A stretch of 64,000 nucleotides of DNA. Source: Candidatus Acididesulfobacter guangdongensis (lineage in GTDB: Bacteria > SZUA-79 > Acidulodesulfobacterales > Acidulodesulfobacteraceae). Positions 1 through 64,000 of the stretch are shown here, piece by piece. Location of the stretch: assembly GCA_004195045.1 (NCBI GenBank), contig SGBC01000002.1, positions 434,001 to 498,000 on the forward strand. The letters run 5' to 3'. The position numbers were made by a program, and so were the translations under genes. The notes under the pieces are model-generated. The model was not told where the DNA came from, did no database searches, and saw only the letters and a program-made list of their open reading frames with translations. Positions within the stretch are counted from its first letter, which is position 1. The number at the start of each line of letters is the position of its first letter.

Positions 1-1
1 A

Positions 2-340
2 TTGGGCGGACCAAAGCAATTGCAGGAAGTGACGGTTTTTAATATCTTTGCATGCCTCAGGGAGACTATAGCAAAAATTTTATATAAAAAGGTTTTGGCA
101 GTGTGCGATTATACAGGAATAAAAGATGTTTCTATTTCCGGCGGCGTATCGGCAAATTCCAGAATAAGAAGTATCTTTCTTGAAAGTTCTAAATTAAACG
201 CTTTCTTCCCGGAGCCTGCATACAGTACGGATAACGCTGCTATGATAGGATATATGGGGTTTTTTAAAAAAAATATTGACCCAAGCAGGAATAAAAAAAT
301 ATTTTATAGTTTAAACGCGGAACCTGCATGGGAATTATAG
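2..340 (+). CDS. tsaD: tRNA threonylcarbamoyladenosine synthase subunit TsaD, C-terminal part
   Basis: This is the last 112 residues of the TsaD/Kae1 family, which transfers the threonylcarbamoyl group to A37 of ANN-decoding tRNAs together with TsaB and TsaE in the cytoplasm. The diagnostic C-terminal block GGVSANSRIR is present around residues 47-56, followed by the D-N-A-AMIGYMG segment that closes the ATP/metal site. The gene is cut by the left edge of the window, so its start is not seen; the frame is open from base 2. It is followed by a 140-bp gap and then rsmA, a housekeeping context. Confidence 0.9.
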   Translation: MGGPKQLQEVTVFNIFACLRETIAKILYKKVLAVCDYTGIKDVSISGGVSANSRIRSIFLESSKLNAFFPEPAYSTDNAAMIGYMGFFKKNIDPSRNKKIFYSLNAEPAWEL

Positions 341-481
341 AAATTTTATTGCTTAATCTGCATTATATATTTTAATATGCTGGCATGTCAGTATGTTAGT
401 ATATCGGTTTCTATTTTATAACAATATTTACTAATTGTAAGTTAATATTTGTCTTTCTATATATTATAATCTATACATAAT

Positions 482-1375
482 ATGCCTATCAAAACTAAAG
501 TAAAATTTGGTCAAAATTTTTTGATAAATAAAGCAATTGCTGAAAAGATAGTAGAGTCCTGCAATTTTACGGAAGACGACAATGTTGTTGAGATAGGACC
601 GGGAGAAGGCGTTTTAACCGATTTGATAGTAGACAAAGTTAAAACCTTGACTATTATTGAAATAGACCCTTTTTACCTGTCTTATGTCGAGGGAAAACTA
701 TATTCGAATAACCAAAATTCTAATAGACAAACCGAGGATAAACAAAAAAACAAATGCGATTTAAAATTTTTTAATATAGATGCATTAAAATTTGATTTTA
801 TTGAATATTCTAAAAGTATAAATTCAAAATTAAGGTTAATTTCAAATCTTCCTTATGAAATATCAAGCCCTATAATGGAAAAATTTAACAAAGAAAAAGA
901 TGCTTTCAAAGATTTTACATTAATGTTTCAAAAAGAATTTGCAGGAAGACTTCTTGCTAAAAACGATGAATCAGCCAGAAGCGCTTTTAGCGTAATAGTG
1001 GAAGCAAATTTTGAAACTGAATTATTATTTGATGTTTTTAAAGAAAATTTCCGTCCAATGCCAAAAATTGATTCATCCGTGATGAAAATGACTCCGCTTG
1101 ATTTAAATAAATTTGAAGATTTAAAATATTCGGAAGATATAAAATGGGCTGCGTCTTCCCCATATTTCAGCTATTTAGTCCATCAGCTTTTTAAATTAAG
1201 AAGAAAAAAATTGAGAAATTCAATATATGCTTCTTTTCAGGGCATACCGCCGGATGTGAAGGCAAAAATGTATGAAGATTCAAATATAGACTTAGATAAA
1301 AGACCGCAATCGTTAACGTTGGAAGAATTTATTAAAATAGCTATAAAATACAGAGACTACCTCGGATTGGAATAA
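482..1375 (+). CDS. rsmA: 16S rRNA (adenine1518/1519-N6) dimethyltransferase RsmA
   Basis: RsmA (KsgA) dimethylates two adjacent adenosines in the 3' hairpin of 16S rRNA using S-adenosylmethionine, late in 30S assembly. The 297-residue protein starts KTKVKFGQNFL, the usual family opening, has the SAM-binding motif GPGEG at residues 39-43, the acidic IEID motif about 20 residues later and the catalytic NLPY motif at residues 122-125. FQKEFAGRL follows as in the family. The length is a little above the usual 260-280 because of an asparagine/lysine-rich insertion around residues 75-92. No strong ribosome binding site is visible. Confidence 0.95.
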   Translation: MPIKTKVKFGQNFLINKAIAEKIVESCNFTEDDNVVEIGPGEGVLTDLIVDKVKTLTIIEIDPFYLSYVEGKLYSNNQNSNRQTEDKQKNKCDLKFFNIDALKFDFIEYSKSINSKLRLISNLPYEISSPIMEKFNKEKDAFKDFTLMFQKEFAGRLLAKNDESARSAFSVIVEANFETELLFDVFKENFRPMPKIDSSVMKMTPLDLNKFEDLKYSEDIKWAASSPYFSYLVHQLFKLRRKKLRNSIYASFQGIPPDVKAKMYEDSNIDLDKRPQSLTLEEFIKIAIKYRDYLGLE

Positions 1376-1637
1376 TATACGGTACATAATATACTTACCG
1401 AATGCATATTTTTCATAATAATTTCCGATAACGCTGCTGTAATAATTTACATACAGAAAAGCAGCGGCTGTATTGTTCATACTAATTTTGGACAAAGAGG
1501 AGTTGATATGATAATATTATTATATTAACACAATGATATGTAACTAAGATAAATATAGTTATGAACATGGGTGTAACCTTAATTCTGCAATAGAAAATAT
1601 TTATGTATTTCTTTGCTCTGCTAAGTAAAACCGGTGA

Positions 1638-3044
1638 ATGATGACAAAAATAAATTCAAAATTTATTTTAATTAATTCTGAAACGTTGCCGTTGTTTAAA
1701 AATGCAGAACTGTTTATAGACGAAAGTACCGGAAAAATTAACTCGGTGCAGGAATCGCCATACAGGGAAAAAAATGCGGTTAATTTTGAAAAAGATAAAA
1801 ATTATTCGACGCTGATTATTCCCGGATTATTAAACGCCCACATTCATACGGAACTTACTATGGAAGCGGACGGCAGCACTCCGCATATATTTTCGGAATG
1901 GGTTATTTCGCTGATTAAAATGCGTATGAATCTTTCGGCCCAAGAAACGGCAGCCATACGCAAAAGAGCGTATGAAATTTCGATAAAGTCAGGGATAACT
2001 GCAATAGGTGATATTGTACCGCTTGAGCAGTTTGAAGAATATATTGTAAAAAAATTTAATATTGAACATCCAAGAATAAAGTCTTATATTGAAATAATCG
2101 GATTAGACCCTTCGCTGGCGGATATAAAAATAAAAGAATTGGAAAAAACGCTGAATTATTGCTATAAATATTGCAGCAATAATGAAAAAAGTAAGCCCCG
2201 CGAGTTTTGTGCATCTGACGTTTATGACAAGAATAATGATGATTTTCAGCGCAGGGAACATATCTCGGAAGAAACTTTTATGCCCGGTCTTTCACCGCAT
2301 TCCGTATATTCTGTTTCCAAAGAACTTTTTCAAAAATTATCGGAAAAAAATAAAAAATGGAAATTAGATATTGCAATTCATACATCTGAACATAAATCAG
2401 AGATTTCGTTTTTGAAAGAAGGCAGGGGGGATATAGCCGAAAATTTATTAAATGCCCTGCAGTTAGGAGCATTCAGCAATCCTTCTAAAACTTACGGAAC
2501 GGTGAAATATTCAACGCCGGTGGATTACTTAAATTCTATGGAGATGCTGTCTTCAAAAACAGCATTGATCCATGCCAACGAAATAAACGAGCATGATATT
2601 CGACTGATAAAAGATTCAAGATCATCGATAGTTCATTGTCCGAGGAGCAACGATTTTTTTAATTCGTCAAGACTGCCGCTGAGAAAATTATTAGATAACA
2701 GTATAAATGTCGGATTAGGAACAGACAGTTTATATTCCAACAGTTCTATAAGTATTTTAGATGAGCTGAAATATGCAAGAAAAATACATAATGAAGAAAA
2801 TAATCATTCTGTTTCATCGAAAGAGCTATTTAAAATGGCAACGGTTAATAATGCAGCTATACTGAATATTCCGCATCTGACCGGAACGTTAGAAACAGAT
2901 TCTTATGCAGATTTTATAATATTTAAAATTCCGAAAGATTTGAAATTAACCGAGGACAATGTTTTTGATAAAATTATAGATTTCGAAGAAAAAGATATAT
3001 TAAAAGTTTTTATAGGCGGCAAAGAGGTGTACAGAAATGTATGA
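1638..3044 (+). CDS. Amidohydrolase of the MTA/SAH deaminase-like family
   Basis: A 468-residue metal-dependent hydrolase of the TIM-barrel amidohydrolase superfamily. The metal ligands are visible in order: HIH at residues 68-70 inside PGLLNAHIHTE, His248 in IHTSEHK, His312 in IHANE and Asp363 in GTDSLYSN. The order and wording match the deaminases acting on methylthioadenosine, S-adenosylhomocysteine or aminofutalosine (cytoplasmic purine salvage or menaquinone biosynthesis); sequence alone does not separate these substrates. There are two adjacent Met codons at the start and no clear Shine-Dalgarno. An Asn/Lys-rich insertion lies near residues 180-205. It stands alone between rsmA and panC. 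Confidence 0.8.
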   Translation: MMTKINSKFILINSETLPLFKNAELFIDESTGKINSVQESPYREKNAVNFEKDKNYSTLIIPGLLNAHIHTELTMEADGSTPHIFSEWVISLIKMRMNLSAQETAAIRKRAYEISIKSGITAIGDIVPLEQFEEYIVKKFNIEHPRIKSYIEIIGLDPSLADIKIKELEKTLNYCYKYCSNNEKSKPREFCASDVYDKNNDDFQRREHISEETFMPGLSPHSVYSVSKELFQKLSEKNKKWKLDIAIHTSEHKSEISFLKEGRGDIAENLLNALQLGAFSNPSKTYGTVKYSTPVDYLNSMEMLSSKTALIHANEINEHDIRLIKDSRSSIVHCPRSNDFFNSSRLPLRKLLDNSINVGLGTDSLYSNSSISILDELKYARKIHNEENNHSVSSKELFKMATVNNAAILNIPHLTGTLETDSYADFIIFKIPKDLKLTEDNVFDKIIDFEEKDILKVFIGGKEVYRNV

Positions 3045-3303
3045 GTGTATGAGTGTATAGTGTTTGAGTATATAGTATATAAGCATATAAATATGCAAAT
3101 AAAAAATAAAAATGAAAAATCAAAAATTAAAATTAAAATGAAGATAAATTAGTCAAAAGATTAAATATATATAATATATATAAAGATTAATTATATTTGA
3201 TAAAAAAATTTCACATAAATTACATAAAAATTAATATACACGGAACATAATCGACATAAAAATTAATATACATAAAAATGAGAGTTGTTAAAAGATAAAC
3301 ATA

Positions 3304-4134
3304 ATGGAAATAATAACCTGTATAAAAGATGCTAAAGAACTGAGTAAAAAATTTAAAACAGCCGGTCAAACAATATCCTTAGTCCCGACTATGGGAAAAC
3401 TGCACGAAGGACATCTCAGTATCGTTAAAAATGCATTAAAATATGGAAAAGTTTTTGTTTCGATTTACGTAAATCCTTTGCAATTCGGACCGTCGGAAGA
3501 TTTTAACAATTATCCGCGCGACATAGAAGGGGATATAGAAAAATTACGCCGGCTGAATGTAGATTGCGTGTATCTGCCTGATGACACGATAACGAAAAAT
3601 AATAAAACTTTTATAATAGATGATTTTTTTTCTAACAAATTGTGCGGTTTATATAGACCTGGTCATTTTCAAGGCGTTTTAACGATTGTTATGAAACTTT
3701 TGTTAATAGTTCAGCCTGACTTTGCTTTTTTTGGTTTAAAAGATTATCAGCAGTATATACTCATTAAAAAAATGGCTGAAGATTTCTTTATGGACGTGAA
3801 AATTATGCCTGTTCCTATTATGAGAGAGAAGTGCGGTCTGGCTATGAGCTCAAGAAATTCCTATTTTAACAGCGCGGATAAAGAAAGCGCTTGTAATCTC
3901 TATAAGGTATTAAATAATATGAGGCTGCTTTTTAAAAAAGGCGAAACATCGGTCGAAAATTTAAAACATCTTGCTATAAAAGAATTAATAGATAAAAATT
4001 TTACCGTAGAATATGTTGAAATTATGGATAAAGGATTAATAGGCAGAAAAACAACGGCTGAGACGGGCGACATCATTTTATCTGCAGTGAAATTTTCAGG
4101 TGTGAGGCTGATAGATAATATTTTTCTTGAATAA
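3304..4134 (+). CDS. panC: Pantothenate synthetase PanC
   Basis: PanC condenses pantoate with beta-alanine using ATP, the last step of pantothenate (coenzyme A precursor) synthesis in the cytoplasm. The 276-residue protein carries PTMGKLHEGH near residues 28-37, with the nucleotidyl-transferase HxGH signature HEGH at 34-37, then NPLQFGPSEDF, the FGLKDYQQ segment and the SSRN loop at residues 182-185. All key residues of the family are present and the length is normal. The 259-bp gap before it is very AT-rich and holds a short direct repeat (ACATAAAAATTAATATACA) but no convincing regulatory element. Confidence 0.95.
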   Translation: MEIITCIKDAKELSKKFKTAGQTISLVPTMGKLHEGHLSIVKNALKYGKVFVSIYVNPLQFGPSEDFNNYPRDIEGDIEKLRRLNVDCVYLPDDTITKNNKTFIIDDFFSNKLCGLYRPGHFQGVLTIVMKLLLIVQPDFAFFGLKDYQQYILIKKMAEDFFMDVKIMPVPIMREKCGLAMSSRNSYFNSADKESACNLYKVLNNMRLLFKKGETSVENLKHLAIKELIDKNFTVEYVEIMDKGLIGRKTTAETGDIILSAVKFSGVRLIDNIFLE

Positions 4135-4175
4135 GAAAAATAAAAAAAGGGAGGGGGGGATGGAAAGGGATTAGT

Positions 4176-5657
4176 TCAATCCGCAAGATTTAACGCCGCG
4201 GAAATTGCCTGTTTCCATTTACCGTATAACATATTTCTTGTATTTTCGTCCATCTGCGGTTTGAATATCTTTTTTATTCTATAAATTTTTGAATATTCTT
4301 CTGCTGACCATAATCCTGAATGTATGCCGGAAAAACCTGCTATGCCGAATGCGGTCATTTCAGAAACGGCGGTGCGTTCGACCGGTATTCCCAGAATATC
4401 GGATTGAAACTGCATCAGAAAATCATTCTCGCTTGCTTTCCCGTCCACTCTCAATTTGTAGGGCATGTTAAATAATTCGTTGATAACATCTTTTGTAGAA
4501 TACGCCAGAGATTCCAGCGCTGCCCTGACGATATTTTCCTTGGTGGTTTTTCCGGTTATACCCGTTATTATGCCTCTCGCTTTGCTGTTCCAGTATGGAG
4601 CACCGAGCCCTGAAAGAGCCGGTATAAAATAAACTCCGTCGTTATCCGATAATTTTTTAGCAATATTTGCCGTTTCGGAATATGATTTTATGATTTTCAG
4701 ACTATTTTTAACCCAGCCGATTAATGCTCCTCCGGTAAATATGCTTCCTTCAAGAGCGTAATAAGCTTCGCTTTCAATAGTCCATGCGACCGTAGAGAGC
4801 AATTTATCTGATTTGAAAGGGTGTTTTCCCGATTGAGCCATGACGAACAGACCTGTCCCGTAAGTGTTTTTTATAATTCCGCCGTCAAAAGACGTATGCG
4901 CAAAGAGCGATGCTTGCTGGTCGCCAAGAACGCCGATTATCGGTATTTTTTTATTATAATTATTTTTTAAATATATCTGATTAAGAAATCCGAAATGTGA
5001 ATTGCTGCTTTTAACTTCAGGCAGTATATTCGCCGGTATTTTAAAGATATCCGCCAGTTCGAGATCGTATTGCAGCGTGTTTATATTATACAGCAGTGTT
5101 CTTGAGGCATTTGACGTGTCCGTGAAATGATTTTTTTCTTCTGTTAAATTCCATAAAAGCCATGAGTCAACCGTTCCGAATAAAATATCGCCTTTTAAAA
5201 TAGATTCCTTAACGCCTGATATATTATCTATAATCCATTTTATTTTTGTAGCGGAAAAATAAGGGTCTAAAAATAAACCGGTTTTTTCCTTAATAATCTC
5301 CGCATAATTTTTGAAATCTGCACAAATCTTTTCAGTTCTGCGGCATTGCCAGACAATAGCGTTGTAAACCGGTTTTCCGGTTTTTTTATTCCATAGGATT
5401 GAAGTTTCTCTCTGATTTGTTATTCCGAGCGATAAAATATCATAATTATTGTTTTTACAGAAATATACCGCCTCCTGCAGCGATTTCAAGGCAGAATTTA
5501 AAATGTCGAAAGGATTCTGTTCAACCCATGCCGGAGCAGGGAAAATCTGAGGGAATTCATGGTAAAAATTTGCAAGAATTCTACCTCTGCCATCAAAAAT
5601 TATACTTCTGTTTCCGGTAGTTCCGGAATCAAGAGCAATCACGCATTGCTGTGTCAT
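4176..5657 (-). CDS. glpK: Glycerol kinase GlpK
   Basis: GlpK phosphorylates glycerol to glycerol 3-phosphate with ATP (FGGY carbohydrate kinase family, cytoplasmic). The 493-residue protein has the N-terminal phosphate loop DSGTTGNRS around residues 10-18 (DQGTTSSR in most relatives), the substrate region SLGITNQRETSILWNKKTG near 80-98, the GVLGDQQASLFAH block and GTGLFVM, and the C-terminal ALESLAYSTKDV block. It is convergent with panC and divergent from the diguanylate cyclase. No transporter or glycerol phosphate dehydrogenase is adjacent, so the pathway context has to lie elsewhere. Confidence 0.92.
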   Translation of the reverse strand: MTQQCVIALDSGTTGNRSIIFDGRGRILANFYHEFPQIFPAPAWVEQNPFDILNSALKSLQEAVYFCKNNNYDILSLGITNQRETSILWNKKTGKPVYNAIVWQCRRTEKICADFKNYAEIIKEKTGLFLDPYFSATKIKWIIDNISGVKESILKGDILFGTVDSWLLWNLTEEKNHFTDTSNASRTLLYNINTLQYDLELADIFKIPANILPEVKSSNSHFGFLNQIYLKNNYNKKIPIIGVLGDQQASLFAHTSFDGGIIKNTYGTGLFVMAQSGKHPFKSDKLLSTVAWTIESEAYYALEGSIFTGGALIGWVKNSLKIIKSYSETANIAKKLSDNDGVYFIPALSGLGAPYWNSKARGIITGITGKTTKENIVRAALESLAYSTKDVINELFNMPYKLRVDGKASENDFLMQFQSDILGIPVERTAVSEMTAFGIAGFSGIHSGLWSAEEYSKIYRIKKIFKPQMDENTRNMLYGKWKQAISAALNLAD

Positions 5658-5994
5658 CGTAAAGCGCCGTATTAAAAGTAATTATAGTTATATATGATTA
5701 TAAACTATATATCTAAATTATATGTTTTATATATAATTATATTTATATTACGGCAATATTGTATCAAAATTTTTTTAAAAGAAGAATATAAATTTTACTC
5801 ATAATTATGACGTAATAATTTCTTTTTTGGAGAAAAGGAAATATATTATATAAACCTCAAACGCATATAATGCACTTTAGCAAATAGAAATTAATACTGG
5901 ACAGTTATTTGTATTTGAGTATTTTATTATTGTATGCTATAATATAGTACACGTCATAGTCATTACCCGTACCAGATAAATAACCGACTAAAAA
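5658..5994. other. AT-rich divergent intergenic region, glpK / diguanylate cyclase
   Basis: A 337-bp spacer between two divergent genes. Apart from the rightward promoter described separately at 5915-5943, it contains only AT-rich low-complexity DNA (runs of TATA and ATTAT) and no coding potential, hairpin terminator or RNA gene that could be supported. Confidence 0.6.
5915..5943 (+). promoter_or_regulatory. Sigma70-type promoter for the diguanylate cyclase
   Basis: A -35 box TTGAGT (5915-5920), an exact 17-bp spacer and a perfect -10 box TATAAT (5938-5943) with an extended-10 TGC just before it. Transcription would start near 5950, giving a short leader of about 45 bases to the ATG at 5995. 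Confidence 0.7.
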
Positions 5995-7818
5995 ATGCCG
6001 CCTGAAATTATTATTAATGCAGAATCGAGATTGAAAATATTTTTCGATAAGCTTCCTGTTCCTCTGCTCATCATTGACGTTGAGACAGGTCTTATAATGG
6101 ACGCCAATGAAAAAGCTGAAATATTTTACGGTTACGCTAAAGACGAATTTCAGCGTATGACTATTGCTGCAATAAATCCTTTTATTCCGGCAGACGATTT
6201 AGCGGCTTTCAGAGCTAAGGCATTAAGCGAAGGCTATAATCAGGCTATTTTTAAACATAAACGTAAAGACGGAAGCATAAAAAATGTAGAAGCAAACATC
6301 TCTTTAATTTTATACAATAACAAGCATTATATACTGTCGGTCATAACGGATATAACCGAAAGAGTGCAAGCGCAGGAACGCGCAAGACGATTGTATGATT
6401 TTAATGCGGCTTTAGCTAAAATAAATGAATTTGTGGCGGACAGCAAAGATGAGAACGAGATGTTTAAGTCTATCTGTGAAAGCGCCGTTAAATTAGGAAA
6501 TCTTAAACTTGCATATATTGCAAAACCTGATGAAAGCGGAAGACTGCAATTTCCGGCTTCTGCCGGCGAAACAGGGTATCTCGATGATGTCTTTATTTCC
6601 GTTAATCCGGATATTCCGGAAGGTCAAGGAACGTCCGGCAAAACATGGCGAAAACAAAAATCATACTACATTCAGTCTTTTGCGTCGGCTTCGTTCCTGT
6701 CACTTTGGAAAGAACGGGCAGAGCGTTTCGGTATAAAATCAACTGCTAATCTGCCCATTTTCAGAAATGGCGAGATATGGGCGCTGTTCGGGATATATCA
6801 TAATGAGGAGAACATTTTTGACGACGACCTGAAGATATTGCTTGAAGAAACCGCTAAAAATATATCCAGAGGTCTTGGCAGAATAGATGCTTATAAGAAT
6901 GAATTAAAACTAAGAAATGCATTAGAACAGGAACGCGATCTCTTCAAAATTTTAATAGAAAATATTCATTCAGGTATTGCACTGTATAATCAGGAAAAAT
7001 TTATCTATGTAAATTCGGCTATCCTTGATTTATTTCATTATAGTAAAGAAAAATTTTTAAATTTAAACGTTAATGATTTTTTCAGGATTAAAGAAGACAA
7101 TCTCTATTATTCAAACACCCCGATATTTAAGCCGTATTTTAATAAAGAATTTTCCTCAAGATTTATATATCAATATCTTGACGGAGGTAAAATACACTAC
7201 ATAGACCTGTTTAGAACAGCGATAACTTATAATAACGAACAGACAGGTCTTGCGATATTTGCCGACGTTACCGACCAGATATTAAAAGAACAGCATATTT
7301 TAATTGAAAGAGAAGAGTACAAAGAGCTTTCAGAAATCGATGCTTTAACCGGTATTAATAACCGCCGCTCTTTCGATAATAAACTTGCGGAGCTGCTTAA
7401 CGCGGCTCTAAGGTATAATAGGCCTTTATCGCTTATTATGTTCGATATTGACCATTTTAAAAATATAAACGACACATACGGTCATGAAACCGGAGATTTT
7501 ATATTAAAGGAACTTTCAGCTTTAGTAAAAGAAAACTTGAGGTCGGCAGATTTTTTCGCCCGTTACGGCGGGGAAGAATTTATGATAATATCACCTGAAA
7601 CATTTATATCTACTGCAAAAGAACTTACTGAAAGATTAAGACTTAAAATAGAAAAGCATAATTTTAATATAGGCGATTCCATTACCTGCAGTTTCGGAAT
7701 AACCGATATTGAACAGAACGATACATCAAAAAGCATTGTTTATAGAGTTGATGCGGCTTTATACAATGCAAAAGAAACAGGGAGAAATAAGGTTTGCATA
7801 GATGATGTATCATGCTAA
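5995..7818 (+). CDS. PAS-GAF-PAS-GGDEF diguanylate cyclase
   Basis: A 607-residue sensor enzyme that probably makes cyclic di-GMP from two GTP. Order of domains: PAS (about residues 10-125, ending SVITDITER), GAF (about 145-295, with the LKLAYIAKPDESG and STANLPIF blocks), a second PAS (about 315-440) and a GGDEF domain (about 445-605). The active site is GGEEF at residues 525-529, and the product-inhibition site RxxD is present as RSAD at 516-519, five residues upstream, so feedback inhibition is expected. There is no membrane segment, so it should sense a soluble or diffusible signal. The GAF type resembles those found in other bacterial cyclases but no ligand can be named. Confidence 0.9.
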   Translation: MPPEIIINAESRLKIFFDKLPVPLLIIDVETGLIMDANEKAEIFYGYAKDEFQRMTIAAINPFIPADDLAAFRAKALSEGYNQAIFKHKRKDGSIKNVEANISLILYNNKHYILSVITDITERVQAQERARRLYDFNAALAKINEFVADSKDENEMFKSICESAVKLGNLKLAYIAKPDESGRLQFPASAGETGYLDDVFISVNPDIPEGQGTSGKTWRKQKSYYIQSFASASFLSLWKERAERFGIKSTANLPIFRNGEIWALFGIYHNEENIFDDDLKILLEETAKNISRGLGRIDAYKNELKLRNALEQERDLFKILIENIHSGIALYNQEKFIYVNSAILDLFHYSKEKFLNLNVNDFFRIKEDNLYYSNTPIFKPYFNKEFSSRFIYQYLDGGKIHYIDLFRTAITYNNEQTGLAIFADVTDQILKEQHILIEREEYKELSEIDALTGINNRRSFDNKLAELLNAALRYNRPLSLIMFDIDHFKNINDTYGHETGDFILKELSALVKENLRSADFFARYGGEEFMIISPETFISTAKELTERLRLKIEKHNFNIGDSITCSFGITDIEQNDTSKSIVYRVDAALYNAKETGRNKVCIDDVSC

Positions 7819-7940
7819 AATATAATAAATATATTTAGGTAAATAAGTTTTATTTAAAAATTATAACCCTGCAACTATAAATTACCGTACGTAATTAATA
7901 TATATATATTTTTTTTATTAACTTGTTAAACTAAAAAGCT

Positions 7941-8744
7941 ATGATAACCATTAATGATTTATCTAAAAATTTAGAACTGTTAAAGAAACAAAATCCGTTA
8001 GTTCATAATATAACCAACGTGGTCGTCACTAACGTAACAGCCAACGCTTTGCTTGCGATAGGAGCAAGTCCTATTATGGCTTATGCTAAGGAAGAGATAG
8101 AAGACATAGTTTCAATATCTAATTCTTTAGTCCTGAATATAGGGACTCTCACCAAAGATTTAATAGATGTGATGCTTTTTGCCGGAAACTGCGCCAACAA
8201 AAAAGGGATTCCTGTAATATTCGATCCTGTGGGAGCCGGAGCAAGCTGTTTAAGAAACGATGCCTCTAAAGAAATAATGGCAAATGTAAAACTTTCTATT
8301 ATTAGAGGAAATGAATCGGAGATAGCCAACTTATCGGGTATAAAACTTAAAACTAAAGGAGTAGATTCTTCAGGTCATGTAGAAGATAAAAAAACTTTAG
8401 CTAAAGAACTTTCTTTAAAAACTTCTTCTGTAATATGTGTAAGCGGAAAAGAAGATGTAATATCTGACGGTTTTATTGTATATTCGGTTAAAAACGGGGA
8501 TGTATTACTAACTAAGATGACGGGAGCTGGCTGCATATCGTCTTCAGTTATGGGAGCATTTGCTTCAATAGATAATAATTATCTCAAAGCGAGTCTGACC
8601 GGAGCTGTGCTCGTAGGAATATGCGGAGAACGCGCCGCATTAAAATCAATATTGTCGGGCTCTTTTCAATTAGAGTTTTTTAATAACCTTTCCGCATTTG
8701 ATTCTAATATGCTATTAAAGTATGCAAGAATTGAAGAAATTTAA
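7941..8744 (+). CDS. thiM: Hydroxyethylthiazole kinase ThiM
   Basis: ThiM phosphorylates 4-methyl-5-(2-hydroxyethyl)thiazole, salvaging the thiazole half of thiamine. The 267-residue protein carries NPLVHNITNVVVTNVTANALLA near residues 13-34, GASPIMAYAKEE, DPVGAGAS, IRGNESEI and the C-terminal TGAGCISSSVMGAF phosphate-binding loop. Length and motifs are normal. No TPP riboswitch could be recognised in the 122-bp leader and no thiD or thiE follows, so it appears to be a solitary salvage gene. Confidence 0.93.
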   Translation: MITINDLSKNLELLKKQNPLVHNITNVVVTNVTANALLAIGASPIMAYAKEEIEDIVSISNSLVLNIGTLTKDLIDVMLFAGNCANKKGIPVIFDPVGAGASCLRNDASKEIMANVKLSIIRGNESEIANLSGIKLKTKGVDSSGHVEDKKTLAKELSLKTSSVICVSGKEDVISDGFIVYSVKNGDVLLTKMTGAGCISSSVMGAFASIDNNYLKASLTGAVLVGICGERAALKSILSGSFQLEFFNNLSAFDSNMLLKYARIEEI

Positions 8745-8918
8745 GTTGGATATAAAAATATAGTTAAAAAATAATAAAAATTAAGTTCCGAATCTTTTTC
8801 CGTGCTTGTTTTGAATTTTTTTAAGCGTATCTATTATCTGACATCCGGCTTTGATTTAATTTTTTTTCATAGATGTATTTTTTATTCCTATTATTTTTGA
8901 AACTGAGGAGATTTTATC

Positions 8919-9671
8919 ATGGCTGACCTATTTGATGAGTTAAAAAATATAGATGATATTTCAATATACGGACAAAATATAGATAAATATTTTAAACCTG
9001 ATAAAAATTTATCTTTTTTTATAGCTAAAAAAGAAAAGGTCGAATATGTTTACAATGTAGTTTATCTTGAAGGAAATCCGATGACCTACCCTGAAATTGA
9101 AACTCTGCTTGAAGGAATAACAGTAGGCGGACATAGAATAAGCGATGAAATGCAGGTTTTAAACCAGAATAAATCGGTTGAATACCTATTTCACATAGTA
9201 AAAAATAACGAGTTTGAACTTGACAAAGAAACATTTTGTAAATTTAACGGCATGGTATCTTTTGAAGAATAGCTTGCATGGGGACAGTTTAGAACAGGGA
9301 ATATAAGAATAGGCGGGACTGAATATATCCCGTCGCAAGCCGAAGAATTAAACGAAATTTTTACTAACGGCATTGAAAAAATAAAGCAGATAAAGAATCC
9401 CGTAATAAGATCATTCATTTTTTTCGGATTCGGATGCAGGAACCAATTTTTCTGGGACGGGAATAAAAGGACATCGAGGCTTATGACAAACGGCATTTTG
9501 CTTTCCAACGGTTATTTTATGCTTAATATTAAAAGCAAAGATAAAAAAAAATTCAATGATACCATGCTCTATTTTTATAATACCGGTGATTATAAAAAAC
9601 TCGTCGGTTTTTTCACCGATTATTACATAGAACAAAACTTAATCTACACTAACAAATATCAAAATTCATAA
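8919..9671 (+). pseudogene. Fic-family protein interrupted by an in-frame amber codon
   Basis: One continuous frame of 250 codons encodes a Fic (AMP-transferase fold) protein but has a TAG at 9270-9272, after residue 117, between the family's N-terminal helices and the FRTGNIRIGG segment. The frame resumes unchanged after the stop and runs to a TAA at 9669-9671. The active-site loop reads NQFFWDGNKRTSR where active Fic enzymes have HPFxxGNGR, so the catalytic histidine is replaced by glutamine as well. A good ribosome binding site (GAGGAG-like) precedes the ATG. Most likely a decayed Fic gene; amber readthrough or a sequencing error are alternatives. Confidence 0.75.
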
Positions 9672-9753
9672 CGAACAAGACGTCTTTACCTTACATTAAA
9701 ATAATATAATAAATATAAATGTATTTTATATATAAAACATAAATTAAAAGGAG

Positions 9754-9867
9754 TTTTTATTATTTTTCTTATTAGCTAATAAGAAAAAATTTTAACAGAT
9801 TTTTATAATTATTGTAATGCGGAAGTTCAATTTTAAAAAAGCTGTCTGAATTTATGGGTTTATTATA
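9754..9867 (+). mobile_element. Solo right-end remnant of an IS3-family element
   Basis: About 114 bp closely match 15292-15406, the transposase-start end of the intact IS3-family element further right, including its inverted-repeat terminus (AAAAAAGCTGTC ... TTATTATA). No transposase sequence is attached. It lies in the same orientation as the intact copy and ends at the truncated C-terminus of the PIN-domain remnant, so an IS copy once inserted here and was mostly lost. Confidence 0.7.
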
Positions 9868-10138
9868 TTTTTAATTTTTTATTATAAAAAGTTAAAAAAT
9901 CTTTGGTATTTCCCGTGATAAAAAAATCTATATTGTGATAAATAGCAGATGATAAAATTATCCTATCATTCTTCGGAAGGGATTCTAAATGCTGATAATA
10001 AATATCTATGTCTTCAAGTATATTAACTTTGTTTAAAAGTTCGTTTAAAAAATCTAATTTTTCCGGCTTTTTTATCTTTATATTATGAATAGATTCATTA
10101 AGGTTTACTCTGAAGTGCTTATTTACTGAGGTTTTTAA

Positions 10139-10139
<1 letters not shown>
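9863..10139 (-). pseudogene. PIN-domain (VapC-like) ribonuclease, C-terminal remnant
   Basis: On the minus strand about 92 codons read in frame without a start: the C-terminal half of a PIN-domain protein, recognisable from LPKNDRIILSSAIYHNIDF followed by FITGNTKDF, the conserved D(R)xxxAAA-h and ThDkdf-type acidic positions of PIN nucleases. The N-terminal half with the first catalytic Asp is missing where the tRNA fragment starts, and the last residues run into the solo IS end. It is therefore truncated on both sides and should be inactive. Confidence 0.65.
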
Positions 10140-10188
<49 letters not shown>

Positions 10189-10232
10189 AATAGCAGTTTA
10201 CAAAGCTTTCATTGATAAAGATTTACAGGCTA

Positions 10233-10352
10233 TTAACTTTTTACTGTAGGGGTTTTTGCAGTATTACCGTCTAAATTATTCTGATATATTTTTTTAGTTA
10301 TAGCGTCCATTAAATTATAATGGATTATTTCTTTATCATTTAACGAATTCAT
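10233..10352 (-). pseudogene. AbiEii-like nucleotidyltransferase, N-terminal remnant
   Basis: The first 24 codons repeat the start of the intact toxin gene at 16061 almost exactly (LNDKEIIHYNLMDAITKK). After that the sequence has lost part of the KGGT active-site region and runs to a TAA at 10233-10235. The 17-base overlap with the upstream antitoxin-like gene is the same as in the intact locus. It is a broken inverted copy of that locus. Confidence 0.75.
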
Positions 10353-10755
10353 TTTGCCACCTTAAAAGCACATCTTTCTCGTCCGTTTGAGCATGTGTGA
10401 GCATAATCTTAAAATATTTCATAAATTCTGCTACGTCTTCGTCTTCCAATAAATAATCATTAAAAATAACATGGTCGGGATAACGTTTAAGGACAAATAT
10501 ATTATGATATAGCATATCGGCTATAGCCCGTGCAGGAGACGCACACTTAATATTCTTAATATTACTGCCTAAAGATTTAGAAAAATCGCCGGAAGAAACT
10601 AATCTGGCATTGCCGAATAGTCCTGTAGTATCCGCATAATCGACGCCGCTTATCGGCCAATTACCCGTTCTAATATTATCTAAAATATGCCAGTCTGCGC
10701 CGGTAATATTTAAAGCGCCAAATCCGGTTATGTATTTTATATTTTCTTTTTCCAT
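10336..10755 (-). CDS. AbiE-type antitoxin-like protein, copy 1
   Basis: A 139-residue protein nearly identical to the product at 15670-16077 (both begin MEKENIKYITGFGALNITG). In the intact locus that gene overlaps a COG2253/AbiEii nucleotidyltransferase toxin by 17 bases, so this is presumably the antitoxin half; no DNA-binding motif can be named with confidence. Conserved features are the ITGADWHIL and KCASPARAIADM blocks and an acidic C-terminal region. Here the toxin is only a 40-codon remnant, leaving an orphan antitoxin copy. An extended -10 (TGATATAAT on the minus strand, 10762-10770) precedes it, as in the other copy. Confidence 0.6.
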   Translation of the reverse strand: MEKENIKYITGFGALNITGADWHILDNIRTGNWPISGVDYADTTGLFGNARLVSSGDFSKSLGSNIKNIKCASPARAIADMLYHNIFVLKRYPDHVIFNDYLLEDEDVAEFMKYFKIMLTHAQTDEKDVLLRWQNEFVK

Positions 10756-10775
10756 AATCCTATTATATCATATTT

Positions 10776-13253
10776 TCAATTAACAAAATATTCGCTTAAG
10801 TCCTCGACTTCTTTTAACGGAGTTCTTTTCTTGTAGTGTTCTACGTAGTCTTTAAACCAGTCTTCTCCGCCTTTAAGTTTTACCGCTTTCGCAAGACGCC
10901 TTGCGTATTCGTCGGACTGAATAAGGGAAGTGATGTTTTCGTCTAAGCTAAGCTGCGCCATGCGGGTTATGTTTTCCTGCTTGATAAGATAATCCCTTTG
11001 GGGCGTTCCTTTCACGACCATTTCGAATTCGTTTTCCGTAAGACCGAATGTATTGATATAGAGGTTTTTCATATCGGTCGTATCCGCTTTGTAATTCGGC
11101 AAAAATATTTTAGTAGATACGTTAGTAAGAACGCTTGAGAGCATTTTTTGATTTTCTGCCACGTGCATAGGGTCTTGAGTTGCAAATACTACTATTGTGT
11201 TTAATTTGCGTAAAGTCTGAAGCCATTCCTGCATTTTGCCCGCAAAAATCGGATGCTGAAGTTCGAACCAGGATTCGTCTAAAATAATTATTGTAGGAAT
11301 TAAAGAAGTCAAAGAAGAATCTATTCTTTCGAAAAGATACATTAATAAAGGCGGTATTACTTTAGAATTGTTATCCCCGCTTAAGTTTTTCATCTCGAAA
11401 ACGGTATATTTCGATAAGTTAAGCATATCAACCGGATTATTAAAATAGTTTTTATATTCCCCGGTAACCCACGGACGCAATTTATCGGATAAATTAGTCG
11501 GCAGGACACTTAAAAAAGACTCGATGACGTGCTTATTTTTCGGAAGATTTGCTACAAGTTCTATAGCTTTCCACAATTGTTTTAAATCTTCGTCATCCAT
11601 AGCATATCCGAACGACTCGATTAATACCTGCAGAAAATCTCTTAAGAAGCTCTTCCCGCCTTTTTTGCTTATTAGAGAGACAGGATTTAAGTAGGTTCTT
11701 TTCTCCGGCTTAAAATCGACATGGAGTCCGTTTTGGGCTAAAGACAGAATTTCTGCGGTGTAGCCGAAGTCGAAGAAATATACCTGAGGGTCGTATTTCA
11801 TATATTGAGCCGCCAAGAAGTTTAATATGACGGATTTACCCGCGCCGGTGGGTCCGAAGATAACGGTATGTCCTACGTCTTTTACGTGAAAATTAAAGTA
11901 AAATAAGGTCTTATGTTTCGTTTCTAAAGCGCATAATGCCGGCGCTTTAAGGTAGAAGTTAAATTTATCCCCTATTAAAATAGTCCTGAAAGGGATGTAA
12001 TCGACAAAATTGCCAAGACTTACCATGAAAGAGCGGGGATTTAATTTATCTCCGCCAGGCACGGCCGAGAAATAGGCGGAAATTTTATTTAAGCTTTCCG
12101 TGAGTACTTGATATCCCCTATCTTTTAATACACCGGTTATTTTAGCTGACGTTTCTTCCGCTTCTTTTTCCGCCTTTCCCCAAGCTATAAAATTTACGGA
12201 AGCTATTCCGAAAGGCCGCACCAAGTCGAGTTCCTGCATAGCTTCTTCGGTGTCGTAAACGTAGCTCATTTTAGTGGGATCTATTAATTTAGTTTCTTCG
12301 CCTGTGGCGGTTTCGGATGCTTGATGAAGAAGACTTTTTCTCGTTACGAAATAATGTCTTCTTCTTTTTTTCATCAAGCTTTTAGCTTTTTCTTTAGAAA
12401 GAAAAGAAAACGAACAGGAAAATTTTAGTTCTTTATCTAAAGAAAGGAGCCCGTCTAATACGCCGGGATAAGTTTCCTGAGGATAGTCTTTTACGCTTAA
12501 AACTTTATATACCGAAGAATCTAATTTGATAGCTTCTTCGTAGTCTGCGTCAACGGTGAAATCCGTTAAATATTCGTCTAAGAAAGCGTAGTCCGGAAGC
12601 CTTATCCCCCCCTGCCTTAAGTCTTGCGCCGGATTAACTACAAAATAGTAAGCAGCAAGAAGTTCTTCGTCTTTAAGCCTTTCAAGTCCTAATTTCGGTA
12701 AAGATTCGGCAATACCTTCTAATTCTTTATTTATAAGTCTCAATCTTTCTTTAAGCTCTTTAATAACGTCTTCTTTAGTCTTTTTTTCGCTTAAAGATTT
12801 AACTTTCTCCGTTATCTTTTTCCCGTCTCTTTCGAAAACTTTCTTGAATATTTTTAATTTCGATCTATTTTCCCTGTAGATAAAAGATATATAAATATTA
12901 TTTACGTAGTTTTTATTCCTTAAAACCCTTTCTTTATATTTTTCATCTATATATTTAGAAACCGAAGACTTAAATTCTATATCAGGATAGTAGTAATTTC
13001 TTTTTCTTATCAAAAAAAACGAGACTGTCCAGTTCTCGCCAAGTCCTTTTAGCGCGTCTTCAAGCCTGTCGGCATAGTAACTGATAAAATCGCTTCCGAA
13101 TGTTTCGGAATCAATTCCTCTTACTTTATAAAGCGCGCATAAGCCTTCGTCTTTCAGTCTTATTACGTCAGGGTTCGCCAAAGAAAATATCGGAAGAAGT
13201 TCAGATACTGACGGCTTTAAGTTCGCTTTCGTATATTTTTTTAAGTCTATCAT
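10776..13253 (-). CDS. VirB4/TrbE-type conjugation ATPase (orphan)
   Basis: An 825-residue type IV secretion ATPase of the CagE/TrbE/VirB4 family, which energises pilus assembly and substrate transfer at the inner membrane. The N-terminal half is the family's variable domain; the C-terminal RecA-like half has Walker A GPTGAGKSV at about residues 463-471, Walker B IIILDES near 652 and the downstream FATQDP segment. No other VirB components sit beside it, and a different complete VirB4 is encoded at 45370, so this is probably a relic of another conjugation system. It overlaps the upstream small gene by 4 bases and is followed by the antitoxin copy. Confidence 0.88.
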   Translation of the reverse strand: MIDLKKYTKANLKPSVSELLPIFSLANPDVIRLKDEGLCALYKVRGIDSETFGSDFISYYADRLEDALKGLGENWTVSFFLIRKRNYYYPDIEFKSSVSKYIDEKYKERVLRNKNYVNNIYISFIYRENRSKLKIFKKVFERDGKKITEKVKSLSEKKTKEDVIKELKERLRLINKELEGIAESLPKLGLERLKDEELLAAYYFVVNPAQDLRQGGIRLPDYAFLDEYLTDFTVDADYEEAIKLDSSVYKVLSVKDYPQETYPGVLDGLLSLDKELKFSCSFSFLSKEKAKSLMKKRRRHYFVTRKSLLHQASETATGEETKLIDPTKMSYVYDTEEAMQELDLVRPFGIASVNFIAWGKAEKEAEETSAKITGVLKDRGYQVLTESLNKISAYFSAVPGGDKLNPRSFMVSLGNFVDYIPFRTILIGDKFNFYLKAPALCALETKHKTLFYFNFHVKDVGHTVIFGPTGAGKSVILNFLAAQYMKYDPQVYFFDFGYTAEILSLAQNGLHVDFKPEKRTYLNPVSLISKKGGKSFLRDFLQVLIESFGYAMDDEDLKQLWKAIELVANLPKNKHVIESFLSVLPTNLSDKLRPWVTGEYKNYFNNPVDMLNLSKYTVFEMKNLSGDNNSKVIPPLLMYLFERIDSSLTSLIPTIIILDESWFELQHPIFAGKMQEWLQTLRKLNTIVVFATQDPMHVAENQKMLSSVLTNVSTKIFLPNYKADTTDMKNLYINTFGLTENEFEMVVKGTPQRDYLIKQENITRMAQLSLDENITSLIQSDEYARRLAKAVKLKGGEDWFKDYVEHYKKRTPLKEVEDLSEYFVN

Positions 13254-13636
13254 TGTATTTTAAGCCCCAAAGATTTAGATATATGGTTTGTAAATGTGTC
13301 AAATCCTTTTTTTGAAAGTTCCGGAGTAAGTTCGCCGTAATGCACCAAAGGAATAGCGTCAGCAAATTTATGCAAAGTGCTTGCAATGTTTTTCAGAGTT
13401 TCTTCGCCTTCAGCCTGCCAGCGTCCCGCTTGAGGATTTGCGGCAAAAAGAAATTTTTTTCTGTTTTCTTCCGTATTTTTTAGTTTCACTTCCCCGTTTT
13501 TTAAGTCCCCAAGCGCAAGGACTTTCGGGTCGTTAGTCTTAACGGAAATTACGTCTTTATCTATTTTTATTACCCCGAAAGTATCCGCTTTAACTAATTT
13601 ACCCTCATACGGCGTCAATTTATCGTCAGGTTCCAT
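13250..13636 (-). CDS. Hypothetical protein, cotranscribed with orphan VirB4
   Basis: A 128-residue soluble protein of no recognised family; no signal peptide or membrane segment. Residues 80-128 (IASTLHKFADAIPLVHYG ... SKSLGLKIQ) look helical. Its stop overlaps the VirB4 start by 4 bases, so the two are translationally coupled. There is no convincing ribosome binding site before its ATG, and stop codons lie just upstream in frame. It may be a shortened T4SS accessory gene. Confidence 0.45.
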   Translation of the reverse strand: MEPDDKLTPYEGKLVKADTFGVIKIDKDVISVKTNDPKVLALGDLKNGEVKLKNTEENRKKFLFAANPQAGRWQAEGEETLKNIASTLHKFADAIPLVHYGELTPELSKKGFDTFTNHISKSLGLKIQ

Positions 13637-14035
13637 TGCAAGTATAGGCGATTTTTATTACAACATCAATTTAAAAGGTAATCGTTATGAAAAAAAATGA
13701 CATTCAAAATGAACTTAGCATTGAAGAAAAGAAAAAAATTCTATTATCGGCGATAGAAGGCGCTCATCCGGCTAAAAAAAAAGAAGCTCTCTTAATTCCG
13801 TTTATTCCGGAAATTAAATTAATGCTCGAAAAGAAAATGTCTTTGAGCGCACAATTAAAAGCTCTAAATTCTATCGGAATCAAAATTGCGTATAAGACGT
13901 ATAAAAGTTTTTTGGATATGCTTCTTATACTGCACCCATTTGTCAAGACCAATTTTTTATTTTATTACTTCCTTCTTTTAATTCTTTTTTATTATCATTT
14001 TAATTATTAATTATTATTTATTTTTATTAGTATAA

Positions 14036-14059
14036 TTTAAAGGGGGTACCCCCTTTAAA
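14036..14059 (-). terminator. Perfect palindrome at the end of the IS transposase
   Basis: A 24-bp perfect palindrome, TTTAAAGGGGG then its complement, sits 5 bases beyond the transposase stop. The GC-rich hairpin in very AT-rich DNA, followed by A/T runs on both sides, fits a factor-independent terminator or a barrier against outside transcription. Confidence 0.55.
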
Positions 14060-14064
14060 AAATT

Positions 14065-15210
14065 TTATGCCGCTTTTTCAAAATATTCACTATAAAATTT
14101 TAGCGGCGGTTTATATCCCAAAGATGAATGAAGCCTGTGATTGTTGTATTGATGCATGAAAGCGTCAATACCGTCATGCGCTTCTTTTATCGTTAAATAT
14201 CCCGAAGGATAGATATTATCGTATTTTATAGTTTTCCAAAATCTTTCGATAAATATATTATCTAACGCTCTGCCTTTAGAATCCATTGAAATAGATATCT
14301 TATGATTTACTAAAATATTAATGAAGTTTTGAGCCGTATATTGCGAACCCTGGTCTGAATTAAATATTTCAGGATTTCCGTATTTATGTATAGCATCATT
14401 TAATACATTAATAGTAAGTCTTTCGTCCATAATAGGAGATAGTCTCCACGACAGAATACTTCTTGTATAAAGGTCAATTATAGCGCATAGATAAACAAAG
14501 CCGTGATTTAATCGTATATACGTTATATCGGACGCCCATACCTGATTGGGTTTAGTTACTTTAAGTCCTTTCAGGAGATACGGATACTTTTCATGAGTTG
14601 CGTCAGGCATTGAAGTGTTTTTCTTTTTTACCGGATACAGCGCTTTAATGCCCAGTATTTTCATATAACTTAATATTTGCTTAGGATTAGTGTCTTTGCC
14701 TTCCTGAATTAAAGTATGATACATGCGGCGGTATCCGTAATACGGAAATTCCGTATATATTTCATCTAACCTGTTTAATATAATTTGATCTAATAATTTT
14801 TCAGCATGTTCGTAATAGATTGTAGTTCTATTTAATTTTAACAGCTGGCACTGCCTTGTAATAGACAACGGGAGCTCAGGTTCTACAAGGCTTAATTTGT
14901 CAATCAAGCCCAAGCTCCCTACTTTTTTTTGCAGCCAGTCTCGTTCCATTACAGTTCTGCCTAAAGTTTTTTCTAAGTTTTCTATTTTTTCTTCTTTTTC
15001 TTTTAGTTCGTCTTTGTATTTCTTAGAAGATACTGAGTCTTCGTAAATAGCGGAAGCATTCTCAAAGAATTGCTTCCTCCATACCTGAACGCTTTTAGGC
15101 AGTATTTTATATTGAATGGCTATTTCATTAGTCGTCTTGCCTGATTCTAATAGTTCTAAGACAACTTTAGCCTTAAAATCAGGAGAAAACTTTCTGTGGT
15201 TTGTGCTCAT
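14065..15210 (-). CDS. IS3-family transposase, single open frame
   Basis: A 381-residue DDE transposase. Residues 1-60 form the OrfA-type helix-turn-helix (KFSPDFKAKVVLELLESG ... LPKSVQVWRKQF), followed by a leucine-zipper-like coiled coil (about 65-95), the HTH_21 region (FPYYGYRRMYHTL) and the rve catalytic core with ASDITYI (first D), NSDQGSQY (second D) and FIERFWKTIK (E). IS3 relatives usually split OrfA and OrfB by a -1 frameshift; here they are one continuous frame, as in a minority of the family. The GC hairpin just downstream may end its transcript. Confidence 0.92.
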   Translation of the reverse strand: MSTNHRKFSPDFKAKVVLELLESGKTTNEIAIQYKILPKSVQVWRKQFFENASAIYEDSVSSKKYKDELKEKEEKIENLEKTLGRTVMERDWLQKKVGSLGLIDKLSLVEPELPLSITRQCQLLKLNRTTIYYEHAEKLLDQIILNRLDEIYTEFPYYGYRRMYHTLIQEGKDTNPKQILSYMKILGIKALYPVKKKNTSMPDATHEKYPYLLKGLKVTKPNQVWASDITYIRLNHGFVYLCAIIDLYTRSILSWRLSPIMDERLTINVLNDAIHKYGNPEIFNSDQGSQYTAQNFINILVNHKISISMDSKGRALDNIFIERFWKTIKYDNIYPSGYLTIKEAHDGIDAFMHQYNNHRLHSSLGYKPPLKFYSEYFEKAA

Positions 15211-15652
15211 TATAACGCTCCTATGTTTAATTATAATTATTATTTTAATTATATTTAAATTTATTATTTTAAATTTGCTAATTTTTTAATCTTTTTATTA
15301 TTTTTCTTATTAGCTGATAGTAATAAATTTTAACAGATTTTTATAATTATTGTAATTGCGGAAGTTCAATTTTAAAAAAGCTGTCTTAATTTATAGGTTC
15401 ATTATATCTTAAGGAATCTAAGCCCACCCCCGAAGCTAAAAAAGGCGTTAAAGAACCGGCCTCAATTGAAATTGAAAATCAGCGGAGCTCAAATATAACT
15501 ATCGTCTTAAACGACAAAGGCGACGTAAAGACTTACGCCGTCAAAGATGCTGTTAAAAAAATGGGTTTTGCCTGGGATAAGGACCGCAAAGGCTGGAAAA
15601 AAGAGATAAGTCAGGAAGAACTGGAAAAGGTTAAGGAACTCAAAGTAGGGTA

Positions 15653-15661
15653 TGATATAAT
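15653..15661 (+). promoter_or_regulatory. Extended -10 promoter of the AbiE-like locus
   Basis: TGATATAAT, an extended -10 box, overlaps the end of the split gene 8 bases before the antitoxin ATG. No good -35 box is present. The same TGATATAAT box stands in front of the inverted antitoxin copy at 10762-10770. The very short leader would give a nearly leaderless transcript. Confidence 0.5.
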
Positions 15662-15669
15662 ATAAGATT

Positions 15670-16077
15670 ATGGAAAAAGAAAATATAAAATATATTACCG
15701 GATTCGGCGCTTTAAATATTACCGGCGCAGACTGGCATATTTTAGGTAATATTAGAACTGGTAATTGGCCGATAAGCGGCATTGATTATGCTGACACCAC
15801 AGAACTATTCGGTAATGCCGGATTAGTTTCTTCCGGCGGTTTTTCTAAATACACAGGTGATATTAAGTGCGCGTCTCCCGCAAGAGCTATAGCCGACATG
15901 GTATATCATAACATATTTGTTCTTAAACGTTATCCAGACCATGTTATTTTTAATGATTATTTATTGGAAGACGAAGACGTTGTAGAATTTATGAAATATT
16001 TTAAGATAATGCTCGAACAAGCTCAAAATAAAGAAAATGATATGCTCTTAAGGTGGAAAAATGAATTTGTTAAATGA
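15670..16077 (+). CDS. AbiE-type antitoxin-like protein, copy 2
   Basis: A 135-residue protein, first gene of the intact toxin-antitoxin locus, overlapping the nucleotidyltransferase toxin gene by 17 bases. It is nearly identical to the product of 10336-10755, with a few substitutions and a short deletion near SKYTGDIKCASP. By position and by the usual AbiE gene order it should be the antitoxin, probably repressing its own promoter and countering the toxin, but no winged-helix motif is obvious to the eye. Confidence 0.6.
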   Translation: MEKENIKYITGFGALNITGADWHILGNIRTGNWPISGIDYADTTELFGNAGLVSSGGFSKYTGDIKCASPARAIADMVYHNIFVLKRYPDHVIFNDYLLEDEDVVEFMKYFKIMLEQAQNKENDMLLRWKNEFVK

Positions 16078-16831
16078 TAAAGAAATAATCCATTATAACT
16101 TAATGGACGCTATAACTAAAAAAATATATCAGAATAATCTTCCGCTTACTCTTAAAGGCGGTACTGCTTTATTATTCGGATATAAACTCGACAGGATGTC
16201 GTTGGATCTCGATTTTGACGCAAATAAGCATATAAACCTTGAGTCAGTTATTAAAGAATCTTTTTTATCATTTTACGGAAGTAATAAACTTATTTTAAGC
16301 AATATTAATTTAAGAAAAGATACCGATGATGTTAAAAGATATATGATAGATTATAAAAATTCATATAACAACGAAATTTTTAAACTCAAAATAGAAATGT
16401 CTTTTAGAAGAAAATTCGATAACGACGAGACAAATATAATAAATAGCAAAAGAATTTTTAAGCTACCATTTTTATTTGATTTTAAAAAAGCGGCTTTTGA
16501 AAATAGAACAGCTTCGAGAGATTTACACGATATTATTTTTATTGGCAATAAGTATGCCGCTATCCTTAATCAGGCGCAAATTGATTTTATTAAAAATATG
16601 TATAAAAACATTAACAATATAATAGACAGATATTCTGAAGCATATAAAGAAGATACAATCTTAAAAGACAGATTTGAGGAAGATATTATAATGCTTGAGC
16701 AGATTGCTACAAATAAATTTAATAGAAAGGAAAAAGGATTACCAAATCAAGAATCTCAGTCTCCTAAGCCCGACGACTTCTCTAATGATTTTCAAAATAG
16801 AATAAATAAAGGCAAAGGCTGGGATAGGTAA
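16061..16831 (+). CDS. AbiEii/AbiGii-family nucleotidyltransferase toxin
   Basis: A 256-residue protein of the COG2253/AbiEii family, toxins of type IV toxin-antitoxin and abortive-infection systems that transfer nucleotides to an RNA target. The active-site pattern is visible: LKGGTALLFGYKLDRMSLDLDFD (about residues 29-51, listed here in two parts as LKGGTALLFGYKL and DRMSLDLDFD) with the GGT loop and DLDFD acidic pair. A ribosome binding site AAGGTGG precedes the ATG within the antitoxin gene. The last residues read QNRINKGKGWDR, a tail shared with the unrelated nucleotidyltransferase at 17280. Confidence 0.85.
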   Translation: MNLLNDKEIIHYNLMDAITKKIYQNNLPLTLKGGTALLFGYKLDRMSLDLDFDANKHINLESVIKESFLSFYGSNKLILSNINLRKDTDDVKRYMIDYKNSYNNEIFKLKIEMSFRRKFDNDETNIINSKRIFKLPFLFDFKKAAFENRTASRDLHDIIFIGNKYAAILNQAQIDFIKNMYKNINNIIDRYSEAYKEDTILKDRFEEDIIMLEQIATNKFNRKEKGLPNQESQSPKPDDFSNDFQNRINKGKGWDR

Positions 16832-16842
16832 GGTATAAAATT

Positions 16843-17280
16843 ATGGAAACTTTAAAAAGCACGTCTATTTGCATTAAAAAAATACTTGAAACTTCGCAGG
16901 AAGAGTTTTATAAAAAAAACGGGCTTGATTTAAACGCCGCTAAATACTATAGCAAAGAATATAATGCATTTACTTGCATAAGAAACTTCCTTGACGATTT
17001 TTATCACTATAAAGATAATAGACAGTCTATAATTAACGAAGAACCGAATCCAACAGGAAATAATCATTTCGACGCATTTTTAGCCGCTCTCTGCGAATAT
17101 TTAGCTTATCACTATAATCTTAAGCTTCCGGACTGGGCTTTAATGCAAAACCGGTTTTTAAAAAAATGGTGGTTCCCTAATAATTATAATTTTATGATTC
17201 CTACATGCTTAATGCAGTCTCCGGCTTCTTTTAAGCGCAGAGGTATTTTTATAGACGATTCTTTTTTTCAGAGGGTATAA
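16843..17280 (+). CDS. Hypothetical protein paired with DUF6036-type nucleotidyltransferase
   Basis: A 145-residue soluble protein with no recognised domain. It is rich in aromatic residues (ALCEYLAYHYNLKLPDWAL, KKWWFPNNYNF). Its stop codon overlaps the start of the nucleotidyltransferase gene by one base (TAATG), the tight coupling typical of toxin-antitoxin or modifier pairs. It starts 11 bases after the AbiEii-like toxin, so all four genes may form one operon closed by the hairpin at 17914. Confidence 0.55.
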   Translation: METLKSTSICIKKILETSQEEFYKKNGLDLNAAKYYSKEYNAFTCIRNFLDDFYHYKDNRQSIINEEPNPTGNNHFDAFLAALCEYLAYHYNLKLPDWALMQNRFLKKWWFPNNYNFMIPTCLMQSPASFKRRGIFIDDSFFQRV

Positions 17281-17870
17281 TGACTAAGGAAACGATAATT
17301 AAAGCTTTTAAAAGACTGTCAGATTTATTAGCTAAACAAGAAAAGCAAGCGGAAATCTATATTGTAGGCGGCGCAGCGATGATATTAGCATATAACGCAA
17401 GAACTACTACGAAGGATATAGACGCTATCTTTACGAATAAAGATATTATCTATAAAATTTCAAAGCAGGTTGCGGATGAAATGGGACTTGAAGAATACTG
17501 GATTAACGATGCGGCTAAAAGTTTTATACCTGCAAAAAAAGATGATAATTCTATCCCGATAATCGATGAAAAAAATTTAAAGGTTATGGCAGCGTCGGAA
17601 GAATATATGCTTGCAATGAAACTACTTGCTTCAAGAATGGAAGATAAGCCCGATATCGAATTCTTATTAAATAAACTCAATATCAAGTCTGCCGAAGACG
17701 CTCTTTATGTCGTTAGAGATTTATATCCGGATAAATTAATTCAACCCAAAACACAATATGTATTGGAAGAAATATTCTCACAAAAAGTAGAAAAAAATAT
17801 CTCACAGCCCGACGCCTTTTCCAAGGATCTCCAAAACAGAATAAGTAAAGGCAAAGGCTGGGACAGGTAG
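17280..17870 (+). CDS. DUF6036-like nucleotidyltransferase
   Basis: A 196-residue protein of the minimal nucleotidyltransferase fold: IYIVGGAAMILAYNAR near residues 25-40 gives the GG(A) loop and TTKDIDAIF near 42-50 the acidic D-x-D pair. Such proteins are common in toxin-antitoxin-like pairs. The C-terminal tail QNRISKGKGWDR closely matches that of the AbiEii-like protein two genes upstream, although the catalytic domains are only distantly related. It is the last gene before a strong hairpin terminator. Confidence 0.7.
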   Translation: MTKETIIKAFKRLSDLLAKQEKQAEIYIVGGAAMILAYNARTTTKDIDAIFTNKDIIYKISKQVADEMGLEEYWINDAAKSFIPAKKDDNSIPIIDEKNLKVMAASEEYMLAMKLLASRMEDKPDIEFLLNKLNIKSAEDALYVVRDLYPDKLIQPKTQYVLEEIFSQKVEKNISQPDAFSKDLQNRISKGKGWDR

Positions 17871-17913
17871 TCGGCCTTTAAGCTTTTGGTTCTTCCCTTT
17901 TCCAATATAATAA

Positions 17914-17937
17914 AAAAGCCCGCACAAGCGGGCTTTT
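17914..17937. terminator. Bidirectional factor-independent terminator
   Basis: Perfect 10-bp stem AAAAGCCCGC/GCGGGCTTTT around the loop ACAA. It lies between the rightward nucleotidyltransferase operon and the leftward lipoprotein gene; T runs on both strands make it suitable for both. Confidence 0.9.
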
Positions 17938-17964
17938 CTGGTCTTTGGTCTTTAGCTTTTGGAT

Positions 17965-18412
17965 TTAATTCCCTGTCGTAAATCTCCAAATGTAATTCTT
18001 TTTAAGGTGCTGCTTTAAATTTCCCATAATTCCGGTAGTGAGCTCCGCCGTGTATTCGGTATTCGGCCTAAGAGGAACGAGCGGCGTAAAGGTTGCAATA
18101 TAGTTGGTTAAGGAATTCGGATTGTAATAAACTTTACCCGGCACTTTACGGCCGTCCGGACCGATTAATAAAAACGTGCTGCGGTTAAAAGATAAAGAAT
18201 TAAGCGCTTCGTTAAAAGAAGCTTTCACAACGACGTTTGTGGGAACGTTCACGGCGCCGTTTGCGGGACTTACTAAACTGATTTTAACGGGATAAAAAAC
18301 GCCGGCGGGGATAATTCCAAGAACTCTGTCCGGAGCGCAGCCGGACATTGCCGGCATAGCAACAAGGATTAAAGCGAATAAAAGCAGTAAATAGATTTTC
18401 TTTTTTTTTCAT
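17965..18412 (-). pseudogene. Ig-like (SbsA/Big_5) lipoprotein with a frameshifted A9 tract at the start
   Basis: The mature region is one Ig-like domain of the SbsA/Big_5 type: VSPANGAVNVPTNVVVKASF then the FTPLVPLRPNTEYTAELTTG block, ending in WRFTTGN. A good AGGAGG site precedes ATG at 18412-18410, but nine A follow immediately and put that ATG one base out of frame. With eight A the protein would begin MKKKKIYLLLLFALILVA and reach the lipobox MSGC, a textbook lipoprotein signal. As read, only an internal ATG at 18357 gives the frame and lacks most of the signal. Either a frameshift, a homopolymer sequencing error, or on/off phase variation. Confidence 0.7.
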
Positions 18413-18458
18413 AATGACCTCCTGGGTTAATTTAAAATAATTTTAACATAATTTAAAA

Positions 18459-18800
18459 TTATTTTCTCCACTCGCCAATCCCGTCCCACTCAATAGTCAA
18501 ATAATCGCTTATAACATTACGCCTAAAATAATCATCAGTCGAATTTACTATGCTATAAAATACATTTTGCATAGTTTTTAAATCGTTAGGCTGTATCTGC
18601 CGTGCAAATTGCCTTATTACTTCATATGCAATATTTACATCAGGATACTTCTTTTCCCATTCGCTGAAAAAAGGAGGTCTATCACCGCTAAGTTCTGCTT
18701 GTCTTACTGCCTCCCTATATCCAGTTTCAATTTCAACAAAAAAATCAATTGCTTCGTCTAACTTTTTTCTCGTTACTACACCACCACTATAAATAAACAT
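18459..18800 (-). CDS. Hypothetical protein
   Basis: A 113-residue soluble, acidic protein of no recognised family; it contains YREAVRQAELSGDRPPFFSEW and ends in WDGIGEWRK. It has a good ribosome binding site (AAGGAGGCAC) and follows the coupling-protein gene by 37 bases on the same strand, so it is probably the last gene of the leftward operon. Confidence 0.5.
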   Translation of the reverse strand: MFIYSGGVVTRKKLDEAIDFFVEIETGYREAVRQAELSGDRPPFFSEWEKKYPDVNIAYEVIRQFARQIQPNDLKTMQNVFYSIVNSTDDYFRRNVISDYLTIEWDGIGEWRK

Positions 18801-18837
18801 AATAAGTGCCTCCTTTCTTAAATTTATAAATTATTGA

Positions 18838-20622
18838 TTAAATCCCTTTTAATTTTCTCTCAACAATATGTTTCTCCGGTTCTTCAGGTTCTTGTTTCTC
18901 TGTATTCGCCGATTTTATTTCTTCGACTTTATCTGCGACTTCAGTATTATCAAGTATTTTTTGACTTTCATTATTTTTGTTCTCTGATTTTGGTATAACA
19001 AGCCTGTTAGAACTAATTAAGCCTTCATTAATTTTGTTATATGTTTGGTGAATAATATAAATATGCATAAAATAAGGTATATTAACCAATTTAACAATTG
19101 CTTCTAAATCAGGCCAATTCAAGATTTGAGACGGCAAAAATAACTTTTTTTCGACCACTTGGGTTGATTTTGAATGTGTATATTTTTCATCTGTCACAGA
19201 ATCACTTGCGCTTGTACGTTCTACCTCTTGCGATCCAATTTGTCTGCTAACATATTCAGCCTCATCATTATTATTGACTCTTAAATATATCGCGCTATTA
19301 CAACTATTCATCATATTCATAGTTAAATCATGCCCATACACAAATTCAGTTTTAGCTTTATCTTGAATTCCAACAATAACAGAAGCGTTTTTCGAGCGCC
19401 CCTTATCAAGCAAATCCATTATACCAGGTGTTTTATCAAAATTCGAAAGTTCGTCGAATAAAAACAAAGTCGGCGTATTCTCACCGTCTGGAGCAGATAG
19501 GAATTTCTTAATTAACAGCTCCATAAAAATTTTCATTATAGGTTTAACGAATATCTCTGAATTTTTATCTAAATTGAAAAATATCCTAGTTTTTCTTTTC
19601 TTTAAAAAATCCTTCGTTATATTAAAAGTTTTCATTCCTTCTTTGTCAGGCTTCGAGGGCATAATAGTAAAAGCTTTTAAATAGCGTGAGATTTCGGTCA
19701 TCATCGACTTCACTTCGTCCGACTGCAGCGGAGTTATAGCCATAATGCACTGTTTTTCTACTTCAGGATCAGACTTGAATAGCTTTAATAAATCTTCAGG
19801 CGTTTTACTTGCAAGCCTGATCAAGTTTTCATTAGTACCTAAATTTTTCATTTTTAGATACATAATCATTGCTTCAAGAATATGCCTCGCATTTGTTATA
19901 AAAAAACCGTTCGGGTTACTCGTATCTGATTCCGGAATGAGTACTTCGGCAAGCGTTGCGGCGTCCGCTTTATTTTCAATTTCGTCTAATATATTCCATG
20001 CGGGACATCTGTCGTCCGCTGGATTAAAAATTATATCGTATTTAGGATTATAAAAGACCGGTACGAAGTCTTTTTTGCTGTCATAGATAATAGCGTTGTA
20101 ATCCAATCTATTGTAACTATCGAAAAGTATTTTTGAAATAATCTGCGTCTTACCTGAACCAGTAGCTCCTAACACAAGAATATTTCTATAAATAATTTTC
20201 ATAGTCAGCGGCACATCTCCAATAGTACAAAACACATCGTTATAATCAACCGTTTTTTTGTACTTTTTAACACTCTCCATGGTAGAGCCTCGTATGATTT
20301 TTTCGTTTTTATTTTCATTAACCGGATCGCCGGAACTGTTCTTTAGAACTAAATAAACAGCAGGTATTAGCAATAAATCGACAAGCAGAGAATATAACAA
20401 CGGGGTTTTAAAATTTAAATCTTTTAACACTAATCCCCAATTGATTTCTTTTAAAGGATAATGTTCTTTAACTAATGTTTTTAGAACCGTATAGATTTTA
20501 TAATTAACTTTATACAGCATAAAAAAATAAAAGATAAACTGCACGAATAAAATACCTTCTATTACCCATTTCAATACAGATTTAGTCTGCTGTATTTTTA
20601 TCCTGATGTCCTGAAACTTCAT
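18838..20622 (-). CDS. Type IV coupling protein (TraD/VirD4 family)
   Basis: The coupling protein brings the relaxase-DNA complex to the secretion channel. Two membrane segments lie at residues 12-35 and 55-75, then the cytoplasmic motor: Walker A GATGSGKTQ at about residue 150 and Walker B LFLFDELSNF near 345, followed by KNASVIVGIQDKAK. The C-terminal 60 residues are charged and Glu-rich. ATG at 20622 is chosen over an ATG further upstream (20703) because GGAG stands 10 bases before it and the protein then begins just ahead of the first membrane segment. It overlaps the upstream small gene by 41 bases. Confidence 0.9.
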   Translation of the reverse strand: MKFQDIRIKIQQTKSVLKWVIEGILFVQFIFYFFMLYKVNYKIYTVLKTLVKEHYPLKEINWGLVLKDLNFKTPLLYSLLVDLLLIPAVYLVLKNSSGDPVNENKNEKIIRGSTMESVKKYKKTVDYNDVFCTIGDVPLTMKIIYRNILVLGATGSGKTQIISKILFDSYNRLDYNAIIYDSKKDFVPVFYNPKYDIIFNPADDRCPAWNILDEIENKADAATLAEVLIPESDTSNPNGFFITNARHILEAMIMYLKMKNLGTNENLIRLASKTPEDLLKLFKSDPEVEKQCIMAITPLQSDEVKSMMTEISRYLKAFTIMPSKPDKEGMKTFNITKDFLKKRKTRIFFNLDKNSEIFVKPIMKIFMELLIKKFLSAPDGENTPTLFLFDELSNFDKTPGIMDLLDKGRSKNASVIVGIQDKAKTEFVYGHDLTMNMMNSCNSAIYLRVNNNDEAEYVSRQIGSQEVERTSASDSVTDEKYTHSKSTQVVEKKLFLPSQILNWPDLEAIVKLVNIPYFMHIYIIHQTYNKINEGLISSNRLVIPKSENKNNESQKILDNTEVADKVEEIKSANTEKQEPEEPEKHIVERKLKGI

Positions 20623-20836
20623 CTTTTTTCTCCGTATTAACGTTATATTGATACTTATTTGCCACGCTAAGAAGTTCGTTTTTAAATTGCTCATAATTTT
20701 CAAATCTGTTATCGAAAAACCGCCGCGTAATTTTTCCGAAATCGCTATTTAAATCTTCTTTTAGAATTTTGTTTTCCAATGCTTTAAAATGTTTAATTTT
20801 TTCGCGGATAACTTTTAAATCTTTACTTTCTTTCAT
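20582..20836 (-). CDS. Small charged protein between accessory and coupling proteins
   Basis: An 84-residue highly charged, probably helical protein (KVIREKIKHFKALENKILK, then RRFFDNRFENYEQF). It overlaps the RHH-type gene by 4 bases upstream and the coupling-protein gene by 41 bases downstream, so the three are translated as a unit. No family recognised; position suggests a relaxosome or coupling accessory. Confidence 0.55.
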   Translation of the reverse strand: MKESKDLKVIREKIKHFKALENKILKEDLNSDFGKITRRFFDNRFENYEQFKNELLSVANKYQYNVNTEKKDEVSGHQDKNTAD

Positions 20837-21210
20837 AGTTTTTCCTCCTTAAATTCTTTAAATTTTTGATATTGTTCTTTTAATTTTTCTACTTCCGTTG
20901 TAATAATTTTTTTATTATTTTCTTCCAAAATAATATCTGCAGAATATGCACCCCAGAGCGCCATATTGAAAACAAAATCAGTCTTTATATGTAATTTTTG
21001 AATTTCGATTTGCTGTTTATTTATTGCAGAAGTTAAGTTGTTAATCGTATCTGAAAAATCTTTTATAATTTGCAAATCGTTCTTATAATATTCCCGTTCT
21101 TCTGTGTAATATTTTTTTAAAGCATCATTTACTATTTTCGATTTATTCTCCATTCCTATCTTACGAATAAATCTTTCATCAATATAAACATGACAATCTT
21201 TTTTTGACAT
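20833..21210 (-). CDS. Ribbon-helix-helix-like relaxosome accessory protein
   Basis: A 125-residue protein. Residues 6-35 (HVYIDERFIRK, then KSKIVNDALKKYY) look like a ribbon-helix-helix: a beta strand then two helices with the KSxIVNDAL pattern. Residues 40-125 form a long coiled coil (NNLTSAINKQQIEIQKLHIK). That arrangement is typical of oriT-binding partners of relaxases. It is the first gene after the candidate oriT and is transcribed away from it. Its ribosome binding site is GGAG. Confidence 0.65.
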   Translation of the reverse strand: MSKKDCHVYIDERFIRKIGMENKSKIVNDALKKYYTEEREYYKNDLQIIKDFSDTINNLTSAINKQQIEIQKLHIKTDFVFNMALWGAYSADIILEENNKKIITTEVEKLKEQYQKFKEFKEEKL

Positions 21211-21354
21211 TTTTCGATCTCCTTTTTTAGTGCTTTTTTATGCTCCCACTATGGCGCAATTTTATGTAATTTTCACTCCATACAACAAATTCAATTATCA
21301 TATAGCGTTGACGATATAACATTCCATAACCCGCCATAAAAAAACCGCCTAAAA

Positions 21355-21384
21355 CCTGCGTTTCCAGCTTGCCTGGTGCGCAGG
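21355..21384. repeat. Compound hairpin, proposed oriT core
   Basis: Outer stem CCTGCG (21355-21360) with CGCAGG (21379-21384), inner stem CCAG (21364-21367) with CTGG (21373-21376), loop CTTGC. It is the only GC-rich structure in this AT-rich gap. Confidence 0.65.
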
Positions 21385-21414
21385 TGTACCAGTATAGTTG
21401 CCTTTTATAATAAT

Positions 21415-21592
21415 GTGCGAAGCACTCCTTATTAGCTTTGCTTTTTTTAATAAAGTGCGAAGCACTCCGTAATAAAAAATGTTTATAAATTTTATATATA
21501 ATATTAACAAAAATGTATCATAAACTAATTTAATATAATACGAAGCCACCATAATAAAGTTTTTGTTTTTAAAATTAATGTGCGAAGCACTC
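21415..21592. repeat. Three GTGCGAAGCACTC mini-palindromes
   Basis: Copies at 21415-21428, 21455-21468 and 21580-21592, each GTGC-GAA-GCAC followed by TC, in AT-rich context (TAAT before, TTAAT or TAATAA after). Read on the minus strand the core is a CTTCG-type hairpin. Spacing of 40 and 125 bases is irregular. They could bind the RHH-type or ParB-like protein. Confidence 0.75.
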
Positions 21593-21681
21593 ATTAATAA
21601 AAAGTTTTTTTCTGTTTTCAATTAAATTGTTTTTTACCATATTTGCCTTTGTTTTTTCTAATTAAAATTTGCAAAGCAACA

Positions 21682-24630
21682 TTATATTTGTTTTCGGGAA
21701 ATTTTTTTGCTTTCCGCCGGTTTTTCCCTTGAAAAAGTTTTTTCCTTTTTCTCAGTTTTCGGCTTTTGAAATTCTTTTCTTAAATTCTCCCTTTCGAATG
21801 TTTCTTTAAGCTCTTTTATAGACGGAATAGATGTATCTATTTTTTTCATTTGATTCAAGATATTTTCGACGATTGAATAATTTTTATAGTTTCTATTTTC
21901 GAATGTTATACTATCAACTTGTCTATCATCTTTTAACGCGGTCTTAAATAATAATGTTTTATCCATAGTGAAGATTTCTATATTTTGTTTCGCCCGCGAA
22001 ACGTTTACATAAAATTCGTTTTTAGTCGTTCTGTCGGAATATATATAAACCTTTTCGGCCGTCTGTCCCTGCGACTTATAACTCGTGATTGCATAGCCGT
22101 GAGTGAAATAATTATAATCTTTCGTTTCAAAATTAACAGTCTTACCTTTCCCGATATCGACTTCGATTTTATAATTATCGTTTCCTAAACTTTCGATATT
22201 TTTAATCAAGCCGCTAAGACCGTTTTGCACCCCGTATTCTTTTTTATCTAATCCATTATTTACAACTTCTATATGGTAATCGTTTTTCAGAAAAATAATT
22301 TTATCCCCTTTTGAAAATTTCCTTTCGGCTTCGATATAAACTTGATTGGCTTTTAATTTATTTCCGGACATTAAAATCTCTTGTCCGGAAAACTTATCCA
22401 CGGCAATTACTGATTTATTTTCGAAATCGACGTTTTTGATTTCATAAGTATGTTTACCTCTAAGAACTATATCCCCCTTTTCATAATTCCAAAAATTTTT
22501 CTTATCTTCATCCCCTATATTTTTCCCTTCCCTGATTTTCATTTGAAAATCTTCTTTAGCTATCGCGCCGGCATTTTTTAATTTTTCCCTGGTAATCTTA
22601 TTGAGCTCATATCTGTCTTTATTCTGCGACGAGAGAATAAAATTTTCCAAATTACCTTCTTTAACGAAAGCGTCGGTTATGCTTTCGTATAGAACCTCTT
22701 TGTTTTCAAATACGTGAATCATATTTTTTTCGTCAAGCATTTTCATTCCGTCTTTTATTTTCCCTTTAGCGATAGTTTTAACAGCTTCTTTTAAAAAAAG
22801 GTCGGTCTGCCTTATCGACTCGTGCATTTCGACGAACGTTACGTTTTTAGATTTTTGCAATCTTTCAAACATACCGCCTGCCTGAATTGAAGCTAACTGT
22901 TTTATATCGCCGATTAAAATAACCCTGGCGTTTTCTTTTTCCGCCAGTTCTATTACTTCCTTAATTTTCAAAGTCGCATTCATAGACGATTCATCGACTA
23001 TATATATTTTTTTACCGTTAGCGTCTGTAAACTCTTTAATATTTTTTCCTTGCAAAATATGACTATCAATCGTTTTTGAATCTATCATACTTTGCTCTAC
23101 AATCTCTTTGACGGCCTTACCTGTCGTCGATAAACCTGCCAACTGCACCCCCCTTTCTTTCGTTATTTCATGAAAGGCTTTCAAAAGCGTAGTTTTTCCG
23201 GTTCCTGCGTCTCCTTGTATCACTGTAACTCCGTTTTTTGTAGTTAATAGAGCTTCAAGTACTTTTTTCTGGTCTGCGGTCAAAGCAAAATCTTTACCTT
23301 TTTCTTTTTTGAATATTTCCGCCGCTTTCTTTTCCCATTCTCCTATTTCAGTTTTAGCCGAATTTTTTTCGACTATGCCGTCGTATTTTTCAAAAGTATT
23401 TTTAGAGAAAGACTGAATTTTTATTTCAGCCATTCTTATTTCTTTTGTAGTTAAAAAAAAACCGTCTGGATCTAATTTAACAAGTTCGCGGCGCTTAAAC
23501 ATTTCTTTAATTTTTAAATTTATATCTTCCTCGTTAAATTTCAAATCGTTATAAATCAGATGCTTCATCGCTGTAACTCTCAAATCCAGATCCGACATTT
23601 GCGCTCTATTTTCCGTCAATTTCGCCGTAGCTGATTTTAAAGCGGCGTCAATGTCGTCCGCACCGGCCAGCTTAACGCTTTTTATAACCGGCACGACATC
23701 TTTCTGCGGACTTTCTGCCTCCCATTTAGTTCTTAAATCGCTAAGAGGTACGCTTGAATCTTTTCTTTTTCTAGTTTCTAATGCTATTCTCGCTTTCACT
23801 TCCGCCTCGTTGCCGTCGGCAACGTCTTTAATTTTATCGAATTCATTTTTGATTTGCTCCGAACGTTTTGAAAACGTTTCTAGAGTCTTTTGTTCGACCC
23901 CTTCAACTTCAAAAAAGAAATTCTTATAATCAGTGACCTTAACTGAAATATCGTTCTGCCTTAATTGATTAATTTCAAGCGCCCTATAATACTCGCCAAG
24001 CCTTTTTTTATTATCAAGAATATTCCTGCCCCTAGTTTGCGGAATAGAGCGCCCTACTTCAAGCGCATATTCCTGTCCTCTTACGTATAACCTTTTTGGA
24101 ACTATAAAATGAGAATGTATATCAGGGTCTTTTTCTCTTGTATCGTGGTGCAGAAACGCCGCATATTCCATTTTTCCGGGATACACTGGGTCATAAACTT
24201 TTTTACCGCCTTCTCTGTGCGACAAGCGAGTATATGCAAGATTTTCTTCGACGTATCGCATAGCTCCGCATGCGGCGTTTTCGTGAATCTCTATCATTTT
24301 TTTTCGCAGTTGTTCGTCTTTTGTAAGTTCAATCATAACCGAAACAGATTTGGGAGCTGTAAAAGTCATATCGATAGAATCCTTTCCGTTCAAAAATTCC
24401 CTGAACGTCCTTCCGGATTTAAGCGATACATGCTTTTCGCCGGTTAGTGATGTCTTAGAAGGTTCTAATATCTGCTCTCCTACAAATTTGTTTGCAAGAC
24501 CGCCGTAGAACGTTTCAGAGTTTTGGTTCGAGTAGTATTCTTCTAATTCAAACTGTTCTTTTTCTTTTTGAAAATAATCTTCGGCAATTTTTGGAGTTAA
24601 CTTTTCATCAATACCGCCTAAAGTCAGCAT
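21682..24630 (-). CDS. traI: MOBF relaxase-helicase TraI/TrwC
   Basis: A 982-residue conjugative relaxase. The N-terminal TrwC domain has Tyr19 and Tyr32/Tyr33 in two clusters, as in TrwC, and the metal-binding triad HHD at 161-163 with HSH at 172-174 (LHHDTREKDPDIHSH). The middle and C-terminal part is a RecD2-like superfamily 1 helicase with Walker A GDAGTGKTT near 473-481, the Walker B VDESSM region and the C-terminal HGYAITSYKSQGQT. It nicks at oriT, stays covalently bound and unwinds the transferred strand. The C-terminus is Lys/Glu-rich. A clear AGGAG site precedes its ATG. The parB-like gene is 27 bases upstream. Confidence 0.95.
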   Translation of the reverse strand: MLTLGGIDEKLTPKIAEDYFQKEKEQFELEEYYSNQNSETFYGGLANKFVGEQILEPSKTSLTGEKHVSLKSGRTFREFLNGKDSIDMTFTAPKSVSVMIELTKDEQLRKKMIEIHENAACGAMRYVEENLAYTRLSHREGGKKVYDPVYPGKMEYAAFLHHDTREKDPDIHSHFIVPKRLYVRGQEYALEVGRSIPQTRGRNILDNKKRLGEYYRALEINQLRQNDISVKVTDYKNFFFEVEGVEQKTLETFSKRSEQIKNEFDKIKDVADGNEAEVKARIALETRKRKDSSVPLSDLRTKWEAESPQKDVVPVIKSVKLAGADDIDAALKSATAKLTENRAQMSDLDLRVTAMKHLIYNDLKFNEEDINLKIKEMFKRRELVKLDPDGFFLTTKEIRMAEIKIQSFSKNTFEKYDGIVEKNSAKTEIGEWEKKAAEIFKKEKGKDFALTADQKKVLEALLTTKNGVTVIQGDAGTGKTTLLKAFHEITKERGVQLAGLSTTGKAVKEIVEQSMIDSKTIDSHILQGKNIKEFTDANGKKIYIVDESSMNATLKIKEVIELAEKENARVILIGDIKQLASIQAGGMFERLQKSKNVTFVEMHESIRQTDLFLKEAVKTIAKGKIKDGMKMLDEKNMIHVFENKEVLYESITDAFVKEGNLENFILSSQNKDRYELNKITREKLKNAGAIAKEDFQMKIREGKNIGDEDKKNFWNYEKGDIVLRGKHTYEIKNVDFENKSVIAVDKFSGQEILMSGNKLKANQVYIEAERKFSKGDKIIFLKNDYHIEVVNNGLDKKEYGVQNGLSGLIKNIESLGNDNYKIEVDIGKGKTVNFETKDYNYFTHGYAITSYKSQGQTAEKVYIYSDRTTKNEFYVNVSRAKQNIEIFTMDKTLLFKTALKDDRQVDSITFENRNYKNYSIVENILNQMKKIDTSIPSIKELKETFERENLRKEFQKPKTEKKEKTFSREKPAESKKISRKQI

Positions 24631-24657
24631 TCTTTCTCCTATTATTTCCTAAGGCTT

Positions 24658-25758
24658 TTAATTTAAATTAAATTTCTTTTTAAGTCCGTGCATTATATCG
24701 ATTAGCGTTTTTGTCTCAGCTTGTATCGTGATTTCATCTTTGCCGAAACCGTTTGTCTGGAATGAAATCTTTACGGATAAAACATTATCGAACTTTTTTA
24801 CTAACTCGATTATTTCAAGACTGTCTTCTTTGGTTTCGTTAAACTCTAATTTTTGCCCTATTTCTTGGTCTTCGGTCTTCGGGGTTTGACCGTAGAAGTC
24901 GTCTACAAGAGCTTTTGTAGTTTCCCCGGGTATCAGGTTTCTTATCTGCTCGTATTCGGGAGTTCTCTGATTTTGTTTTTCGGTCAAGTCTTGAATAGCT
25001 TTCTTCTGGTTTTCTTTTTTCTCGCGGGCGATTTTTAAAGCATCGCCTTTAGATATTTTTTTATCTTTTATCTGCTTTTTAACTCCTTCATCAAGATTTT
25101 TAGCAAGTTGCAAATCCTGTTGAACACTTCTCTCTGATAAACCGGTTTTTTTGGCCGTGTTGGATACAAAATTTCCGTCATTTTTTTCACCATTCAAATC
25201 AGCGTCATTACTGCCTTTGTCCGAAAACGAAACAGTTTCGTTTTCGGTGGAGCGAAATTGTTTTAAATTCTTTTTAACCTTCTCGGATTTAGCAAAATCT
25301 GGATGTAATTTCTCATAGATTTCTTGTCGCCTTTTAAGCATTTCAGCCCTGTCAAGATAATGAAGTTCAGCTCTTACGAGATTTTCGTCTATTTCTGCAA
25401 GTTCAGAATGGATATTGTCCATATTCACTATAACAGCTTGAATTCTGTTATATCCAAGACGTTTATATGCCGTCAATCTATGCAGGCCGGCTACTAAAAC
25501 ATAGCCCTCATCGGTCTTATTTACCGAAATAGGATTTAAAAGTCCTATTTCTTTAACGCTTTCCATAATTTCACTTACTTTTTCATTGTCTGCCTGTCTT
25601 TTTCTGTCTTTTATGACTATCTCGTTAATATTAAGTTCAACGCCATTGAATTTAATTTCATTAGCGACGCCCTGCTCATTTAATTCCCTAGCTAGCGTCT
25701 CCATATCCTTGCCGAGTATATCTGATACTGTTTGACCGGATGGTCTCTTTAATTCCAT
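24658..25758 (-). CDS. parB: ParB-like partition protein
   Basis: A 366-residue ParB/Spo0J-family protein. The N-terminal ParB domain is visible: IKDRKRQADNEKVSEIMES, GLLNPISV, then VLVAGLHRLTAYKRLG (the box II position, here GLHR where chromosomal ParB has GERR). A helix-turn-helix follows near residues 195-225 (AKKTGLSERSVQQDLQLAK). It should bind a centromere-like site and act with the ParA-like ATPase 28 bases upstream to segregate the excised circular form. No parS motif was recognised. Ribosome binding site AGGAGG. Confidence 0.88.
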   Translation of the reverse strand: MELKRPSGQTVSDILGKDMETLARELNEQGVANEIKFNGVELNINEIVIKDRKRQADNEKVSEIMESVKEIGLLNPISVNKTDEGYVLVAGLHRLTAYKRLGYNRIQAVIVNMDNIHSELAEIDENLVRAELHYLDRAEMLKRRQEIYEKLHPDFAKSEKVKKNLKQFRSTENETVSFSDKGSNDADLNGEKNDGNFVSNTAKKTGLSERSVQQDLQLAKNLDEGVKKQIKDKKISKGDALKIAREKKENQKKAIQDLTEKQNQRTPEYEQIRNLIPGETTKALVDDFYGQTPKTEDQEIGQKLEFNETKEDSLEIIELVKKFDNVLSVKISFQTNGFGKDEITIQAETKTLIDIMHGLKKKFNLN

Positions 25759-25786
25759 ATTTCCTCCTTAAATTTTTTATATTTAA

Positions 25787-26404
25787 TTATTTCAATATTT
25801 CATCAACTATAAATTCTATTTCAGCTTGTGCATGGCTATCGTCCGTATCAAAAACCGTTTCGCCTAAGAGCGACGACCTTGGATAGCTCTGCCTAAACAA
25901 AACATCGTGAACTGAATTTTTTTTGTTTATTTCTATTTTAAGAAGAGCTTCTTTAATTTCGCTTCCTATCAATGCATTTCTGATAATTTTGTTGTGAACG
26001 AAAATTATGCTGAAATCTTTTGAAATCATATTTATAGTATCTATTAAACTTGATAAACCCCAAATGTCGAAGGCGGAGCTAGCTACAGGTACTACAAGAT
26101 AATTTGCAAGCTTGATACTTGTTATAAAAAATTGGCTCATTGCTGGCGGATTATCTATCACGACATAATTGTAATCGTTTTTTTTTATTGAAGATTCAAG
26201 CAGTTTAGGATTATCTATTGGTATAACATCAAATGATTTATCTTGTTTTATACAACTCCAATCATACGCAGTACGTTGCGGATCTGCGTCGTAAAGAACT
26301 GTTTTATTATTACAACCCATAGATAAATATTTTGCGATATTAATCGCTAATGTGGTCTTGCCGACGCCGCCTTTTGAATTTTGAACTGAAATAATCTTCA
26401 TCAT
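25787..26404 (-). CDS. parA: ParA-family partition ATPase
   Basis: A 205-residue ParA/MinD-type ATPase with the deviant Walker A KGGVGKTT at residues 10-17, LYDADPQRTAYDW as the switch and VIDNPPAMS as the Walker B equivalent. It lacks an N-terminal DNA-binding domain, as in small plasmid ParA proteins. It lies directly upstream of the ParB-like gene; together they suggest a plasmid-like phase in the element's life cycle. Two adjacent ATG codons at the start; the first has GGAGG 9 bases away. Confidence 0.92.
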   Translation of the reverse strand: MMKIISVQNSKGGVGKTTLAINIAKYLSMGCNNKTVLYDADPQRTAYDWSCIKQDKSFDVIPIDNPKLLESSIKKNDYNYVVIDNPPAMSQFFITSIKLANYLVVPVASSAFDIWGLSSLIDTINMISKDFSIIFVHNKIIRNALIGSEIKEALLKIEINKKNSVHDVLFRQSYPRSSLLGETVFDTDDSHAQAEIEFIVDEILK

Positions 26405-26420
26405 TATTTATGCCTCCAAT

Positions 26421-26663
26421 TTAATGAGTTAATTTAAGAAATTCTTGCACCGCTTTATCGACGCTGTCATATATCTGACTTACAGGAGACGTGCGGAATT
26501 TTACCGTATATAAATTAAACTCCCCGACGCTCACAGGAAATATCGCGTAATTTCCGCGTTCACAAATTCCGTTTAATTCAAGTTGCATTATTACTTGTTC
26601 TTTTTCCCCGACTTCATAATTAAATTTTCTTTTAGCGTATCCGCCGTTCATTACACAGTTCAT
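26421..26663 (-). CDS. Hypothetical protein upstream of parA
   Basis: An 80-residue small protein, predicted beta-rich (QLELNGICERGNYAIFPVS, LYTVKFRTSPVSQ) with a C-terminal helix. Not recognised. It sits 17 bases ahead of parA and 14 bases behind the next gene, so it is part of the same transcript. Confidence 0.5.
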   Translation of the reverse strand: MNCVMNGGYAKRKFNYEVGEKEQVIMQLELNGICERGNYAIFPVSVGEFNLYTVKFRTSPVSQIYDSVDKAVQEFLKLTH

Positions 26664-26676
26664 AATAATTTACCTC

Positions 26677-27204
26677 CTATTTCTCTTTTGAATTTTCTAA
26701 AAAATAAGTTAAAGGTTGAGACATACCATATCTTGTCTTACCGTATATCGCCTTATGATTTGCCGTATTCTCGCCTACACAACTTTTAATAAAGCAATGT
26801 TTAACAAGCTCATTTATACGATTTGACGACTTAAAAAGCTTTTTGTATTCCTGATAATCTCCGTGCATATCTAAAACATATTTTTCGTTTCTGAGTGTCA
26901 ATTTTATTTCTGGATTAACATTTTCCATTAGTACATTTTTTACGTGCTCTTTATTTATTTTTTCAAGACTGCTGGCATTACATTCTATTTGTGATAGCTT
27001 ATTATTATCTATTTCTTCAATATTAATTTTATAGCGTTTTCCTCCAGCGTTAAATTCTTTGCCGTTATAAGCCTTTACAAAAAGATTGCCTATCTCTTTT
27101 TGCTCTAATATCACACCGCGACCTTTCTTATCAACTTTAGTTTTTGCAAGACATAATTCCTCGTTAAAAACCGTTATTACTAAATCGATATTATCTAATT
27201 TCAT
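26677..27204 (-). CDS. Hypothetical protein
   Basis: A 175-residue soluble protein of mixed alpha/beta pattern, no recognised domain. The segment RINELVKHCFIKSCVGE and the C-terminal YGKTRYGMSQPLTYFLE are the only distinctive stretches. It has an AAGGAGGGTT ribosome binding site and belongs to the leftward operon. Confidence 0.5.
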   Translation of the reverse strand: MKLDNIDLVITVFNEELCLAKTKVDKKGRGVILEQKEIGNLFVKAYNGKEFNAGGKRYKINIEEIDNNKLSQIECNASSLEKINKEHVKNVLMENVNPEIKLTLRNEKYVLDMHGDYQEYKKLFKSSNRINELVKHCFIKSCVGENTANHKAIYGKTRYGMSQPLTYFLENSKEK

Positions 27205-27302
27205 CCTTAAACCCTCCTTAAATTTATCAATCTTATCAATATATATTTCTCTTGATTTTTTATTCGTTTTAAATTGAGAATCCCCTTATAAACAATCTTA
27301 GA

Positions 27303-28007
27303 TTAAATTTCTACATCAAAAAAATCTTCAATATCTATTTCGTTTGCCACCATTTCTAACCGCAATTTAAAATATTTACATAATTCCTTGAAATCTTCTT
27401 CTGTAAATTCAAGTTCGTTCACTACGCATTGTTCTTTTATTAAAGTTTTAAATTCCTCATTGGTTTCGACATCTACTATGTCTGAAATTCCCTGCATTTT
27501 TAAATCCTCCTTATTGTTATTAATTTCACTTAAATCCCAAATCAATTCACTATCTGCTTTTTTGACCGTATATTTCTCAAATTCTTCGGCAAACTCTTTA
27601 TTTTTCATATCAGTATCTATAACATCCATTATTATCGTAAATAAAACATCTGAATAATTTATCTCTCTTATTTCCTTATTTTTTATTATTTTAAATTCTA
27701 CATAATCGTTTATTAAATGATATTGTTTAGGCGTTAATCCTTTTATTTTTATAGTTCTTGGCGATGCCTGTAATGACACAACTACGGTATTTGATTTTTC
27801 TTTTTCGTTCATATTGTTTTCTCCTTTTTTTTTATAATCTTTTCTGCAAGTTGCGAGTTTAAGATTAAATTCCGTACAATTATAACCACCTTCATATCTA
27901 TCGCTATTTGTTCCCTTACATGAATCTAATTCGTAATTTTCACATAATACGCATTCTTTAATTAATTCTCTTGCAAATCTTTCTATACTCTTTTTCTTTT
28001 TAGCCAT
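27303..28007 (-). CDS. Cys-rich N-terminus protein with two internal translation starts
   Basis: A 234-residue frame of no known family. Residues 1-65 carry six Cys (ECVLCENYELDSC, YNCTEF, ATC), perhaps a metal-binding module. Two internal Met codons each have their own strong Shine-Dalgarno inside the frame: AAGGAGAAAACAAT before residue 66 (MNEKEKS) and AAGGAGGATTTAAAA before residue 171 (MQGISDI). The full-length start also has one (AAAGGAGGATTT). The frame may therefore yield nested shorter proteins, or be a fusion of three small genes that once stood in tandem. Confidence 0.55.
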   Translation of the reverse strand: MAKKKKSIERFARELIKECVLCENYELDSCKGTNSDRYEGGYNCTEFNLKLATCRKDYKKKGENNMNEKEKSNTVVVSLQASPRTIKIKGLTPKQYHLINDYVEFKIIKNKEIREINYSDVLFTIIMDVIDTDMKNKEFAEEFEKYTVKKADSELIWDLSEINNNKEDLKMQGISDIVDVETNEEFKTLIKEQCVVNELEFTEEDFKELCKYFKLRLEMVANEIDIEDFFDVEI

Positions 28008-28017
28008 AAATCCTCCT

Positions 28018-28464
28018 TTACAAAATCCATCTAACTTTCTCCTTTTTATAAACTTCTTGACTGCCTCTTTCTCTTTTTTCTCTCGACCACTCTCTCGGCT
28101 TTACTATTCCGTCTTTTTGAGCTCCTACCGCCCTTAAAGAAGCGGCGCTTTCTTCTTTTAAGGTATAAGTAAGAACCTTTCTATAGCCCATAATCTGAGC
28201 GATTTTTTTCACTCTCGAATAAAGCATAGAATTTGCGTTCCTCGTCCCGTCAGTGCAGACCCTTAAAACTTCTAAAGTTAATCCGTCGTCAAGCATACGT
28301 GCGACGGGACGGCCGCAAATAGCCACGCCTATCAGTTTTTCGCCGTCGAACAGACCTATCGAAAATTTATGACCGGCGACGGGCTTGTTGTGGCGGTGAT
28401 TTGCCAAAACAAATGAGTTTGCTAATTTTAAACTTATCGGTTGAAAGTTATAGTATTTTTTCAT
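28018..28464 (-). CDS. XF1762-family protein (GNAT-like)
   Basis: A 148-residue protein of the XF1762 family found in phages and plasmids, with a probable GNAT-type acetyltransferase fold. The family opening NHRHNKPVAGHKFSIGL is present (about residues 22-38), followed by IGVAICGRPVARML and the LEVLRVCTDGTRNANSMLYS strand-helix. The substrate is unknown. Overlaps the upstream gene by 17 bases; residual motifs near the C-terminus are Arg/Lys-rich. Confidence 0.75.
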   Translation of the reverse strand: MKKYYNFQPISLKLANSFVLANHRHNKPVAGHKFSIGLFDGEKLIGVAICGRPVARMLDDGLTLEVLRVCTDGTRNANSMLYSRVKKIAQIMGYRKVLTYTLKEESAASLRAVGAQKDGIVKPREWSREKRERGSQEVYKKEKVRWIL

Positions 28465-28894
28465 AAATCGCTCTTAAAGCTTTTATAAAATTATTTTCTT
28501 TTTCTTTAAGCATATCTGGATTTTCGACATCTGTGAACAACTCTTGGTTTTTAAAGCTAATATCGTATTTTTTAAGAATGTCGTCTATGCTATTCTTAAA
28601 TTCATTTTCAGTTATAGTGACATGCTCATAAGTCGAACCGTGATCATTTATGCGATAAACACCATTATTAAAAGATATATCAAAATCTATAATATAGTCG
28701 CCTTTATCAATAATAACTTTCTTTATATATCCATCTTTTGTTGCAATATAATCTTGTGAAGTTTCATCATCTTTTTCTAAATTTGCAATAGGTCTTATTA
28801 TTACCGCTATAATAATAGACGCTACAAATACTATTAAAACCAATGCGATAATATATGGATTATGTGATAAATGAGTTGGAAAAGAATTAAACAT
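28448..28894 (-). CDS. Small single-pass membrane protein
   Basis: A 148-residue protein with one N-terminal membrane segment (YIIALVLIVFVASIIIAVII, about residues 13-32) and an acidic cytoplasmic or periplasmic domain of about 110 residues; the last 45 residues (FKNSIDDILKKYDISFKNQ) resemble the C-terminal part of the protein at 32907 (the ILKKYGLSFENGE segment). ATG at 28894 is preferred over one 11 codons earlier because AGAGG stands 9 bases before it. Function not recognised. Confidence 0.5.
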   Translation of the reverse strand: MFNSFPTHLSHNPYIIALVLIVFVASIIIAVIIRPIANLEKDDETSQDYIATKDGYIKKVIIDKGDYIIDFDISFNNGVYRINDHGSTYEHVTITENEFKNSIDDILKKYDISFKNQELFTDVENPDMLKEKENNFIKALRAIYEKIL

Positions 28895-29297
28895 TTTTGT
28901 TTTCCTCTTTATTCTTAATTTCTTCATCGAGTTTCTTTAACCTTAAGATTTCTTTTTCCGTATCGTTTTTAACTTTTTTTCTGATTAAAAGTTCTTCATT
29001 AATCTTATCTCTGTGATCCCAAATGAATGCCCTTATATATAATTCTTTATATGTTGATATACTATCTGATATTTCATAATAAGGAGTTCTTGTAAAAAAT
29101 GTATTAAAACGTTTAATTAAAATTCTTTGTCTAGTTTTTCCAAAAGCAAAAAACCATCCATTATGAAGCGTTGGATATTCAAAATAATTTTTATATCCTT
29201 TTAAAAACAAATTTACGTCCTCGTATGTTTGAATAGATTCTATTTTTTGCACTTCTTTTACGCCGAAAATATTTTTAATTTTATTAATTAAATACAT
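28887..29297 (-). CDS. Hypothetical protein
   Basis: A 136-residue basic protein with many aromatic residues in the middle (GYKNYFEYPTLHNGWFFAFG) and a C-terminal charged helix. No family recognised. Overlaps the downstream membrane protein gene by 8 bases and follows the upstream small gene by 2 bases. Confidence 0.5.
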   Translation of the reverse strand: MYLINKIKNIFGVKEVQKIESIQTYEDVNLFLKGYKNYFEYPTLHNGWFFAFGKTRQRILIKRFNTFFTRTPYYEISDSISTYKELYIRAFIWDHRDKINEELLIRKKVKNDTEKEILRLKKLDEEIKNKEENKNV

Positions 29298-29299
29298 TT

Positions 29300-29542
29300 T
29301 TAACCTTTTATATTTTTTAAAAATTTTCTTTTATTTTTATTTTTTATGTTTTCTTCTTCTATTATCTGCAGCCATACGATATCCGATCTTAATAGTTCTT
29401 CACATTCTTTGTCGTCTTCTTTAAAAGGTTTGCTTTTAGAAACTTCAATTATTGAATATGACCTAATATCGCCATACTGAACTAAAACTTCCAAGTTTTC
29501 GTCAAATTCGTTCAATTTTTCTTTCAACTCTTTTGTCGTCAT
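29300..29542 (-). CDS. Small acidic phage-type protein
   Basis: An 80-residue protein beginning MTTKELKEKLNEFDENLEV, a pattern (TxxEL...L..fd.d..V.i...) common to small phage and plasmid proteins of unknown function. It starts inside the leftover reading frame of the cytosine methyltransferase remnant. Ribosome binding site AGGAGG. Confidence 0.5.
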   Translation of the reverse strand: MTTKELKEKLNEFDENLEVLVQYGDIRSYSIIEVSKSKPFKEDDKECEELLRSDIVWLQIIEEENIKNKNKRKFLKNIKG

Positions 29543-29702
29543 AATAACCTCCTAATCTATTAAAAATTATTTTCTTAATAACCGCCTTACATATCTTTTT
29601 AACCACTCCCGGCACGACTGCGTTGCCGAACTGCTTATAAGCCTGTGTGTCCGAAACTACGATTTTAAAATCGTCCGAAAATCCCTTGACCTTCTCCCCT
29701 TC
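29502..29702 (-). pseudogene. C5-cytosine methyltransferase, C-terminal remnant
   Basis: Upstream of the small gene, 67 codons read in frame without a start. The first 35 or so match the end of Dcm-type methyltransferases: KGFSDDFKIVVSDTQ then AYKQFGNAVVPGVVKKI (motifs IX/X). The fragment begins exactly at the right-end hairpin of the TnpB element and its N-terminal part is not found on the other side of that element, so the rest has been deleted. A downstream in-frame extension overlaps the next gene's start. Confidence 0.75.
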
Positions 29703-29760
29703 CTAAACTCAGGGGATTCTTGATTTTTATTTAAGAGGAACATATCAATTCAAACCTCTT
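29693..29760 (-). ncRNA. Putative omega RNA / right end of the TnpB element
   Basis: On the minus strand the end of tnpB is followed by a hairpin CCCCT-GAGTTTAGGA-AGGGG, the form seen at right ends of IS200/IS605 elements. In studied members the omega RNA scaffold comes from this end and its guide is the adjacent flank, here AAGGTCAAGGGATTTTCGG from the methyltransferase remnant. The 5' limit is not visible; the extent given is approximate. Confidence 0.4.
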
Positions 29761-31260
29761 CTCTAAGATTAACTTAATAGCATATTTACTCAGCTTTTTC
29801 GGTATTAGTCTTCCGAAATTATCCAAGTTATGCAATCTTTCTCTCAAAACATTTGAAAGAAATCTATTTTTTAACATCTTTGATGAATGCAAGTCGGCAT
29901 TCTCTTTATGCCCGCAGTGTTTACATTCAAAAACTTCTTGAGTCTGCCTGTTGACTTTATCGATACTTCCGCAATCGCAGGTAATACTTGAATATTGAGA
30001 CGGCGTAATATGAACTTTAATACCTCTTTTTTCCGCCTGACGTTTCAATATATTCTTAACGTCGCTTAGACGTAACAGCTTTAAGAGACGGCCATATTTC
30101 ACATTAAATTCTTCGTTTATGACGCCTAACTTGTCTCTAAATAGCAAGTCTTCAACGACTAAATCGGTAATATTATTTTCTTCGCAATAGTTAAGGATAT
30201 TATGGATTTCTAATCCGATATACCATTGCAATTTACGGTAGAGTTTTTGCAATTTTCTAAGTTGCTTATCATTTAAGTTCTGCGCACCGATTTTATCTAA
30301 TATCAATAATTCGTTAGCAATCCCTTTGACTAAGTCTCTGTCGTAGTCAAAATATGCGCCGTCCGATAATATCGCAAAGTTGTGTTTAACGTTTATGTCT
30401 AATCCTTCGGCTTTGCTGAAAGGCTTGAATACCGGCTCCGGTTCTTCTATCGTAGCGGATATATTAATCTTATTCTGTTTAAGAGAAAGGTTTAAAACAA
30501 ATTCTTTTCCTATCCAGTCCTTGATTTTATGGTATTTATTATTGATTTGAACCGGCAGTCTTAAATATTTCTTGCCTTTCATTTTAAAGTTAAACCAATA
30601 TTTATATAGTTTATTGGTATCATCTATAAAAATATGAGCTACATTAATATTGGGTTTATTGCTTAACATTACCGACGAATATTCCGGTATTTCTATCAAT
30701 TTAACTTTAGATAAAATATTGCTTTGAATTTGCTTTGATAAATTAAGAATCCTGTCGAAATAAGGCTTAGTTTTAAAGTATTCAAAAACCGACAAGACGT
30801 CTTGATTAAGTATTTGTAATTCTAACGGCTTATTGAAATCCAAATACGCCAGATATTTTATTAATCCCGTAAGTTTAGTTGATTTAAACTTTATTTCAAA
30901 TTCTTTGGTCTCGCCTTTCTTATAAAACTTAGTATTTACTTTATATTTAACGATTATCATCTTGCTTTGTATTCTAATACGTCTGTTTTGTGTTATTTTC
31001 TTTAAAGTTGTTAAATATTTATCGATAAGCATCTGCATTTCTCTTTGAATATTCCAAGACGATATATAGCCGTCTTTGACTATCTTGTAATCCGATTTAA
31101 GTTTATTAATGCCGTCTGTATTCAAAAGTAATGCCTTATTATTAAAAATATGCAAGGATAGTGTATTCTTAATGGCTGCTATTTGCTTAAGAATGCTTTT
31201 TACATCCTCAAACTTAGATTTATTCAAATATTTTGACGTCGTTCTCTGCGCTTTAATCAT
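29731..31260 (-). CDS. tnpB: TnpB RNA-guided nuclease
   Basis: A 509-residue TnpB, longer than the usual 370-420, with an extended N-terminal half. The RuvC-like catalytic residues are in place: Asp in AEGLDINVKHN, Glu in DLVVEDLLF and Asp in KENADLHSS. The zinc finger reads TCDCG ... ECKHCG. Family members are transposon-encoded nucleases, ancestors of Cas12, that cut the empty donor site guided by an RNA from the element's right end. All key residues are present so it may be active. Confidence 0.9.
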   Translation of the reverse strand: MIKAQRTTSKYLNKSKFEDVKSILKQIAAIKNTLSLHIFNNKALLLNTDGINKLKSDYKIVKDGYISSWNIQREMQMLIDKYLTTLKKITQNRRIRIQSKMIIVKYKVNTKFYKKGETKEFEIKFKSTKLTGLIKYLAYLDFNKPLELQILNQDVLSVFEYFKTKPYFDRILNLSKQIQSNILSKVKLIEIPEYSSVMLSNKPNINVAHIFIDDTNKLYKYWFNFKMKGKKYLRLPVQINNKYHKIKDWIGKEFVLNLSLKQNKINISATIEEPEPVFKPFSKAEGLDINVKHNFAILSDGAYFDYDRDLVKGIANELLILDKIGAQNLNDKQLRKLQKLYRKLQWYIGLEIHNILNYCEENNITDLVVEDLLFRDKLGVINEEFNVKYGRLLKLLRLSDVKNILKRQAEKRGIKVHITPSQYSSITCDCGSIDKVNRQTQEVFECKHCGHKENADLHSSKMLKNRFLSNVLRERLHNLDNFGRLIPKKLSKYAIKLILEKRFELICSS

Positions 31261-31349
31261 TTTTATTTATTAATATTTTTAAATTAAAAATTTATTGCCT
31301 TATATCTTAAGCCCTAAAGGACGGAGTTTTACGGCAACTGATGATAATT

Positions 31350-32144
31350 TTAAAATCCTGAAATTATTGAATTTCTAATATCTAACAAAATTTTATTTAA
31401 ATCGGCATTATAAAATCCCGACGTCGAACCTGCGTTAATTTCTATTATTTTCGGTAAATTATATATGCCGTCAATTCCGTCAACTATATCTACCGTATAT
31501 ATCATATCCGGCTGCCATTCCGTGTTGGCTACTTTTTCGGCTAATTCTATTATCTTTTTAGACGGCTCAGATAACGCTATATTTTTTTTCCACGAATACG
31601 GCGAATATCCTGCAATTTTTCTATCGACTATCCATAGTCTCCATTCTATATCAGGCATCCGATAAGCCTTATTAATCATACACATCGTTTCAGGCGCGTT
31701 TATAAGATAAAAAGATATATCAGGATGCGATAATATATCGTCTATCGTGTTTGCGACAAAACCGGTAAATAATTTACTTCCGCTATCCGGTTTTATAAAA
31801 ATAGGAAACCTGTCTGGACAGAGACGAATTACTAAACTTAACGGCAAGAAATAACAATCGCTATTAACGACGCTAAGCTCCCGCAAATAAGAAATCCAAG
31901 TTGAAACATTATAATTTTGGTTATCATAGCAAATACGGATTCCCGCACCTTTTTTTATTAACATATTAGCGTCCTGAATAGTAGTAACAGCAAATGACGG
32001 CTTATTTTTATTAAAAGTATTAGGCAAAGGTGTAAACGACATTCCGCCCTTTATCGTTTGAATTTCATCGCTCATATCCGATAAAATTTTAACCGTCTCG
32101 TTAAGTCTATTTTTAAAAATAGCTTTATGTATTCGCCAGAACAT
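31350..32144 (-). CDS. ATP-grasp protein (DUF4343-like)
   Basis: A 264-residue protein with ATP-grasp hallmarks in order: FPIFIKPDSGSKLFTGFV (nucleotide-binding Lys strand, residues 114-131), EWRLWIVDRKIAGYSPYS, YTVDIVDG and the metal-binding end KIIEINAGSTSGFY. This set corresponds to the DUF4343 branch, found in phages and bacteria, which likely ligates an amine to a carboxylate; substrate unknown. Its stop is 14 bp from the TnpB element's left end, so that insertion may have removed genes that followed it. Confidence 0.75.
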   Translation of the reverse strand: MFWRIHKAIFKNRLNETVKILSDMSDEIQTIKGGMSFTPLPNTFNKNKPSFAVTTIQDANMLIKKGAGIRICYDNQNYNVSTWISYLRELSVVNSDCYFLPLSLVIRLCPDRFPIFIKPDSGSKLFTGFVANTIDDILSHPDISFYLINAPETMCMINKAYRMPDIEWRLWIVDRKIAGYSPYSWKKNIALSEPSKKIIELAEKVANTEWQPDMIYTVDIVDGIDGIYNLPKIIEINAGSTSGFYNADLNKILLDIRNSIISGF

Positions 32145-32187
32145 TTCGCACGTCCATATTTTATTTTTTTAATTTATCTTTTTTTAA

Positions 32188-32910
32188 TTATAAAATCACG
32201 GCCTTGCCGTCCCAAACCTTATTATTTCTGTTGAGAAATAAGTCCGCCAGCATCGGAGCTGTATTTTCACATTCTTTGACATATAAAGGCTTTTTAATCA
32301 TTCTACAAGATTCTTTACCTATATATATAAGTCCAAATTCTTCAGGTATTTCGTCCGGCAGTATTAATCCTTCAGGACACGCATAAAATTTAAAGTTTCC
32401 AAATGGATGATTATGCTGTTTTTTACCGTCTTTTAGAAAATCTTGCCTTGAAACTTTACATTCGATATTTATATCGTTTTTCATTCCCGTGCCGAGAACA
32501 TCGGGATATTCTCTTGATATGTTGTATCCATGCGGTTCCTTTAGGATTACCTTGCATCTATATAGAGAAATTGATTCGTGTTGTTTTTGAAGCCATTTTG
32601 CTACTTTATCTATACATTCGCTATGCGACATTTCTATTTTTTTAACCTTTTTCGGCTTTGGCAAAATAAGCGGGCATCTTTTAAGCTCATATAATTGATG
32701 ATAAGCCGTATGTGTGCCTTCTGACGTTTGATATTCTTTTACCGCTATTTTACAGCATCCGTATTTAAACAATTCTGAATATTCGTCTGGCGTATTTGTT
32801 ATGAAATTTTTAATTAAATTAGAGCATTCCTTGCATTTCCATTTTGCTATTTTTTTATTATCTACTCTGTTTATTGCATAGTTTCTTTTTAAGATTTCTA
32901 TATTGTTCAT
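32188..32910 (-). CDS. PD-(D/E)XK nuclease-like protein with N-terminal zinc-binding part
   Basis: A 240-residue protein. The N-terminal 60 residues contain WKCKECSNL and GCCK, perhaps a zinc finger. Residues 130-175 have the nuclease core: EYPDVLGTG (Asp), then NIECKVSRQDFLKD (E-x-K), followed by FKFYACPEGLI, as in phage and MmcB-like PD-(D/E)XK proteins. It probably cleaves or binds DNA; specificity unknown. Overlaps the upstream gene by 4 bases. Confidence 0.65.
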   Translation of the reverse strand: MNNIEILKRNYAINRVDNKKIAKWKCKECSNLIKNFITNTPDEYSELFKYGCCKIAVKEYQTSEGTHTAYHQLYELKRCPLILPKPKKVKKIEMSHSECIDKVAKWLQKQHESISLYRCKVILKEPHGYNISREYPDVLGTGMKNDINIECKVSRQDFLKDGKKQHNHPFGNFKFYACPEGLILPDEIPEEFGLIYIGKESCRMIKKPLYVKECENTAPMLADLFLNRNNKVWDGKAVIL

Positions 32911-33512
32911 AATAAATTTATCTCCGTTAAAGCTTTTACAAAGTCTTCTTTTTTGCTTTCAAGCTCGTCTTTTGTCGCATATACAAATATTTCGCCGTTT
33001 TCAAAGCTTAATCCGTATTTTTTAAGAATTGTAGCTATTTCCTTAGTAGGCTCTTTTAAGTCTGGGTTAATATCAAAGAGAGTATTATTATCATCAGATA
33101 TTAAATACGCATCGTCTATAATTTCTGTATCTCTGTCATCTCCCATTAAAAAAGCCTTTTCTAAAAAAGTTACATAAAAACTAATCTCATCATTATGTTT
33201 ATTTAATAATTCGCTAACAACAATCTTCTTGTTTATAAAAATATCGTCATAAGTGTCTCTAAATATTGAATCTTCGCAAGAATAAACTTCGCCGTCTCCG
33301 CCGATAATAATCCAATCGCCTACACTAACTGTTGCTTCGCCTTTAAGATTACTAATCAAAACAGTTTTTTTGTCTTCATTAATTTGCACATAATTCCAAA
33401 TTCTTATTTCGTCTTCTGTTAGTTGATTAAAAGCATTTCTTAAATATTCAATATCACCATTCCATTGTATTGCTTTAACTATAAGTGGTTTTTTACGATA
33501 TTTTAAAAACAT
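32907..33512 (-). CDS. Phage-type hypothetical protein
   Basis: A 201-residue protein. The first 90 residues follow a pattern widespread in phages: YRKKPLIVKAIQWNG, then VGDWIIIGGDGEVYSCEDS and IFRDTYDDI. The remainder (about 100-200) is an acidic domain with ILKKYGLSFENGEIFVY, which shows a resemblance to the small membrane protein at 28448 in the DIxxILKKYxxSF segment. Function unknown. Coupled to the nuclease-like gene by a 4-base overlap. Confidence 0.6.
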   Translation of the reverse strand: MFLKYRKKPLIVKAIQWNGDIEYLRNAFNQLTEDEIRIWNYVQINEDKKTVLISNLKGEATVSVGDWIIIGGDGEVYSCEDSIFRDTYDDIFINKKIVVSELLNKHNDEISFYVTFLEKAFLMGDDRDTEIIDDAYLISDDNNTLFDINPDLKEPTKEIATILKKYGLSFENGEIFVYATKDELESKKEDFVKALTEINLL

Positions 33513-33548
33513 TTAACCTCCATTTTTTATATAATGCGCATAGTGAAC

Positions 33549-33875
33549 TTATTCTTCTGTCCACAATGGATTTTTTAATTTAAAAACACCTCGTTCAATA
33601 AGTTTGTCCGCCTCATTATTTTTTACAACCTCTATAGATTCACTTACGACATCATCAATCGTTATCGGTATTAAACCCGATGAATTTAAAAAGGGAGTCG
33701 GATCTATCAAAGGGTCGTTAAGAGCATAAGACGACTTAAAAAAATCAAGCGGAACAATGTCTGTATCCTGAGCAAAGAAATATAAGTCTTTTCTTTGCTT
33801 ACCGTCCGGCTTAGATTTATCGATTAATGTGAATTTATAAATTTTACCTTTATGAATATCGAATTTTGGCTGCAT
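33549..33875 (-). CDS. Hypothetical protein
   Basis: A 108-residue soluble protein of no recognised family (YKFTLIDKSKPDGKQRKD near residues 13-30; PLWTEE at the end). It lies 3 bases after the Dam-type methylase gene and is presumably cotranscribed with it. Confidence 0.5.
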   Translation of the reverse strand: MQPKFDIHKGKIYKFTLIDKSKPDGKQRKDLYFFAQDTDIVPLDFFKSSYALNDPLIDPTPFLNSSGLIPITIDDVVSESIEVVKNNEADKLIERGVFKLKNPLWTEE

Positions 33876-33878
33876 ATT

Positions 33879-34718
33879 TTACGCCTCCGTAAAAAGCGAA
33901 AGGTTTTGCCCTTGCTCGCTTAAATCGTAATTAGCCCAGACTGTTTCCGTCCGCGCCGGACAATTATCTTTATTTCTGTATCTCAAGCTATTAGCAAAAC
34001 AATTAAAATCCTGCCTGTAAAAGCCTGAAAGCCTGTCATTATAAATATCGTTGTCATATCCGCTCAAAAGCCACTTACCTTTGATATTCGAAAGAATATC
34101 TATAAGGTCGTTATGGTCTTTATCGGTCATCTCGAACATATATCCGCCTGATTTGCGTGAACTTGCTACGTAGGGCGGGTCAAGATAGAAAAACGTATCA
34201 GTCCTGTCCCAGTTTGCGATTAGTTTTCTAAAATCCAAGTTGTCGATATAAACTTCAGAAAACCTTTTATGTATCAGGCTTAATTTATCTATGCTTTTAA
34301 TTCTTTTCGGCATATTAGCTTCAACAGAAAATTTCCAGCCGGTATATTTGCAAGTAGAATGTCGCGTCGATTTAATCAAATAATAAAATCTTACGGCTCT
34401 TTCTGCTTTATCAATTTTATCTGTCTGTATATCGCGGTATTCGTAATAGCATTCGCGTGAATACGGCAATAAGCTTATTTTTTCCTGAAATTTCTTAAAA
34501 AGTTTTCTGTCCGCTATAACCTTAAAAAAGTTATAGAGTTCGCCGTCAATATCGTTATAGACTTCTACTTTAGACGGGCTTTTATTTATTAATATAGTTC
34601 CTGACCCGCCGAAGACTTCGACATAGGTTTTATGGCTTGGAAATAACGGTATAAGGTTGTCTATCATAAAATATTTTCCGCCGAAGTAGCCAAATGGGGT
34701 TAGTTTTTGAGCTTTCAT
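33879..34718 (-). CDS. DNA adenine methylase (D12 class, Dam-like)
   Basis: A 279-residue N6-adenine methyltransferase. FGYFGGKYFMIDNLIPLFP near the start, the SAM-binding motif I VEVFGGSGTI (residues 36-45) and the catalytic motif IV FYLDPPYVAS (about 172-181) are all seen in the alpha-class D12 order. No restriction enzyme gene is nearby, so it looks like an orphan phage-type methylase that may protect element DNA from host restriction. Overlaps the upstream HD-domain gene by 4 bases. Confidence 0.88.
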   Translation of the reverse strand: MKAQKLTPFGYFGGKYFMIDNLIPLFPSHKTYVEVFGGSGTILINKSPSKVEVYNDIDGELYNFFKVIADRKLFKKFQEKISLLPYSRECYYEYRDIQTDKIDKAERAVRFYYLIKSTRHSTCKYTGWKFSVEANMPKRIKSIDKLSLIHKRFSEVYIDNLDFRKLIANWDRTDTFFYLDPPYVASSRKSGGYMFEMTDKDHNDLIDILSNIKGKWLLSGYDNDIYNDRLSGFYRQDFNCFANSLRYRNKDNCPARTETVWANYDLSEQGQNLSLFTEA

Positions 34719-35281
34719 AATTTATTTAAATCTCCGTCATCGTAATAACTTATAATATCGGTATATAAATCTAAAAATATTGTTTCTGACTTTTTAGGAT
34801 TCCACGGCTCTATTTTTTCAGGATAAGGTTTTACGGTTTTAATTATTGTCCATTCATCAGGTTCGCCTATAAGTAAATCTCTCTTCTCGGTTGCTAAAAG
34901 CCGTAAATCCGCTTCTTTAACCGAATCTGGTAATTTGTCCGGCAAGCCGAACTTTTCGGTTATAACCTTATATACTTTATATTCTAATTTGCGATACTGA
35001 GGCAACAATGTTTTTAACGGTTTTGATATATCAGTGAGATAAGATTCCGTGGCATCATGCAAAAGAGCCGCAAGACTATCTTCGTCAGGTACGTTATTTA
35101 CCGCTAATACGCTATGTTGCGCTACTGAATAAAACTCTTTAGTATGTCCTGTATATCGACAAATATTAGACAAAGCGTGCGCTATGTCTTCGATACAGAC
35201 AGAATCGGCATCAGGATTAAGAAAATCAAATTTCTTGCCGGTATAAGTTTGTATCCACGGTAAAACGGTTTGATTTGCCAT
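34715..35281 (-). CDS. HD-domain phosphohydrolase
   Basis: A 188-residue HD-fold hydrolase (YfbR/5'-nucleotidase-like). Metal ligands are visible as His in SNICRYTGHTKEF and AQHSVLA, then the HD pair in LAALLHDATESYLTDI and a later Asp. The length is normal for such phage-encoded hydrolases, which act on nucleotides. It is coupled with the Dam-like gene. Confidence 0.75.
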   Translation of the reverse strand: MANQTVLPWIQTYTGKKFDFLNPDADSVCIEDIAHALSNICRYTGHTKEFYSVAQHSVLAVNNVPDEDSLAALLHDATESYLTDISKPLKTLLPQYRKLEYKVYKVITEKFGLPDKLPDSVKEADLRLLATEKRDLLIGEPDEWTIIKTVKPYPEKIEPWNPKKSETIFLDLYTDIISYYDDGDLNKL

Positions 35282-35297
35282 TTTAATACCCCTAATT

Positions 35298-35564
35298 TTA
35301 TTTATAAATTTTCCCTGTTTTTATATAATCTATTTTTTCATACGGATATATTTCTTTTAATCCCCACCATTTTTTATAACTTGGAAGGGAACATATTTCG
35401 TTAACCATAACATCGTGAGTATCTGAAAATGGTTCGGAGCCTGATTCAAACCATTTTTTAGCGCTTTCTGTTTTTGCACTGTCTATAAGCCAAATTTTAT
35501 ATGCCTTAGTCCTTTGATATATTAGCGTTCTGATTTTATGATTAAGATATATGTATATTTTCAT
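35298..35564 (-). CDS. Hypothetical protein
   Basis: An 88-residue protein, basic, with a central segment WFESGSEPFSDTHDVMVNEI; no family recognised. It overlaps the upstream gene by one base and precedes the HD-hydrolase gene by 16 bases. Confidence 0.45.
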   Translation of the reverse strand: MKIYIYLNHKIRTLIYQRTKAYKIWLIDSAKTESAKKWFESGSEPFSDTHDVMVNEICSLPSYKKWWGLKEIYPYEKIDYIKTGKIYK

Positions 35565-35815
35565 TATTTTCTATGTAAAGTTATTATTGCAAAATTAAAT
35601 AAAGAACTATAAAAGATTAATCTTATTTTTTTACTGCCATAAATGGCAATACATCTATTTTTAATGCTTATACGTTCCAAATGCTTAACCAAAGCAGGAT
35701 TAATTTTATTATTTTTTAATTCAACAGTTATATGAACAATACCGTTGCGGTCGCTATATTCATAAATATGATTTTCAAGTTCTGCTGTTAGCAGATTATA
35801 TTTTTTACAAAACAT
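35564..35815 (-). CDS. Hypothetical protein
   Basis: An 83-residue basic protein of predicted alpha/beta pattern (VHITVELKNNKINPALVKH). ATG at 35815 is chosen over one 7 codons upstream because AGGAG stands 5-9 bases before it. No family recognised. Confidence 0.45.
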   Translation of the reverse strand: MFCKKYNLLTAELENHIYEYSDRNGIVHITVELKNNKINPALVKHLERISIKNRCIAIYGSKKIRLIFYSSLFNFAIITLHRK

Positions 35816-35836
35816 TTTCGCTCCTATTTCAGCCAT

Positions 35837-36103
35837 TTACCTTATATAAACCTTATACTCAGCAAAAACATCTCCGTCTATACCGGAATACGCTTTACCG
35901 TATTCCTTTTTTTCTTTAATGGGTTTATTTTTACAGACGATAAAATACATACCGTCGAATTTTTTTTGATAAATTCCATCAACTTTATATCTTAAGCCGT
36001 TTTTAATTATGCTTTTAGTTTTGTATTCCCTAAATGCGAAAAAATATTCATTTCTGTTGTATTTTTTCCTAAACCAACTTATTATTTCTTCAATATTAGC
36101 CAT
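35837..36103 (-). CDS. Hypothetical protein
   Basis: An 88-residue very basic, Tyr-rich protein (WFRKKYNRNEYFFAFREYK, then YQKKFDGMYFIVCKNKP) with beta-strand character. Not recognised. Has an AAGGAGG ribosome binding site and follows the DnaC-like gene by 11 bases. Confidence 0.45.
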   Translation of the reverse strand: MANIEEIISWFRKKYNRNEYFFAFREYKTKSIIKNGLRYKVDGIYQKKFDGMYFIVCKNKPIKEKKEYGKAYSGIDGDVFAEYKVYIR

Positions 36104-36114
36104 TTTGTTCCTCC

Positions 36115-36786
36115 TTATTTGACTACTGATATTGCGCTTCTTCTGTCTATCCCTTTAATTTCTATTACTTCTGTCATAGCTATAATTCTCGAAGCGATTT
36201 TATCGTTTAAGTTTTTTCTTATTTCATCAAGTGAATAATTAGACGTAATAACCGTCTGCTTATCTTCTTCGTATCTCGAATTTATTATTACGTATAAAGT
36301 CTGTATTACCCAATCGGTTGTTTTTTCCGTTCCGAGATCGTCCAATATCAAAATTTCAGGCTTCATGTATTTCTTAATTAAATCCATTTCCTCTACGGTT
36401 TCGCTTTTAAAAGCTCCGCGAATATTTAAAAGCATTACGGGAACGGATACGAACAGTCCGATATTATCTTGAAGCCTATATCTCCCGTCATATTCGCAAA
36501 GAGGTTCGGAATTTAATATAACGTTTTTCAAAAAGCTGACAGCTAAATCAGTTTTTCCGGTTCCTACCGGACCGTGAAAATAATATCCGGATTTAAGATT
36601 TAATCTCGCAGTGCTCTTGGGCGATAAAAACCTTTTAGGCACTCCTATTTTCGAAAGAACCGACTGGATATTTTTTTCCAACATAGACTTAAAACGTTCT
36701 AATTTTACGTCATCCGATTCCGCTTCAGGTTCATCTTTAACCATAAATTTTAAATCATTAATAATTTCTTTAATAGCCTGTTCCAT
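36115..36786 (-). CDS. DnaC-like helicase-loader ATPase
   Basis: A 223-residue AAA+ ATPase of the DnaC/IstB group, which loads a replicative helicase at an origin. Walker A is YFHGPVGTGKTDLA (about residues 72-85), Walker B ILILDDLGTEKTTDW, sensor TVITSNYSLDEI and the Arg finger region IASRII. ATG at 36786 is chosen because GGAG lies 7 bases before it, overlapping the end of the replisome organiser gene. Adjacent to the organiser gene, as in phage replication modules. Confidence 0.85.
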   Translation of the reverse strand: MEQAIKEIINDLKFMVKDEPEAESDDVKLERFKSMLEKNIQSVLSKIGVPKRFLSPKSTARLNLKSGYYFHGPVGTGKTDLAVSFLKNVILNSEPLCEYDGRYRLQDNIGLFVSVPVMLLNIRGAFKSETVEEMDLIKKYMKPEILILDDLGTEKTTDWVIQTLYVIINSRYEEDKQTVITSNYSLDEIRKNLNDKIASRIIAMTEVIEIKGIDRRSAISVVK

Positions 36787-36788
36787 AA

Positions 36789-37703
36789 CTAATCTCCAGT
36801 TACCCATATTTCGCCGGTAACATTATCGATATGGGTAGTTTTAATGTTTTTGTATTTAGAATCGTCATCTTCAGTTTTAGTTTTAACTTTATTTTTTGAG
36901 TTAAGGTAAATTTCAAATTTCTTAGGCCTAAATAGAGTTTCTGGATTAAGAAATTGGTTCATTTTGTCGTCGTTTAACCATTCGAGCGTTTTTTTATCTA
37001 TAACGCTTTTAAGCTCTTCTACCGTAAAACCGTCTTTAAGCCTTTGCGATATGTTTTTAGTGTTATTTTTATTTTTAATGCTGAATTTTTTATTTGTTTT
37101 AAGATTTAAATAATCAAGAACTTCTAAAGCGTCTTTTGAAATAGGGTATTCCCCCCTTTGGGGGGAATGGGGGGTATTATTTTTTTCTTTTTCTTTATAT
37201 ATTTCTTTTTCTTTATCTATATCTTTATCTATATCTTTATCTATATCTTTATCTATAATTACATTTTCATTACACTTCATTACATCAACATTACATTGTA
37301 AGGTTTGTTTTTCAGATGCAATTAGTAATTCCTTTCTCTTTCTATCCCTGTAAGCCCTTACCCATTTTGCGCTTTCAGACTCAGAGCCTATTAAAGAAAG
37401 CATATCCGGAAGTAAATATTCATTTTCGTTCTCTGTTTGTTCGATAAGCTTGTTAGCTTTCATAAATTCGAGAGTTACCGTAACATTGTCAACATCTTCG
37501 TCTAAAATTAAAGCTAATTCTTCGGCGAGGGTTTTTTCGATATTTTGGAAGACAATATAGCCGTTAGTTTTTACAGAAAGCAATAATATTTTTTGGTAAA
37601 TTATCGTGTATGTGTCGCCGCCAGCTATCTTGCGTAGCTTTTTTATGTAAGGTTGCGAAAAAAAATCTTCTTTTAATTTTAACCAGTAATTGCGTTTTTC
37701 CAT
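36789..37703 (-). CDS. Phage replisome organiser (DnaD-like N-domain and phage C-terminal domain)
   Basis: A 304-residue replication initiator. The N-terminal winged-helix domain (KLKEDFFSQPYIKKLRKI, residues 8-25) is the phage_rep_org type; the C-terminal domain has LKDGFTVEELKSVIDKKT and EWLNDDKMNQFLNPETLFR, typical of phage replisome organisers. Between them is a low-complexity linker made by four 12-bp tandem repeats (DKDI units) and a GC palindrome coding for HSPQRGEYP. With the DnaC-like gene it forms a phage-style replication module inside a conjugative element. Confidence 0.85.
   Translation of the reverse strand: MEKRNYWLKLKEDFFSQPYIKKLRKIAGGDTYTIIYQKILLLSVKTNGYIVFQNIEKTLAEELALILDEDVDNVTVTLEFMKANKLIEQTENENEYLLPDMLSLIGSESESAKWVRAYRDRKRKELLIASEKQTLQCNVDVMKCNENVIIDKDIDKDIDKDIDKEKEIYKEKEKNNTPHSPQRGEYPISKDALEVLDYLNLKTNKKFSIKNKNNTKNISQRLKDGFTVEELKSVIDKKTLEWLNDDKMNQFLNPETLFRPKKFEIYLNSKNKVKTKTEDDDSKYKNIKTTHIDNVTGEIWVTGD
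37211..37258. repeat. 12-bp tandem repeat in the replisome organiser linker
   Basis: Four consecutive copies of CTTTATCTATAT (last slightly varied) encode repeated DKDI on the minus strand. Such an exact array is prone to copy-number slippage in steps of 4 residues. A GC hairpin ATTCCCCCC-TTT-GGGGGGAAT lies at 37148-37168. Confidence 0.85.
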
Positions 37704-37705
37704 CT

Positions 37706-38050
37706 CTACCTTCCTCCGTTCTTAGCTTTCTGGATCAATTCCGAAAGCGATTTTACCTTATTTTCTTCAATATATTTATCTAGTTCCGAAACTTTAAATA
37801 ATATTTTTCCTTCCAACTTATAGAAAGGGAGTTTACTATTTTTAGCTAATTTTCTTAGGTTCCTATCGGATATACGCAGATATTCGGCCGCTTCGTTTAA
37901 TGTTAGCCATTTTTTGTTTATATTAGCGGAAATTTTTGATAAGACAGTTTCTAAGACAGTTTCAAGGTCGATTTGGGAAATCAGGACGGCTCTTAATGGT
38001 TCGTCCTGTGAAGGTTTATTTTGTATTAAATCTTTTAATTGTGTTTCCAT
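37706..38050 (-). CDS. Helix-turn-helix protein, excisionase-like
   Basis: A 114-residue protein; residues 45-100 match the HTH_17/MerR-like excisionase fold (KKWLTLNEAAEYLRISDRNL, then KLPFYKLEGKILF and SELDKYIEE). It is the first gene behind the leftward outward-facing promoter, the place where a phage or ICE would put its excision or replication regulator. An 80-residue N-terminal part is charged. No ribosome binding site is visible. Confidence 0.75.
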   Translation of the reverse strand: METQLKDLIQNKPSQDEPLRAVLISQIDLETVLETVLSKISANINKKWLTLNEAAEYLRISDRNLRKLAKNSKLPFYKLEGKILFKVSELDKYIEENKVKSLSELIQKAKNGGR

Positions 38051-38097
38051 TAGTTTATTTTTTTTTAAAAATTAGATACTTAATAGCTTAATTATAA

Positions 38098-38146
38098 AAA
38101 TACAACTAATATGTTCTATTGTCAAGAAAAAAATTACTATTTTTTT
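38098..38146 (-). promoter_or_regulatory. 49-bp control block, leftward promoter
   Basis: Exact inverted copy of 43297-43345. Read leftward: a run of seven A, TAGTAA, seven T, then C and -35 TTGACA (complement 38120-38125), a 17-bp spacer containing ATAGAACATATTAG and a -10-like TATTTT (38097-38102). Transcription would start near 38090 and enter the replication/relaxase operon. Perfect conservation of 49 bp, beyond the promoter boxes, implies a shared regulator site. Confidence 0.75.
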
Positions 38147-38334
38147 AATGTAGTATTTTTATAAATTTGTACTTGTAATGTTGAAGAGGAACTCTTAAGG
38201 GTTTATTGCGTTATTCTTAAAACGGGCCAAGCGCAAGCTATTTTTTAGCAGACAATTAATAAAAATTATATATATATATGTTTTGCAATGGCATATAAAA
38301 AGCCTATAGTTAGTTGGTATTCCCCATATTAATA

Positions 38335-38363
38335 TTGAACTTTTTGAAAAATAGTTGTATAAA
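38335..38363 (+). promoter_or_regulatory. Rightward promoter of the lipoprotein/membrane protein pair
   Basis: -35 TTGAAC (38335-38340), 17-bp spacer, -10 TATAAA (38358-38363). The leader to the ATG at 38449 is about 80 bases and ends with an AGGAGG site. Confidence 0.6.
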
Positions 38364-38448
38364 ATAAATATAAATATTATAAAATTTAATGATATAATAA
38401 AAAAATTATATGTTTCATAATTATAATTTGAATAAACTAGGAGGAAGT

Positions 38449-38694
38449 ATGAAGAAATTATTGTTATTTGGACTATTGTTGATTCCGATTATAAGTGCTA
38501 CCGGTTGTTCTATGATGTCTTCGTTTTCCGAAGATCAGCATTTAAACAGTCAGGAAGTAACAAATTATGAATTCAATATTAAGCAAGCTGAAAAGGAATA
38601 TAAAATATGCAGTTCTAATCCTACTTATTATAAGAAACATCAAACAAGATGCAACTCGGCAAAATTGGCTTTAAAAGATACTGGCAATTCATAA
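38449..38694 (+). CDS. Small lipoprotein
   Basis: An 81-residue lipoprotein: MKKLLLFGLLLIPIISATGC with the lipobox ATGC, then a short charged mature region with two further Cys (KICSSN, TRCNS). The signal peptide closely resembles that of the small lipoprotein at 47873 in the transfer operon. ATG 38449 is chosen because AGGAGG precedes it; an earlier in-frame ATG would spoil the signal. Paired with the membrane protein 25 bases downstream. Confidence 0.75.
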   Translation: MKKLLLFGLLLIPIISATGCSMMSSFSEDQHLNSQEVTNYEFNIKQAEKEYKICSSNPTYYKKHQTRCNSAKLALKDTGNS

Positions 38695-38719
38695 ATAAAA
38701 TTGAGGTAATAAAATATAT

Positions 38720-39430
38720 ATGTTTGGATTACTGTTGTTACCATTACCATTAATTATAGTAATTCTAATGATTTTAGGGGTTATTTTTATAATTAAAAAG
38801 AACCGGTTTAGCGCAACTTCTCAACAAGTTGAATTAAATAACGAAATCATTGATAATGGAAATGGGGTAATTTCCAAATCAATCTCTCTACCTCACAGTC
38901 ATTTTGGAGATAAATTTATTTTTTTAGCATATAAAGCTGAAGTCGTGAGCGAGCCGCAGATTTGGACAGAAACACATATAAGTTCCAGCGGTGGCGGCGG
39001 TTATGTTCATCCGGAACATGGCGGCCATGTTTCAGCTCCTACCATCAGCAGCAATATTATCGAAAGACAGCGTTATTTTGTTAAATATAGCAATGGAAAT
39101 GAATTAGAGTTAAGAGATGTTATATCTGCTAGAAAAGGGCATAATATATGGGTTATCTTTGGAGGGTTTCCTGAACAAGACAAATATTTAATAGCTACAT
39201 ATAATCCAGCTATTCGTGAATATCTGTTAGAAAATTTAAGATATAAAAAATATTTATACTGGACATATTTGCAACCGTGGTGGCTTAAACCGTTTTTGCT
39301 TATTTTATCCACTATTTATGTCATTCCAGCTATTTTTTTATTTAAAAAAATCAAATGGGAAAATACTGTTAAAGATAATTTAGATTATGCCGTAGATAAT
39401 TTTATAAAAATTCTTCAAGATAGGAACTAA
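38720..39430 (+). CDS. Two-pass membrane protein of unknown function
   Basis: A 236-residue protein with membrane segments at residues 2-26 (LLLLPLPLIIVILMILGVIF) and about 187-209, enclosing a 160-residue extramembrane domain with a Gly/His-rich stretch (GGGGYVHPEHGGHVS). No family recognised. Cotranscribed with the lipoprotein; the pair sits at the edge of the control island, where an entry-exclusion or surface function would be plausible. Confidence 0.55.
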   Translation: MFGLLLLPLPLIIVILMILGVIFIIKKNRFSATSQQVELNNEIIDNGNGVISKSISLPHSHFGDKFIFLAYKAEVVSEPQIWTETHISSSGGGGYVHPEHGGHVSAPTISSNIIERQRYFVKYSNGNELELRDVISARKGHNIWVIFGGFPEQDKYLIATYNPAIREYLLENLRYKKYLYWTYLQPWWLKPFLLILSTIYVIPAIFLFKKIKWENTVKDNLDYAVDNFIKILQDRN

Positions 39431-39445
39431 TTATATACAATAAAT

Positions 39446-39925
39446 ATGGATATTATAAAACTCGAAACCGTTCAGGACAAAATAATCGACATCAGAAGAG
39501 AAAAAGTTATCCTTGATAGCGAAAGGGCCGCGCTATGCGGAGTTAAGACAAGAGATATCAATAAAGCGGTCAAAAACAATTCAGATAAATTCCCGTGGTT
39601 ATATATTTGAATTAACCGAGGAAGAAAAAACGAGGTTGTGGAAAATTTCCACCACCTTGAAAAAGTTAAGTTTTCGCCGCACCTTCCGAACAGAAAAATA
39701 TCTTAGAAAAGGCGGTCGAGGTTATAGGCGATATGGTATTTTGTTAACGACGACGGCATGGATGTAACCGGCGTTGAAACCAAAAGGATAAATGAGGCGG
39801 TTAAAAATAATCCAAATAAATTTCCAAAAGATTATATCATCGAACTTAAAAACGAGGAGTGGAAAGCTCTAAGGTCGAAAATTTCGACTTTAATAAAAGG
39901 CGGTAAAGTAAAATTGATAAGTTGA
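39446..39925 (+). pseudogene. ORF6N-domain antirepressor remnants, two tandem copies
   Basis: The first copy (39446-39610) reads DSERAALCGVKTRDINKAVK then NNSDKFPWLYI and stops; a frameshift continues it as GYIFELTEEEKTRLW. A second diverged copy starts before 39758 (GVETKRINEAVKNNPNKFP, then DYIIELKNEEW) and ends at 39925. Both match the ORF6N DNA-binding domain of phage antirepressors, so this stretch, which otherwise looks non-coding, is a decayed antirepressor locus. Confidence 0.75.
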
Positions 39926-39997
39926 TTAAAGAATTGTTATTTATTTTACGATATTTTATATGATATAATAAATAAAAACAATTAAAATGGTTTCATT

Positions 39998-40576
39998 ATG
40001 ATTATTAGCACAACAATTACTCAATCTTTATTTTATATTCTTAAAAATACTGGAACATGCGATAAGTTAAAACTTATCAAATTATTATATCTCGCCGATA
40101 AGTATCATCTAATCCGTTACGGCAGAACAATTTTAAACGATGATTATTATGCTATGGAATATGGTCCCGTAGGCACGACGGTAAAAGATATATTAAGTTT
40201 CGACTATCCTACTAATATTTCAAAGAACGAGTTTGAATATCTTAATAAATTAATAGAAAAGACCGGAACCTATGACTATAGAGCTAAAAACGTTGATATT
40301 TCTTTAGATATGCTTTCTGAAACCGATATTGAGGCTCTGGATTTCATTATTAAAACTTTTGGAGATAAAGAATCATTCGAGTTAAGCGAATATACGCATA
40401 AATATCCGGAATGGGCTCAATATGAGGATTTACTTAAAAACGGCGTTACAAAAAGAATACATTTAAGAACCGAGGAATTTTTATCAGTACTAGGGGATGA
40501 CGATCCCATAAAAATGCCAGACGAGCATATAGACGAATCAAGGAAGATACTTAAATCCAATACATCTTATGCTTGA
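39998..40576 (+). CDS. Panacea-domain (SocA/DUF4065) antitoxin
   Basis: A 192-residue protein with the Panacea/DUF4065 domain: DKLKLIKLLYLADKYHLI at residues 24-41, YYAMEYGPVGTTVKDIL near 50-66 and a C-terminal SETDIEALDFII. Such proteins (PanA) are antitoxins that pair with many unrelated toxins, normally encoded next door. The next gene begins 2 bases after its stop. The acidic C-terminus (GDDDPIKMPDEHIDES) fits toxin binding. Confidence 0.85.
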   Translation: MIISTTITQSLFYILKNTGTCDKLKLIKLLYLADKYHLIRYGRTILNDDYYAMEYGPVGTTVKDILSFDYPTNISKNEFEYLNKLIEKTGTYDYRAKNVDISLDMLSETDIEALDFIIKTFGDKESFELSEYTHKYPEWAQYEDLLKNGVTKRIHLRTEEFLSVLGDDDPIKMPDEHIDESRKILKSNTSYA

Positions 40577-40578
40577 AA

Positions 40579-41037
40579 ATGAAATTTCCGCCAAGTATTA
40601 TAATTACATCACTTTCTGGATTTTGCGTTTGTCATTTTAAAGATGCCGCACACGACCTGAGTGCCCCATTGCACTATCATATATCGATTCCGCTAAAAGA
40701 AGACGATTACCTTTTATTTGTTTTGGTAACATCTCAGTTAAACAATAAAATAGATTATTACAGCAGAACGAATAAAAAAGCCCTTAATTCTATTATTTCG
40801 ATAGAGCCTAAAGATTTCTCATTTATATATAAAAATGATACCATAATAGATTGTAACCAGCCCATTTTTAATCGAAAACAAGAGTTTTTTGAAAATAATA
40901 AAATTATTAATTGGGAAAATGACTTTGAAATAAAATTAAGAGATATTCCCACAGATTTAAAAAAAAGAATTGTATCCGCATTAAAAAATAGCCCAATAGT
41001 AAAACCTTATATTAAAAATTTAATATCAGACATATGA
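40579..41037 (+). CDS. Probable toxin partner of the Panacea protein
   Basis: A 152-residue protein of no recognised family, directly downstream of the Panacea-domain antitoxin and tightly coupled (2-base gap; a TTG at 40573 is an alternative start). It contains GFCVCHFKDAAHD and a beta-rich middle (YLLFVLVTSQLNN), then a basic helical end. Its role as toxin is inferred from position only. Confidence 0.6.
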   Translation: MKFPPSIIITSLSGFCVCHFKDAAHDLSAPLHYHISIPLKEDDYLLFVLVTSQLNNKIDYYSRTNKKALNSIISIEPKDFSFIYKNDTIIDCNQPIFNRKQEFFENNKIINWENDFEIKLRDIPTDLKKRIVSALKNSPIVKPYIKNLISDI

Positions 41038-41148
41038 CCCCAGCCAACTACACCGTGAGAACTAAATCAAAAAAACTCTTGCAATTAATGCAGTATTATA
41101 TTTTAATATTGCTCTAAAGATATCCAGTATAAATACGATTAATTCTAT

Positions 41149-41832
41149 ATGAAAACAAAAGATGTTGATATAAGAAATTTTTTAAACTCCATAATTCTTA
41201 GAGAATATCTAAACGATTCCGATACTAAAATAATAAACGAATTTAATGTATGCCGCGGAAATGTCAGAATCGATGTAGCTGTAATTAATGGAAGCATTAT
41301 GGGCTATGAAATAAAGAGCGATAGCGACACCCTGCGCCGTTTGCCGAACCAAATAGAACTATACTGCAAAGTGTTTGATAGAATTACGATTATTTGCGGG
41401 AAAATACATACAAATAAAATATTAAATCTTGTTCCTGAATGGTGGGGCGTTCTCGAGGTAACCGGCGATAAATATGGAATGAAAAAATCTATTATTCGCA
41501 ATCCAAAAAGAAATAAATCAATTAATGCTTATTCAGTTTCCCAATTATTATGGAAAAGCGAAGCATTAGAATTACTATCCTTATATGAATTATCCAAAGG
41601 GCTATCCAATAAAACCATAGACATTATATGGGAAAAAATAGCCGATAATATTCCTTTAGAAAAAATTCAAGAATTCGTAAGATTTAAACTTAAAAATAGG
41701 TCGAATTGGCGAGCTGATAAACCACAAACTCGATGTGCTGGTTTATCCCAATCTGTGCCCAGGTCGCTTGATTTCCGGCTGAAGAATTTAAATCGCTTGC
41801 TTTCTCAAATATCATGCGATCGCCAGCGCTAA
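41149..41832 (+). CDS. sce7726-family protein
   Basis: A 227-residue protein. Residues 20-75 (KIINEFNVCRGNVRIDVAV and MGYEIKSDSDTL) show the D-x(n)-E-x-K nuclease-like pattern of the sce7726 family, and EWWGVLEV and KNRSNWRA match family positions. Relatives usually end near the RSxWRA motif; here the frame runs on for about 23 residues antisense to the neighbour's 3' end. These genes often stand beside the beta-protein family as a suspected defence pair; their function is not known. Confidence 0.75.
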   Translation: MKTKDVDIRNFLNSIILREYLNDSDTKIINEFNVCRGNVRIDVAVINGSIMGYEIKSDSDTLRRLPNQIELYCKVFDRITIICGKIHTNKILNLVPEWWGVLEVTGDKYGMKKSIIRNPKRNKSINAYSVSQLLWKSEALELLSLYELSKGLSNKTIDIIWEKIADNIPLEKIQEFVRFKLKNRSNWRADKPQTRCAGLSQSVPRSLDFRLKNLNRLLSQISCDRQR

Positions 41833-42739
41833 AATCTTTACCCCTGAAAAACGATTCTTGACAAAGTATCGCGCAAGCGTCGTTAAATTGATGCATTCCC
41901 CTTTCGTGGTTTATCGATGAAAAACCCCTCCATATATAGTAATGGTCAGCTTTTGTATAGCGAAGTATCGGCACTATATGCTTAGAGAATCCATTATACG
42001 GCAAATCAACATCCCTAATGGTATAATCGCCATAAGCCAAGTTTTTAAAAAACGGCTTATTTTTTAAAAAATTCCATATTGTATAATCAAATCTTTCAAC
42101 TTCCACGGAGTCTCCTCTTAAATTTTTTAACTTTTCCGAAGATGGAAAAGCTCCGGCTAGTACGCCAATAGTTTTGTACCGAAAGTCAGCTATCTGGGAT
42201 AAAACATTTTCGGCAGCATAAAAATATACATTATTATCGATATCTTCCATATCTAAAAACAAACGCAACTTATCCGTGCTTAATTCCATATTTGCTATCA
42301 TTATATTAAGAACATCCGAAATATTAATATCTGGAGTAATTAAAGCTAACGGAATTCGGATTGCAAGGTCGTCGATATTCAAACTCTTCATAATTGAGTT
42401 TATAGCATTTGCGTATTCTTCTGAACGTCCAATGCCTGTCATAGGAATAGCATTAATATTTTCTTCCACGCAATAGTTCATGGTTTCAGAAATTATATCT
42501 CCAATATTGTTATACTCATTATCTAAATACATAAAATCAAGCATTATCTTCATTTTTTCCGGTAAATATAATTTTAAATTAGAAACTATTTTTTTCGGAT
42601 TAATTTCTTCTTCAGGAATAATTTCGAAAATTGGTAATATTTTTGTTTTAGTATCCTCTTTTAAATCTCTGAGTGCAATAAAAGAAGTTCTTTTGTTTTT
42701 AAGAACAGGATAGTACAATTTATTCATAGTTTTCTCCAA
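41690..42739 (-). CDS. Beta-protein family (sce7725-like)
   Basis: A 349-residue protein of the beta-protein family (PF14350-like): LYYPVLKNKRTSFIALRDL at the start, LPIFEIIPEEEINP, LDFMYLDNEY, and the C-terminal YYIWRGFSSINHERGMHQF then CAILCQESFFRGKDFSAGD. This is the usual partner of sce7726, but here the two genes converge and overlap by 143 bases at their 3' ends. Function is undescribed; the pairing and island context suggest phage defence. Confidence 0.75.
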   Translation of the reverse strand: MEKTMNKLYYPVLKNKRTSFIALRDLKEDTKTKILPIFEIIPEEEINPKKIVSNLKLYLPEKMKIMLDFMYLDNEYNNIGDIISETMNYCVEENINAIPMTGIGRSEEYANAINSIMKSLNIDDLAIRIPLALITPDINISDVLNIMIANMELSTDKLRLFLDMEDIDNNVYFYAAENVLSQIADFRYKTIGVLAGAFPSSEKLKNLRGDSVEVERFDYTIWNFLKNKPFFKNLAYGDYTIRDVDLPYNGFSKHIVPILRYTKADHYYIWRGFSSINHERGMHQFNDACAILCQESFFRGKDFSAGDRMIFEKASDLNSSAGNQATWAQIGINQHIEFVVYQLANSTYF

Positions 42740-42792
42740 TAATAAATTTTAAAATTGATAGTTTTTATTTTTACTTTGTTATATAATAACCT

Positions 42793-43221
42793 CTAAGCCA
42801 TCTTCTTTTTAAGATTTCCTGCATTTTTTTTAATTCTCCTCTCTTTTTTTAACAGACCGTAAGCCAACTCGATATTGGTTTTAGCTATATATATAAGATT
42901 CTCGTCGTTATAATTATATATATCCTTTAACATCGTAATTTCTTTCTCAAGTTCGGGATGTAAAGGGTAATTAACTGCATTGTGTTGTTCTTCTTCTAAA
43001 TCTTTGTAAAAATACTCTAATTGCGTATTTAAACATTTTGAAATTTCTATTAATTTATCTAATGGGATTTTATTAATGCCTTTTTCATATCTTTGTATTA
43101 AATGATAATCTATCCCTATCATTTCGCCCAATTTTTCCTGGGAAATTTTTAATTCTTTTCGTTTCTGTTTGATTTTTGAACCTATAAATTTATATAGATC
43201 CATTCTATCTTTGTCTTTCAT
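42793..43221 (-). CDS. cI-like XRE-family transcriptional repressor
   Basis: A 142-residue repressor. Residues 10-70 form an XRE helix-turn-helix: FIGSKIKQKRKELKISQEKL, then GEMIGIDYHLIQRYEKGINK and IPLDKLIEISKCLN. A C-terminal acidic/helical part follows. Start may be Met1 or Met7. It is transcribed leftward, away from the rightward 49-bp block, and lies between the two blocks; the most natural role is to bind them and hold both outward operons silent. Tandem TTATGTTAAT repeats lie 31-50 bases upstream of its start. Confidence 0.85.
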   Translation of the reverse strand: MKDKDRMDLYKFIGSKIKQKRKELKISQEKLGEMIGIDYHLIQRYEKGINKIPLDKLIEISKCLNTQLEYFYKDLEEEQHNAVNYPLHPELEKEITMLKDIYNYNDENLIYIAKTNIELAYGLLKKERRIKKNAGNLKKKMA

Positions 43222-43251
43222 ACGCCATTTATTGATAATTTATTGAAATAA

Positions 43252-43271
43252 TTATGTTAATTTATGTTAAT
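43252..43271. promoter_or_regulatory. Tandem 10-bp repeat upstream of the repressor gene
   Basis: TTATGTTAAT occurs twice with no gap (43252-43261 and 43262-43271), between the repressor start and the rightward control block. Candidate operator for autoregulation. Confidence 0.5.
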
Positions 43272-43296
43272 AAATTAAAAATAAAAATATCACATA

Positions 43297-43345
43297 AAAA
43301 AAATAGTAATTTTTTTCTTGACAATAGAACATATTAGTTGTATTT
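43297..43345 (+). promoter_or_regulatory. 49-bp control block, rightward promoter
   Basis: Perfect inverted duplicate of 38098-38146. -35 TTGACA at 43318-43323, 17-bp spacer, -10-like TATTTA at 43341-43346; transcript would start near 43353 and run into the HTH gene at 43399 and the whole transfer operon. Beyond the 49 bases the two copies differ. Confidence 0.78.
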
Positions 43346-43398
43346 ATATAAATAGGCAGCAAATAAATCAACTAAAAATTTAATTTAAAGGAGTCGCA

Positions 43399-43620
43399 AT
43401 GGGCTTTAATAATCATATAATCAGAACCTACTGTTATTCTATTAACATACCAATTAAAAGTTTCGCAAAGCAAATAGGAATTTCCGGCACGCACTTATTT
43501 AATTATATCGACGGCAAAAATAATATCTCACAAGCGGTCGCAGAAAAAATAGAAAAAATAACGAACGGCAAACTTAAAGCAGATAAACTCCTCGCACTTA
43601 ATAAAAAAAAGAGGAATTGA
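43399..43620 (+). CDS. Small Cro-like HTH protein
   Basis: A 73-residue protein with a helix-turn-helix: SINIPIKSFAKQIGISGTHL then FNYIDGKNNISQAVAEKIEK. Basic C-terminus. First gene behind the rightward control block, the position of a Cro-type counter-regulator in phage switches. Ribosome binding site AAAGGAG. Confidence 0.75.
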   Translation: MGFNNHIIRTYCYSINIPIKSFAKQIGISGTHLFNYIDGKNNISQAVAEKIEKITNGKLKADKLLALNKKKRN

Positions 43621-43622
43621 TA

Positions 43623-44165
43623 ATGAAAGCGTGGGAGCATAGATTAACATCAGTTTCTATATATTCGGCGGTATTTAGCTTTGCTGCTCAATATGATAAG
43701 GTTACCACACTTGAATATTTTAGTGTTGGATTTTTTTCAACATTAATAGGCGCTCATTTTCCGGATTACGATATTTTAATATTCGGACCAGGTTCGTCGC
43801 CGGAAGGTTTTATAAATATTAAAGGGCACAGGGGTATCATGCATTATTATAAATTTTATATAGCGATATTTATCCCGCTCGCTATTTTATTATTTGTAAG
43901 TAGGTTATATCTTAACTACTTAGGTTTTTTCCCATTACTGATTTTTTCAGTATCCTGTTTTTTGTTTGGCGTATTTATGCATATTCTTGAAGACGCGCCA
44001 ACTTCTGCAGGAATACCTGTAAAGAAATTTGATAATAAGTTGTATAAATCTTATAGCTATAAGGTAGGCAAGTTTGACAGTTTTAGCGTTATGTTTTTGG
44101 CTCTTTCAATAACGGCAGTTTCTATTTTATGCGTTGTATATAATATTTTGACTAAATTTCTATAA
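43623..44165 (+). CDS. YdjM-like membrane-bound metal-dependent hydrolase
   Basis: A 180-residue inner-membrane protein with about four membrane segments and the YdjM/DUF457 signature: LIGAHFPDYDIL (His/Asp), GHRGIMHYYK and FGVFMHILEDAPTSAGIPV. Relatives are called metal-dependent hydrolases and phage homologues exist, but the substrate is unknown. ATG 43623 is chosen over TTG 43617 since GAGG lies 8 bases before it. Its place at the head of a transfer operon is unusual. Confidence 0.7.
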   Translation: MKAWEHRLTSVSIYSAVFSFAAQYDKVTTLEYFSVGFFSTLIGAHFPDYDILIFGPGSSPEGFINIKGHRGIMHYYKFYIAIFIPLAILLFVSRLYLNYLGFFPLLIFSVSCFLFGVFMHILEDAPTSAGIPVKKFDNKLYKSYSYKVGKFDSFSVMFLALSITAVSILCVVYNILTKFL

Positions 44166-44167
44166 TT

Positions 44168-44542
44168 ATGAATAAACTTTGCAGATTTAAAGTATATTTA
44201 ATCGCAATATTCGCAGGATTTATAATAGCCTGCGGCGTTCTTGCGATTGATTATTATGAATTCTTAAATCAGCCTGTAGCTATTATAAATTATGAATATC
44301 AAATCAGCTTAATTATGCATAAAAAAGACTTAAAAAATAAAGTTATAAAGTATAGATTAAACTTAACTAAATTTTATCTTAAACATAAAAAAAACTGGTT
44401 AAATGTTTCAAAAGAAATGCTTTTGTTGTGTCCGATAGATAAGAGTTTAGTGCTATCAAAAAAAGTAGGCGTTATGGCATATAAAATGGTCAAATACGAT
44501 AAAAAAATAATTAACGTACTTAAAACAATTTATGGGAGGTAG
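44168..44542 (+). CDS. Single-pass membrane protein
   Basis: A 124-residue protein: N-terminal membrane segment YLIAIFAGFIIACGVLAI (residues 10-27) then a basic helical domain (KHKKNWLNVSKEML). Not recognised. Two bases after the YdjM-like gene. Confidence 0.5.
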   Translation: MNKLCRFKVYLIAIFAGFIIACGVLAIDYYEFLNQPVAIINYEYQISLIMHKKDLKNKVIKYRLNLTKFYLKHKKNWLNVSKEMLLLCPIDKSLVLSKKVGVMAYKMVKYDKKIINVLKTIYGR

Positions 44543-44545
44543 AAA

Positions 44546-44701
44546 ATGCCTAAAAAAATTTACCAATGTTCTGAATGTAAAAATTATTTCAAAGAGGACG
44601 AAATCTTAGAACTATTCCAAACCGACGAGACATCGAAAAAACCTAAAAAGATTTTCGTCTGCAAGTCTTGTTACGATAGAAAAATTAACCTAAAGCATTA
44701 G
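44546..44701 (+). CDS. 51-residue zinc-ribbon protein
   Basis: A very small basic protein with two Cys pairs, YQCSECKNY and FVCKSCYDRK, spaced for one zinc ribbon. It has a GGGAGG ribosome binding site and is followed by a GGAGG site for the VirB2-like gene 8 bases later. Possibly a regulator or RNA-binding protein; no family name can be given. Confidence 0.6.
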   Translation: MPKKIYQCSECKNYFKEDEILELFQTDETSKKPKKIFVCKSCYDRKINLKH

Positions 44702-44709
44702 GAGGCGTT

Positions 44710-45090
44710 ATGAACAGACTAATTTTATTTTATTTAAACCACGATAAGTTATTTTCGATTTTATCGCTTCTAATTGTCGGTATAAGTTCTTATTTTGCTT
44801 TTACCGCAACAGCCCACGCTTACATTCAGCCGATTAATCCAAGTACAAATGTTGGAAGCATTAATACTGGCGCTACAGGCATATTAAACACTGCAATTAC
44901 TTGGGTCTGCTACAGATTAGCACCGGCAACGACTGTATTAGGTATTGTAAAGGGTTTATATGATATTAAATTTCATAGGCCTGAAGCTGCAAGGAAAGCT
45001 TTTATAACGGGCGTTGCAGGCGCAGGCATAATGATAGCTCCGACAATAGTAAATGCAATAATCGGAATTGTAAATGGTAATGGTGTTTAA
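44710..45090 (+). CDS. VirB2/TrbC-like major pilin
   Basis: A 126-residue precursor with a long signal peptide ending AHAY (cut near residues 36-38), followed by two hydrophobic helices (about 60-80 and 100-122) joined by a basic loop (KFHRPEAARKAF), the classic VirB2/TrbC pilin layout. The position directly before VirB3- and VirB4-like genes supports this. It would polymerise into the conjugative pilus. Confidence 0.75.
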   Translation: MNRLILFYLNHDKLFSILSLLIVGISSYFAFTATAHAYIQPINPSTNVGSINTGATGILNTAITWVCYRLAPATTVLGIVKGLYDIKFHRPEAARKAFITGVAGAGIMIAPTIVNAIIGIVNGNGV

Positions 45091-45092
45091 AA

Positions 45093-45395
45093 ATGTTAAA
45101 CGAGTATCCTGTTTACGATATCTCAAATAAAGTCTTAAAGTTCGGCCTTTCGCTTTATGAGTGGCTTTTAGTTTTAGGCGTAGCAATTGTAGAGTTCGAG
45201 CTTTTTCACGCCGGTTTTCAAATGATTTACGATTTGCTTTCTTTAGCTTTGCTTGTGGTCGGTTTAAAGGTTTATAAAATCGGAAAACCTGACCAATACA
45301 TAAAAAGTTTAATACTTTATTACTGGCGCAGCAAAATATATTACGTGCCTTATAAATTCGAGAAAAAAAATGATAACATCGGCTTTAAATTATAA
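45093..45395 (+). CDS. VirB3/TraL-like inner-membrane protein
   Basis: A 100-residue protein with two hydrophobic segments (about residues 22-60) and the conserved start YPVYDISNKVLKFG. Size and position between pilin and VirB4 are those of VirB3/TraL, a channel component working with VirB4. Its end overlaps the VirB4 start by 26 bases. Confidence 0.7.
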   Translation: MLNEYPVYDISNKVLKFGLSLYEWLLVLGVAIVEFELFHAGFQMIYDLLSLALLVVGLKVYKIGKPDQYIKSLILYYWRSKIYYVPYKFEKKNDNIGFKL

Positions 45396-47859
45396 CTTTA
45401 AAGATAAGACGGAAGCTGCTTATAACCTTTTGAATTTACTGAATATCGAAAAAGATTCAGTAATTTCGATAGATGGCTCTCATTCTGCTATTTATAGGAT
45501 TACGGGCTTTGATTATTATTTAAAGACCGATAATGCGCTTAACAGGGTAGCCGATATTTGCGATTTATTTTTATCTCTTCTGCCGGAGGATTTTATTTTA
45601 ACTTTTATCTATAAAATAAAGGATACCGATCCGGATTTTATTGAAAATTATCGCAGTTCATCTAAGCCTCCGCATGATTTTAAATTTATAAAAGATAAAA
45701 AAATCGAAGATTTAAAATCTCGCATAATAAGAAAGGTAGATATTTATTTATACGCTACGGTAAAATCTTTTGATTTAGATGTAGCGTTGCAAACAAGCTG
45801 GTTTGCAAAAGCTGGAAGTCTTTTTAAAAACCGCCCTAACGCAATAATAAACCATGACAAATCTATTGAAAAATTAACTAATTTCTCAAGAAATCTATCG
45901 TTTTTATCGTCGAGTTTCGGAATAAAAATTGCAAGGCTTAAAGATAAAGAGATTTTTGATTATCTTTTTAAAGAATTAAATCCTGGTCGTAATATAGACC
46001 CGCCGTCTTATGACGAGGAAGATAAAAATTATACGCTGCGGTCTCTTTTATCATATTCACCTGTTTATGTTTCTAAGAACTCACTAAGCGTAGGGCAGAA
46101 GAATTATAAATTGATAAATATGCATAAGGCTCCGAAAGGTATTAATACGTTTGGAATAACGCAGCTTTTAAATTTTGCCGCTAAATATTATTTTTTTAAT
46201 TATACCGTTGCCGTAAGTTTTTTTATTCCAGAGCAGGAACGTAAATATAAAGATATAAGAACCGATGCAAACGTAAAAAGAAGCATGTCTGAAGCTACCA
46301 TAGGCGATTATGACGATTATAAAGGTTTAACGGAAACAGAAGTTATCGAAAATTTATTAAAATCGGTTGCTAAAAGCAGTAAAAAATTTGTGGATGTTTC
46401 ACTTTCCTTTAGAGTCGAAGACGATATAAAAAAAGATGCCGAAACCATCATACAGGGATGTAAATATTTTTCTAATATGGAAGTTATAGACGACCAATTA
46501 GAATACTTGAATATATTTTTATCATATTTACCAGGGACGCAGCATTTAAATTTTAGAAAAAAGACGGTTTCGTCTAAAGAAGCCGGTTGTTTTTTTCCGC
46601 TACATCAGGGCTTTACAGGAACTTCTAATGCGCCTATAGCGCTGTTGAATAGCAGGCTTGAGCCGGTTTCTTTAGACCTTTTTAATAATTTGCTGCCGGC
46701 AAAACATGCTAATATTTTCGGCAAAACGAGGTCTGGTAAAGGTTTTATGATGAACGGTTTTTTGACGCATTGTTTGTTGTCTTCGGATGATATTGATATC
46801 GTAGGAGTCGATATCGGGGGCACATACGAGAAATTTACGAGATTATTTAACGGAAATTATATAGATATAGAACTTGAAGGAGAGTACAATCTAAACCCTT
46901 TTCCATTTAAAAAAGATATTGTGCTTCCCTCAGGCGATTATAACCCTGAAATTTTAAATTTCTTATCGCATATTGTAGCTATGATGGTTCTGCCTAACGG
47001 AGTGCCGGAGCCTAACGACTATACTATAATTTTAAGGTCAATATCTTCGGCATACGACGCTATGACTTTAGACGAGAATCCTACATTTTCAGACGTAAAC
47101 AACGTGCTTTTTAATTACAAAGAAGGAAGAGACGTTACGGATAAACAAAGAGCCCTTCTGTTCGGCAAGAATATGTTTAGGTGGACTGACATTACGAGCC
47201 CTTATCTCAATCTTATAAACAGAAAAGGGACTATTGATTTATCTAACCGTATAAATGTTTTCGATTTGCAAAAAATTAAAGACTATCCGGAATTATCTAA
47301 ACTTATCTTTGCGATAATAAAAAATTTAACTTTTAAAAAAATGTATGACAGAAGCCGAAAAGTAATAATGTTTTACGACGAATGCCATCAATTCTTGGAT
47401 GATCCGGAAATAGGCAAACTTATTTCTTTTTTATATAAAACATCTGCAAAATGGGATGTTGCGATGTATTCTATTTCGCAGCAGCCGAGCGATCTCTTAA
47501 AAACGCAGGTAGGCAGGGATATTATTGCGAATTCAGGTATTAAAATTTTTCTACATCTCGATATCGACAATGTCACAATTGACGATTTAGCGGCTTGCGG
47601 TCTTAACGATAAAGAAATAGCTACCGTCAATAATTTACAGACCGAAAAAGGTTATTTCTCCGAATATTTTATAAAATTCGGAGAAAACTCTACTGTAATA
47701 AGAAACGAACCATCTTCTTTTGAATATTGGCTTTATTGCAAATCAAACGAAGATTGGCTTGTAGAAAATAAAATTAATCAAGAATACCCCGAAAAGTCTT
47801 TAAAAGAACGTTTAGAAATACTAGCTGAACGTTATCCGCACGGACCTTACGGGGTATAA
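45370..47859 (+). CDS. VirB4/TraC-type conjugation ATPase
   Basis: An 829-residue ATPase. Walker A NIFGKTRSGKGF lies near residues 447-458, Walker B VIMFYDECHQF near 662-672, then ISQQPSDLLKT. The N-terminal 400 residues form the TraC-like domain that interacts with VirB3 and the pilin. It is distinct from the orphan VirB4 at 10776, with little visible similarity outside the motor. The complete set around it makes this the working ATPase of the transfer apparatus. Confidence 0.9.
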   Translation: MITSALNYNFKDKTEAAYNLLNLLNIEKDSVISIDGSHSAIYRITGFDYYLKTDNALNRVADICDLFLSLLPEDFILTFIYKIKDTDPDFIENYRSSSKPPHDFKFIKDKKIEDLKSRIIRKVDIYLYATVKSFDLDVALQTSWFAKAGSLFKNRPNAIINHDKSIEKLTNFSRNLSFLSSSFGIKIARLKDKEIFDYLFKELNPGRNIDPPSYDEEDKNYTLRSLLSYSPVYVSKNSLSVGQKNYKLINMHKAPKGINTFGITQLLNFAAKYYFFNYTVAVSFFIPEQERKYKDIRTDANVKRSMSEATIGDYDDYKGLTETEVIENLLKSVAKSSKKFVDVSLSFRVEDDIKKDAETIIQGCKYFSNMEVIDDQLEYLNIFLSYLPGTQHLNFRKKTVSSKEAGCFFPLHQGFTGTSNAPIALLNSRLEPVSLDLFNNLLPAKHANIFGKTRSGKGFMMNGFLTHCLLSSDDIDIVGVDIGGTYEKFTRLFNGNYIDIELEGEYNLNPFPFKKDIVLPSGDYNPEILNFLSHIVAMMVLPNGVPEPNDYTIILRSISSAYDAMTLDENPTFSDVNNVLFNYKEGRDVTDKQRALLFGKNMFRWTDITSPYLNLINRKGTIDLSNRINVFDLQKIKDYPELSKLIFAIIKNLTFKKMYDRSRKVIMFYDECHQFLDDPEIGKLISFLYKTSAKWDVAMYSISQQPSDLLKTQVGRDIIANSGIKIFLHLDIDNVTIDDLAACGLNDKEIATVNNLQTEKGYFSEYFIKFGENSTVIRNEPSSFEYWLYCKSNEDWLVENKINQEYPEKSLKERLEILAERYPHGPYGV

Positions 47860-47872
47860 GGAGGGTGAAAAT

Positions 47873-48073
47873 ATGAAAAAATTATTATTGTTAGGATTAT
47901 TATTAATTCCGATTTTAGGGTTTACGGGATGCATGGCATTACAAAAACCTATGGATAATATGATGGGGGTAAATCCAAAAACAGGTTGTGCCTACGGAGC
48001 AAATTGTAGTCAGGTACCTAATTCCAACATTTCACAACAAAATCAAATCAATAAAACTTTAGCAAATAAGTGA
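47873..48073 (+). CDS. Small lipoprotein (VirB7 position)
   Basis: A 66-residue lipoprotein, signal MKKLLLLGLLLIPILGFTGC with lipobox FTGC; short mature part with TGCAYGANC. The size fits VirB7, which anchors VirB9, but there is no distinctive motif. Its signal peptide is almost the same as that of the lipoprotein at 38449. Confidence 0.65.
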   Translation: MKKLLLLGLLLIPILGFTGCMALQKPMDNMMGVNPKTGCAYGANCSQVPNSNISQQNQINKTLANK

Positions 48074-48084
48074 GGCTAATTATT

Positions 48085-49164
48085 ATGCTAAAAAAATTTA
48101 AAAAAATTTCAGTTTTTATAGTAATAATGACTCTTTCTATGTATTTATCTCTATCGCTTGCAAACACTAGAAGAGCTTATGCATTAGCAGTACCCTCAAT
48201 TTCAGGAGTTGTAAATGCTGCCAGTTCTTTGGCAGATGCAGGGAACGCTTTGGTACAAGCAGGAAACACGATAGGAATGGTACTGCCGCCTGTAGGTCCG
48301 TTCGGCCTAGCCACAAGTGTAAACCAGTTTTTATCTGGAAAATTTAAATCGTTAATGAATATGGGAAAAGCAATGCAGTCTTTAGCTAAACTTCAAGTTG
48401 CTTTGTCTAAGGTTCAGTCGTCTATTAACGCCGCTACTAACGCCGTAACTGACGTTTATAACGCAGAAGGCGATATAACTAACGCAAAAGATTCTTTATT
48501 ATCGCAGGGAATAACGCTTAATAACTGCAGCGGAGGACAGGGCGTTATGGGGTCCGTTGCGGCGGAACAATGCACGGACGATTCGATTAATAATAATATT
48601 GCGGAACTCCAGGGTACATATTCGGATTTAGGCGGTCAGGCTGGAATTTCTGGAAACGGTATTTCCTCGGCTTTAGCTGGCAGTTCTTTAAATCAATCAG
48701 CGTTACTTTCGGGCGCGAGTAATTTTCAATATATAAGCGAAAACGGTCTTGCCGGTTCAGTTGCTATATCTCCTGCAAGCAATTTATGTCAGGACGAAAT
48801 AGCGGCAGGCATAGTATCTAACTCGTCTCAATGTACTGAAAGTTATAAAAGAGCAATGAATTCTCAACTTAACGATAATTTGTTTGTTGACAGCACAAAA
48901 GGTATAGCGGCAGGCAACTCAATGATTGCAACGGGGTCAGGTTTTTCTAAAAACGTTTCAAACATCAGCGGCTCTTATGATTTACAGCAGGTAGAACTTT
49001 TAAAAATGCTAGCGGAAGAAAATGCTCAGCAGATTAAAGCAACAGGAGAACTAACAAAACAAATAGCTGTTGCTAATCAGACTAAAGCAGCTAAAAAAAT
49101 AAATAATTCAACTGTTCCTGGTGTTTCAAAGTTACCGGAACCGCCCAGCACTTTCATATATTAG
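48085..49164 (+). CDS. VirB5/TrbJ-like secreted protein
   Basis: A 359-residue protein with a signal peptide (VFIVIMTLSMYLSLSLANT, then a cut after the ALA near residue 37) and a long Ala/Ser/Asn-rich helical body. The C-terminal segment (LLKMLAEENAQQIKATGELT then KQIAVANQ) is like the terminal helix of VirB5/TrbJ. Four Cys occur as separated pairs. It would be a pilus-tip or periplasmic component. ATG 48085 has GAGG upstream and is preferred to a GTG at 48070. Confidence 0.6.
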   Translation: MLKKFKKISVFIVIMTLSMYLSLSLANTRRAYALAVPSISGVVNAASSLADAGNALVQAGNTIGMVLPPVGPFGLATSVNQFLSGKFKSLMNMGKAMQSLAKLQVALSKVQSSINAATNAVTDVYNAEGDITNAKDSLLSQGITLNNCSGGQGVMGSVAAEQCTDDSINNNIAELQGTYSDLGGQAGISGNGISSALAGSSLNQSALLSGASNFQYISENGLAGSVAISPASNLCQDEIAAGIVSNSSQCTESYKRAMNSQLNDNLFVDSTKGIAAGNSMIATGSGFSKNVSNISGSYDLQQVELLKMLAEENAQQIKATGELTKQIAVANQTKAAKKINNSTVPGVSKLPEPPSTFIY

Positions 49165-49172
49165 AAAAAGAT

Positions 49173-50510
49173 ATGAAAAAACTTATTTTATTTTTATTAT
49201 TGTTTGTATCTTTAGTTTTGATTTTTGCGGGTAAAGCCTACGCAGGAGTGTGTCCAGCCGGTCAGGTTGATACTAGTTATGGCGGGTGTGTTCCGGCGAC
49301 AACGGCAAAGGCAGTGCCGGATGCAAATGGCTCTGTCGGTTCATTTTCTTCATGGTTAAAAAAAACTGTCAAAAATCCTAACGGTATTTCAACCGTTCCT
49401 GCAGACATATGGGGAACTACGGGATTAGCAGGAACTGCTGAACTAGCGCCGTTTATGGAAAAACTGGGCTACGCAATATTAATATTCAGTTTTATTTACA
49501 ATTTATATATGAATCTTTATAGATATTCAGTTGGTTTAGAGAGCCAGGCAAAACCTTACTTTCATTTATTTTTTTCTTTTATTCTCTCTGCATCGTTTAT
49601 TTATGCCTGGAGTTATAATTCAGGAGGTTCTGGAAATATATTTTATGAATATTTGTCAGTGGTTAATAATGTGTACAATTCCATCGTAAATGGGATAATG
49701 GGGGCGTCCGTTATAGTCGGCTTATTGCATAATATTCATCATACGACGACGGTTATTACAAATGAGGTACATAATACTAAAACAGGCGGTTGGAGTTGGA
49801 ATCCTTTGTCGTGGGCATCTGCTGCAGTGGGTGCGGTCGTAGGTTATCTTATTAAATCGATTGGGGAATTAATAATAACTATAGCTTTGAGTTTATTATA
49901 TTTTTTATATTTAATCATAATCTATCTCGTTTATTTAGTACAGTTATTTTTCTTAGGCACTTTGTATGCAGTTTTTCCTATAATTTTAGGAGTGAATTTA
50001 GGAGACTACGCCAGCAATATGAAAGTACTTCAAAACTGGACGAAATGGTTCGTAGAAGTATCATTTTGGGGAATATTTATATCGCTTGAATTTACTATAT
50101 TTGCTTATATAGTCGGCAATCATTTTGCCGATTCAAATTCAATAATATCGCCGTTAACAGCTGTTCTTCTGCTTATAATAATGACTTTTTTACCGCTTGC
50201 CGGACCGATATTAATACATAAAATTTTTGGACTACATGCGGCCAGCAGTCATGCTAATTTACAAAACCATATCAAAGGCCTTACCGGTCGTAACAATAGC
50301 AGTGATAGTAATAGCGGTAAAAGCCAAGAAAAAGCTAAAATGGCCGCTAAAGCTATGGCCACAGGAGGGGCTTCCGTTCCTGCAGATATGACTAAAGAAG
50401 GTTTAAAAAAAGGAGTGCAGGAAGCAAGTAATACAATAAAAGAACAGGGCGGTACGTCCGGCGGAGGAATAGCGCCTGGAGCTCCTACTAAAAGAAACGC
50501 ACAAGCATAG
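49173..50510 (+). CDS. VirB6/TrbL-like polytopic membrane protein
   Basis: A 445-residue protein with an N-terminal signal segment, a Cys-containing loop (VCPAGQVDTSYGGCVP) and at least six membrane segments between about residues 95 and 350, then a hydrophilic Ser/Lys/Gly-rich tail. This is the VirB6/TrbL layout, an inner-membrane channel protein. Position between VirB5- and VirB8-like genes agrees. Confidence 0.75.
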   Translation: MKKLILFLLLFVSLVLIFAGKAYAGVCPAGQVDTSYGGCVPATTAKAVPDANGSVGSFSSWLKKTVKNPNGISTVPADIWGTTGLAGTAELAPFMEKLGYAILIFSFIYNLYMNLYRYSVGLESQAKPYFHLFFSFILSASFIYAWSYNSGGSGNIFYEYLSVVNNVYNSIVNGIMGASVIVGLLHNIHHTTTVITNEVHNTKTGGWSWNPLSWASAAVGAVVGYLIKSIGELIITIALSLLYFLYLIIIYLVYLVQLFFLGTLYAVFPIILGVNLGDYASNMKVLQNWTKWFVEVSFWGIFISLEFTIFAYIVGNHFADSNSIISPLTAVLLLIIMTFLPLAGPILIHKIFGLHAASSHANLQNHIKGLTGRNNSSDSNSGKSQEKAKMAAKAMATGGASVPADMTKEGLKKGVQEASNTIKEQGGTSGGGIAPGAPTKRNAQA

Positions 50511-50519
50511 AGGATAAAT

Positions 50520-51137
50520 ATGGACAACAAAAGACTTTTTAATGAAATATGGGGTTCTTTGAAATTAGAAAATCTAGGTTATAAGATTTTAGCGGGAGCG
50601 ATGTTTTTAGTAGCATTATCGGCGCTGGCTTTATCATATTACGCTTACTCTATAAACCGAGTGCCTCTGGTGATAAGGGTTAATGAAGCCGGTAAAGCAC
50701 AAGTGCTTAAAATGACCGCTTTTAAACATCCGGCAGGGAAAGGCGAAATATATTACTTTGCAAAATCATTCTTGAGAGAAATGGTAGGATTTAACAGTTT
50801 CACCGTTAGAACGCAGATCGCTAGGGCGTTAAACAAAATGAGCCCTTCTTACGCAAAATATATAAATTTAACTATAAAAAGGACTAAATACATTAAAAAT
50901 GCCGTCGCAGCTGACGTGCAGTTTCAATTAACAATTAAAAAACTTGAGATTAGAAACCAGACTAAACATCATATTGTGTTAAGGGCTATATTGACAGTTA
51001 ATATCATTGCAAATCAAACTAGCAAAATCGAGCAAACTGAAAATTATATGGACAGAATTATTCTGAAAAGAATAAAAAGGTCTGTGAATTTTCCGTTTGG
51101 GCTTGAAGTAGTCAATTTTACGGAAACTAAACTATGA
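50520..51137 (+). CDS. VirB8/TraE-like bridge protein
   Basis: A 205-residue protein with a short cytoplasmic N-terminus, one membrane segment (ILAGAMFLVALSALALSYY, about 23-41) and a periplasmic NTF2-like domain. RVPLVIRVNEAGKA and the mid-domain YYFAKSFLREMVGFNSFTVR are like the VirB8/TraE pattern. It joins inner and outer parts of the channel. Overlaps the VirB10-like gene by 4 bases. Confidence 0.75.
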   Translation: MDNKRLFNEIWGSLKLENLGYKILAGAMFLVALSALALSYYAYSINRVPLVIRVNEAGKAQVLKMTAFKHPAGKGEIYYFAKSFLREMVGFNSFTVRTQIARALNKMSPSYAKYINLTIKRTKYIKNAVAADVQFQLTIKKLEIRNQTKHHIVLRAILTVNIIANQTSKIEQTENYMDRIILKRIKRSVNFPFGLEVVNFTETKL

Positions 51138-52276
51138 TATTTAAAGACAAAAAAATTAAAGAATTAGAAAAACAGCTCGAAAATCCTAATCTCACGGATG
51201 AAGACAGGACTGCATTAGAAAAACAGCTTGCAACTCTTCAGTCGGAAAAATCTTCGCATTGGGGTTGGATTATAGTAATTGTAGCAATATTTTTGATTTT
51301 TATTTTTTCAAAGTTTATAGGTTTTTTTGTGAACAGTAAAAAAATTACAGTTAAAAAAAATAATAAAAAAATAGAAAAACCTGTCCGTTATAACGCAAAA
51401 GATTTTATTACTGCTCCGACTAAAAAGAAACATCGTAAAGCCGCTTATTCAAACTTAGCAGGCGAGATAAATGTTTTAAAAAACAAATTGAAAAACCAAA
51501 GGGTTACGCGCTTTAATCCTTCAAATGCTGCAGGTGCGGTCAGCAGCGCAGCCGGTTCTCATTCTATTTCGGTATTTGTAAACCCGAAATATTTACAAAA
51601 AATTAAAGTTTCGGAAGGATATAAAAGCCCAGTTCAATTAGCAAATGCCGCATTAAAATATCCAGGAGCAAACGGCGTATATAATCCTTACGCAAAAACC
51701 GCTAACGGCGCAAGAACAAATATTTTAGTTCCTGAAGGCACGGTAGTTTCGGCATATACGAAATATAAACTCTACTCTTACAATACGAGCGTGCCGGTTA
51801 TAGCGGTAGTTTCGGCTCCTTACAGTTTTAAAGGCAAGGTCGTCATACCGGCAGGATATGAATTTATGGGGTCGGTTGCAGGCCATACAAAATCAAGATT
51901 AGATATAAAGTTTACGCAGATAATAAATCCTACAAACGGGGAATCTTTAAGCGTAAATGCTGTTGCCGTTATGGAAAACGGTTCGGCCGGAATTACCGGT
52001 AATGCCCATTACCACGTAATTAAAAACGTTCTTGCGGGTATAGGTTCCGGAATTTTAGGCGCTGCAGCTATGTTTGCCGGAGGCGGTTCGGCAGTTAATT
52101 CGACCGGCGCTTATACTTATCAAGATACTTTACGTCAGAACGTAGCCCAAAACGAAATATCTTATGCTCAGAACAGTCTCAACAACGCTCAGCAGAGTGC
52201 AAACCAGGTAGTCATTACTTTACCGGCCAAGACGCCTATAAAAATAATGTTTTTAAAACCGCTTACGGGGAAATAA
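51134..52276 (+). CDS. VirB10/TrbI-like protein
   Basis: A 380-residue protein: acidic cytoplasmic start, one membrane segment (GWIIVIVAIFLIFIFSKFIG, about 37-56), a Lys/Ala-rich periplasmic stretch and a C-terminal beta-barrel domain with ILVPEGTVVSAYTKYKLYS, VIPAGYEFMG, ITGNAHYHVIKN and the closing VVITLPAKTPIKIMFLKPL. It is the energy-sensing scaffold linking the ATPases with the outer-membrane pore. The Pro-rich region is shorter than in VirB10 itself. Confidence 0.85.
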   Translation: MIFKDKKIKELEKQLENPNLTDEDRTALEKQLATLQSEKSSHWGWIIVIVAIFLIFIFSKFIGFFVNSKKITVKKNNKKIEKPVRYNAKDFITAPTKKKHRKAAYSNLAGEINVLKNKLKNQRVTRFNPSNAAGAVSSAAGSHSISVFVNPKYLQKIKVSEGYKSPVQLANAALKYPGANGVYNPYAKTANGARTNILVPEGTVVSAYTKYKLYSYNTSVPVIAVVSAPYSFKGKVVIPAGYEFMGSVAGHTKSRLDIKFTQIINPTNGESLSVNAVAVMENGSAGITGNAHYHVIKNVLAGIGSGILGAAAMFAGGGSAVNSTGAYTYQDTLRQNVAQNEISYAQNSLNNAQQSANQVVITLPAKTPIKIMFLKPLTGK

Positions 52277-52278
52277 TA

Positions 52279-53133
52279 ATGAGTTTAGAAAAAATCAATA
52301 AAATCAAAAAAGAACTGGACGATTTCTACGTCCAGCGCACCGAAACGATAAATATGATTTTATTAGCTATTTATTCAAGGAAAAATGCTTTTTTGATAGG
52401 CGAGCCAGGGCTTGCAAAAACCGATATTTTAAAAGCGTTTTCGGAATCGGTCGAAGGCTTTAAGTTTTTTGAATATCAAATGAGTTTTTCGACAGAGTTG
52501 AAGGATTTACTTTCTATGAATGTTCAGGGAGGCATAGGCATAGACAACTGCCACATAGCCTTAATAGACGAGTTTTTTAAGGGAAACCCGTCTGTGTTAA
52601 ACAGTCTTCTTGCGATTTTAAACGAAAAAATAATATATGTACCTGAAAAAAAAGTTATACCGATATTAACAGTTTTCGCGACGTCTAACGAAAAACCGGA
52701 CGCAACTGAGGGAACATCTATGCTGGCGCTTTACGACAGGTTCTTATTAAGGCAGGAAGTTATGCCTTTAAGAGATGAATCCGACTTTAAGAAACTTATG
52801 CGCATAAATAAACCCTTTGCTCCGTCTCCGGAAGCAATTTTAACTTTAGATGAACTTGAAAAAGATTATGAAGATATTCAAAAAGTTAGTATACCGGATG
52901 AAATAATTGATATTCTTTTTTCAATTAAAAAGGAAATACTTGTAAGGCAGGTTCACGTGAGCGACAGAAGGTTTAGAGATTTAGTAGCTATACTTAAAGT
53001 TTCCGCTTTTTTCAGGGGAGACAACGAGGTTAAAAAAGAAGATATTTATAACGTTAAATCAAGTCTATGGACTTACAGTTCTGATATAAAAACCGTCGAC
53101 GTGGTTGTCAATAAAATATTACAAGCGATTTAA
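52279..53133 (+). CDS. MoxR/RavA-type AAA+ ATPase in the transfer operon
   Basis: A 284-residue AAA+ ATPase of the MoxR group: Walker A FLIGEPGLAKTDI (about residues 32-44), Walker B IALIDEFFKGNPS, sensor 1 VFATSNEKPD and the lid domain with VHVSDRRFRDL. MoxR ATPases usually act with a VWA-domain partner to mature protein complexes; none is encoded nearby. It begins 2 bases after the VirB10-like gene and is followed by VirB9-like, so it is an integral part of the operon. An unusual component for a conjugation system. Confidence 0.85.
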   Translation: MSLEKINKIKKELDDFYVQRTETINMILLAIYSRKNAFLIGEPGLAKTDILKAFSESVEGFKFFEYQMSFSTELKDLLSMNVQGGIGIDNCHIALIDEFFKGNPSVLNSLLAILNEKIIYVPEKKVIPILTVFATSNEKPDATEGTSMLALYDRFLLRQEVMPLRDESDFKKLMRINKPFAPSPEAILTLDELEKDYEDIQKVSIPDEIIDILFSIKKEILVRQVHVSDRRFRDLVAILKVSAFFRGDNEVKKEDIYNVKSSLWTYSSDIKTVDVVVNKILQAI

Positions 53134-53154
53134 AAAACAATAGAGGGAGCGATT

Positions 53155-54054
53155 ATGTTTAAAAAAATTGCATTTATGATTATATTAGCGATATCATTTT
53201 GGACGGCAAATGCCTTCTCGATGGGATATTCTAATTTAAATCACTACAGTTATTACAGCCGTAAGAAGGTTCATAAGCTGACTATTAACAAGAACGTAGT
53301 TTATAAGCTTAATGTCGCTTACGGTTACGTTTCAGTCGTAACATTGCCGGTGATACCTTTATTCGTTACTATCGGCAATCCTTCTGACTTTCAATATAAG
53401 GTCTTGGGTCCGCAGATTTTCGTCCAAGCTCAGGCTTATAACAAAAAAGTTTCAACCAATATGGAAGTTTCAACCAAATACGGATTGATTAACATCGAAA
53501 TTAAAATTACATCTAAAAAAGATATTGTCTTTAATTTAGACTTGGCTAAACCAGGAAATGGTATATTTTACAAGAATTATTTAGAGCATAAACTTAATAT
53601 TTTAAAGACAAAGCTTCAAAAAAAGTATTCGGCAAAATATCAAGGCCTTGTTGCAATGAAAAACAAATTGGCAAAGAATAAAGCCTATGTCGAGAAATTA
53701 ATATTATCGATAAATAAAAAGACTATCAACGCTTCGGCGAATAAAAATAATGTATCTTTCACCATTATTTATAAATCTAAAATAGGCAACAAATATTACA
53801 TTAAATATATGGTTTCGAACAGCACTAACAATTATATCGTAGTTCATGATTTATATCTTTACGATGCAAATTCGTCATGGTACGGTTCTTCATCTAAAAA
53901 AGAGGTAAGAATATTAAATCCGGTTTCAAATTTAAAACTAATGCCGCGCGAAGTCTATAAGGGATATATCGTTTACGATAATAAAAATGCGAATGATGTT
54001 TCTGCACATCTATATTTAAAAGGAAAATTAATCATTATTAGAGTACAAATATGA
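53155..54054 (+). CDS. VirB9/TrbG/TraK-like outer-membrane channel protein
   Basis: A 299-residue exported protein (signal FMIILAISFWTANAFS). The N-terminal domain has YKLNVAYGYVSVVTLPVIP, FVTIGNPSDFQYKV and TNMEVSTKYGLINIEIKI, the beta pattern of VirB9/TrbG. The C-terminal domain (YIKYMVSNSTNNYIVVHDL, then PREVYKGYIVYD) also matches. It would form the outer-membrane ring with VirB10 and the lipoprotein downstream, whose gene overlaps by 4 bases. Confidence 0.65.
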   Translation: MFKKIAFMIILAISFWTANAFSMGYSNLNHYSYYSRKKVHKLTINKNVVYKLNVAYGYVSVVTLPVIPLFVTIGNPSDFQYKVLGPQIFVQAQAYNKKVSTNMEVSTKYGLINIEIKITSKKDIVFNLDLAKPGNGIFYKNYLEHKLNILKTKLQKKYSAKYQGLVAMKNKLAKNKAYVEKLILSINKKTINASANKNNVSFTIIYKSKIGNKYYIKYMVSNSTNNYIVVHDLYLYDANSSWYGSSSKKEVRILNPVSNLKLMPREVYKGYIVYDNKNANDVSAHLYLKGKLIIIRVQI

Positions 54055-54689
54055 AAACTAAAAAAAATATCATAATATCGCTGTTGTCTTTAATATTTTT
54101 GGTTTCTGCACTATCAGGCTGCGGGTATAATTCTTATTATGCAACTGGAGCGGCAGGGACTGGTTTAAGTTTAAATCAGGCATTAAGATTAAACAGGATT
54201 ATGTTTAATTATTTAGATATTCCTGCTTTAAAATATTCTATTTTAACCCATCCTGCCAAACAGGAGATGGCTGATAAAAATTATTATCAGCCATCTCCTG
54301 TTATCAAACATTTAAGTGCAAATAAAGTCAAAAAAATGCGCGAAAACAAAGAGCAAAGAAACGGAGATAAGCAGAGCGGTGCTTATAAGATTAAAACAAT
54401 CGGCAGTAAATTATTTATTCAAATATTTAGAAAAGGAACGTTTAATATCGATAAGTTGTTCAATATTAAAAAAATTACCATAAATGTTGAAAAAATAAAA
54501 TTCGACAAAGGTTATGAAGTTGTAACGCTCTTATTAAAAAATAACAAAGGAGAAGAAACGATAAGCGAAAATTTTAAATATTCTAACGCAGGAAAGGTAT
54601 TTAAAATTAAAAAGTATGAAGTTATCGAAAATTTAACGGTTGCGCAAAAATATAAGAGGGGCATGACTTTATGGCTAAAATTCTCATAA
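54051..54689 (+). CDS. Lipoprotein (TraV/VirB7 type position)
   Basis: A 212-residue lipoprotein: signal IIISLLSLIFLVSALSGC with lipobox ALSGC, then a basic linker (VKKMRENKEQRNGDKQSG) and a beta-rich C-terminal domain. The coding sequence contains a perfect 19-bp inverted repeat (54259-54302). It overlaps the preceding VirB9-like gene by 4 bases. Probably anchors the outer-membrane ring; family not named with certainty. Confidence 0.65.
   Translation: MKTKKNIIISLLSLIFLVSALSGCGYNSYYATGAAGTGLSLNQALRLNRIMFNYLDIPALKYSILTHPAKQEMADKNYYQPSPVIKHLSANKVKKMRENKEQRNGDKQSGAYKIKTIGSKLFIQIFRKGTFNIDKLFNIKKITINVEKIKFDKGYEVVTLLLKNNKGEETISENFKYSNAGKVFKIKKYEVIENLTVAQKYKRGMTLWLKFS
54259..54302. repeat. Perfect 19-bp inverted repeat inside a lipoprotein gene
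   Basis: Left arm 54259-54277, loop AAATTA, right arm 54284-54302; every base of the arms pairs (AACAGGAGATGGCTGATAA and its complement). It codes for the segment KQEMADKNYYQPSPVI. Confidence 0.95.
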
Positions 54690-55108
54690 CGCTTATTATA
54701 AGCATATCGGTTTTAACTATAAAAACCGCCGCTTACGGCTATTCTCACAACAGAATAATAAATGCCGTTGTAGAGTCTTCAAGGGAATTTAATATCCCGA
54801 CAGGCCTCATCTTGTCCGTTATGCGAGAAGAAAGCGATTTTAATATTAACGCCGTTAGTCCTAAAGGTGCAGTAGGTTTAATGCAGCTTATGCCTTCAAC
54901 TGCTGAAAGTATAGGCGTAAATCCTTACGATCCTGTTCAAAACGTGATAGGAGGCGTATATTATTTGAGATATTGCTTAAATTTAAAAGGCGGAAACGTC
55001 GCGCTTGCCCTTGCTTGTTATAACGCCGGACCAAACGGCGGCGTACCGAGTTCTACTTTTCAATATATCAAAAACATAGCTACGTTTTATAGGGAGATAT
55101 CAAGATGA
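54671..55108 (+). CDS. Lytic transglycosylase (VirB1/PilT type)
   Basis: A 145-residue exported SLT-family enzyme. The catalytic Glu lies in SVMREESDFN (about residue 57), followed by PKGAVGLMQLMPSTAESIG, VNPYDPVQNVIGGVYYLRY and ALACYNAGPNGG, the standard motif order. It opens the peptidoglycan layer for the secretion channel or pilus; R64-type pilus systems and VirB systems each have one. Overlaps the lipoprotein gene by 19 bases. Confidence 0.9.
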   Translation: MAKILITLIISISVLTIKTAAYGYSHNRIINAVVESSREFNIPTGLILSVMREESDFNINAVSPKGAVGLMQLMPSTAESIGVNPYDPVQNVIGGVYYLRYCLNLKGGNVALALACYNAGPNGGVPSSTFQYIKNIATFYREISR

Positions 55109-55923
55109 CTAAAAAGAAGAAAAAAAAGAAACTGGAACCTGTTTCTCCGGCTTTAAATTTTGTCAAATTACTATTTTCTTTTATAGGCTGGCTTTTAATA
55201 TTTGCGGCCGCAGGCGGATTATTATTTTTAGCGGTAAAACACGCTTTCGCCGCATCTTATAAAAACGGAGTCTGCACATTCAGTCGCCCGCTCGGCTATC
55301 GTTATTATAACAGGAGAACAGGACAGGGTTACGATCCTTATTATAGCGCTTTTGTTAATAAGAATATTTTCAATGAATATTTTAGCGGCAACGCTTCTAA
55401 TATGAATTTGGATAATGTAAATGTCATTAGCAATAACGGCATATTTGTTTACAAAAATACTATGACGGCCGGTGGATATTCCGCTGTTTACGATTACGTA
55501 TGGGAAAATAATTCCTGGGAATATACGGAGGATTTAGATATAGCCCAGGCTTCTTCATTGAACATTCAATACATGATTCCGGATGAGTTGGGGTTTGGAC
55601 CGATAATTCCAATATGGAATAATAAAGATTATTACGAGTGGTGGATTAATAACGCATTAAATTACTATCAGACACAGCAACCAGCATGGTTTAGTTATAA
55701 CAGTCAAATTGCGGAAGGTTTTGACGCGTGGGAATGCGAAAGGGCTTTTAGGGGTTATCCTATAACTCAAATAACATATACGAATAGAGAAGGCAGGGTT
55801 TACACAAGGAGCTTATTAACAGATAAATTTCCTAAAATTCAACCGTCTTCTGCCGGTTCCTGTCCTCCTCTGCCTATTTCTGAATTGTTCGGTTTTGCAT
55901 GGTGCGTTAAGCATGGATTATAA
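55105..55923 (+). CDS. Membrane-anchored protein of unknown function
   Basis: A 272-residue protein: very basic start (seven Lys), one membrane segment FIGWLLIFAAAGGLLFLAV (about 27-45), then an extracytoplasmic Tyr/Trp/Asn-rich domain (GYRYYNRRTGQGYDPYY, DYYEWWINNALNYYQ). Four Cys could form disulfides. No family recognised. Sits at the junction of the VirB and pilus sets, so it may connect them or act at the surface. Confidence 0.5.
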   Translation: MTKKKKKKKLEPVSPALNFVKLLFSFIGWLLIFAAAGGLLFLAVKHAFAASYKNGVCTFSRPLGYRYYNRRTGQGYDPYYSAFVNKNIFNEYFSGNASNMNLDNVNVISNNGIFVYKNTMTAGGYSAVYDYVWENNSWEYTEDLDIAQASSLNIQYMIPDELGFGPIIPIWNNKDYYEWWINNALNYYQTQQPAWFSYNSQIAEGFDAWECERAFRGYPITQITYTNREGRVYTRSLLTDKFPKIQPSSAGSCPPLPISELFGFAWCVKHGL

Positions 55924-55933
55924 GGAGTTTAAA

Positions 55934-56308
55934 ATGCTTAGAATATTAACTATAGCGATTATGATTTTAAGTTTAATTTTAACGGCTGCAAACGCTTCGG
56001 CGTTTAAATTGCCGAAACTTAAAATTATTTACATCAAACCACAGTCTTATTCTGCTCGCATAGTCGGCAAGACTAACGGTCTGCCGGTTTTAACGGTGGA
56101 CTTCGAGGGTAGGCCTTTGTGGAAAGTCCTGCAGGACGTCTCGAACGATACCGGTTATGTTTTTACGACTAAAGGCGTAAACTTGGCAAAAAAAGTAAAT
56201 TTAAAGGGCAGGTATAATTTTGCGGTCCTGCTCTCCAAATTGTTTAGCGGGAGAGGGGAAAATACAACGGTAAATTTAAAAACTAAGAGGGTGAGCGTAT
56301 GGCGCTAA
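55934..56308 (+). CDS. Exported STN/secretin N-domain-like protein
   Basis: A 124-residue exported protein with signal peptide TIAIMILSLILTAANASA and a domain reading LTVDFEGRPLWKVLQDVSN then VNLKGRYNFAVLLSKLF, the pattern of STN/secretin N domains. ATG 55934 is chosen because AAGGAG precedes it. Likely a periplasmic accessory of the secretin encoded at 58696 (PilL-like role). Overlaps the next gene by 10 bases. Confidence 0.6.
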   Translation: MLRILTIAIMILSLILTAANASAFKLPKLKIIYIKPQSYSARIVGKTNGLPVLTVDFEGRPLWKVLQDVSNDTGYVFTTKGVNLAKKVNLKGRYNFAVLLSKLFSGRGENTTVNLKTKRVSVWR

Positions 56309-57345
56309 TTTATATAGAACAGTCCGGAATTAAATTTGAACTTAAAAACGGCGAGAGAACCGTATCCGCTCAAGGAGTAGAGGGACTATCCGGACTAGTT
56401 TACGTAACCGGAAGCGAAATTAAAAGATACCCGAAGAATGCCGAAAAAATAGCAAGAAGGGTAAAGAATAAGTCTTATATAATAGACAACGAGTTTGTTT
56501 ATTATTATAAAGGCGAAGATATCGACAATTTTAAAGACTGCCTGCTTTCGCCATATCAGATTCTCGTCAATAAATTTTTAGAACAAAAAAATATATCTGG
56601 GAATATATTGTTTATTGACGGCGATAAAGACGTGGTAATTGTTTCTCTAATTAAAGACGGTGAATTCAAGGAGCTTTTAATAAGCAATGCGTCTTTATTT
56701 AATGAGACGTTATCTTCTATCAATAAGAAGTATCTTCAAAAAGATTTGAAGCTTGATATCGTCGTTATAAACGATGAGTTTTATAAAACCGCTTTTAAAA
56801 ATACTCCCGTTACAGTTTTAAGTCCTACGGAAATACTCGAATATGCTCAAGATTTTCAAGCGCCGGTATTTAGAAGAATTGAAGATATTAAAAAGAAAAT
56901 TCAGAAAGAAAAAGATAAAAAACTTAATATGATTTTGGTTTTTGCGGTTATTATCTTTATTTTAAATTTAGTGGTTTATTTTGCTATTAAAAATGCTGTA
57001 AATTCTGTTTCTGTTATGAATAATAGTCTGGTTGTAAAAAATGGAGTTTTAAAACAGAGGCTTAATTTTGAAATAGAAAAAAAGTTTTTATCGTTTACGA
57101 GAAAAAATATGCCTATAAGTTTAAAAAAGACATTATTGAAGATAGTCAACGTTAAAAATATAAAAATAAATTCTATTAATGCGACTAATTCTAATTTTAA
57201 CATAAAGGGAGAATTTCTTGGCGGCTATAGAAATTTCGTAAAAGGCTATAACAAACTAAAAAGAATAATGGATAGCGATGCGGTAAATTACGTCGTGTCC
57301 GCCGGCGGAAAGGCTTCTTTTGTAATTAAAGGAGAAATTAGATGA
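56299..57345 (+). CDS. PilO-like pilus biogenesis protein
   Basis: A 348-residue protein: a 190-residue cytoplasmic domain, a coiled coil (RRIEDIKKKIQKEKDKK), one membrane segment MILVFAVIIFILNLVVYFAI (about 214-233) and a periplasmic tail. The fold order of a PilM-like domain joined to a membrane segment corresponds to PilO of IncI1 (R64-type) pili, an inner-membrane platform protein. Assignment rests mainly on layout and neighbours. Confidence 0.6.
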   Translation: MALIYIEQSGIKFELKNGERTVSAQGVEGLSGLVYVTGSEIKRYPKNAEKIARRVKNKSYIIDNEFVYYYKGEDIDNFKDCLLSPYQILVNKFLEQKNISGNILFIDGDKDVVIVSLIKDGEFKELLISNASLFNETLSSINKKYLQKDLKLDIVVINDEFYKTAFKNTPVTVLSPTEILEYAQDFQAPVFRRIEDIKKKIQKEKDKKLNMILVFAVIIFILNLVVYFAIKNAVNSVSVMNNSLVVKNGVLKQRLNFEIEKKFLSFTRKNMPISLKKTLLKIVNVKNIKINSINATNSNFNIKGEFLGGYRNFVKGYNKLKRIMDSDAVNYVVSAGGKASFVIKGEIR

Positions 57346-57923
57346 TTAAAATAATAATCTCTGCGCTTTTAATAGTTTTAAGCGTTTTTATATATGCAAA
57401 GTTTTCAAAGCCTTTAATGAGCGTATATCATTTAACTAAGTCCGAAAATACTGCTTTAGCGGGAAAGACCTTAAATTATGAAAGGCAAATTTCTATATTA
57501 AAAAATATCAAGAAAGTAAAAATTATTTTACGAAAGCAAAAGACTTCTACATATATGTTTACGCTTTTGTCGTTCGTAAATTATTTAAAAAGTAAAGGCT
57601 TTTCGGTAAAGCTTAAACTTAATAAATTAATGCAGACTAAACCTGTAATACATACTATCCCTAATCCTCAAGTCATAAATAAGCGCGTACAAGTTAAACC
57701 GGTTAGTTTGGGAGGATTTAGCCCTTATGAAACTCGGACTAAGTTTGCGGGGGTTAAAAAGATAAATATCGTATTAAGTTTTAAAGGTTATTACGGGCTT
57801 GTCCCGATGCTTACCGTAATGGAAAAATTGTATGTTTTGTTTCCTATAAAATTCGTTAATTTTACAATGAGTAAAAAAAGTACCGTAATTAATTTTAATC
57901 TATATAGTTTTAAGGGGGTTTGA
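57342..57923 (+). CDS. Inner-membrane platform protein (PilO/GspM-like)
   Basis: A 193-residue protein with one N-terminal membrane segment (IIISALLIVLSVFIYAKF) and a periplasmic alpha/beta domain ending VINFNLYSF. Length and order match the second small bitopic protein of type IV pilus platforms. Overlaps the preceding gene by 4 bases. No specific motif. Confidence 0.5.
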   Translation: MIKIIISALLIVLSVFIYAKFSKPLMSVYHLTKSENTALAGKTLNYERQISILKNIKKVKIILRKQKTSTYMFTLLSFVNYLKSKGFSVKLKLNKLMQTKPVIHTIPNPQVINKRVQVKPVSLGGFSPYETRTKFAGVKKINIVLSFKGYYGLVPMLTVMEKLYVLFPIKFVNFTMSKKSTVINFNLYSFKGV

Positions 57924-57924
57924 A

Positions 57925-58686
57925 ATGGATATAAACGATATAATCGAAGAAGGTCAGGAAGAACGCGGGCAAAGAGAACCGGAAGGGATTAAACCTAAGA
58001 GAAAAAATAAAATTAAGTTCAATAAGAAATTATTATTGATCGTTTCCGTTATTGTATTGATAGGAGGCGCGGCTGCATATTTTTTATTATTTAAGAGCAG
58101 TCGTCCTATTATACCTGTAACGGGCAGAATAGTAACTCCTCCAGTAAATCAGAGTTTTTTGTTTAATAAAACTTTAAATAATAAAATACAGAATAAAATA
58201 TCTAATCCTTCTTTAAAAAGTACGGTAGAGAGTAATGCTTCAGTAACAGATTTACCTATAAAAAATAAAACCGCACAACCTGTTAAAGGTAAGGCTGCCT
58301 CCAAAGTTAAAAAAGCCAATAATACGTTAAACGACCTTTTTACCGTTAAATATAAACATAAGGCGAAAAAAACTAATATGCAGGGAGTACCGAATATGCC
58401 TCCTAACGCAAATGTTCCTAATGTTCCGGCTATACCTTTTAATCAGAATTTGCCTAATTTCAATTTAAAGGGCATGGCTTCAAAAATTAAGAATATGCAA
58501 GGTTTATCAAGCGGAAGCAGTTTTAACGTAAGCGGATATTCAGGCGGTTACGTGATAGCAGAGTGCGGTAAAAGCACTAAATATTTAAAAGCCGGTCAGA
58601 GCGCCTGCGGCTATACCTTGTTAAAGGCAAACTCGAACGATGCTACTTTTTCGCATAACGGCAAGTTTAAAAAGATTTCTTATTAA
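57925..58686 (+). CDS. PilP-like bitopic protein
   Basis: A 253-residue protein: basic N-terminus, one membrane segment (LLLIVSVIVLIGGAAAYFLL, about 37-56), a long disordered Asn/Pro/Lys-rich linker (MPPNANVPNVPAIPF) and a short C-terminal domain with SGGYVIAECGKSTKYLKAG. This architecture fits PilP, which ties the inner platform to the secretin. It starts 2 bases after the previous gene. Confidence 0.6.
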   Translation: MDINDIIEEGQEERGQREPEGIKPKRKNKIKFNKKLLLIVSVIVLIGGAAAYFLLFKSSRPIIPVTGRIVTPPVNQSFLFNKTLNNKIQNKISNPSLKSTVESNASVTDLPIKNKTAQPVKGKAASKVKKANNTLNDLFTVKYKHKAKKTNMQGVPNMPPNANVPNVPAIPFNQNLPNFNLKGMASKIKNMQGLSSGSSFNVSGYSGGYVIAECGKSTKYLKAGQSACGYTLLKANSNDATFSHNGKFKKISY

Positions 58687-58695
58687 GGGGGTTTT

Positions 58696-60192
58696 ATGAA
58701 AAAAATATTAATTACTTTATTATTAATTTTATTTAGCGTTTCTCCTGCTTTTGCCGGGACGGTTACGATAATAAATCCGGTTTTACATATTATTAAAAAA
58801 CCAGTTCCTGAAGCTTTAAGGCAAAAAACTTCTTTAGAAGGAAATTTAACTATTAATGAAGCTTTGTCTTTACTTACAAGGGCAACGGGAATACCGATTA
58901 TTATAATTCATTCAAGTTTTATAAATAATAACAAAAACAGTTATTACTACATCCACAAACCTCTTTATATGATATTAAATGCCGTCATTAAAGATAACGG
59001 TTATGTTTATAAATATAAGAACGGTCAGATTAAGGTTTACGGCGAAATAGCCGAGACCTTTAATTTGCCGGTTTTTAATATAGATAACGCTTTTCAGGCT
59101 ACGACAGGAGTCAGCAATAATAATAATTTAACGAACGGACAAAACGGGGTTAACGGTACCGCAAATACGGCGACTACACAGGCTGCTTCCGCTTCTCCCG
59201 TTTCCAGTCAGCAGACTCTCCAGACCGGCACGGCTAATAATCCCGGCGGGCAGATTACGAGTTCGATGTCTCTTACAAAAACTGCCGTTCATTATATAAC
59301 GCAGATGTTAAAACCGTTGGTGTCCAAAAAAGGCGTATTCGGCGTAAATGCCATGCAGGGAATAGTTTACGTTAAAGATAAACCGTCAAACGTTTTTGCA
59401 GTGGCTAAATGGGTTAAAAAGATAAGGAAAAATCTTGCGGAAGCCGTTTGGCTTAAGGTGCAGATTTTAGACGTTACTTTAAATAATTCTACGCAAGTAG
59501 GCATTAATTGGAACGCCGTTTTTAGCAACGCTTTTAAATCTAATCCGGCGGGACTATCCGCCGTTACGATAGGCGCTAATCTTGCTTCTGGGGCGGGTAT
59601 CGCTTCGGGAGCTCCTTCTATCGAGTTTGCTAATAGCGCCGGAACTAATTCGGCAATACTAGAGGCATTAAAAACGCAGGGGACGGTAGATATATTGTCC
59701 GAACCCACTTTGATAGTTCCTAACGGTGAGACGGGAGTAATTAACAGCAGTTCGATATCTAATTATATTCAGACGGTAGAAAACATTTCTACAGGTCTTA
59801 CGTCGTCTCAGACTTATCCGGTAATAGCGCAGGTATCCGCAGGGTTATCGACCGCTTTTACGCCGCATATAAATAAGAAAAAAGGCATGATAACCGTCGT
59901 TATAAATTTTTTAGATAACAATATTACGGGATATAACGATTTTACCGTATCCGGTACTAATTTCGACGAGCCGATAATTCAGTCGAAAACGTTGTCCGAC
60001 ATTATAAGAGTTCGTAATAATCATACAGTTATTATGGGCGGGATTATTACGACTAATAAAAATAAACAGAATTACGGAGTTCCGCTCTTAAGCGATATTC
60101 CGGTATTAGGACTTTTATTCGACGGAGTAAATAATACTTATGAAAAAGACGACCTTATCATGATGATAACGCCGAAAATAATTAAATATTAG
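58696..60192 (+). CDS. Secretin of the type IV pilus
   Basis: A 498-residue outer-membrane secretin. Signal peptide ILITLLLILFSVSPAFA; STN-like N domain (LEGNLTINEALSLLTRATG), a Ser/Thr/Asn-rich linker (about 140-190), and the secretin core from about 250 with VWLKVQILDVTLNNSTQVG, LSEPTLIVPNGETGVI, and the C-terminal VIMGGIITTNKNKQ and YGVPLLSDIPVLGLLF. It forms the pore for the pilus (PilN in R64). No lipobox is present, unlike R64 PilN. Confidence 0.9.
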   Translation: MKKILITLLLILFSVSPAFAGTVTIINPVLHIIKKPVPEALRQKTSLEGNLTINEALSLLTRATGIPIIIIHSSFINNNKNSYYYIHKPLYMILNAVIKDNGYVYKYKNGQIKVYGEIAETFNLPVFNIDNAFQATTGVSNNNNLTNGQNGVNGTANTATTQAASASPVSSQQTLQTGTANNPGGQITSSMSLTKTAVHYITQMLKPLVSKKGVFGVNAMQGIVYVKDKPSNVFAVAKWVKKIRKNLAEAVWLKVQILDVTLNNSTQVGINWNAVFSNAFKSNPAGLSAVTIGANLASGAGIASGAPSIEFANSAGTNSAILEALKTQGTVDILSEPTLIVPNGETGVINSSSISNYIQTVENISTGLTSSQTYPVIAQVSAGLSTAFTPHINKKKGMITVVINFLDNNITGYNDFTVSGTNFDEPIIQSKTLSDIIRVRNNHTVIMGGIITTNKNKQNYGVPLLSDIPVLGLLFDGVNNTYEKDDLIMMITPKIIKY

Positions 60193-60200
60193 GAGGAATT

Positions 60201-60758
60201 ATGGAAAGAAAAATTAATAATCAAGATGGTTTTACATTAATAGAGATTCTAATTGCCCTTGTCCTTATCGGAGTTATGGCAGCGATCGGAGTTAGCGTAT
60301 ATACGCATGTTAATTCTACCGCCGCTACCGGCGGTATAGTCAGCAACATTCAGAAATTTGAAAGTGTTGCCGATCAGTATGCATCTATGAACTCAGGTAC
60401 TTATACCGGCATGGATGCTCAGGCTTTGCAGAGCGATGCGTTATTACCTAACGGTTGGACTGTAGAAGGTGGCGGTGTTGAAGCCGTTCCTCCGAATACG
60501 TCTACCGTTGCAGGATATTTTATAACGACAGGGGCTTTAGGAACAGGAAATTCTGCTTATGATATCGGTTTTTCCGGTACGGGTAATGGAGTAACCGATA
60601 TCATGGTTCATTCAATATGCCTTGATTTTGAGAATAAGATTGATGCATTTGAATATAACGGAGGTGTTACCACGGTTACTACGGGAGGAACTAATTGTAA
60701 CGTCATACCTACAGATAATAAAGCTATAACTGGCGCATTTTGGCTGGGGTTCGAATAA
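60201..60758 (+). CDS. Type IV prepilin (PilS-like)
   Basis: A 185-residue prepilin with the leader MERKINNQDG cut before FTLIEILIALVLIGVMAAIG; the class III signal with Glu5 of the mature protein is intact. The mature domain is Gly/Thr-rich with Cys at about 146 and 164 forming a likely disulfide, as in PilS. It is the only prepilin seen, so probably the major subunit. Its stop overlaps the ATPase start by one base. Confidence 0.85.
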   Translation: MERKINNQDGFTLIEILIALVLIGVMAAIGVSVYTHVNSTAATGGIVSNIQKFESVADQYASMNSGTYTGMDAQALQSDALLPNGWTVEGGGVEAVPPNTSTVAGYFITTGALGTGNSAYDIGFSGTGNGVTDIMVHSICLDFENKIDAFEYNGGVTTVTTGGTNCNVIPTDNKAITGAFWLGFE

Positions 60759-62368
60759 TGGAGAAATTAGGCGAGATTTTAGTAAAAAAGGGGCTTATTA
60801 CGGAAGACGTCGTTAAAGACGTCTTGACGGAGCAGGAGCTTTCTTTAAAAAAGTTCGGCGAGATTTTAATAGAAAAATCCCTTATTGAAGAGACTGTTCT
60901 TATTAAAATTATAGCCGAGCAGTCCGGTTATGGTTTTATAGATGATTTTACGGGAGCGGAGCTTATTAAAGAAAAGCCGGATGAATTTTATTGGAAGAAT
61001 TGCTGCGCTTTAATTAAGACCGCTTCCGGTACTAAATTCGTATTTAATACTAATAACCATGAAATCAATTCTTATATAACGATTTTGGCTTTAAAGAATA
61101 TCGAGATAGTTTTAAGTCCAAAAGAACGCATTTATTCGTTTCTATCAGAAAAGACGGAACTTAAGACTATCATAGAAGAAGAAAATGCGGGTAAAGAAAT
61201 CGACAATGCTTTAGAGATAGCTATTCTTAAGAAGTCGTCTAATATCAGGATTAAAAAGAGCCTTAATTCTTATTTAATTTTAGTAGATACCGACCTTGGA
61301 GTCGAAATAATTAAAGCTTTTCCCGTTAGTATTGGAGAAAGGCTCATTAATATAATAGCGGAAAGGTGCAAGGCTCATTTAAAACCCCGCAGGTCTATGG
61401 ATGCAAAATTCAGCTATGAGTCTGTTTTTAGTAAGAAAAAAATAGATATAAGGGTAGAGTTTTTACCGGTAGCGTCTCAAACGGACGAAAAAGACTATTT
61501 CGAAGCCGTTATGAGGCTTCACGGGCTTAATTCGATACTTAGCTTAGAAGCTTTAGGTTTCGATGAAGAAGAAAGGTTGGTTTTAAGCGAAATTTTAACT
61601 TACGGTTCCGGTTTGGTTTTATCCGCCGGACCTACGGGGGCGGGTAAATCTACTACTTTTTATGCGATATTAAAGGAACTCGCCAAAAAGAGACTCCCTA
61701 TCTTGACTATCGAAGACCCTGTAGAAATTAAACTAAACGAAATAAATATAACGCAAATGTCCGTCAATGACGAATTCCGTTACAATAACGCTTTGGTCGC
61801 AATGTTAAGGTGCGAACCTAAGATAATTTTAGTCGGCGAAATCAGGGACGAAGAAACGGCAAGAGCGGTCATAAAAGCGGCGCAGACAGGACATTTGGTA
61901 TTATCTACCATCCACACGCAGAGCGCCATTAATATAGTATCCAGATTAAAAGGCATGGGCATACCTCAAGACGAGTTTTTAGAAGTAATAAAATTTGCGA
62001 CTAGCCAAAGACTTTATCTTCCGCTATGTCCTAAGTGCAGAGAAAAAAAAGAGATAAGTTCGTTTACTAATAAAACTTGGCTAAAGTCCCTAAAAAGGCT
62101 CGGCATTTATGAAGTTGTAAATAAAGAAGACGATACCCTGCCTGCATACGCTTACGTTCCGGTAAGAGGACAAAAATGCGACGTTTGTTTTGGAAACGGC
62201 TATTTATCTAAGAAGGCTATCATAGAAATATTGCCGTTTAGAGAAGATACGATAGCAGCTATTCAGGCCGGCGAAAAAGTTAAATATAGGACTTTAAAGG
62301 ATAAAGCCTTAAAACTTTTTAAAGAAGGAAAAATAGATGCGGGGCAGCTTTTTAATATTGCGGGGTAA
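60758..62368 (+). CDS. Pilus assembly ATPase (GspE/PilQ family)
   Basis: A 536-residue hexameric ATPase powering pilus extension. N-terminal MshEN-like domain with LGEILVKKGLITEDVV; Walker A SAGPTGAGKSTTF near residues 288-300; Asp box and ILTIEDPVEI; Walker B IILVGEIRDEETARA near 355-369; HLVLSTIHTQSA; a zinc-binding CPKCREKK ... CDVCFGNGY. The zinc site and N domain distinguish it from VirB11. ATG 60758 is used, one base into the prepilin stop; an in-frame ATG further upstream lies within that gene. Confidence 0.93.
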   Translation: MEKLGEILVKKGLITEDVVKDVLTEQELSLKKFGEILIEKSLIEETVLIKIIAEQSGYGFIDDFTGAELIKEKPDEFYWKNCCALIKTASGTKFVFNTNNHEINSYITILALKNIEIVLSPKERIYSFLSEKTELKTIIEEENAGKEIDNALEIAILKKSSNIRIKKSLNSYLILVDTDLGVEIIKAFPVSIGERLINIIAERCKAHLKPRRSMDAKFSYESVFSKKKIDIRVEFLPVASQTDEKDYFEAVMRLHGLNSILSLEALGFDEEERLVLSEILTYGSGLVLSAGPTGAGKSTTFYAILKELAKKRLPILTIEDPVEIKLNEINITQMSVNDEFRYNNALVAMLRCEPKIILVGEIRDEETARAVIKAAQTGHLVLSTIHTQSAINIVSRLKGMGIPQDEFLEVIKFATSQRLYLPLCPKCREKKEISSFTNKTWLKSLKRLGIYEVVNKEDDTLPAYAYVPVRGQKCDVCFGNGYLSKKAIIEILPFREDTIAAIQAGEKVKYRTLKDKALKLFKEGKIDAGQLFNIAG

Positions 62369-62370
62369 AT

Positions 62371-63627
62371 ATGGAATATTTGGTATTATCTGGATTTAAA
62401 CTAGTAAAAGAAACCGGAGAGACGAAAGCCGAAGTCGAAAATAAATTATTGGATCAAGGTATAGTTCCGTCTTTAATTATTAGGAATTTTTTTAAAAGGG
62501 AAAGAATTTTATCTAATAAAGAAGCTGCAAATTTCTTTGAATCCCTGACTTTTTTATTTAGGTCGACGGGTTCGATGACAAAATCTTTAAAGTTTTTAGA
62601 AGATAGATATGATAAGACGAAAGTAAAATTTCATTATAATAATAAACTAAAAGATTTTATCAGTACCGAATTCAGGAAATATTTAACCGAAAAGTATAAA
62701 AAAAGATTAGAACTTGCGAGAAATTTACGTAAGAAATTGGAATCAGGATTTGCGTTATCTGATGTATTAAAAGAGTATAAGTTCGACGAGATAGTCGTAG
62801 GGCTTGCCAATTCGGCAGAGACGGAGACGGGCGATTGGGTTACCGTCTTTAAGAAGATAGCCGATTATTATACGACTAAAGATAAAAATTCTAAAAGCTT
62901 AATAAAGGAATTAGCTTATCCTATGGTTTTACTTCTTGCGGCTTTTAGCGGATTTCTAGTGTTCATATTTTATATAATTCCGGCTTTCGATAAGTTTTTT
63001 AAAAGTTTCCCGAATGTGCCGGCGGCAACGAAAGCTACTCTCGGTTTTTTTATGAACATAAATCATTATTTTGCTGTATATGGTTTGACTATTTTAATGA
63101 TAGTCGGGATTTTAGCTTATATCTGGATTTCTAATTATAAAGACGTCCGGGGTAAATTTTATAAAAGGCTTGCAGCGACTCCCGGCATTGGACATTTTTT
63201 TAGATTTTCTTATTTAAAGTGGTATTTGTATGAATATAGTGTTTTATTATCCGCCGGAAAAACGCATGCCTCTATAGTTAAATATTTATTAGATAATGCG
63301 AAGAATGATTTTTTTAAAGATAAATTTACCGTCATTTATTCTTACCTGCTTAACGGTTCTACTTTAACGGAAGGCCTCAATTCCTCGGATTTATTAAGAC
63401 CTGAAGATTTGGATAGGATTTCGTCAGCTGAAGTCGGCGGACGTATCGACGAGACGATGTTGTTAATTTCAGAAGAATATGAAGAAGTAGTAAATTTACA
63501 GATGAAACTTATCGGTAAGATTGCTAATTATGTAATGCTCGTCGTGATAGCCGGATTTATCGTATTTATGTTTGCCGGAATTTATGCGCCCATGATGCAG
63601 GGTTTAATGGGCATGGCGGGGGGTTAA
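62371..63627 (+). CDS. Pilus inner-membrane core protein (GspF/PilR family)
   Basis: A 418-residue GspF-family protein with two cytoplasmic helical domains and three membrane segments (about residues 186-210, 235-255, 385-408). Motifs include LRKKLESGFALSDVLKEY, LANSAETETGDW and SSAEVGGRIDETM. It is the platform on which the ATPase acts. Starts 2 bases after the ATPase gene. Confidence 0.88.
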   Translation: MEYLVLSGFKLVKETGETKAEVENKLLDQGIVPSLIIRNFFKRERILSNKEAANFFESLTFLFRSTGSMTKSLKFLEDRYDKTKVKFHYNNKLKDFISTEFRKYLTEKYKKRLELARNLRKKLESGFALSDVLKEYKFDEIVVGLANSAETETGDWVTVFKKIADYYTTKDKNSKSLIKELAYPMVLLLAAFSGFLVFIFYIIPAFDKFFKSFPNVPAATKATLGFFMNINHYFAVYGLTILMIVGILAYIWISNYKDVRGKFYKRLAATPGIGHFFRFSYLKWYLYEYSVLLSAGKTHASIVKYLLDNAKNDFFKDKFTVIYSYLLNGSTLTEGLNSSDLLRPEDLDRISSAEVGGRIDETMLLISEEYEEVVNLQMKLIGKIANYVMLVVIAGFIVFMFAGIYAPMMQGLMGMAGG

Positions 63628-63935
63628 TGTTATCATTTATAATTAATAATCAACTGTATTTTATAATAGCAATAATTTTATTGTTTATTTTCTTTGCTAT
63701 TAAAGTTTATCGTTATGAAACGGAAGAAGAAAATACCGGTAACGAAGTAAATATTTTAGGTTTCGGTAAAGCGGAAGGGCTTTATTTGGTTAAAGTGGGT
63801 AAATATTATCTTGTGGCGGGAATGAAAATTAAAAGTAAGCACAAGGCTATAAAAAAGTTTATAGCGTTAGTCGAAAAAAACGGCTTCGTGCCGCCTAAGT
63901 CGTATTTTAAAATGGTAAAGGTTAAGAATTTATGA
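63627..63935 (+). CDS. Small membrane protein in the pilus operon
   Basis: A 102-residue protein with one N-terminal membrane segment (YFIIAIILLFIFFAIKVY) and a soluble domain (ILGFGKAEGLYLVKVGKYY). No family recognised. Both ends overlap neighbours (TAATG upstream, ATGA downstream), so it is part of the pilus set. Confidence 0.5.
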   Translation: MLSFIINNQLYFIIAIILLFIFFAIKVYRYETEEENTGNEVNILGFGKAEGLYLVKVGKYYLVAGMKIKSKHKAIKKFIALVEKNGFVPPKSYFKMVKVKNL

Positions 63936-64000
63936 TTTTAATAATTAATTTAATTATAGCAGGATATTTTTTGTATTTGAGCATTTATGCGGGTACTATA
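63932..64000 (+). CDS. Start of a membrane protein, probably prepilin peptidase
   Basis: Twenty-three codons (MILIINLIIAGYFLYLSIYAG) up to the right edge of the window give a hydrophobic start. The prepilin needs a peptidase and none is seen elsewhere, so PilU/PilD is the best guess; the sequence shown cannot prove it. Confidence 0.4.
   Translation, partial: MILIINLIIAGYFLYLSIYAGTI

What the first reader, a model, noticed from the sequence alone, without database searches (positions are those of the whole stretch)
16061..17870. Two distantly related nucleotidyltransferases share the same C-terminal tail
The AbiEii-like protein (ends at 16831) and the DUF6036-like protein (ends at 17870) end in QNRINKGKGWDR and QNRISKGKGWDR; the match extends to 16 of the last 20 residues, preceded by PD-FS-D. 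Their catalytic domains are not close. A tail conserved in different toxins suggests a portable signal: a secretion or coupling-protein recognition tag for the type IV system, an antitoxin-docking tag, or a recombination hot spot.
Basis: partly seen in the sequence, partly recalled or inferred. Interest (0 to 1): 0.65.

Follow-up and report, generated by a model that had tools for sequence, protein, structure and literature searches.

The report
Shared export-like tail on mobile-element toxins
A 20-residue protein ending is shared by several unrelated toxins and by DNA-transfer proteins of mobile elements in one group of acid-mine bacteria, and is probably a shipping label that sends them into recipient cells during conjugation, although no transfer has been measured.

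Summary
The AbiEii-like (16061-16831) and DUF6036 (17280-17870) proteins share 16 of their last 20 residues and 86% of the encoding 64 nt.

A tail profile run over 30 genomes of the phylum (Acidulodesulfobacterales MAGs) finds about 45 such tails. Nearly all end at a stop codon. They sit on unrelated proteins: AbiEii, DUF6036, DUF2204-like nucleotidyltransferases, Fic, HEPN/HepT, ArdC, and MobA/VirD2-like relaxases. Most AbiEii, Fic and short ArdC proteins in the same genomes lack it.

In two-gene modules the tail is on the toxin, never on the adjacent antitoxin. Third codon positions vary five times more than second positions, so selection acts on protein. Tails resemble each other by genome, not by protein family. 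One Fic gene carries a relaxase-type tail where its near-identical paralogue does not. Tailed toxins lie near T4SS genes more often than untailed ones: weakly under a strict tail definition, strongly under a widened, post hoc one.

Best reading: a portable C-terminal type IV secretion (coupling-protein) signal, spread by recombination at toxin 3' ends, that would co-deliver toxins with the element. No transfer was tested. Closest precedent: Bartonella VbhT (Fic plus relaxase BID domain). This tail is shorter, different and shared by many families: a new variant of a known kind.

The parts
15670..16077 (+). AbiEi-like antitoxin, first gene of the AbiE module; no tail
   Evidence: PADLOC AbiEi 6.8e-13; C-terminus ...RWKNEFVK
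16061..16831 (+). AbiEii-like nucleotidyltransferase toxin carrying tail 1
   Evidence: PF08843 2.8e-10 over residues 28-221; PADLOC AbiEii 3.8e-47
16769..16828 (+). tail 1: PDDFSNDFQNRINKGKGWDR, followed by TAA
16843..17280 (+). 145-aa partner gene preceding the DUF6036 gene (presumed antitoxin); no tail
   Evidence: no Pfam, NCBIfam or PADLOC match; same order antitoxin-like gene then tailed DUF6036 in G008, G015, G016
17280..17870 (+). DUF6036 nucleotidyltransferase (presumed toxin) carrying tail 2
   Evidence: PF19502 4.4e-11 over residues 7-134
17808..17867 (+). tail 2: PDAFSKDLQNRISKGKGWDR, followed by TAG
17794..18467 (.). end of the cargo slot: tail 2 plus conserved backbone with a Big_5 domain protein (17965-18357, minus strand). 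The same stretch follows unrelated tailed genes elsewhere (Fic in G002, 82% DNA identity from -74 to +491 around the stop)
15430..15677 (+). 3' part of the gene that marks the upstream edge of the cargo slot (5' part at 13665-13916; split by an IS3-family insertion, 13926-15409)
10776..13253 (-). VirB4-type T4SS ATPase of the same element backbone
   Evidence: PF03135 2.2e-16; collinear with G002 and G023 elements that carry a tailed ArdC and a tailed Fic or Fic remnant
18838..20703 (-). TrwB/TraD-type coupling protein next to the tailed genes; no tail itself. Candidate but unproven receptor
   Evidence: PF10412 4.8e-69; C-terminus ...VERKLKGI
21682..24630 (-). TrwC-type relaxase with helicase domain; does NOT carry the tail
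   Evidence: PF08751 3.3e-44; C-terminus ...AESKKISRKQI

Best explanation
The tail is a short, portable C-terminal type IV secretion signal. Conserved residues D-A-F-[ST]-x-D-L-x-N-R-L form what looks like an amphipathic helix (F, L and L spaced i, i+4, i+8), followed by a flexible basic end (K-G-K-G-W-D-R or similar). I infer that a coupling protein of a P-type (Trb/VirB-like) conjugation system recognises it. Elements of this phylum carry it on their mobilisation relaxase, on an ArdC-like protein, and on the toxin, not the antitoxin, of whatever toxin-antitoxin module sits in their cargo slot. The inferred effect is that toxins (AbiEii, DUF6036, Fic, HEPN RNase) enter the recipient with or ahead of the DNA while the antitoxin stays behind, so the recipient is pressed to express the incoming antitoxin genes, or its metabolism or defence is paused. 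Shown here: portability, C-terminal position, protein-level conservation, toxin-only placement, sharing with relaxase and ArdC, and exchange by recombination. Inferred: recognition by a coupling protein, translocation, and the effect on the recipient.
For: (1) The tail occurs on 8 or more unrelated families, including MobA/VirD2-like relaxases, a relaxase-Toprim primase and ArdC-like proteins, kinds of protein known to act in or travel to the recipient (ArdC/TraC1 transfer: PMC5512222). (2) All profile hits above 15 bits among 19,538 ORFs end within 8 residues of a stop codon. (3) In 486 cross-family tail pairs, DNA differences fall 2481 / 1492 / 462 on codon positions 3 / 1 / 2, the mark of selection on protein. 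(4) Placement follows role, not fold: the nucleotidyltransferase is tailed when it is the toxin (AbiEii) and untailed when it is the antitoxin (MNT beside HEPN/HepT). No adjacent partner gene carries it. (5) Small integrated elements encode integrase, tailed relaxase, TrbL and TrbJ; no other T4SS gene was detected in the stretch read, so they probably use a helper system. One also carries a tailed HEPN toxin within 11 kb. (6) Tail sequences agree within genomes across families (identity 0.74 vs 0.64; permutation p = 0.001) and not within families (p = 0.17). (7) Tailed AbiEii/Fic genes lie near T4SS genes more often than untailed ones: 7/26 vs 6/73 strict (p = 0.036) and 11/31 vs 2/68 widened (p = 3e-5; table, test). 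(8) Charge pattern fits: mean +3.7 over the last 12 residues; known T4SS signals are often positively charged C-termini.
Against: No translocation data exist. The window's own TrwC relaxase and the MOBP relaxase of the G002 element (L180) lack the tail, so it is not a universal relaxase signal here. Several members of the tailed relaxase family have different C-termini or could not be read to the end. The compact coupling protein of the G002 element is found in only 5 genomes and does not track the tail. The strict proximity test is marginal, and the widened tail definition was made after seeing the first result. Many tailed toxins sit on short contigs without visible T4SS genes. The relaxase assignment is sub-threshold for each member, though all 8 hit PF03432.
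Confidence: 0.62

Rival explanations
1. Recombination footprint: the tail is the conserved edge of a cargo-exchange slot. New toxin genes recombine in upstream and keep the old 3' end. The peptide is a by-product, at most tolerated.
For: G000 DUF6036 and G002 Fic share DNA from -74 to +491 around the stop while their upstream genes are unrelated; G005 AbiEii likewise to +178. Stranded tail fragments exist beside broken Fic genes.
Against: Codon-position pattern shows selection on protein. Between many gene pairs the similarity is confined to the coding tail and stops at the stop codon. The tail is also on relaxases and ArdC, which are outside that slot. Recombination explains spread but not retention.
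Confidence: 0.15
2. Docking tag for a shared control protein of the elements, such as a protease adaptor, a common antitoxin or an assembly factor, that keeps toxins and relaxases inactive until transfer.
For: A tag read by one common partner would also be shared across families and be under protein-level selection.
Against: Antitoxin partners are of several unrelated families. The last residues vary (DR, KR, GR, ER, LG), unusual for a C-terminal degron. No gene was found that always accompanies tailed genes, although this was not searched exhaustively.
Confidence: 0.15
3. Cell-location tag in the donor (pole, membrane or DNA-transfer complex) without export of the toxins.
For: Would also fit the sharing with relaxases and an amphipathic helix with a basic end.
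Against: Gives no reason for toxins, and not antitoxins, to be tagged.
Confidence: 0.08

Closest known systems
VbhT / FicTA toxin fused to a relaxase-derived BID domain, Bartonella pVbh (PMC5675462; also p1METDI FicT and a PezT-BID)
   Same: A toxin-antitoxin toxin, without its antitoxin, gains the C-terminal secretion signal of a conjugative relaxase by terminal reassortment. VbhT transfer into recipients was shown by Cre assay.
   Different: BID is a folded domain; here the signal is about 20 residues, unrelated in sequence, and shared by at least 5 toxin families plus ArdC and relaxases across one phylum. Transfer not shown.
Agrobacterium VirF/VirE C-terminal signals (VirF last 19 residues suffice; PMC10025392)
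   Same: Short, basic, C-terminal, portable T4SS signal, about the same length.
   Different: The arginine motif of VirB/D4 substrates is not this motif; here D-A-F-[ST]-x-D-L-x-N-R-L is conserved and the basic part follows.
XVIPCD of bacteria-killing X-T4SS effectors (PMC10025392)
   Same: One C-terminal signal shared by many different antibacterial toxins that binds VirD4.
   Different: XVIPCD is about 120 residues with a glutamine-rich end; X-T4SS is a killing system, while here relaxases share the tag.
F-plasmid conjutome and ArdC/TraC1 co-transfer (PMC11288057, PMC8406263, PMC5512222)
   Same: Conjugation systems deliver plasmid proteins with the DNA; some signals are C-terminal and basic.
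   Different: No common sequence motif is reported for the F substrates in the passages read; three of its chromosomal substrates are antitoxins, not toxins.

Membership tests
AbiE type IV toxin-antitoxin (AbiEi/AbiEii) | AbiEii nucleotidyltransferase preceded by AbiEi in an operon | tested here: met
   PF08843 above cut-off, AbiEi 6.8e-13 and AbiEii 3.8e-47 in PADLOC, genes overlap by 17 nt
AbiE type IV toxin-antitoxin (AbiEi/AbiEii) | tail is part of the ordinary AbiEii domain | tested here: not met
   Domain match ends at residue 221 of 256; 36 to 42 of 58 AbiEii loci in the phylum have no tail
DUF6036 nucleotidyltransferases | PF19502 match above cut-off | tested here: met
   43.3 bits vs cut-off 23.6
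T4SS substrates with a C-terminal signal | signal is C-terminal, short and net positive | tested here: met
T4SS substrates with a C-terminal signal | same signal on a relaxase of the same element | tested here: met
   G001:C3 element carries a tailed relaxase and a tailed HEPN toxin; not met for the window's TrwC
T4SS substrates with a C-terminal signal | translocation into recipients, dependent on the signal | not testable with these tools
   needs a mating or reporter assay
BID-domain effectors (VbhT/Bep) | C-terminal BID domain | tested here: not met
   No BID match in any of 20 tailed proteins scanned against Pfam
XVIPCD effectors | about 120-residue C-terminal domain with glutamine-rich end | tested here: not met
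   Shared region is about 20 residues and not glutamine-rich
MobA/VirD2-like (MOBQ/MOBP) relaxases, for the tailed 400-aa proteins | relaxase nuclease domain with HxH motif | tested here: inconclusive
   All 8 members hit PF03432 at E <= 0.1 (best 0.0015, below cut-off); NPHxH motif invariant; integrase, DnaB-like helicase and small MobC-like neighbours. Fold model too poor to use

The most novel reading that the evidence does not exclude
A phylum-wide shared shipping label: conjugative and mobilisable elements of Acidulodesulfobacterales arm themselves by recombining any toxin gene in front of one 20-residue export tail, so that relaxase, anti-restriction protein and a changing set of toxins are delivered together into recipients, with small elements using the label to ride on another element's secretion system.
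Probability: 0.4. Interest if true: 0.85.

Novelty: new variant of a known kind. Interest (0 to 1): 0.72.

Why it matters
The principle that toxins of toxin-antitoxin modules become conjugation-delivered effectors has a few single examples (VbhT and relatives). Here one short sequence motif appears on at least five toxin families, ArdC and relaxases. That makes substrate recognition in conjugation, usually without a readable consensus, directly testable with a 20-residue peptide. It offers a way to find exported cargo by sequence, and shows terminal reassortment happening at base-pair resolution (a relaxase-type tail replacing a Fic tail). It also raises the question why a conjugating element would send a toxin without its antitoxin.

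Tried and rejected
Chance match of the two tails: rejected. Tail as part of the ordinary family domain: rejected. General motif outside the phylum: an exact-pattern scan of about 85,000 genomes and of viral contigs gave no convincing C-terminal match outside these MAGs, and the tail found nothing in 72,556 plasmids; sensitivity to diverged tails is limited. The two viral hits are an arginine-rich chance ORF. Alternative tail of the G020 relaxase (NSPFINITNENKLKR): not shared with other proteins. Compact coupling protein as the tail's partner: distribution does not match. AlphaFold models without alignments of the DUF6036 protein (pLDDT 52) and of a tailed relaxase (pLDDT 55) were too poor to interpret, so no fold search was made. 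Genome-level presence of TraG-type ATPases does not discriminate, 29 of 30 genomes have one. In the widened proximity table two Fic calls (L251, L275) did not hold up on inspection and were moved to the untailed side before the final test.

Full report
Observation. The AbiEii-like protein (16061-16831) and the DUF6036 protein (17280-17870) end in 20 residues that agree at 16 positions, encoded by 64 nt that are 86% identical. The pair is far outside the range of other C-terminal pairs in the window, the only other high scorer being two AbiEi paralogues. The Pfam domains end well before the tail.

What carries the tail. A search of the 30 genomes held for the phylum (all one family; contig titles of matching genomes name Candidatus Acididesulfobacter and otherwise unnamed MAGs; the order name Acidulodesulfobacterales is my inference from that title) gave tails in 15 genomes by sequence and 21 by profile, the weakest profile hits being chance-level. 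Reading the ORFs gives about 45 distinct tails, a minority on short stranded fragments. Pfam places the intact carriers in AbiEii, DUF6036, DUF2204-like nucleotidyltransferases, Fic, HEPN, HepT-like, ArdC (ArdcN plus zincin metallopeptidase) and MobA/VirD2-like relaxases, one of them fused to a Toprim primase domain. Consensus: [P/E/D]-D-A-F-[ST]-x-D-L-x-N-R-L-x-K-[GS]-K-G-x-x-R; D2, F4 and R11 are invariant or nearly so. A second flavour ends ...SLQNKxxxKIKFGR and a third reads DAFSEWLxKKG...GWDR.

It is C-terminal and it is under protein-level selection. Among 19,538 ORFs every profile hit above 15 bits ends within 8 residues of a stop. In 486 pairs of tails from different protein families, differences are 2481 at third, 1492 at first and 462 at second codon positions; a non-coding repeat would not show this.

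It is not a property of the families. Of 58 AbiEii and 41 Fic loci in these genomes, 16 and 10 have the tail by the profile, 22 and 9 by a widened rule after removing two bad calls. The three short ArdC proteins (282-290 aa) lack it while the two long ones (452-454 aa) have it.

It follows the toxin, not the fold. In AbiE-like pairs the tailed protein is the nucleotidyltransferase and the untailed partner precedes it. In HEPN/MNT pairs the tailed protein is the HEPN or HepT RNase and the nucleotidyltransferase antitoxin is untailed. DUF6036 proteins follow an untailed 126-153-aa partner. No neighbouring partner carries a tail in the modules read. That AbiEii and HEPN are the toxins is established knowledge of these systems; that DUF6036 is a toxin is inferred from the arrangement.

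Element context. The window's tailed genes occupy a cargo slot between a small conserved gene (here split by an IS3-family insertion) and a Big_5 domain protein. The same slot edges surround other cargo in G002, G013, G016, G021 and G023, in G002 and G023 next to VirB4, TrbB/VirB11, a topoisomerase, a tailed ArdC and a MOBP-type relaxase (untailed where read, G002). In the window this backbone is partly decayed, and a TrwB/TrwC-type transfer region with untailed relaxase lies beside it. Separately, small integrated elements (G001:C3, G010:C6, G010:C3, G015:C13) carry a tyrosine integrase, a relaxase with the tail, TrbL/VirB6 and TrbJ/VirB5 homologues but no other T4SS gene detected in the stretch read. 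The G001 element also holds an MNT/HEPN pair with a tailed HEPN. Such an element would need another element's channel, so a shared signal makes sense; this is inference.

Spread. Tails of unrelated proteins in one genome are more alike than tails of one family in different genomes (0.74 vs 0.65; p = 0.001 for genome labels, 0.17 for family labels). In G010 two Fic genes are 94% identical over 526 nt, yet one has the usual tail and the other a tail 96% identical over 46 nt to that of a relaxase in the same genome. In G000, G002 and G005 the tail and the DNA after it are shared while the gene before it differs.

Association with transfer genes. Within 10 kb, T4SS genes found with R388 and window queries accompany 7 of 26 tailed and 6 of 73 untailed AbiEii/Fic loci (p = 0.036). 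Several of the untailed ones beside T4SS genes turned out to have variant tails. With a uniform but post hoc rule, and two bad calls corrected, the table is 11 of 31 against 2 of 68 (p = 3e-5). I regard the association as likely but not independent proof.

Mechanism. Relaxases, ArdC/TraC1-like proteins and plasmid maintenance proteins are known to pass through conjugation channels (PMC5512222, PMC8406263, PMC11288057), and the last 19 residues of VirF suffice as a signal (PMC10025392). The one functional thread through relaxase, ArdC and toxin, but not antitoxin, is delivery to the recipient. The closest case is VbhT of Bartonella, a Fic toxin that took the BID domain of a relaxase and is transferred during mating; its authors suggest plasmid addiction that starts during transfer (PMC5675462). 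I found no paper in the library describing this tail or these elements, but subscription journals are mostly absent from it.

Limits. There are no transfer data, fold models are unusable, most genomes are fragmented MAGs, and the relaxase family match is below the curated cut-off though consistent across eight members.

Noticed in passing
window 13926-15409: IS3-family element, 99.7% identical to a copy in G005, inserted in and splitting the slot-upstream gene (intact 176-aa homologue at L180:7578-8108).
   Followed up: partly
window 8919-9670: Fic gene broken by an in-frame TAG at 9271-9273; no tail remains at its end.
   Followed up: partly
window 10275-10768: Inverted 91% copy of 15657-16138: a second AbiEi gene with the start of AbiEii, AbiEii body lost. 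In G002:C104 the same place beside VirB4 holds a complete AbiE module with a second-flavour tail.
   Followed up: partly
window 10140-10190: Looks like the 3' half of a tRNA-Met gene, possibly an attachment-site remnant; ARAGORN finds no complete tRNA in the window.
   Followed up: no
window 29731-31260: TnpB/Cas12f1-like protein (PF07282) within the element region.
   Followed up: no
L188:1321-1425 (minus) and L193:1999-2127 (minus): Stranded tails joined to broken Fic genes; in L188 the junction is within the Fic coding region at a short GATGACTTTTCC match, suggesting microhomology recombination.
   Followed up: partly
L200 and L203 C-termini: Relaxase-primases of the same family in G020 and G006 end in a different motif (NSPF..N.NKLKR); possibly an alternative signal, but not found on other proteins.
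   Followed up: partly
L180:2804-3628: Very compact (274-aa) VirD4-like coupling-protein homologue in the P-type element, found in only 5 genomes, broken in some.
   Followed up: partly

Follow-up and report, generated by a model that had tools for sequence, protein, structure and literature searches.

A MoxR/RavA-type AAA+ ATPase without a linked VWA gene is encoded in the T4SS operons of one bacterial family

The type IV secretion systems (T4SSs) described to date draw their power from VirB4, VirD4 and, in many cases, VirB11; the classical gene order is virB8-9-10-11-virD4. The well-characterised members of the MoxR ATPases serve enzymes as chaperones that depend on VWA proteins. In classical systems VirB11, a ring ATPase, sits beneath the VirB4 hexamer and controls activation of the channel, and F-type and Gram-positive T4SSs lack it (PMC12857230; PMC8510550). 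MoxR rings are chaperone-like remodelers and maturation chaperones (PMC3893208; PMC9976466), and those that have been studied act on their targets through a VWA protein thought to plug the ring (PMC9976466). Here we describe a MoxR-type ATPase encoded inside a T4SS operon. The window, the whole stretch of 64,000 nucleotides that was analysed, comprises positions 434001-498000 of contig 2 in a genome of 2.2 Mb and 5 contigs. Its T4SS operon (44710-55923) consists of virB2, virB3, virB4, a gene in the VirB5 position, virB6, virB8, virB10, the ATPase gene, virB9, a lipoprotein gene in the VirB7 position and virB1, followed by one further secreted-protein gene. The operon and the genes linked to it are as follows:

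44710-45090, + strand: putative VirB2-like pilin candidate (size, position, two hydrophobic segments, kept in relatives)
45093-45395, + strand: putative VirB3-like membrane protein (position and profile)
45370-47859, + strand: VirB4/TraC ATPase (Pfam P-loop_TraG 2e-24; NCBIfam TraC-F-type 4e-53, below the equivalog cut-off)
48070-49164, + strand: putative secreted protein in the VirB5 position (position, N-terminal hydrophobic segment, no family match)
49173-50510, + strand: putative VirB6-like polytopic membrane protein (several hydrophobic segments; profile kept in all three T4SS types)
50520-51137, + strand: VirB8-like protein (Pfam VirB8 0.021; profile kept in all three types)
51134-52276, + strand: VirB10-like protein, TrbI (Pfam TrbI 3.7e-16)
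52279-53133, + strand: MoxR/RavA-type AAA+ ATPase (Pfam, PDB sequence match, predicted fold, motifs)
53155-54054, + strand: VirB9-like protein (position and a profile built here; no Pfam match)
54051-54689, + strand: putative lipoprotein-like gene in the VirB7 position (LSGCG motif; kept in type A only)
54671-55108, + strand: VirB1-like lytic transglycosylase (Pfam SLT 1e-22)
55895-63935, + strand: cluster of type IV pilus genes directly adjoining the T4SS operon (secretin 58696-60192, pilin 60201-60758, PilB-like ATPase 60740-62368, PilC-like protein 62371-63627)
18838-20703, - strand: VirD4/TrwB coupling protein, probably of the same element (Pfam TrwB_AAD_bind 5e-69)
21682-24630, - strand: TrwC/TraI-type relaxase-helicase, probably of the same element (Pfam TrwC 3e-44)

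By their sequence matches VirB4, VirB10 and VirB1 are firmly assigned, VirB8 is weakly indicated by its Pfam match, and the VirB2, 3, 5, 6, 7 and 9 calls were made from position, hydrophobicity and profiles built here. With VirB4, VirB10, a coupling protein and genes for VirB6, VirB8 and VirB9, the system has the parts of a virB-type T4SS, and its function is likely to be conjugation because a TrwC relaxase and a TrwB/VirD4 coupling protein are encoded in the window.

Several further features of the window were recorded. The pilus set beside the type A (window-type) T4SS includes additional pilins and is followed by GGDEF and HD-type genes (55895-63935 in the window; 7628-11433 in locus L173), and two relatives (L042, L043) carry a diverged pilus gene set at the same place. 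A small lipoprotein-like gene at 38410-38694 has an 81% identical counterpart in the relative L041, where it separates virB4 from the VirB5-position gene; the window has a 66-aa open reading frame (47873-48073) at that point instead. A second VirB4 gene, of TrbE/CagE type (10776-13253, - strand), has no recognised T4SS of its own and is flanked by near-identical open reading frames (10336-10755, - strand; 15670-16077, + strand), with an IS3-type transposase at 14065-15210, and the arrangement at 10336-16077 looks like the scar of a transposition or inversion. The mobile element also includes a TnpB/Cas12f-like gene (29731-31260).

The ATPase gene is a 284-codon open reading frame with an ATG start (52279-53133, + strand) that begins 2 bases past the stop of the VirB10-like gene and ends 21 bases before the VirB9-like gene, so that the coordinates confirm the placement given in the preliminary description. 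The MoxR assignment made there is likewise upheld by the profile, sequence and fold comparisons. In Pfam the protein matches bpMoxR (2.4e-26, 92.5 bits against a cut-off of 27), AAA_5 (5e-14) and AAA_lid_8 (2e-13), the latter two also over their cut-offs, and it gives a weak MCM match (0.008). A PDB sequence search returned RavA (2e-32). The NCBIfam RavA equivalog model scored 125 bits, far short of its cut-off of 681, with a match restricted to model positions 9-302. An AlphaFold2 monomer model (pLDDT 86) superimposes on the RavA AAA+ core (3nbx) with a Z score of 32.7 and 2.2 A over 282 residues at 26% identity, and the fold matches that follow the RavA/MoxR and chelatase structures are mostly MCM helicases; no VirB11 structure is among the fold matches listed, an absence that says nothing about a difference in fold. 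The elements of a MoxR ATPase are all present, namely Walker A (GEPGLAKT, 41-48), Walker B (LIDE, 95-98), sensor 1 (N137), arginine residues R154/R158 for the arginine finger, sensor 2 (R230/R231) and the MoxR lid, and a VWA gene next door, which is usual for such proteins without being universal, is missing. The Walker, sensor and arginine residues are invariant in 31 aligned T4SS-linked homologues, and these catalytic motif columns are common to outside MoxR proteins too. The protein has no transmembrane segment and, in the predicted structure, no DNA-binding domain beyond the AAA+ core; of the operon products, all but this protein and VirB4 contain a hydrophobic segment. Compared with a 92% identical relative, dN is about 0.04 and dS about 1, and the dN/dS ratio comes to about 0.04 for comparisons with the two closest relatives of type A. 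Judged from these substitutions, the ATPase is a real gene under purifying selection.

Conservation of the slot was surveyed in 30 genomes of the window's family of apparently uncultured bacteria. VirB4 was found in 27 of them and 36 ATPase homologues in 26, and every homologue with readable flanks sits in a T4SS operon, including all three in the window's own genome (100, 49 and 35% identity). These operons fall into three types. Type A, that of the window (5 loci), has the order virB10-ATPase-virB9. Type B (25 loci), which brings its own VirD4, has the order virB10-ATPase-virD4-small gene-virB9 and is present at roughly one copy per genome throughout the six genera of the family (for instance at about 370000-386000 of contig C3 of genome G000, locus L038, and at L049-L054), as if inherited vertically. 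In type C (6 loci) VirB8, 9, 10 and 4 are encoded upstream of the ATPase. Its gene is preceded by virB6 and one more gene, with which it shares an overlap of about 30 bases; this overlapped gene encodes a lytic transglycosylase in the single locus where it was scanned, an integrase gene lies behind the ATPase in the loci scanned, and the ATPase closes the operon after virB6 and virB1 in 6 of 6. Wherever type A and B loci could be read on that side (28 of 28), the ATPase has VirB10 as its upstream neighbour; its downstream neighbour is VirB9 in type A (5/5) and VirD4 in type B (25/25). Slot conservation in related systems was the check that the preliminary description had proposed, and the constant slot supports its view that the gene belongs to the core transfer operon. 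No complete T4SS operon without the ATPase was seen in the 30 genomes. The only genome with VirB4 and no ATPase (G024) was considered as a loss and rejected as such, its contig ending after virB6 and before the slot. Two type B ATPases (L026 on G028:C20, L027 on G023:C13) are 361-367 aa long and carry an insertion of some 50-60 residues, which breaks the profile match in two near residue 180-190.

In a maximum-likelihood tree of 31 T4SS-linked ATPases and 18 outside relatives, for which the tool warns of long branches, the T4SS-linked ATPases form one clade (support 100/99), within which types A, B and C are each a single group. Pairwise ATPase distances correlate with those of VirB4 (r 0.955), VirB10 (0.951) and VirB9 (0.948) in Mantel tests in which 0 of 2000 permutations reached the observed r, and within type B the ATPase tracks the core genes at r 0.94-0.97. 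Between types A and C, ATPase identity is 34-35% against 27% for VirB4. Residues L51, F99, Y120, E160, T265 and Y266 are conserved within the T4SS clade and mostly not outside it. At the level of these sequences, the comparisons show a single origin of the three ATPase groups and their co-divergence with VirB4, VirB9 and VirB10. That the ATPase is a constant, selected and integral T4SS part is well supported.

The preliminary description had seen no VWA partner, and this observation stands after a search of the operon, its flanks and 8 genomes. No VWA protein was found among the scanned operon and flanking proteins, VWA_CoxE had no match in the 8 genomes tested, and VWA_2 was detected in 2 of the 8, unlinked to the ATPase and, in the genome of the window, close to an ATPase of the pilus kind; six of the eight genomes have no detectable VWA. 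A gene of ~600 aa that follows the type B ATPase was considered as a VWA partner and rejected, since it encodes the VirD4 coupling protein. The best ATPase relatives outside the family, by comparison, pair with VWA genes in 5 of 5 neighbours tested, and such pairs were also seen in E. coli (ravA-viaA) and on Brevibacillus and Alicyclobacillus plasmids. The ATPase itself has no T2SSE/VirB11 domain match in Pfam or NCBIfam, and a T2SSE search of five genomes, checked closely, found no VirB11; those T2SSE proteins that pass the cut-off there belong to the T4P/T2SS kind, with open frames of 389-635 aa, or to a 287-aa fragment. The window's genome has no T2SSE protein closer than about 45 kb to its type B and C loci, and at the type A operon there is just the PilB-like ATPase of the pilus cluster, some 8 kb downstream. 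The usual place of VirB11, after virB10 and before virD4, is where the ATPase gene lies in 23 of 23 readable loci of type B, the commonest type; type A has virB9 next, and type C lacks this arrangement.

The wider search took in 386 genomes, counting the 30 of the family, together with plasmids and 68 viral contigs. No MoxR-T4SS link outside the family was found in the genome set, the viral contigs or the plasmid matches inspected, the last being MoxR-VWA pairs or unlinked genes, and such a link is likely to be rare outside the family. The nearest outside VirB4 proteins belong to T4SSs of Myxococcus plasmids and of genome G061, both without a MoxR ATPase, and no T2SSE was found on two Myxococcus plasmids or on the two VirB4-bearing contigs of G061; a search of five genomes from the phylum of G061, run without a positive control, returned no match to the ATPase. 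From these outside T4SSs, which have neither the ATPase nor a T2SSE nearby, we conclude that the ATPase was probably added to a VirB11-less machine, or replaced VirB11 at an earlier date. A mobilizable Listeria plasmid (L172) encodes a RavA/MoxR-type ATPase (8995-9939) with a VirD4-like gene about 7.5 kb away; no VWA gene is annotated in the surrounding 19 kb, profiles found no T4SS core genes on the plasmid, and the protein groups with a Brevibacillus plasmid homologue that has a VWA neighbour.

A VWA-free MoxR gene that follows virB10 and precedes virD4, in systems lacking VirB11, leads us to propose that the ATPase is a dedicated, constant subunit of an undescribed T4SS branch, a third cytoplasmic ring-ATPase beside VirB4 and VirD4, and we regard it as on balance probable that such a VWA-free ring acts on the machine's cytoplasmic side by remodelling or switching it. 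Consisting of the MoxR/RavA AAA+ core alone and working without a VWA adaptor, it would form a hexamer docked at the inner-membrane base of the T4SS and would spend ATP on remodelling or switching cytoplasmic portions of VirB4, VirB10, VirB8 or VirD4 at channel assembly or activation, the kind of job that VirB11 does elsewhere. We infer the hexamer, the binding partner and the remodelling or switching role, contact with T4SS subunits being a proposal from genes and a monomer model. Several observations weigh against this proposal: the nearest outside T4SSs, without VirB11 nearby and without MoxR, indicate that a third ATPase is not obligatory in the wider lineage, the type C gene does not adjoin virB10, the PilB-like ATPase of the type A pilus cluster could supply some functions, and known MoxR proteins work through VWA partners, so that an unrecognised adaptor might exist.

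A sharper form of this proposal, which we hold only tentatively, is strict replacement of VirB11, in which the MoxR ring would sit on VirB4 and run the switch between pilus building and substrate transfer by non-homologous takeover. The type B order virB8-virB10-MoxR-virD4 mirrors the classical virB8-9-10-11-virD4, although the outside T4SSs that lack both VirB11 and MoxR suggest that there may have been nothing to replace. VirB11 is absent from the genomes checked and is itself a ring ATPase (PMC12857230), but F-type T4SSs manage without it (PMC12857230), and the MoxR protein lacks its extra N-terminal ring domain. It is unlikely that the ATPase is instead an assembly chaperone only, maturing one subunit or the core complex once and acting outside the finished machine. 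Its type A position between two core-complex genes would suit such a role, and MoxR proteins are known as maturation chaperones (PMC3893208; PMC9976466), as NorQ and RavA are for respiratory enzymes; however, the VWA adaptor used by known chaperones was not found in the searches above, VirB9 and most of VirB10 are periplasmic and beyond the reach of a cytosolic ring, and the type B gene adjoins virD4. VirB11-like switching would fit the gene order as well as, or better than, the channel-assembly chaperone suggested in the preliminary description. The same proximity to virD4, together with the weak MCM match and the MCM helicases that make up most of the remaining fold matches, could point to a motor related in fold to MCM helicases that acts on the transferred DNA with VirD4, but this seems highly improbable, as RavA is the best match by far, the predicted structure has no DNA-binding domain beyond the AAA+ core, and no relaxase is as yet known at the type B and C loci. 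That a stress ATPase sits in the operon by chance, as the homologues found on plasmids and viral contigs without T4SS genes might allow, can hardly be maintained against one clade occupying the same slot of three divergent systems (28 of 28 type A and B loci), its co-divergence with the core genes and purifying selection.

The proposed third ring-ATPase suggests a T4SS with an ATPase that has so far been undescribed. We found no report of a MoxR T4SS subunit in the open-licence literature, where a report may have gone unseen, and a T4SS review of 2025 treats the ATPases without naming MoxR (PMC12857230). It is conceivable, if rather doubtful, that a whole lineage runs T4SSs in which a VWA-free MoxR ring replaces VirB11, the first MoxR ATPase within a secretion machine. 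If the proposal is true, the best-known DNA transfer machine would have a new motor across three divergent T4SS types, MoxR rings would gain a secretion role without VWA, and the family would offer a natural test of the need for a third T4SS ATPase.

Compared with known systems, the ATPase resembles E. coli RavA, whose partner is ViaA, in its AAA+ core with the RavA lid and all catalytic motifs, but at 284 against 498 aa it lacks the RavA C-terminal part beyond residue ~305, and it has no VWA partner gene, is encoded in a T4SS operon and forms a separate clade. It shares the MoxR AAA+ core with NorQ/NorD and CbbQ/CbbO, whose rings remodel a protein complex (PMC9976466); those systems need a ring-plugging VWA protein, whereas none is linked here and most tested genomes have none detectable. 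The machine recalls F-type/TraC-type T4SSs in that the window VirB4 is closest to the TraC-F model and VirB11 is absent, yet this VirB4 scores 180 bits, far below the cut-off of 567, and MoxR is not mentioned in the review of T4SS parts (PMC12857230). From VirB11, finally, the MoxR protein differs in ATPase family and in having no N-terminal ring domain, but like VirB11 it belongs to a ring-forming superfamily, its gene follows virB10 and, in type B, precedes virD4, and it would be the third T4SS ATPase.
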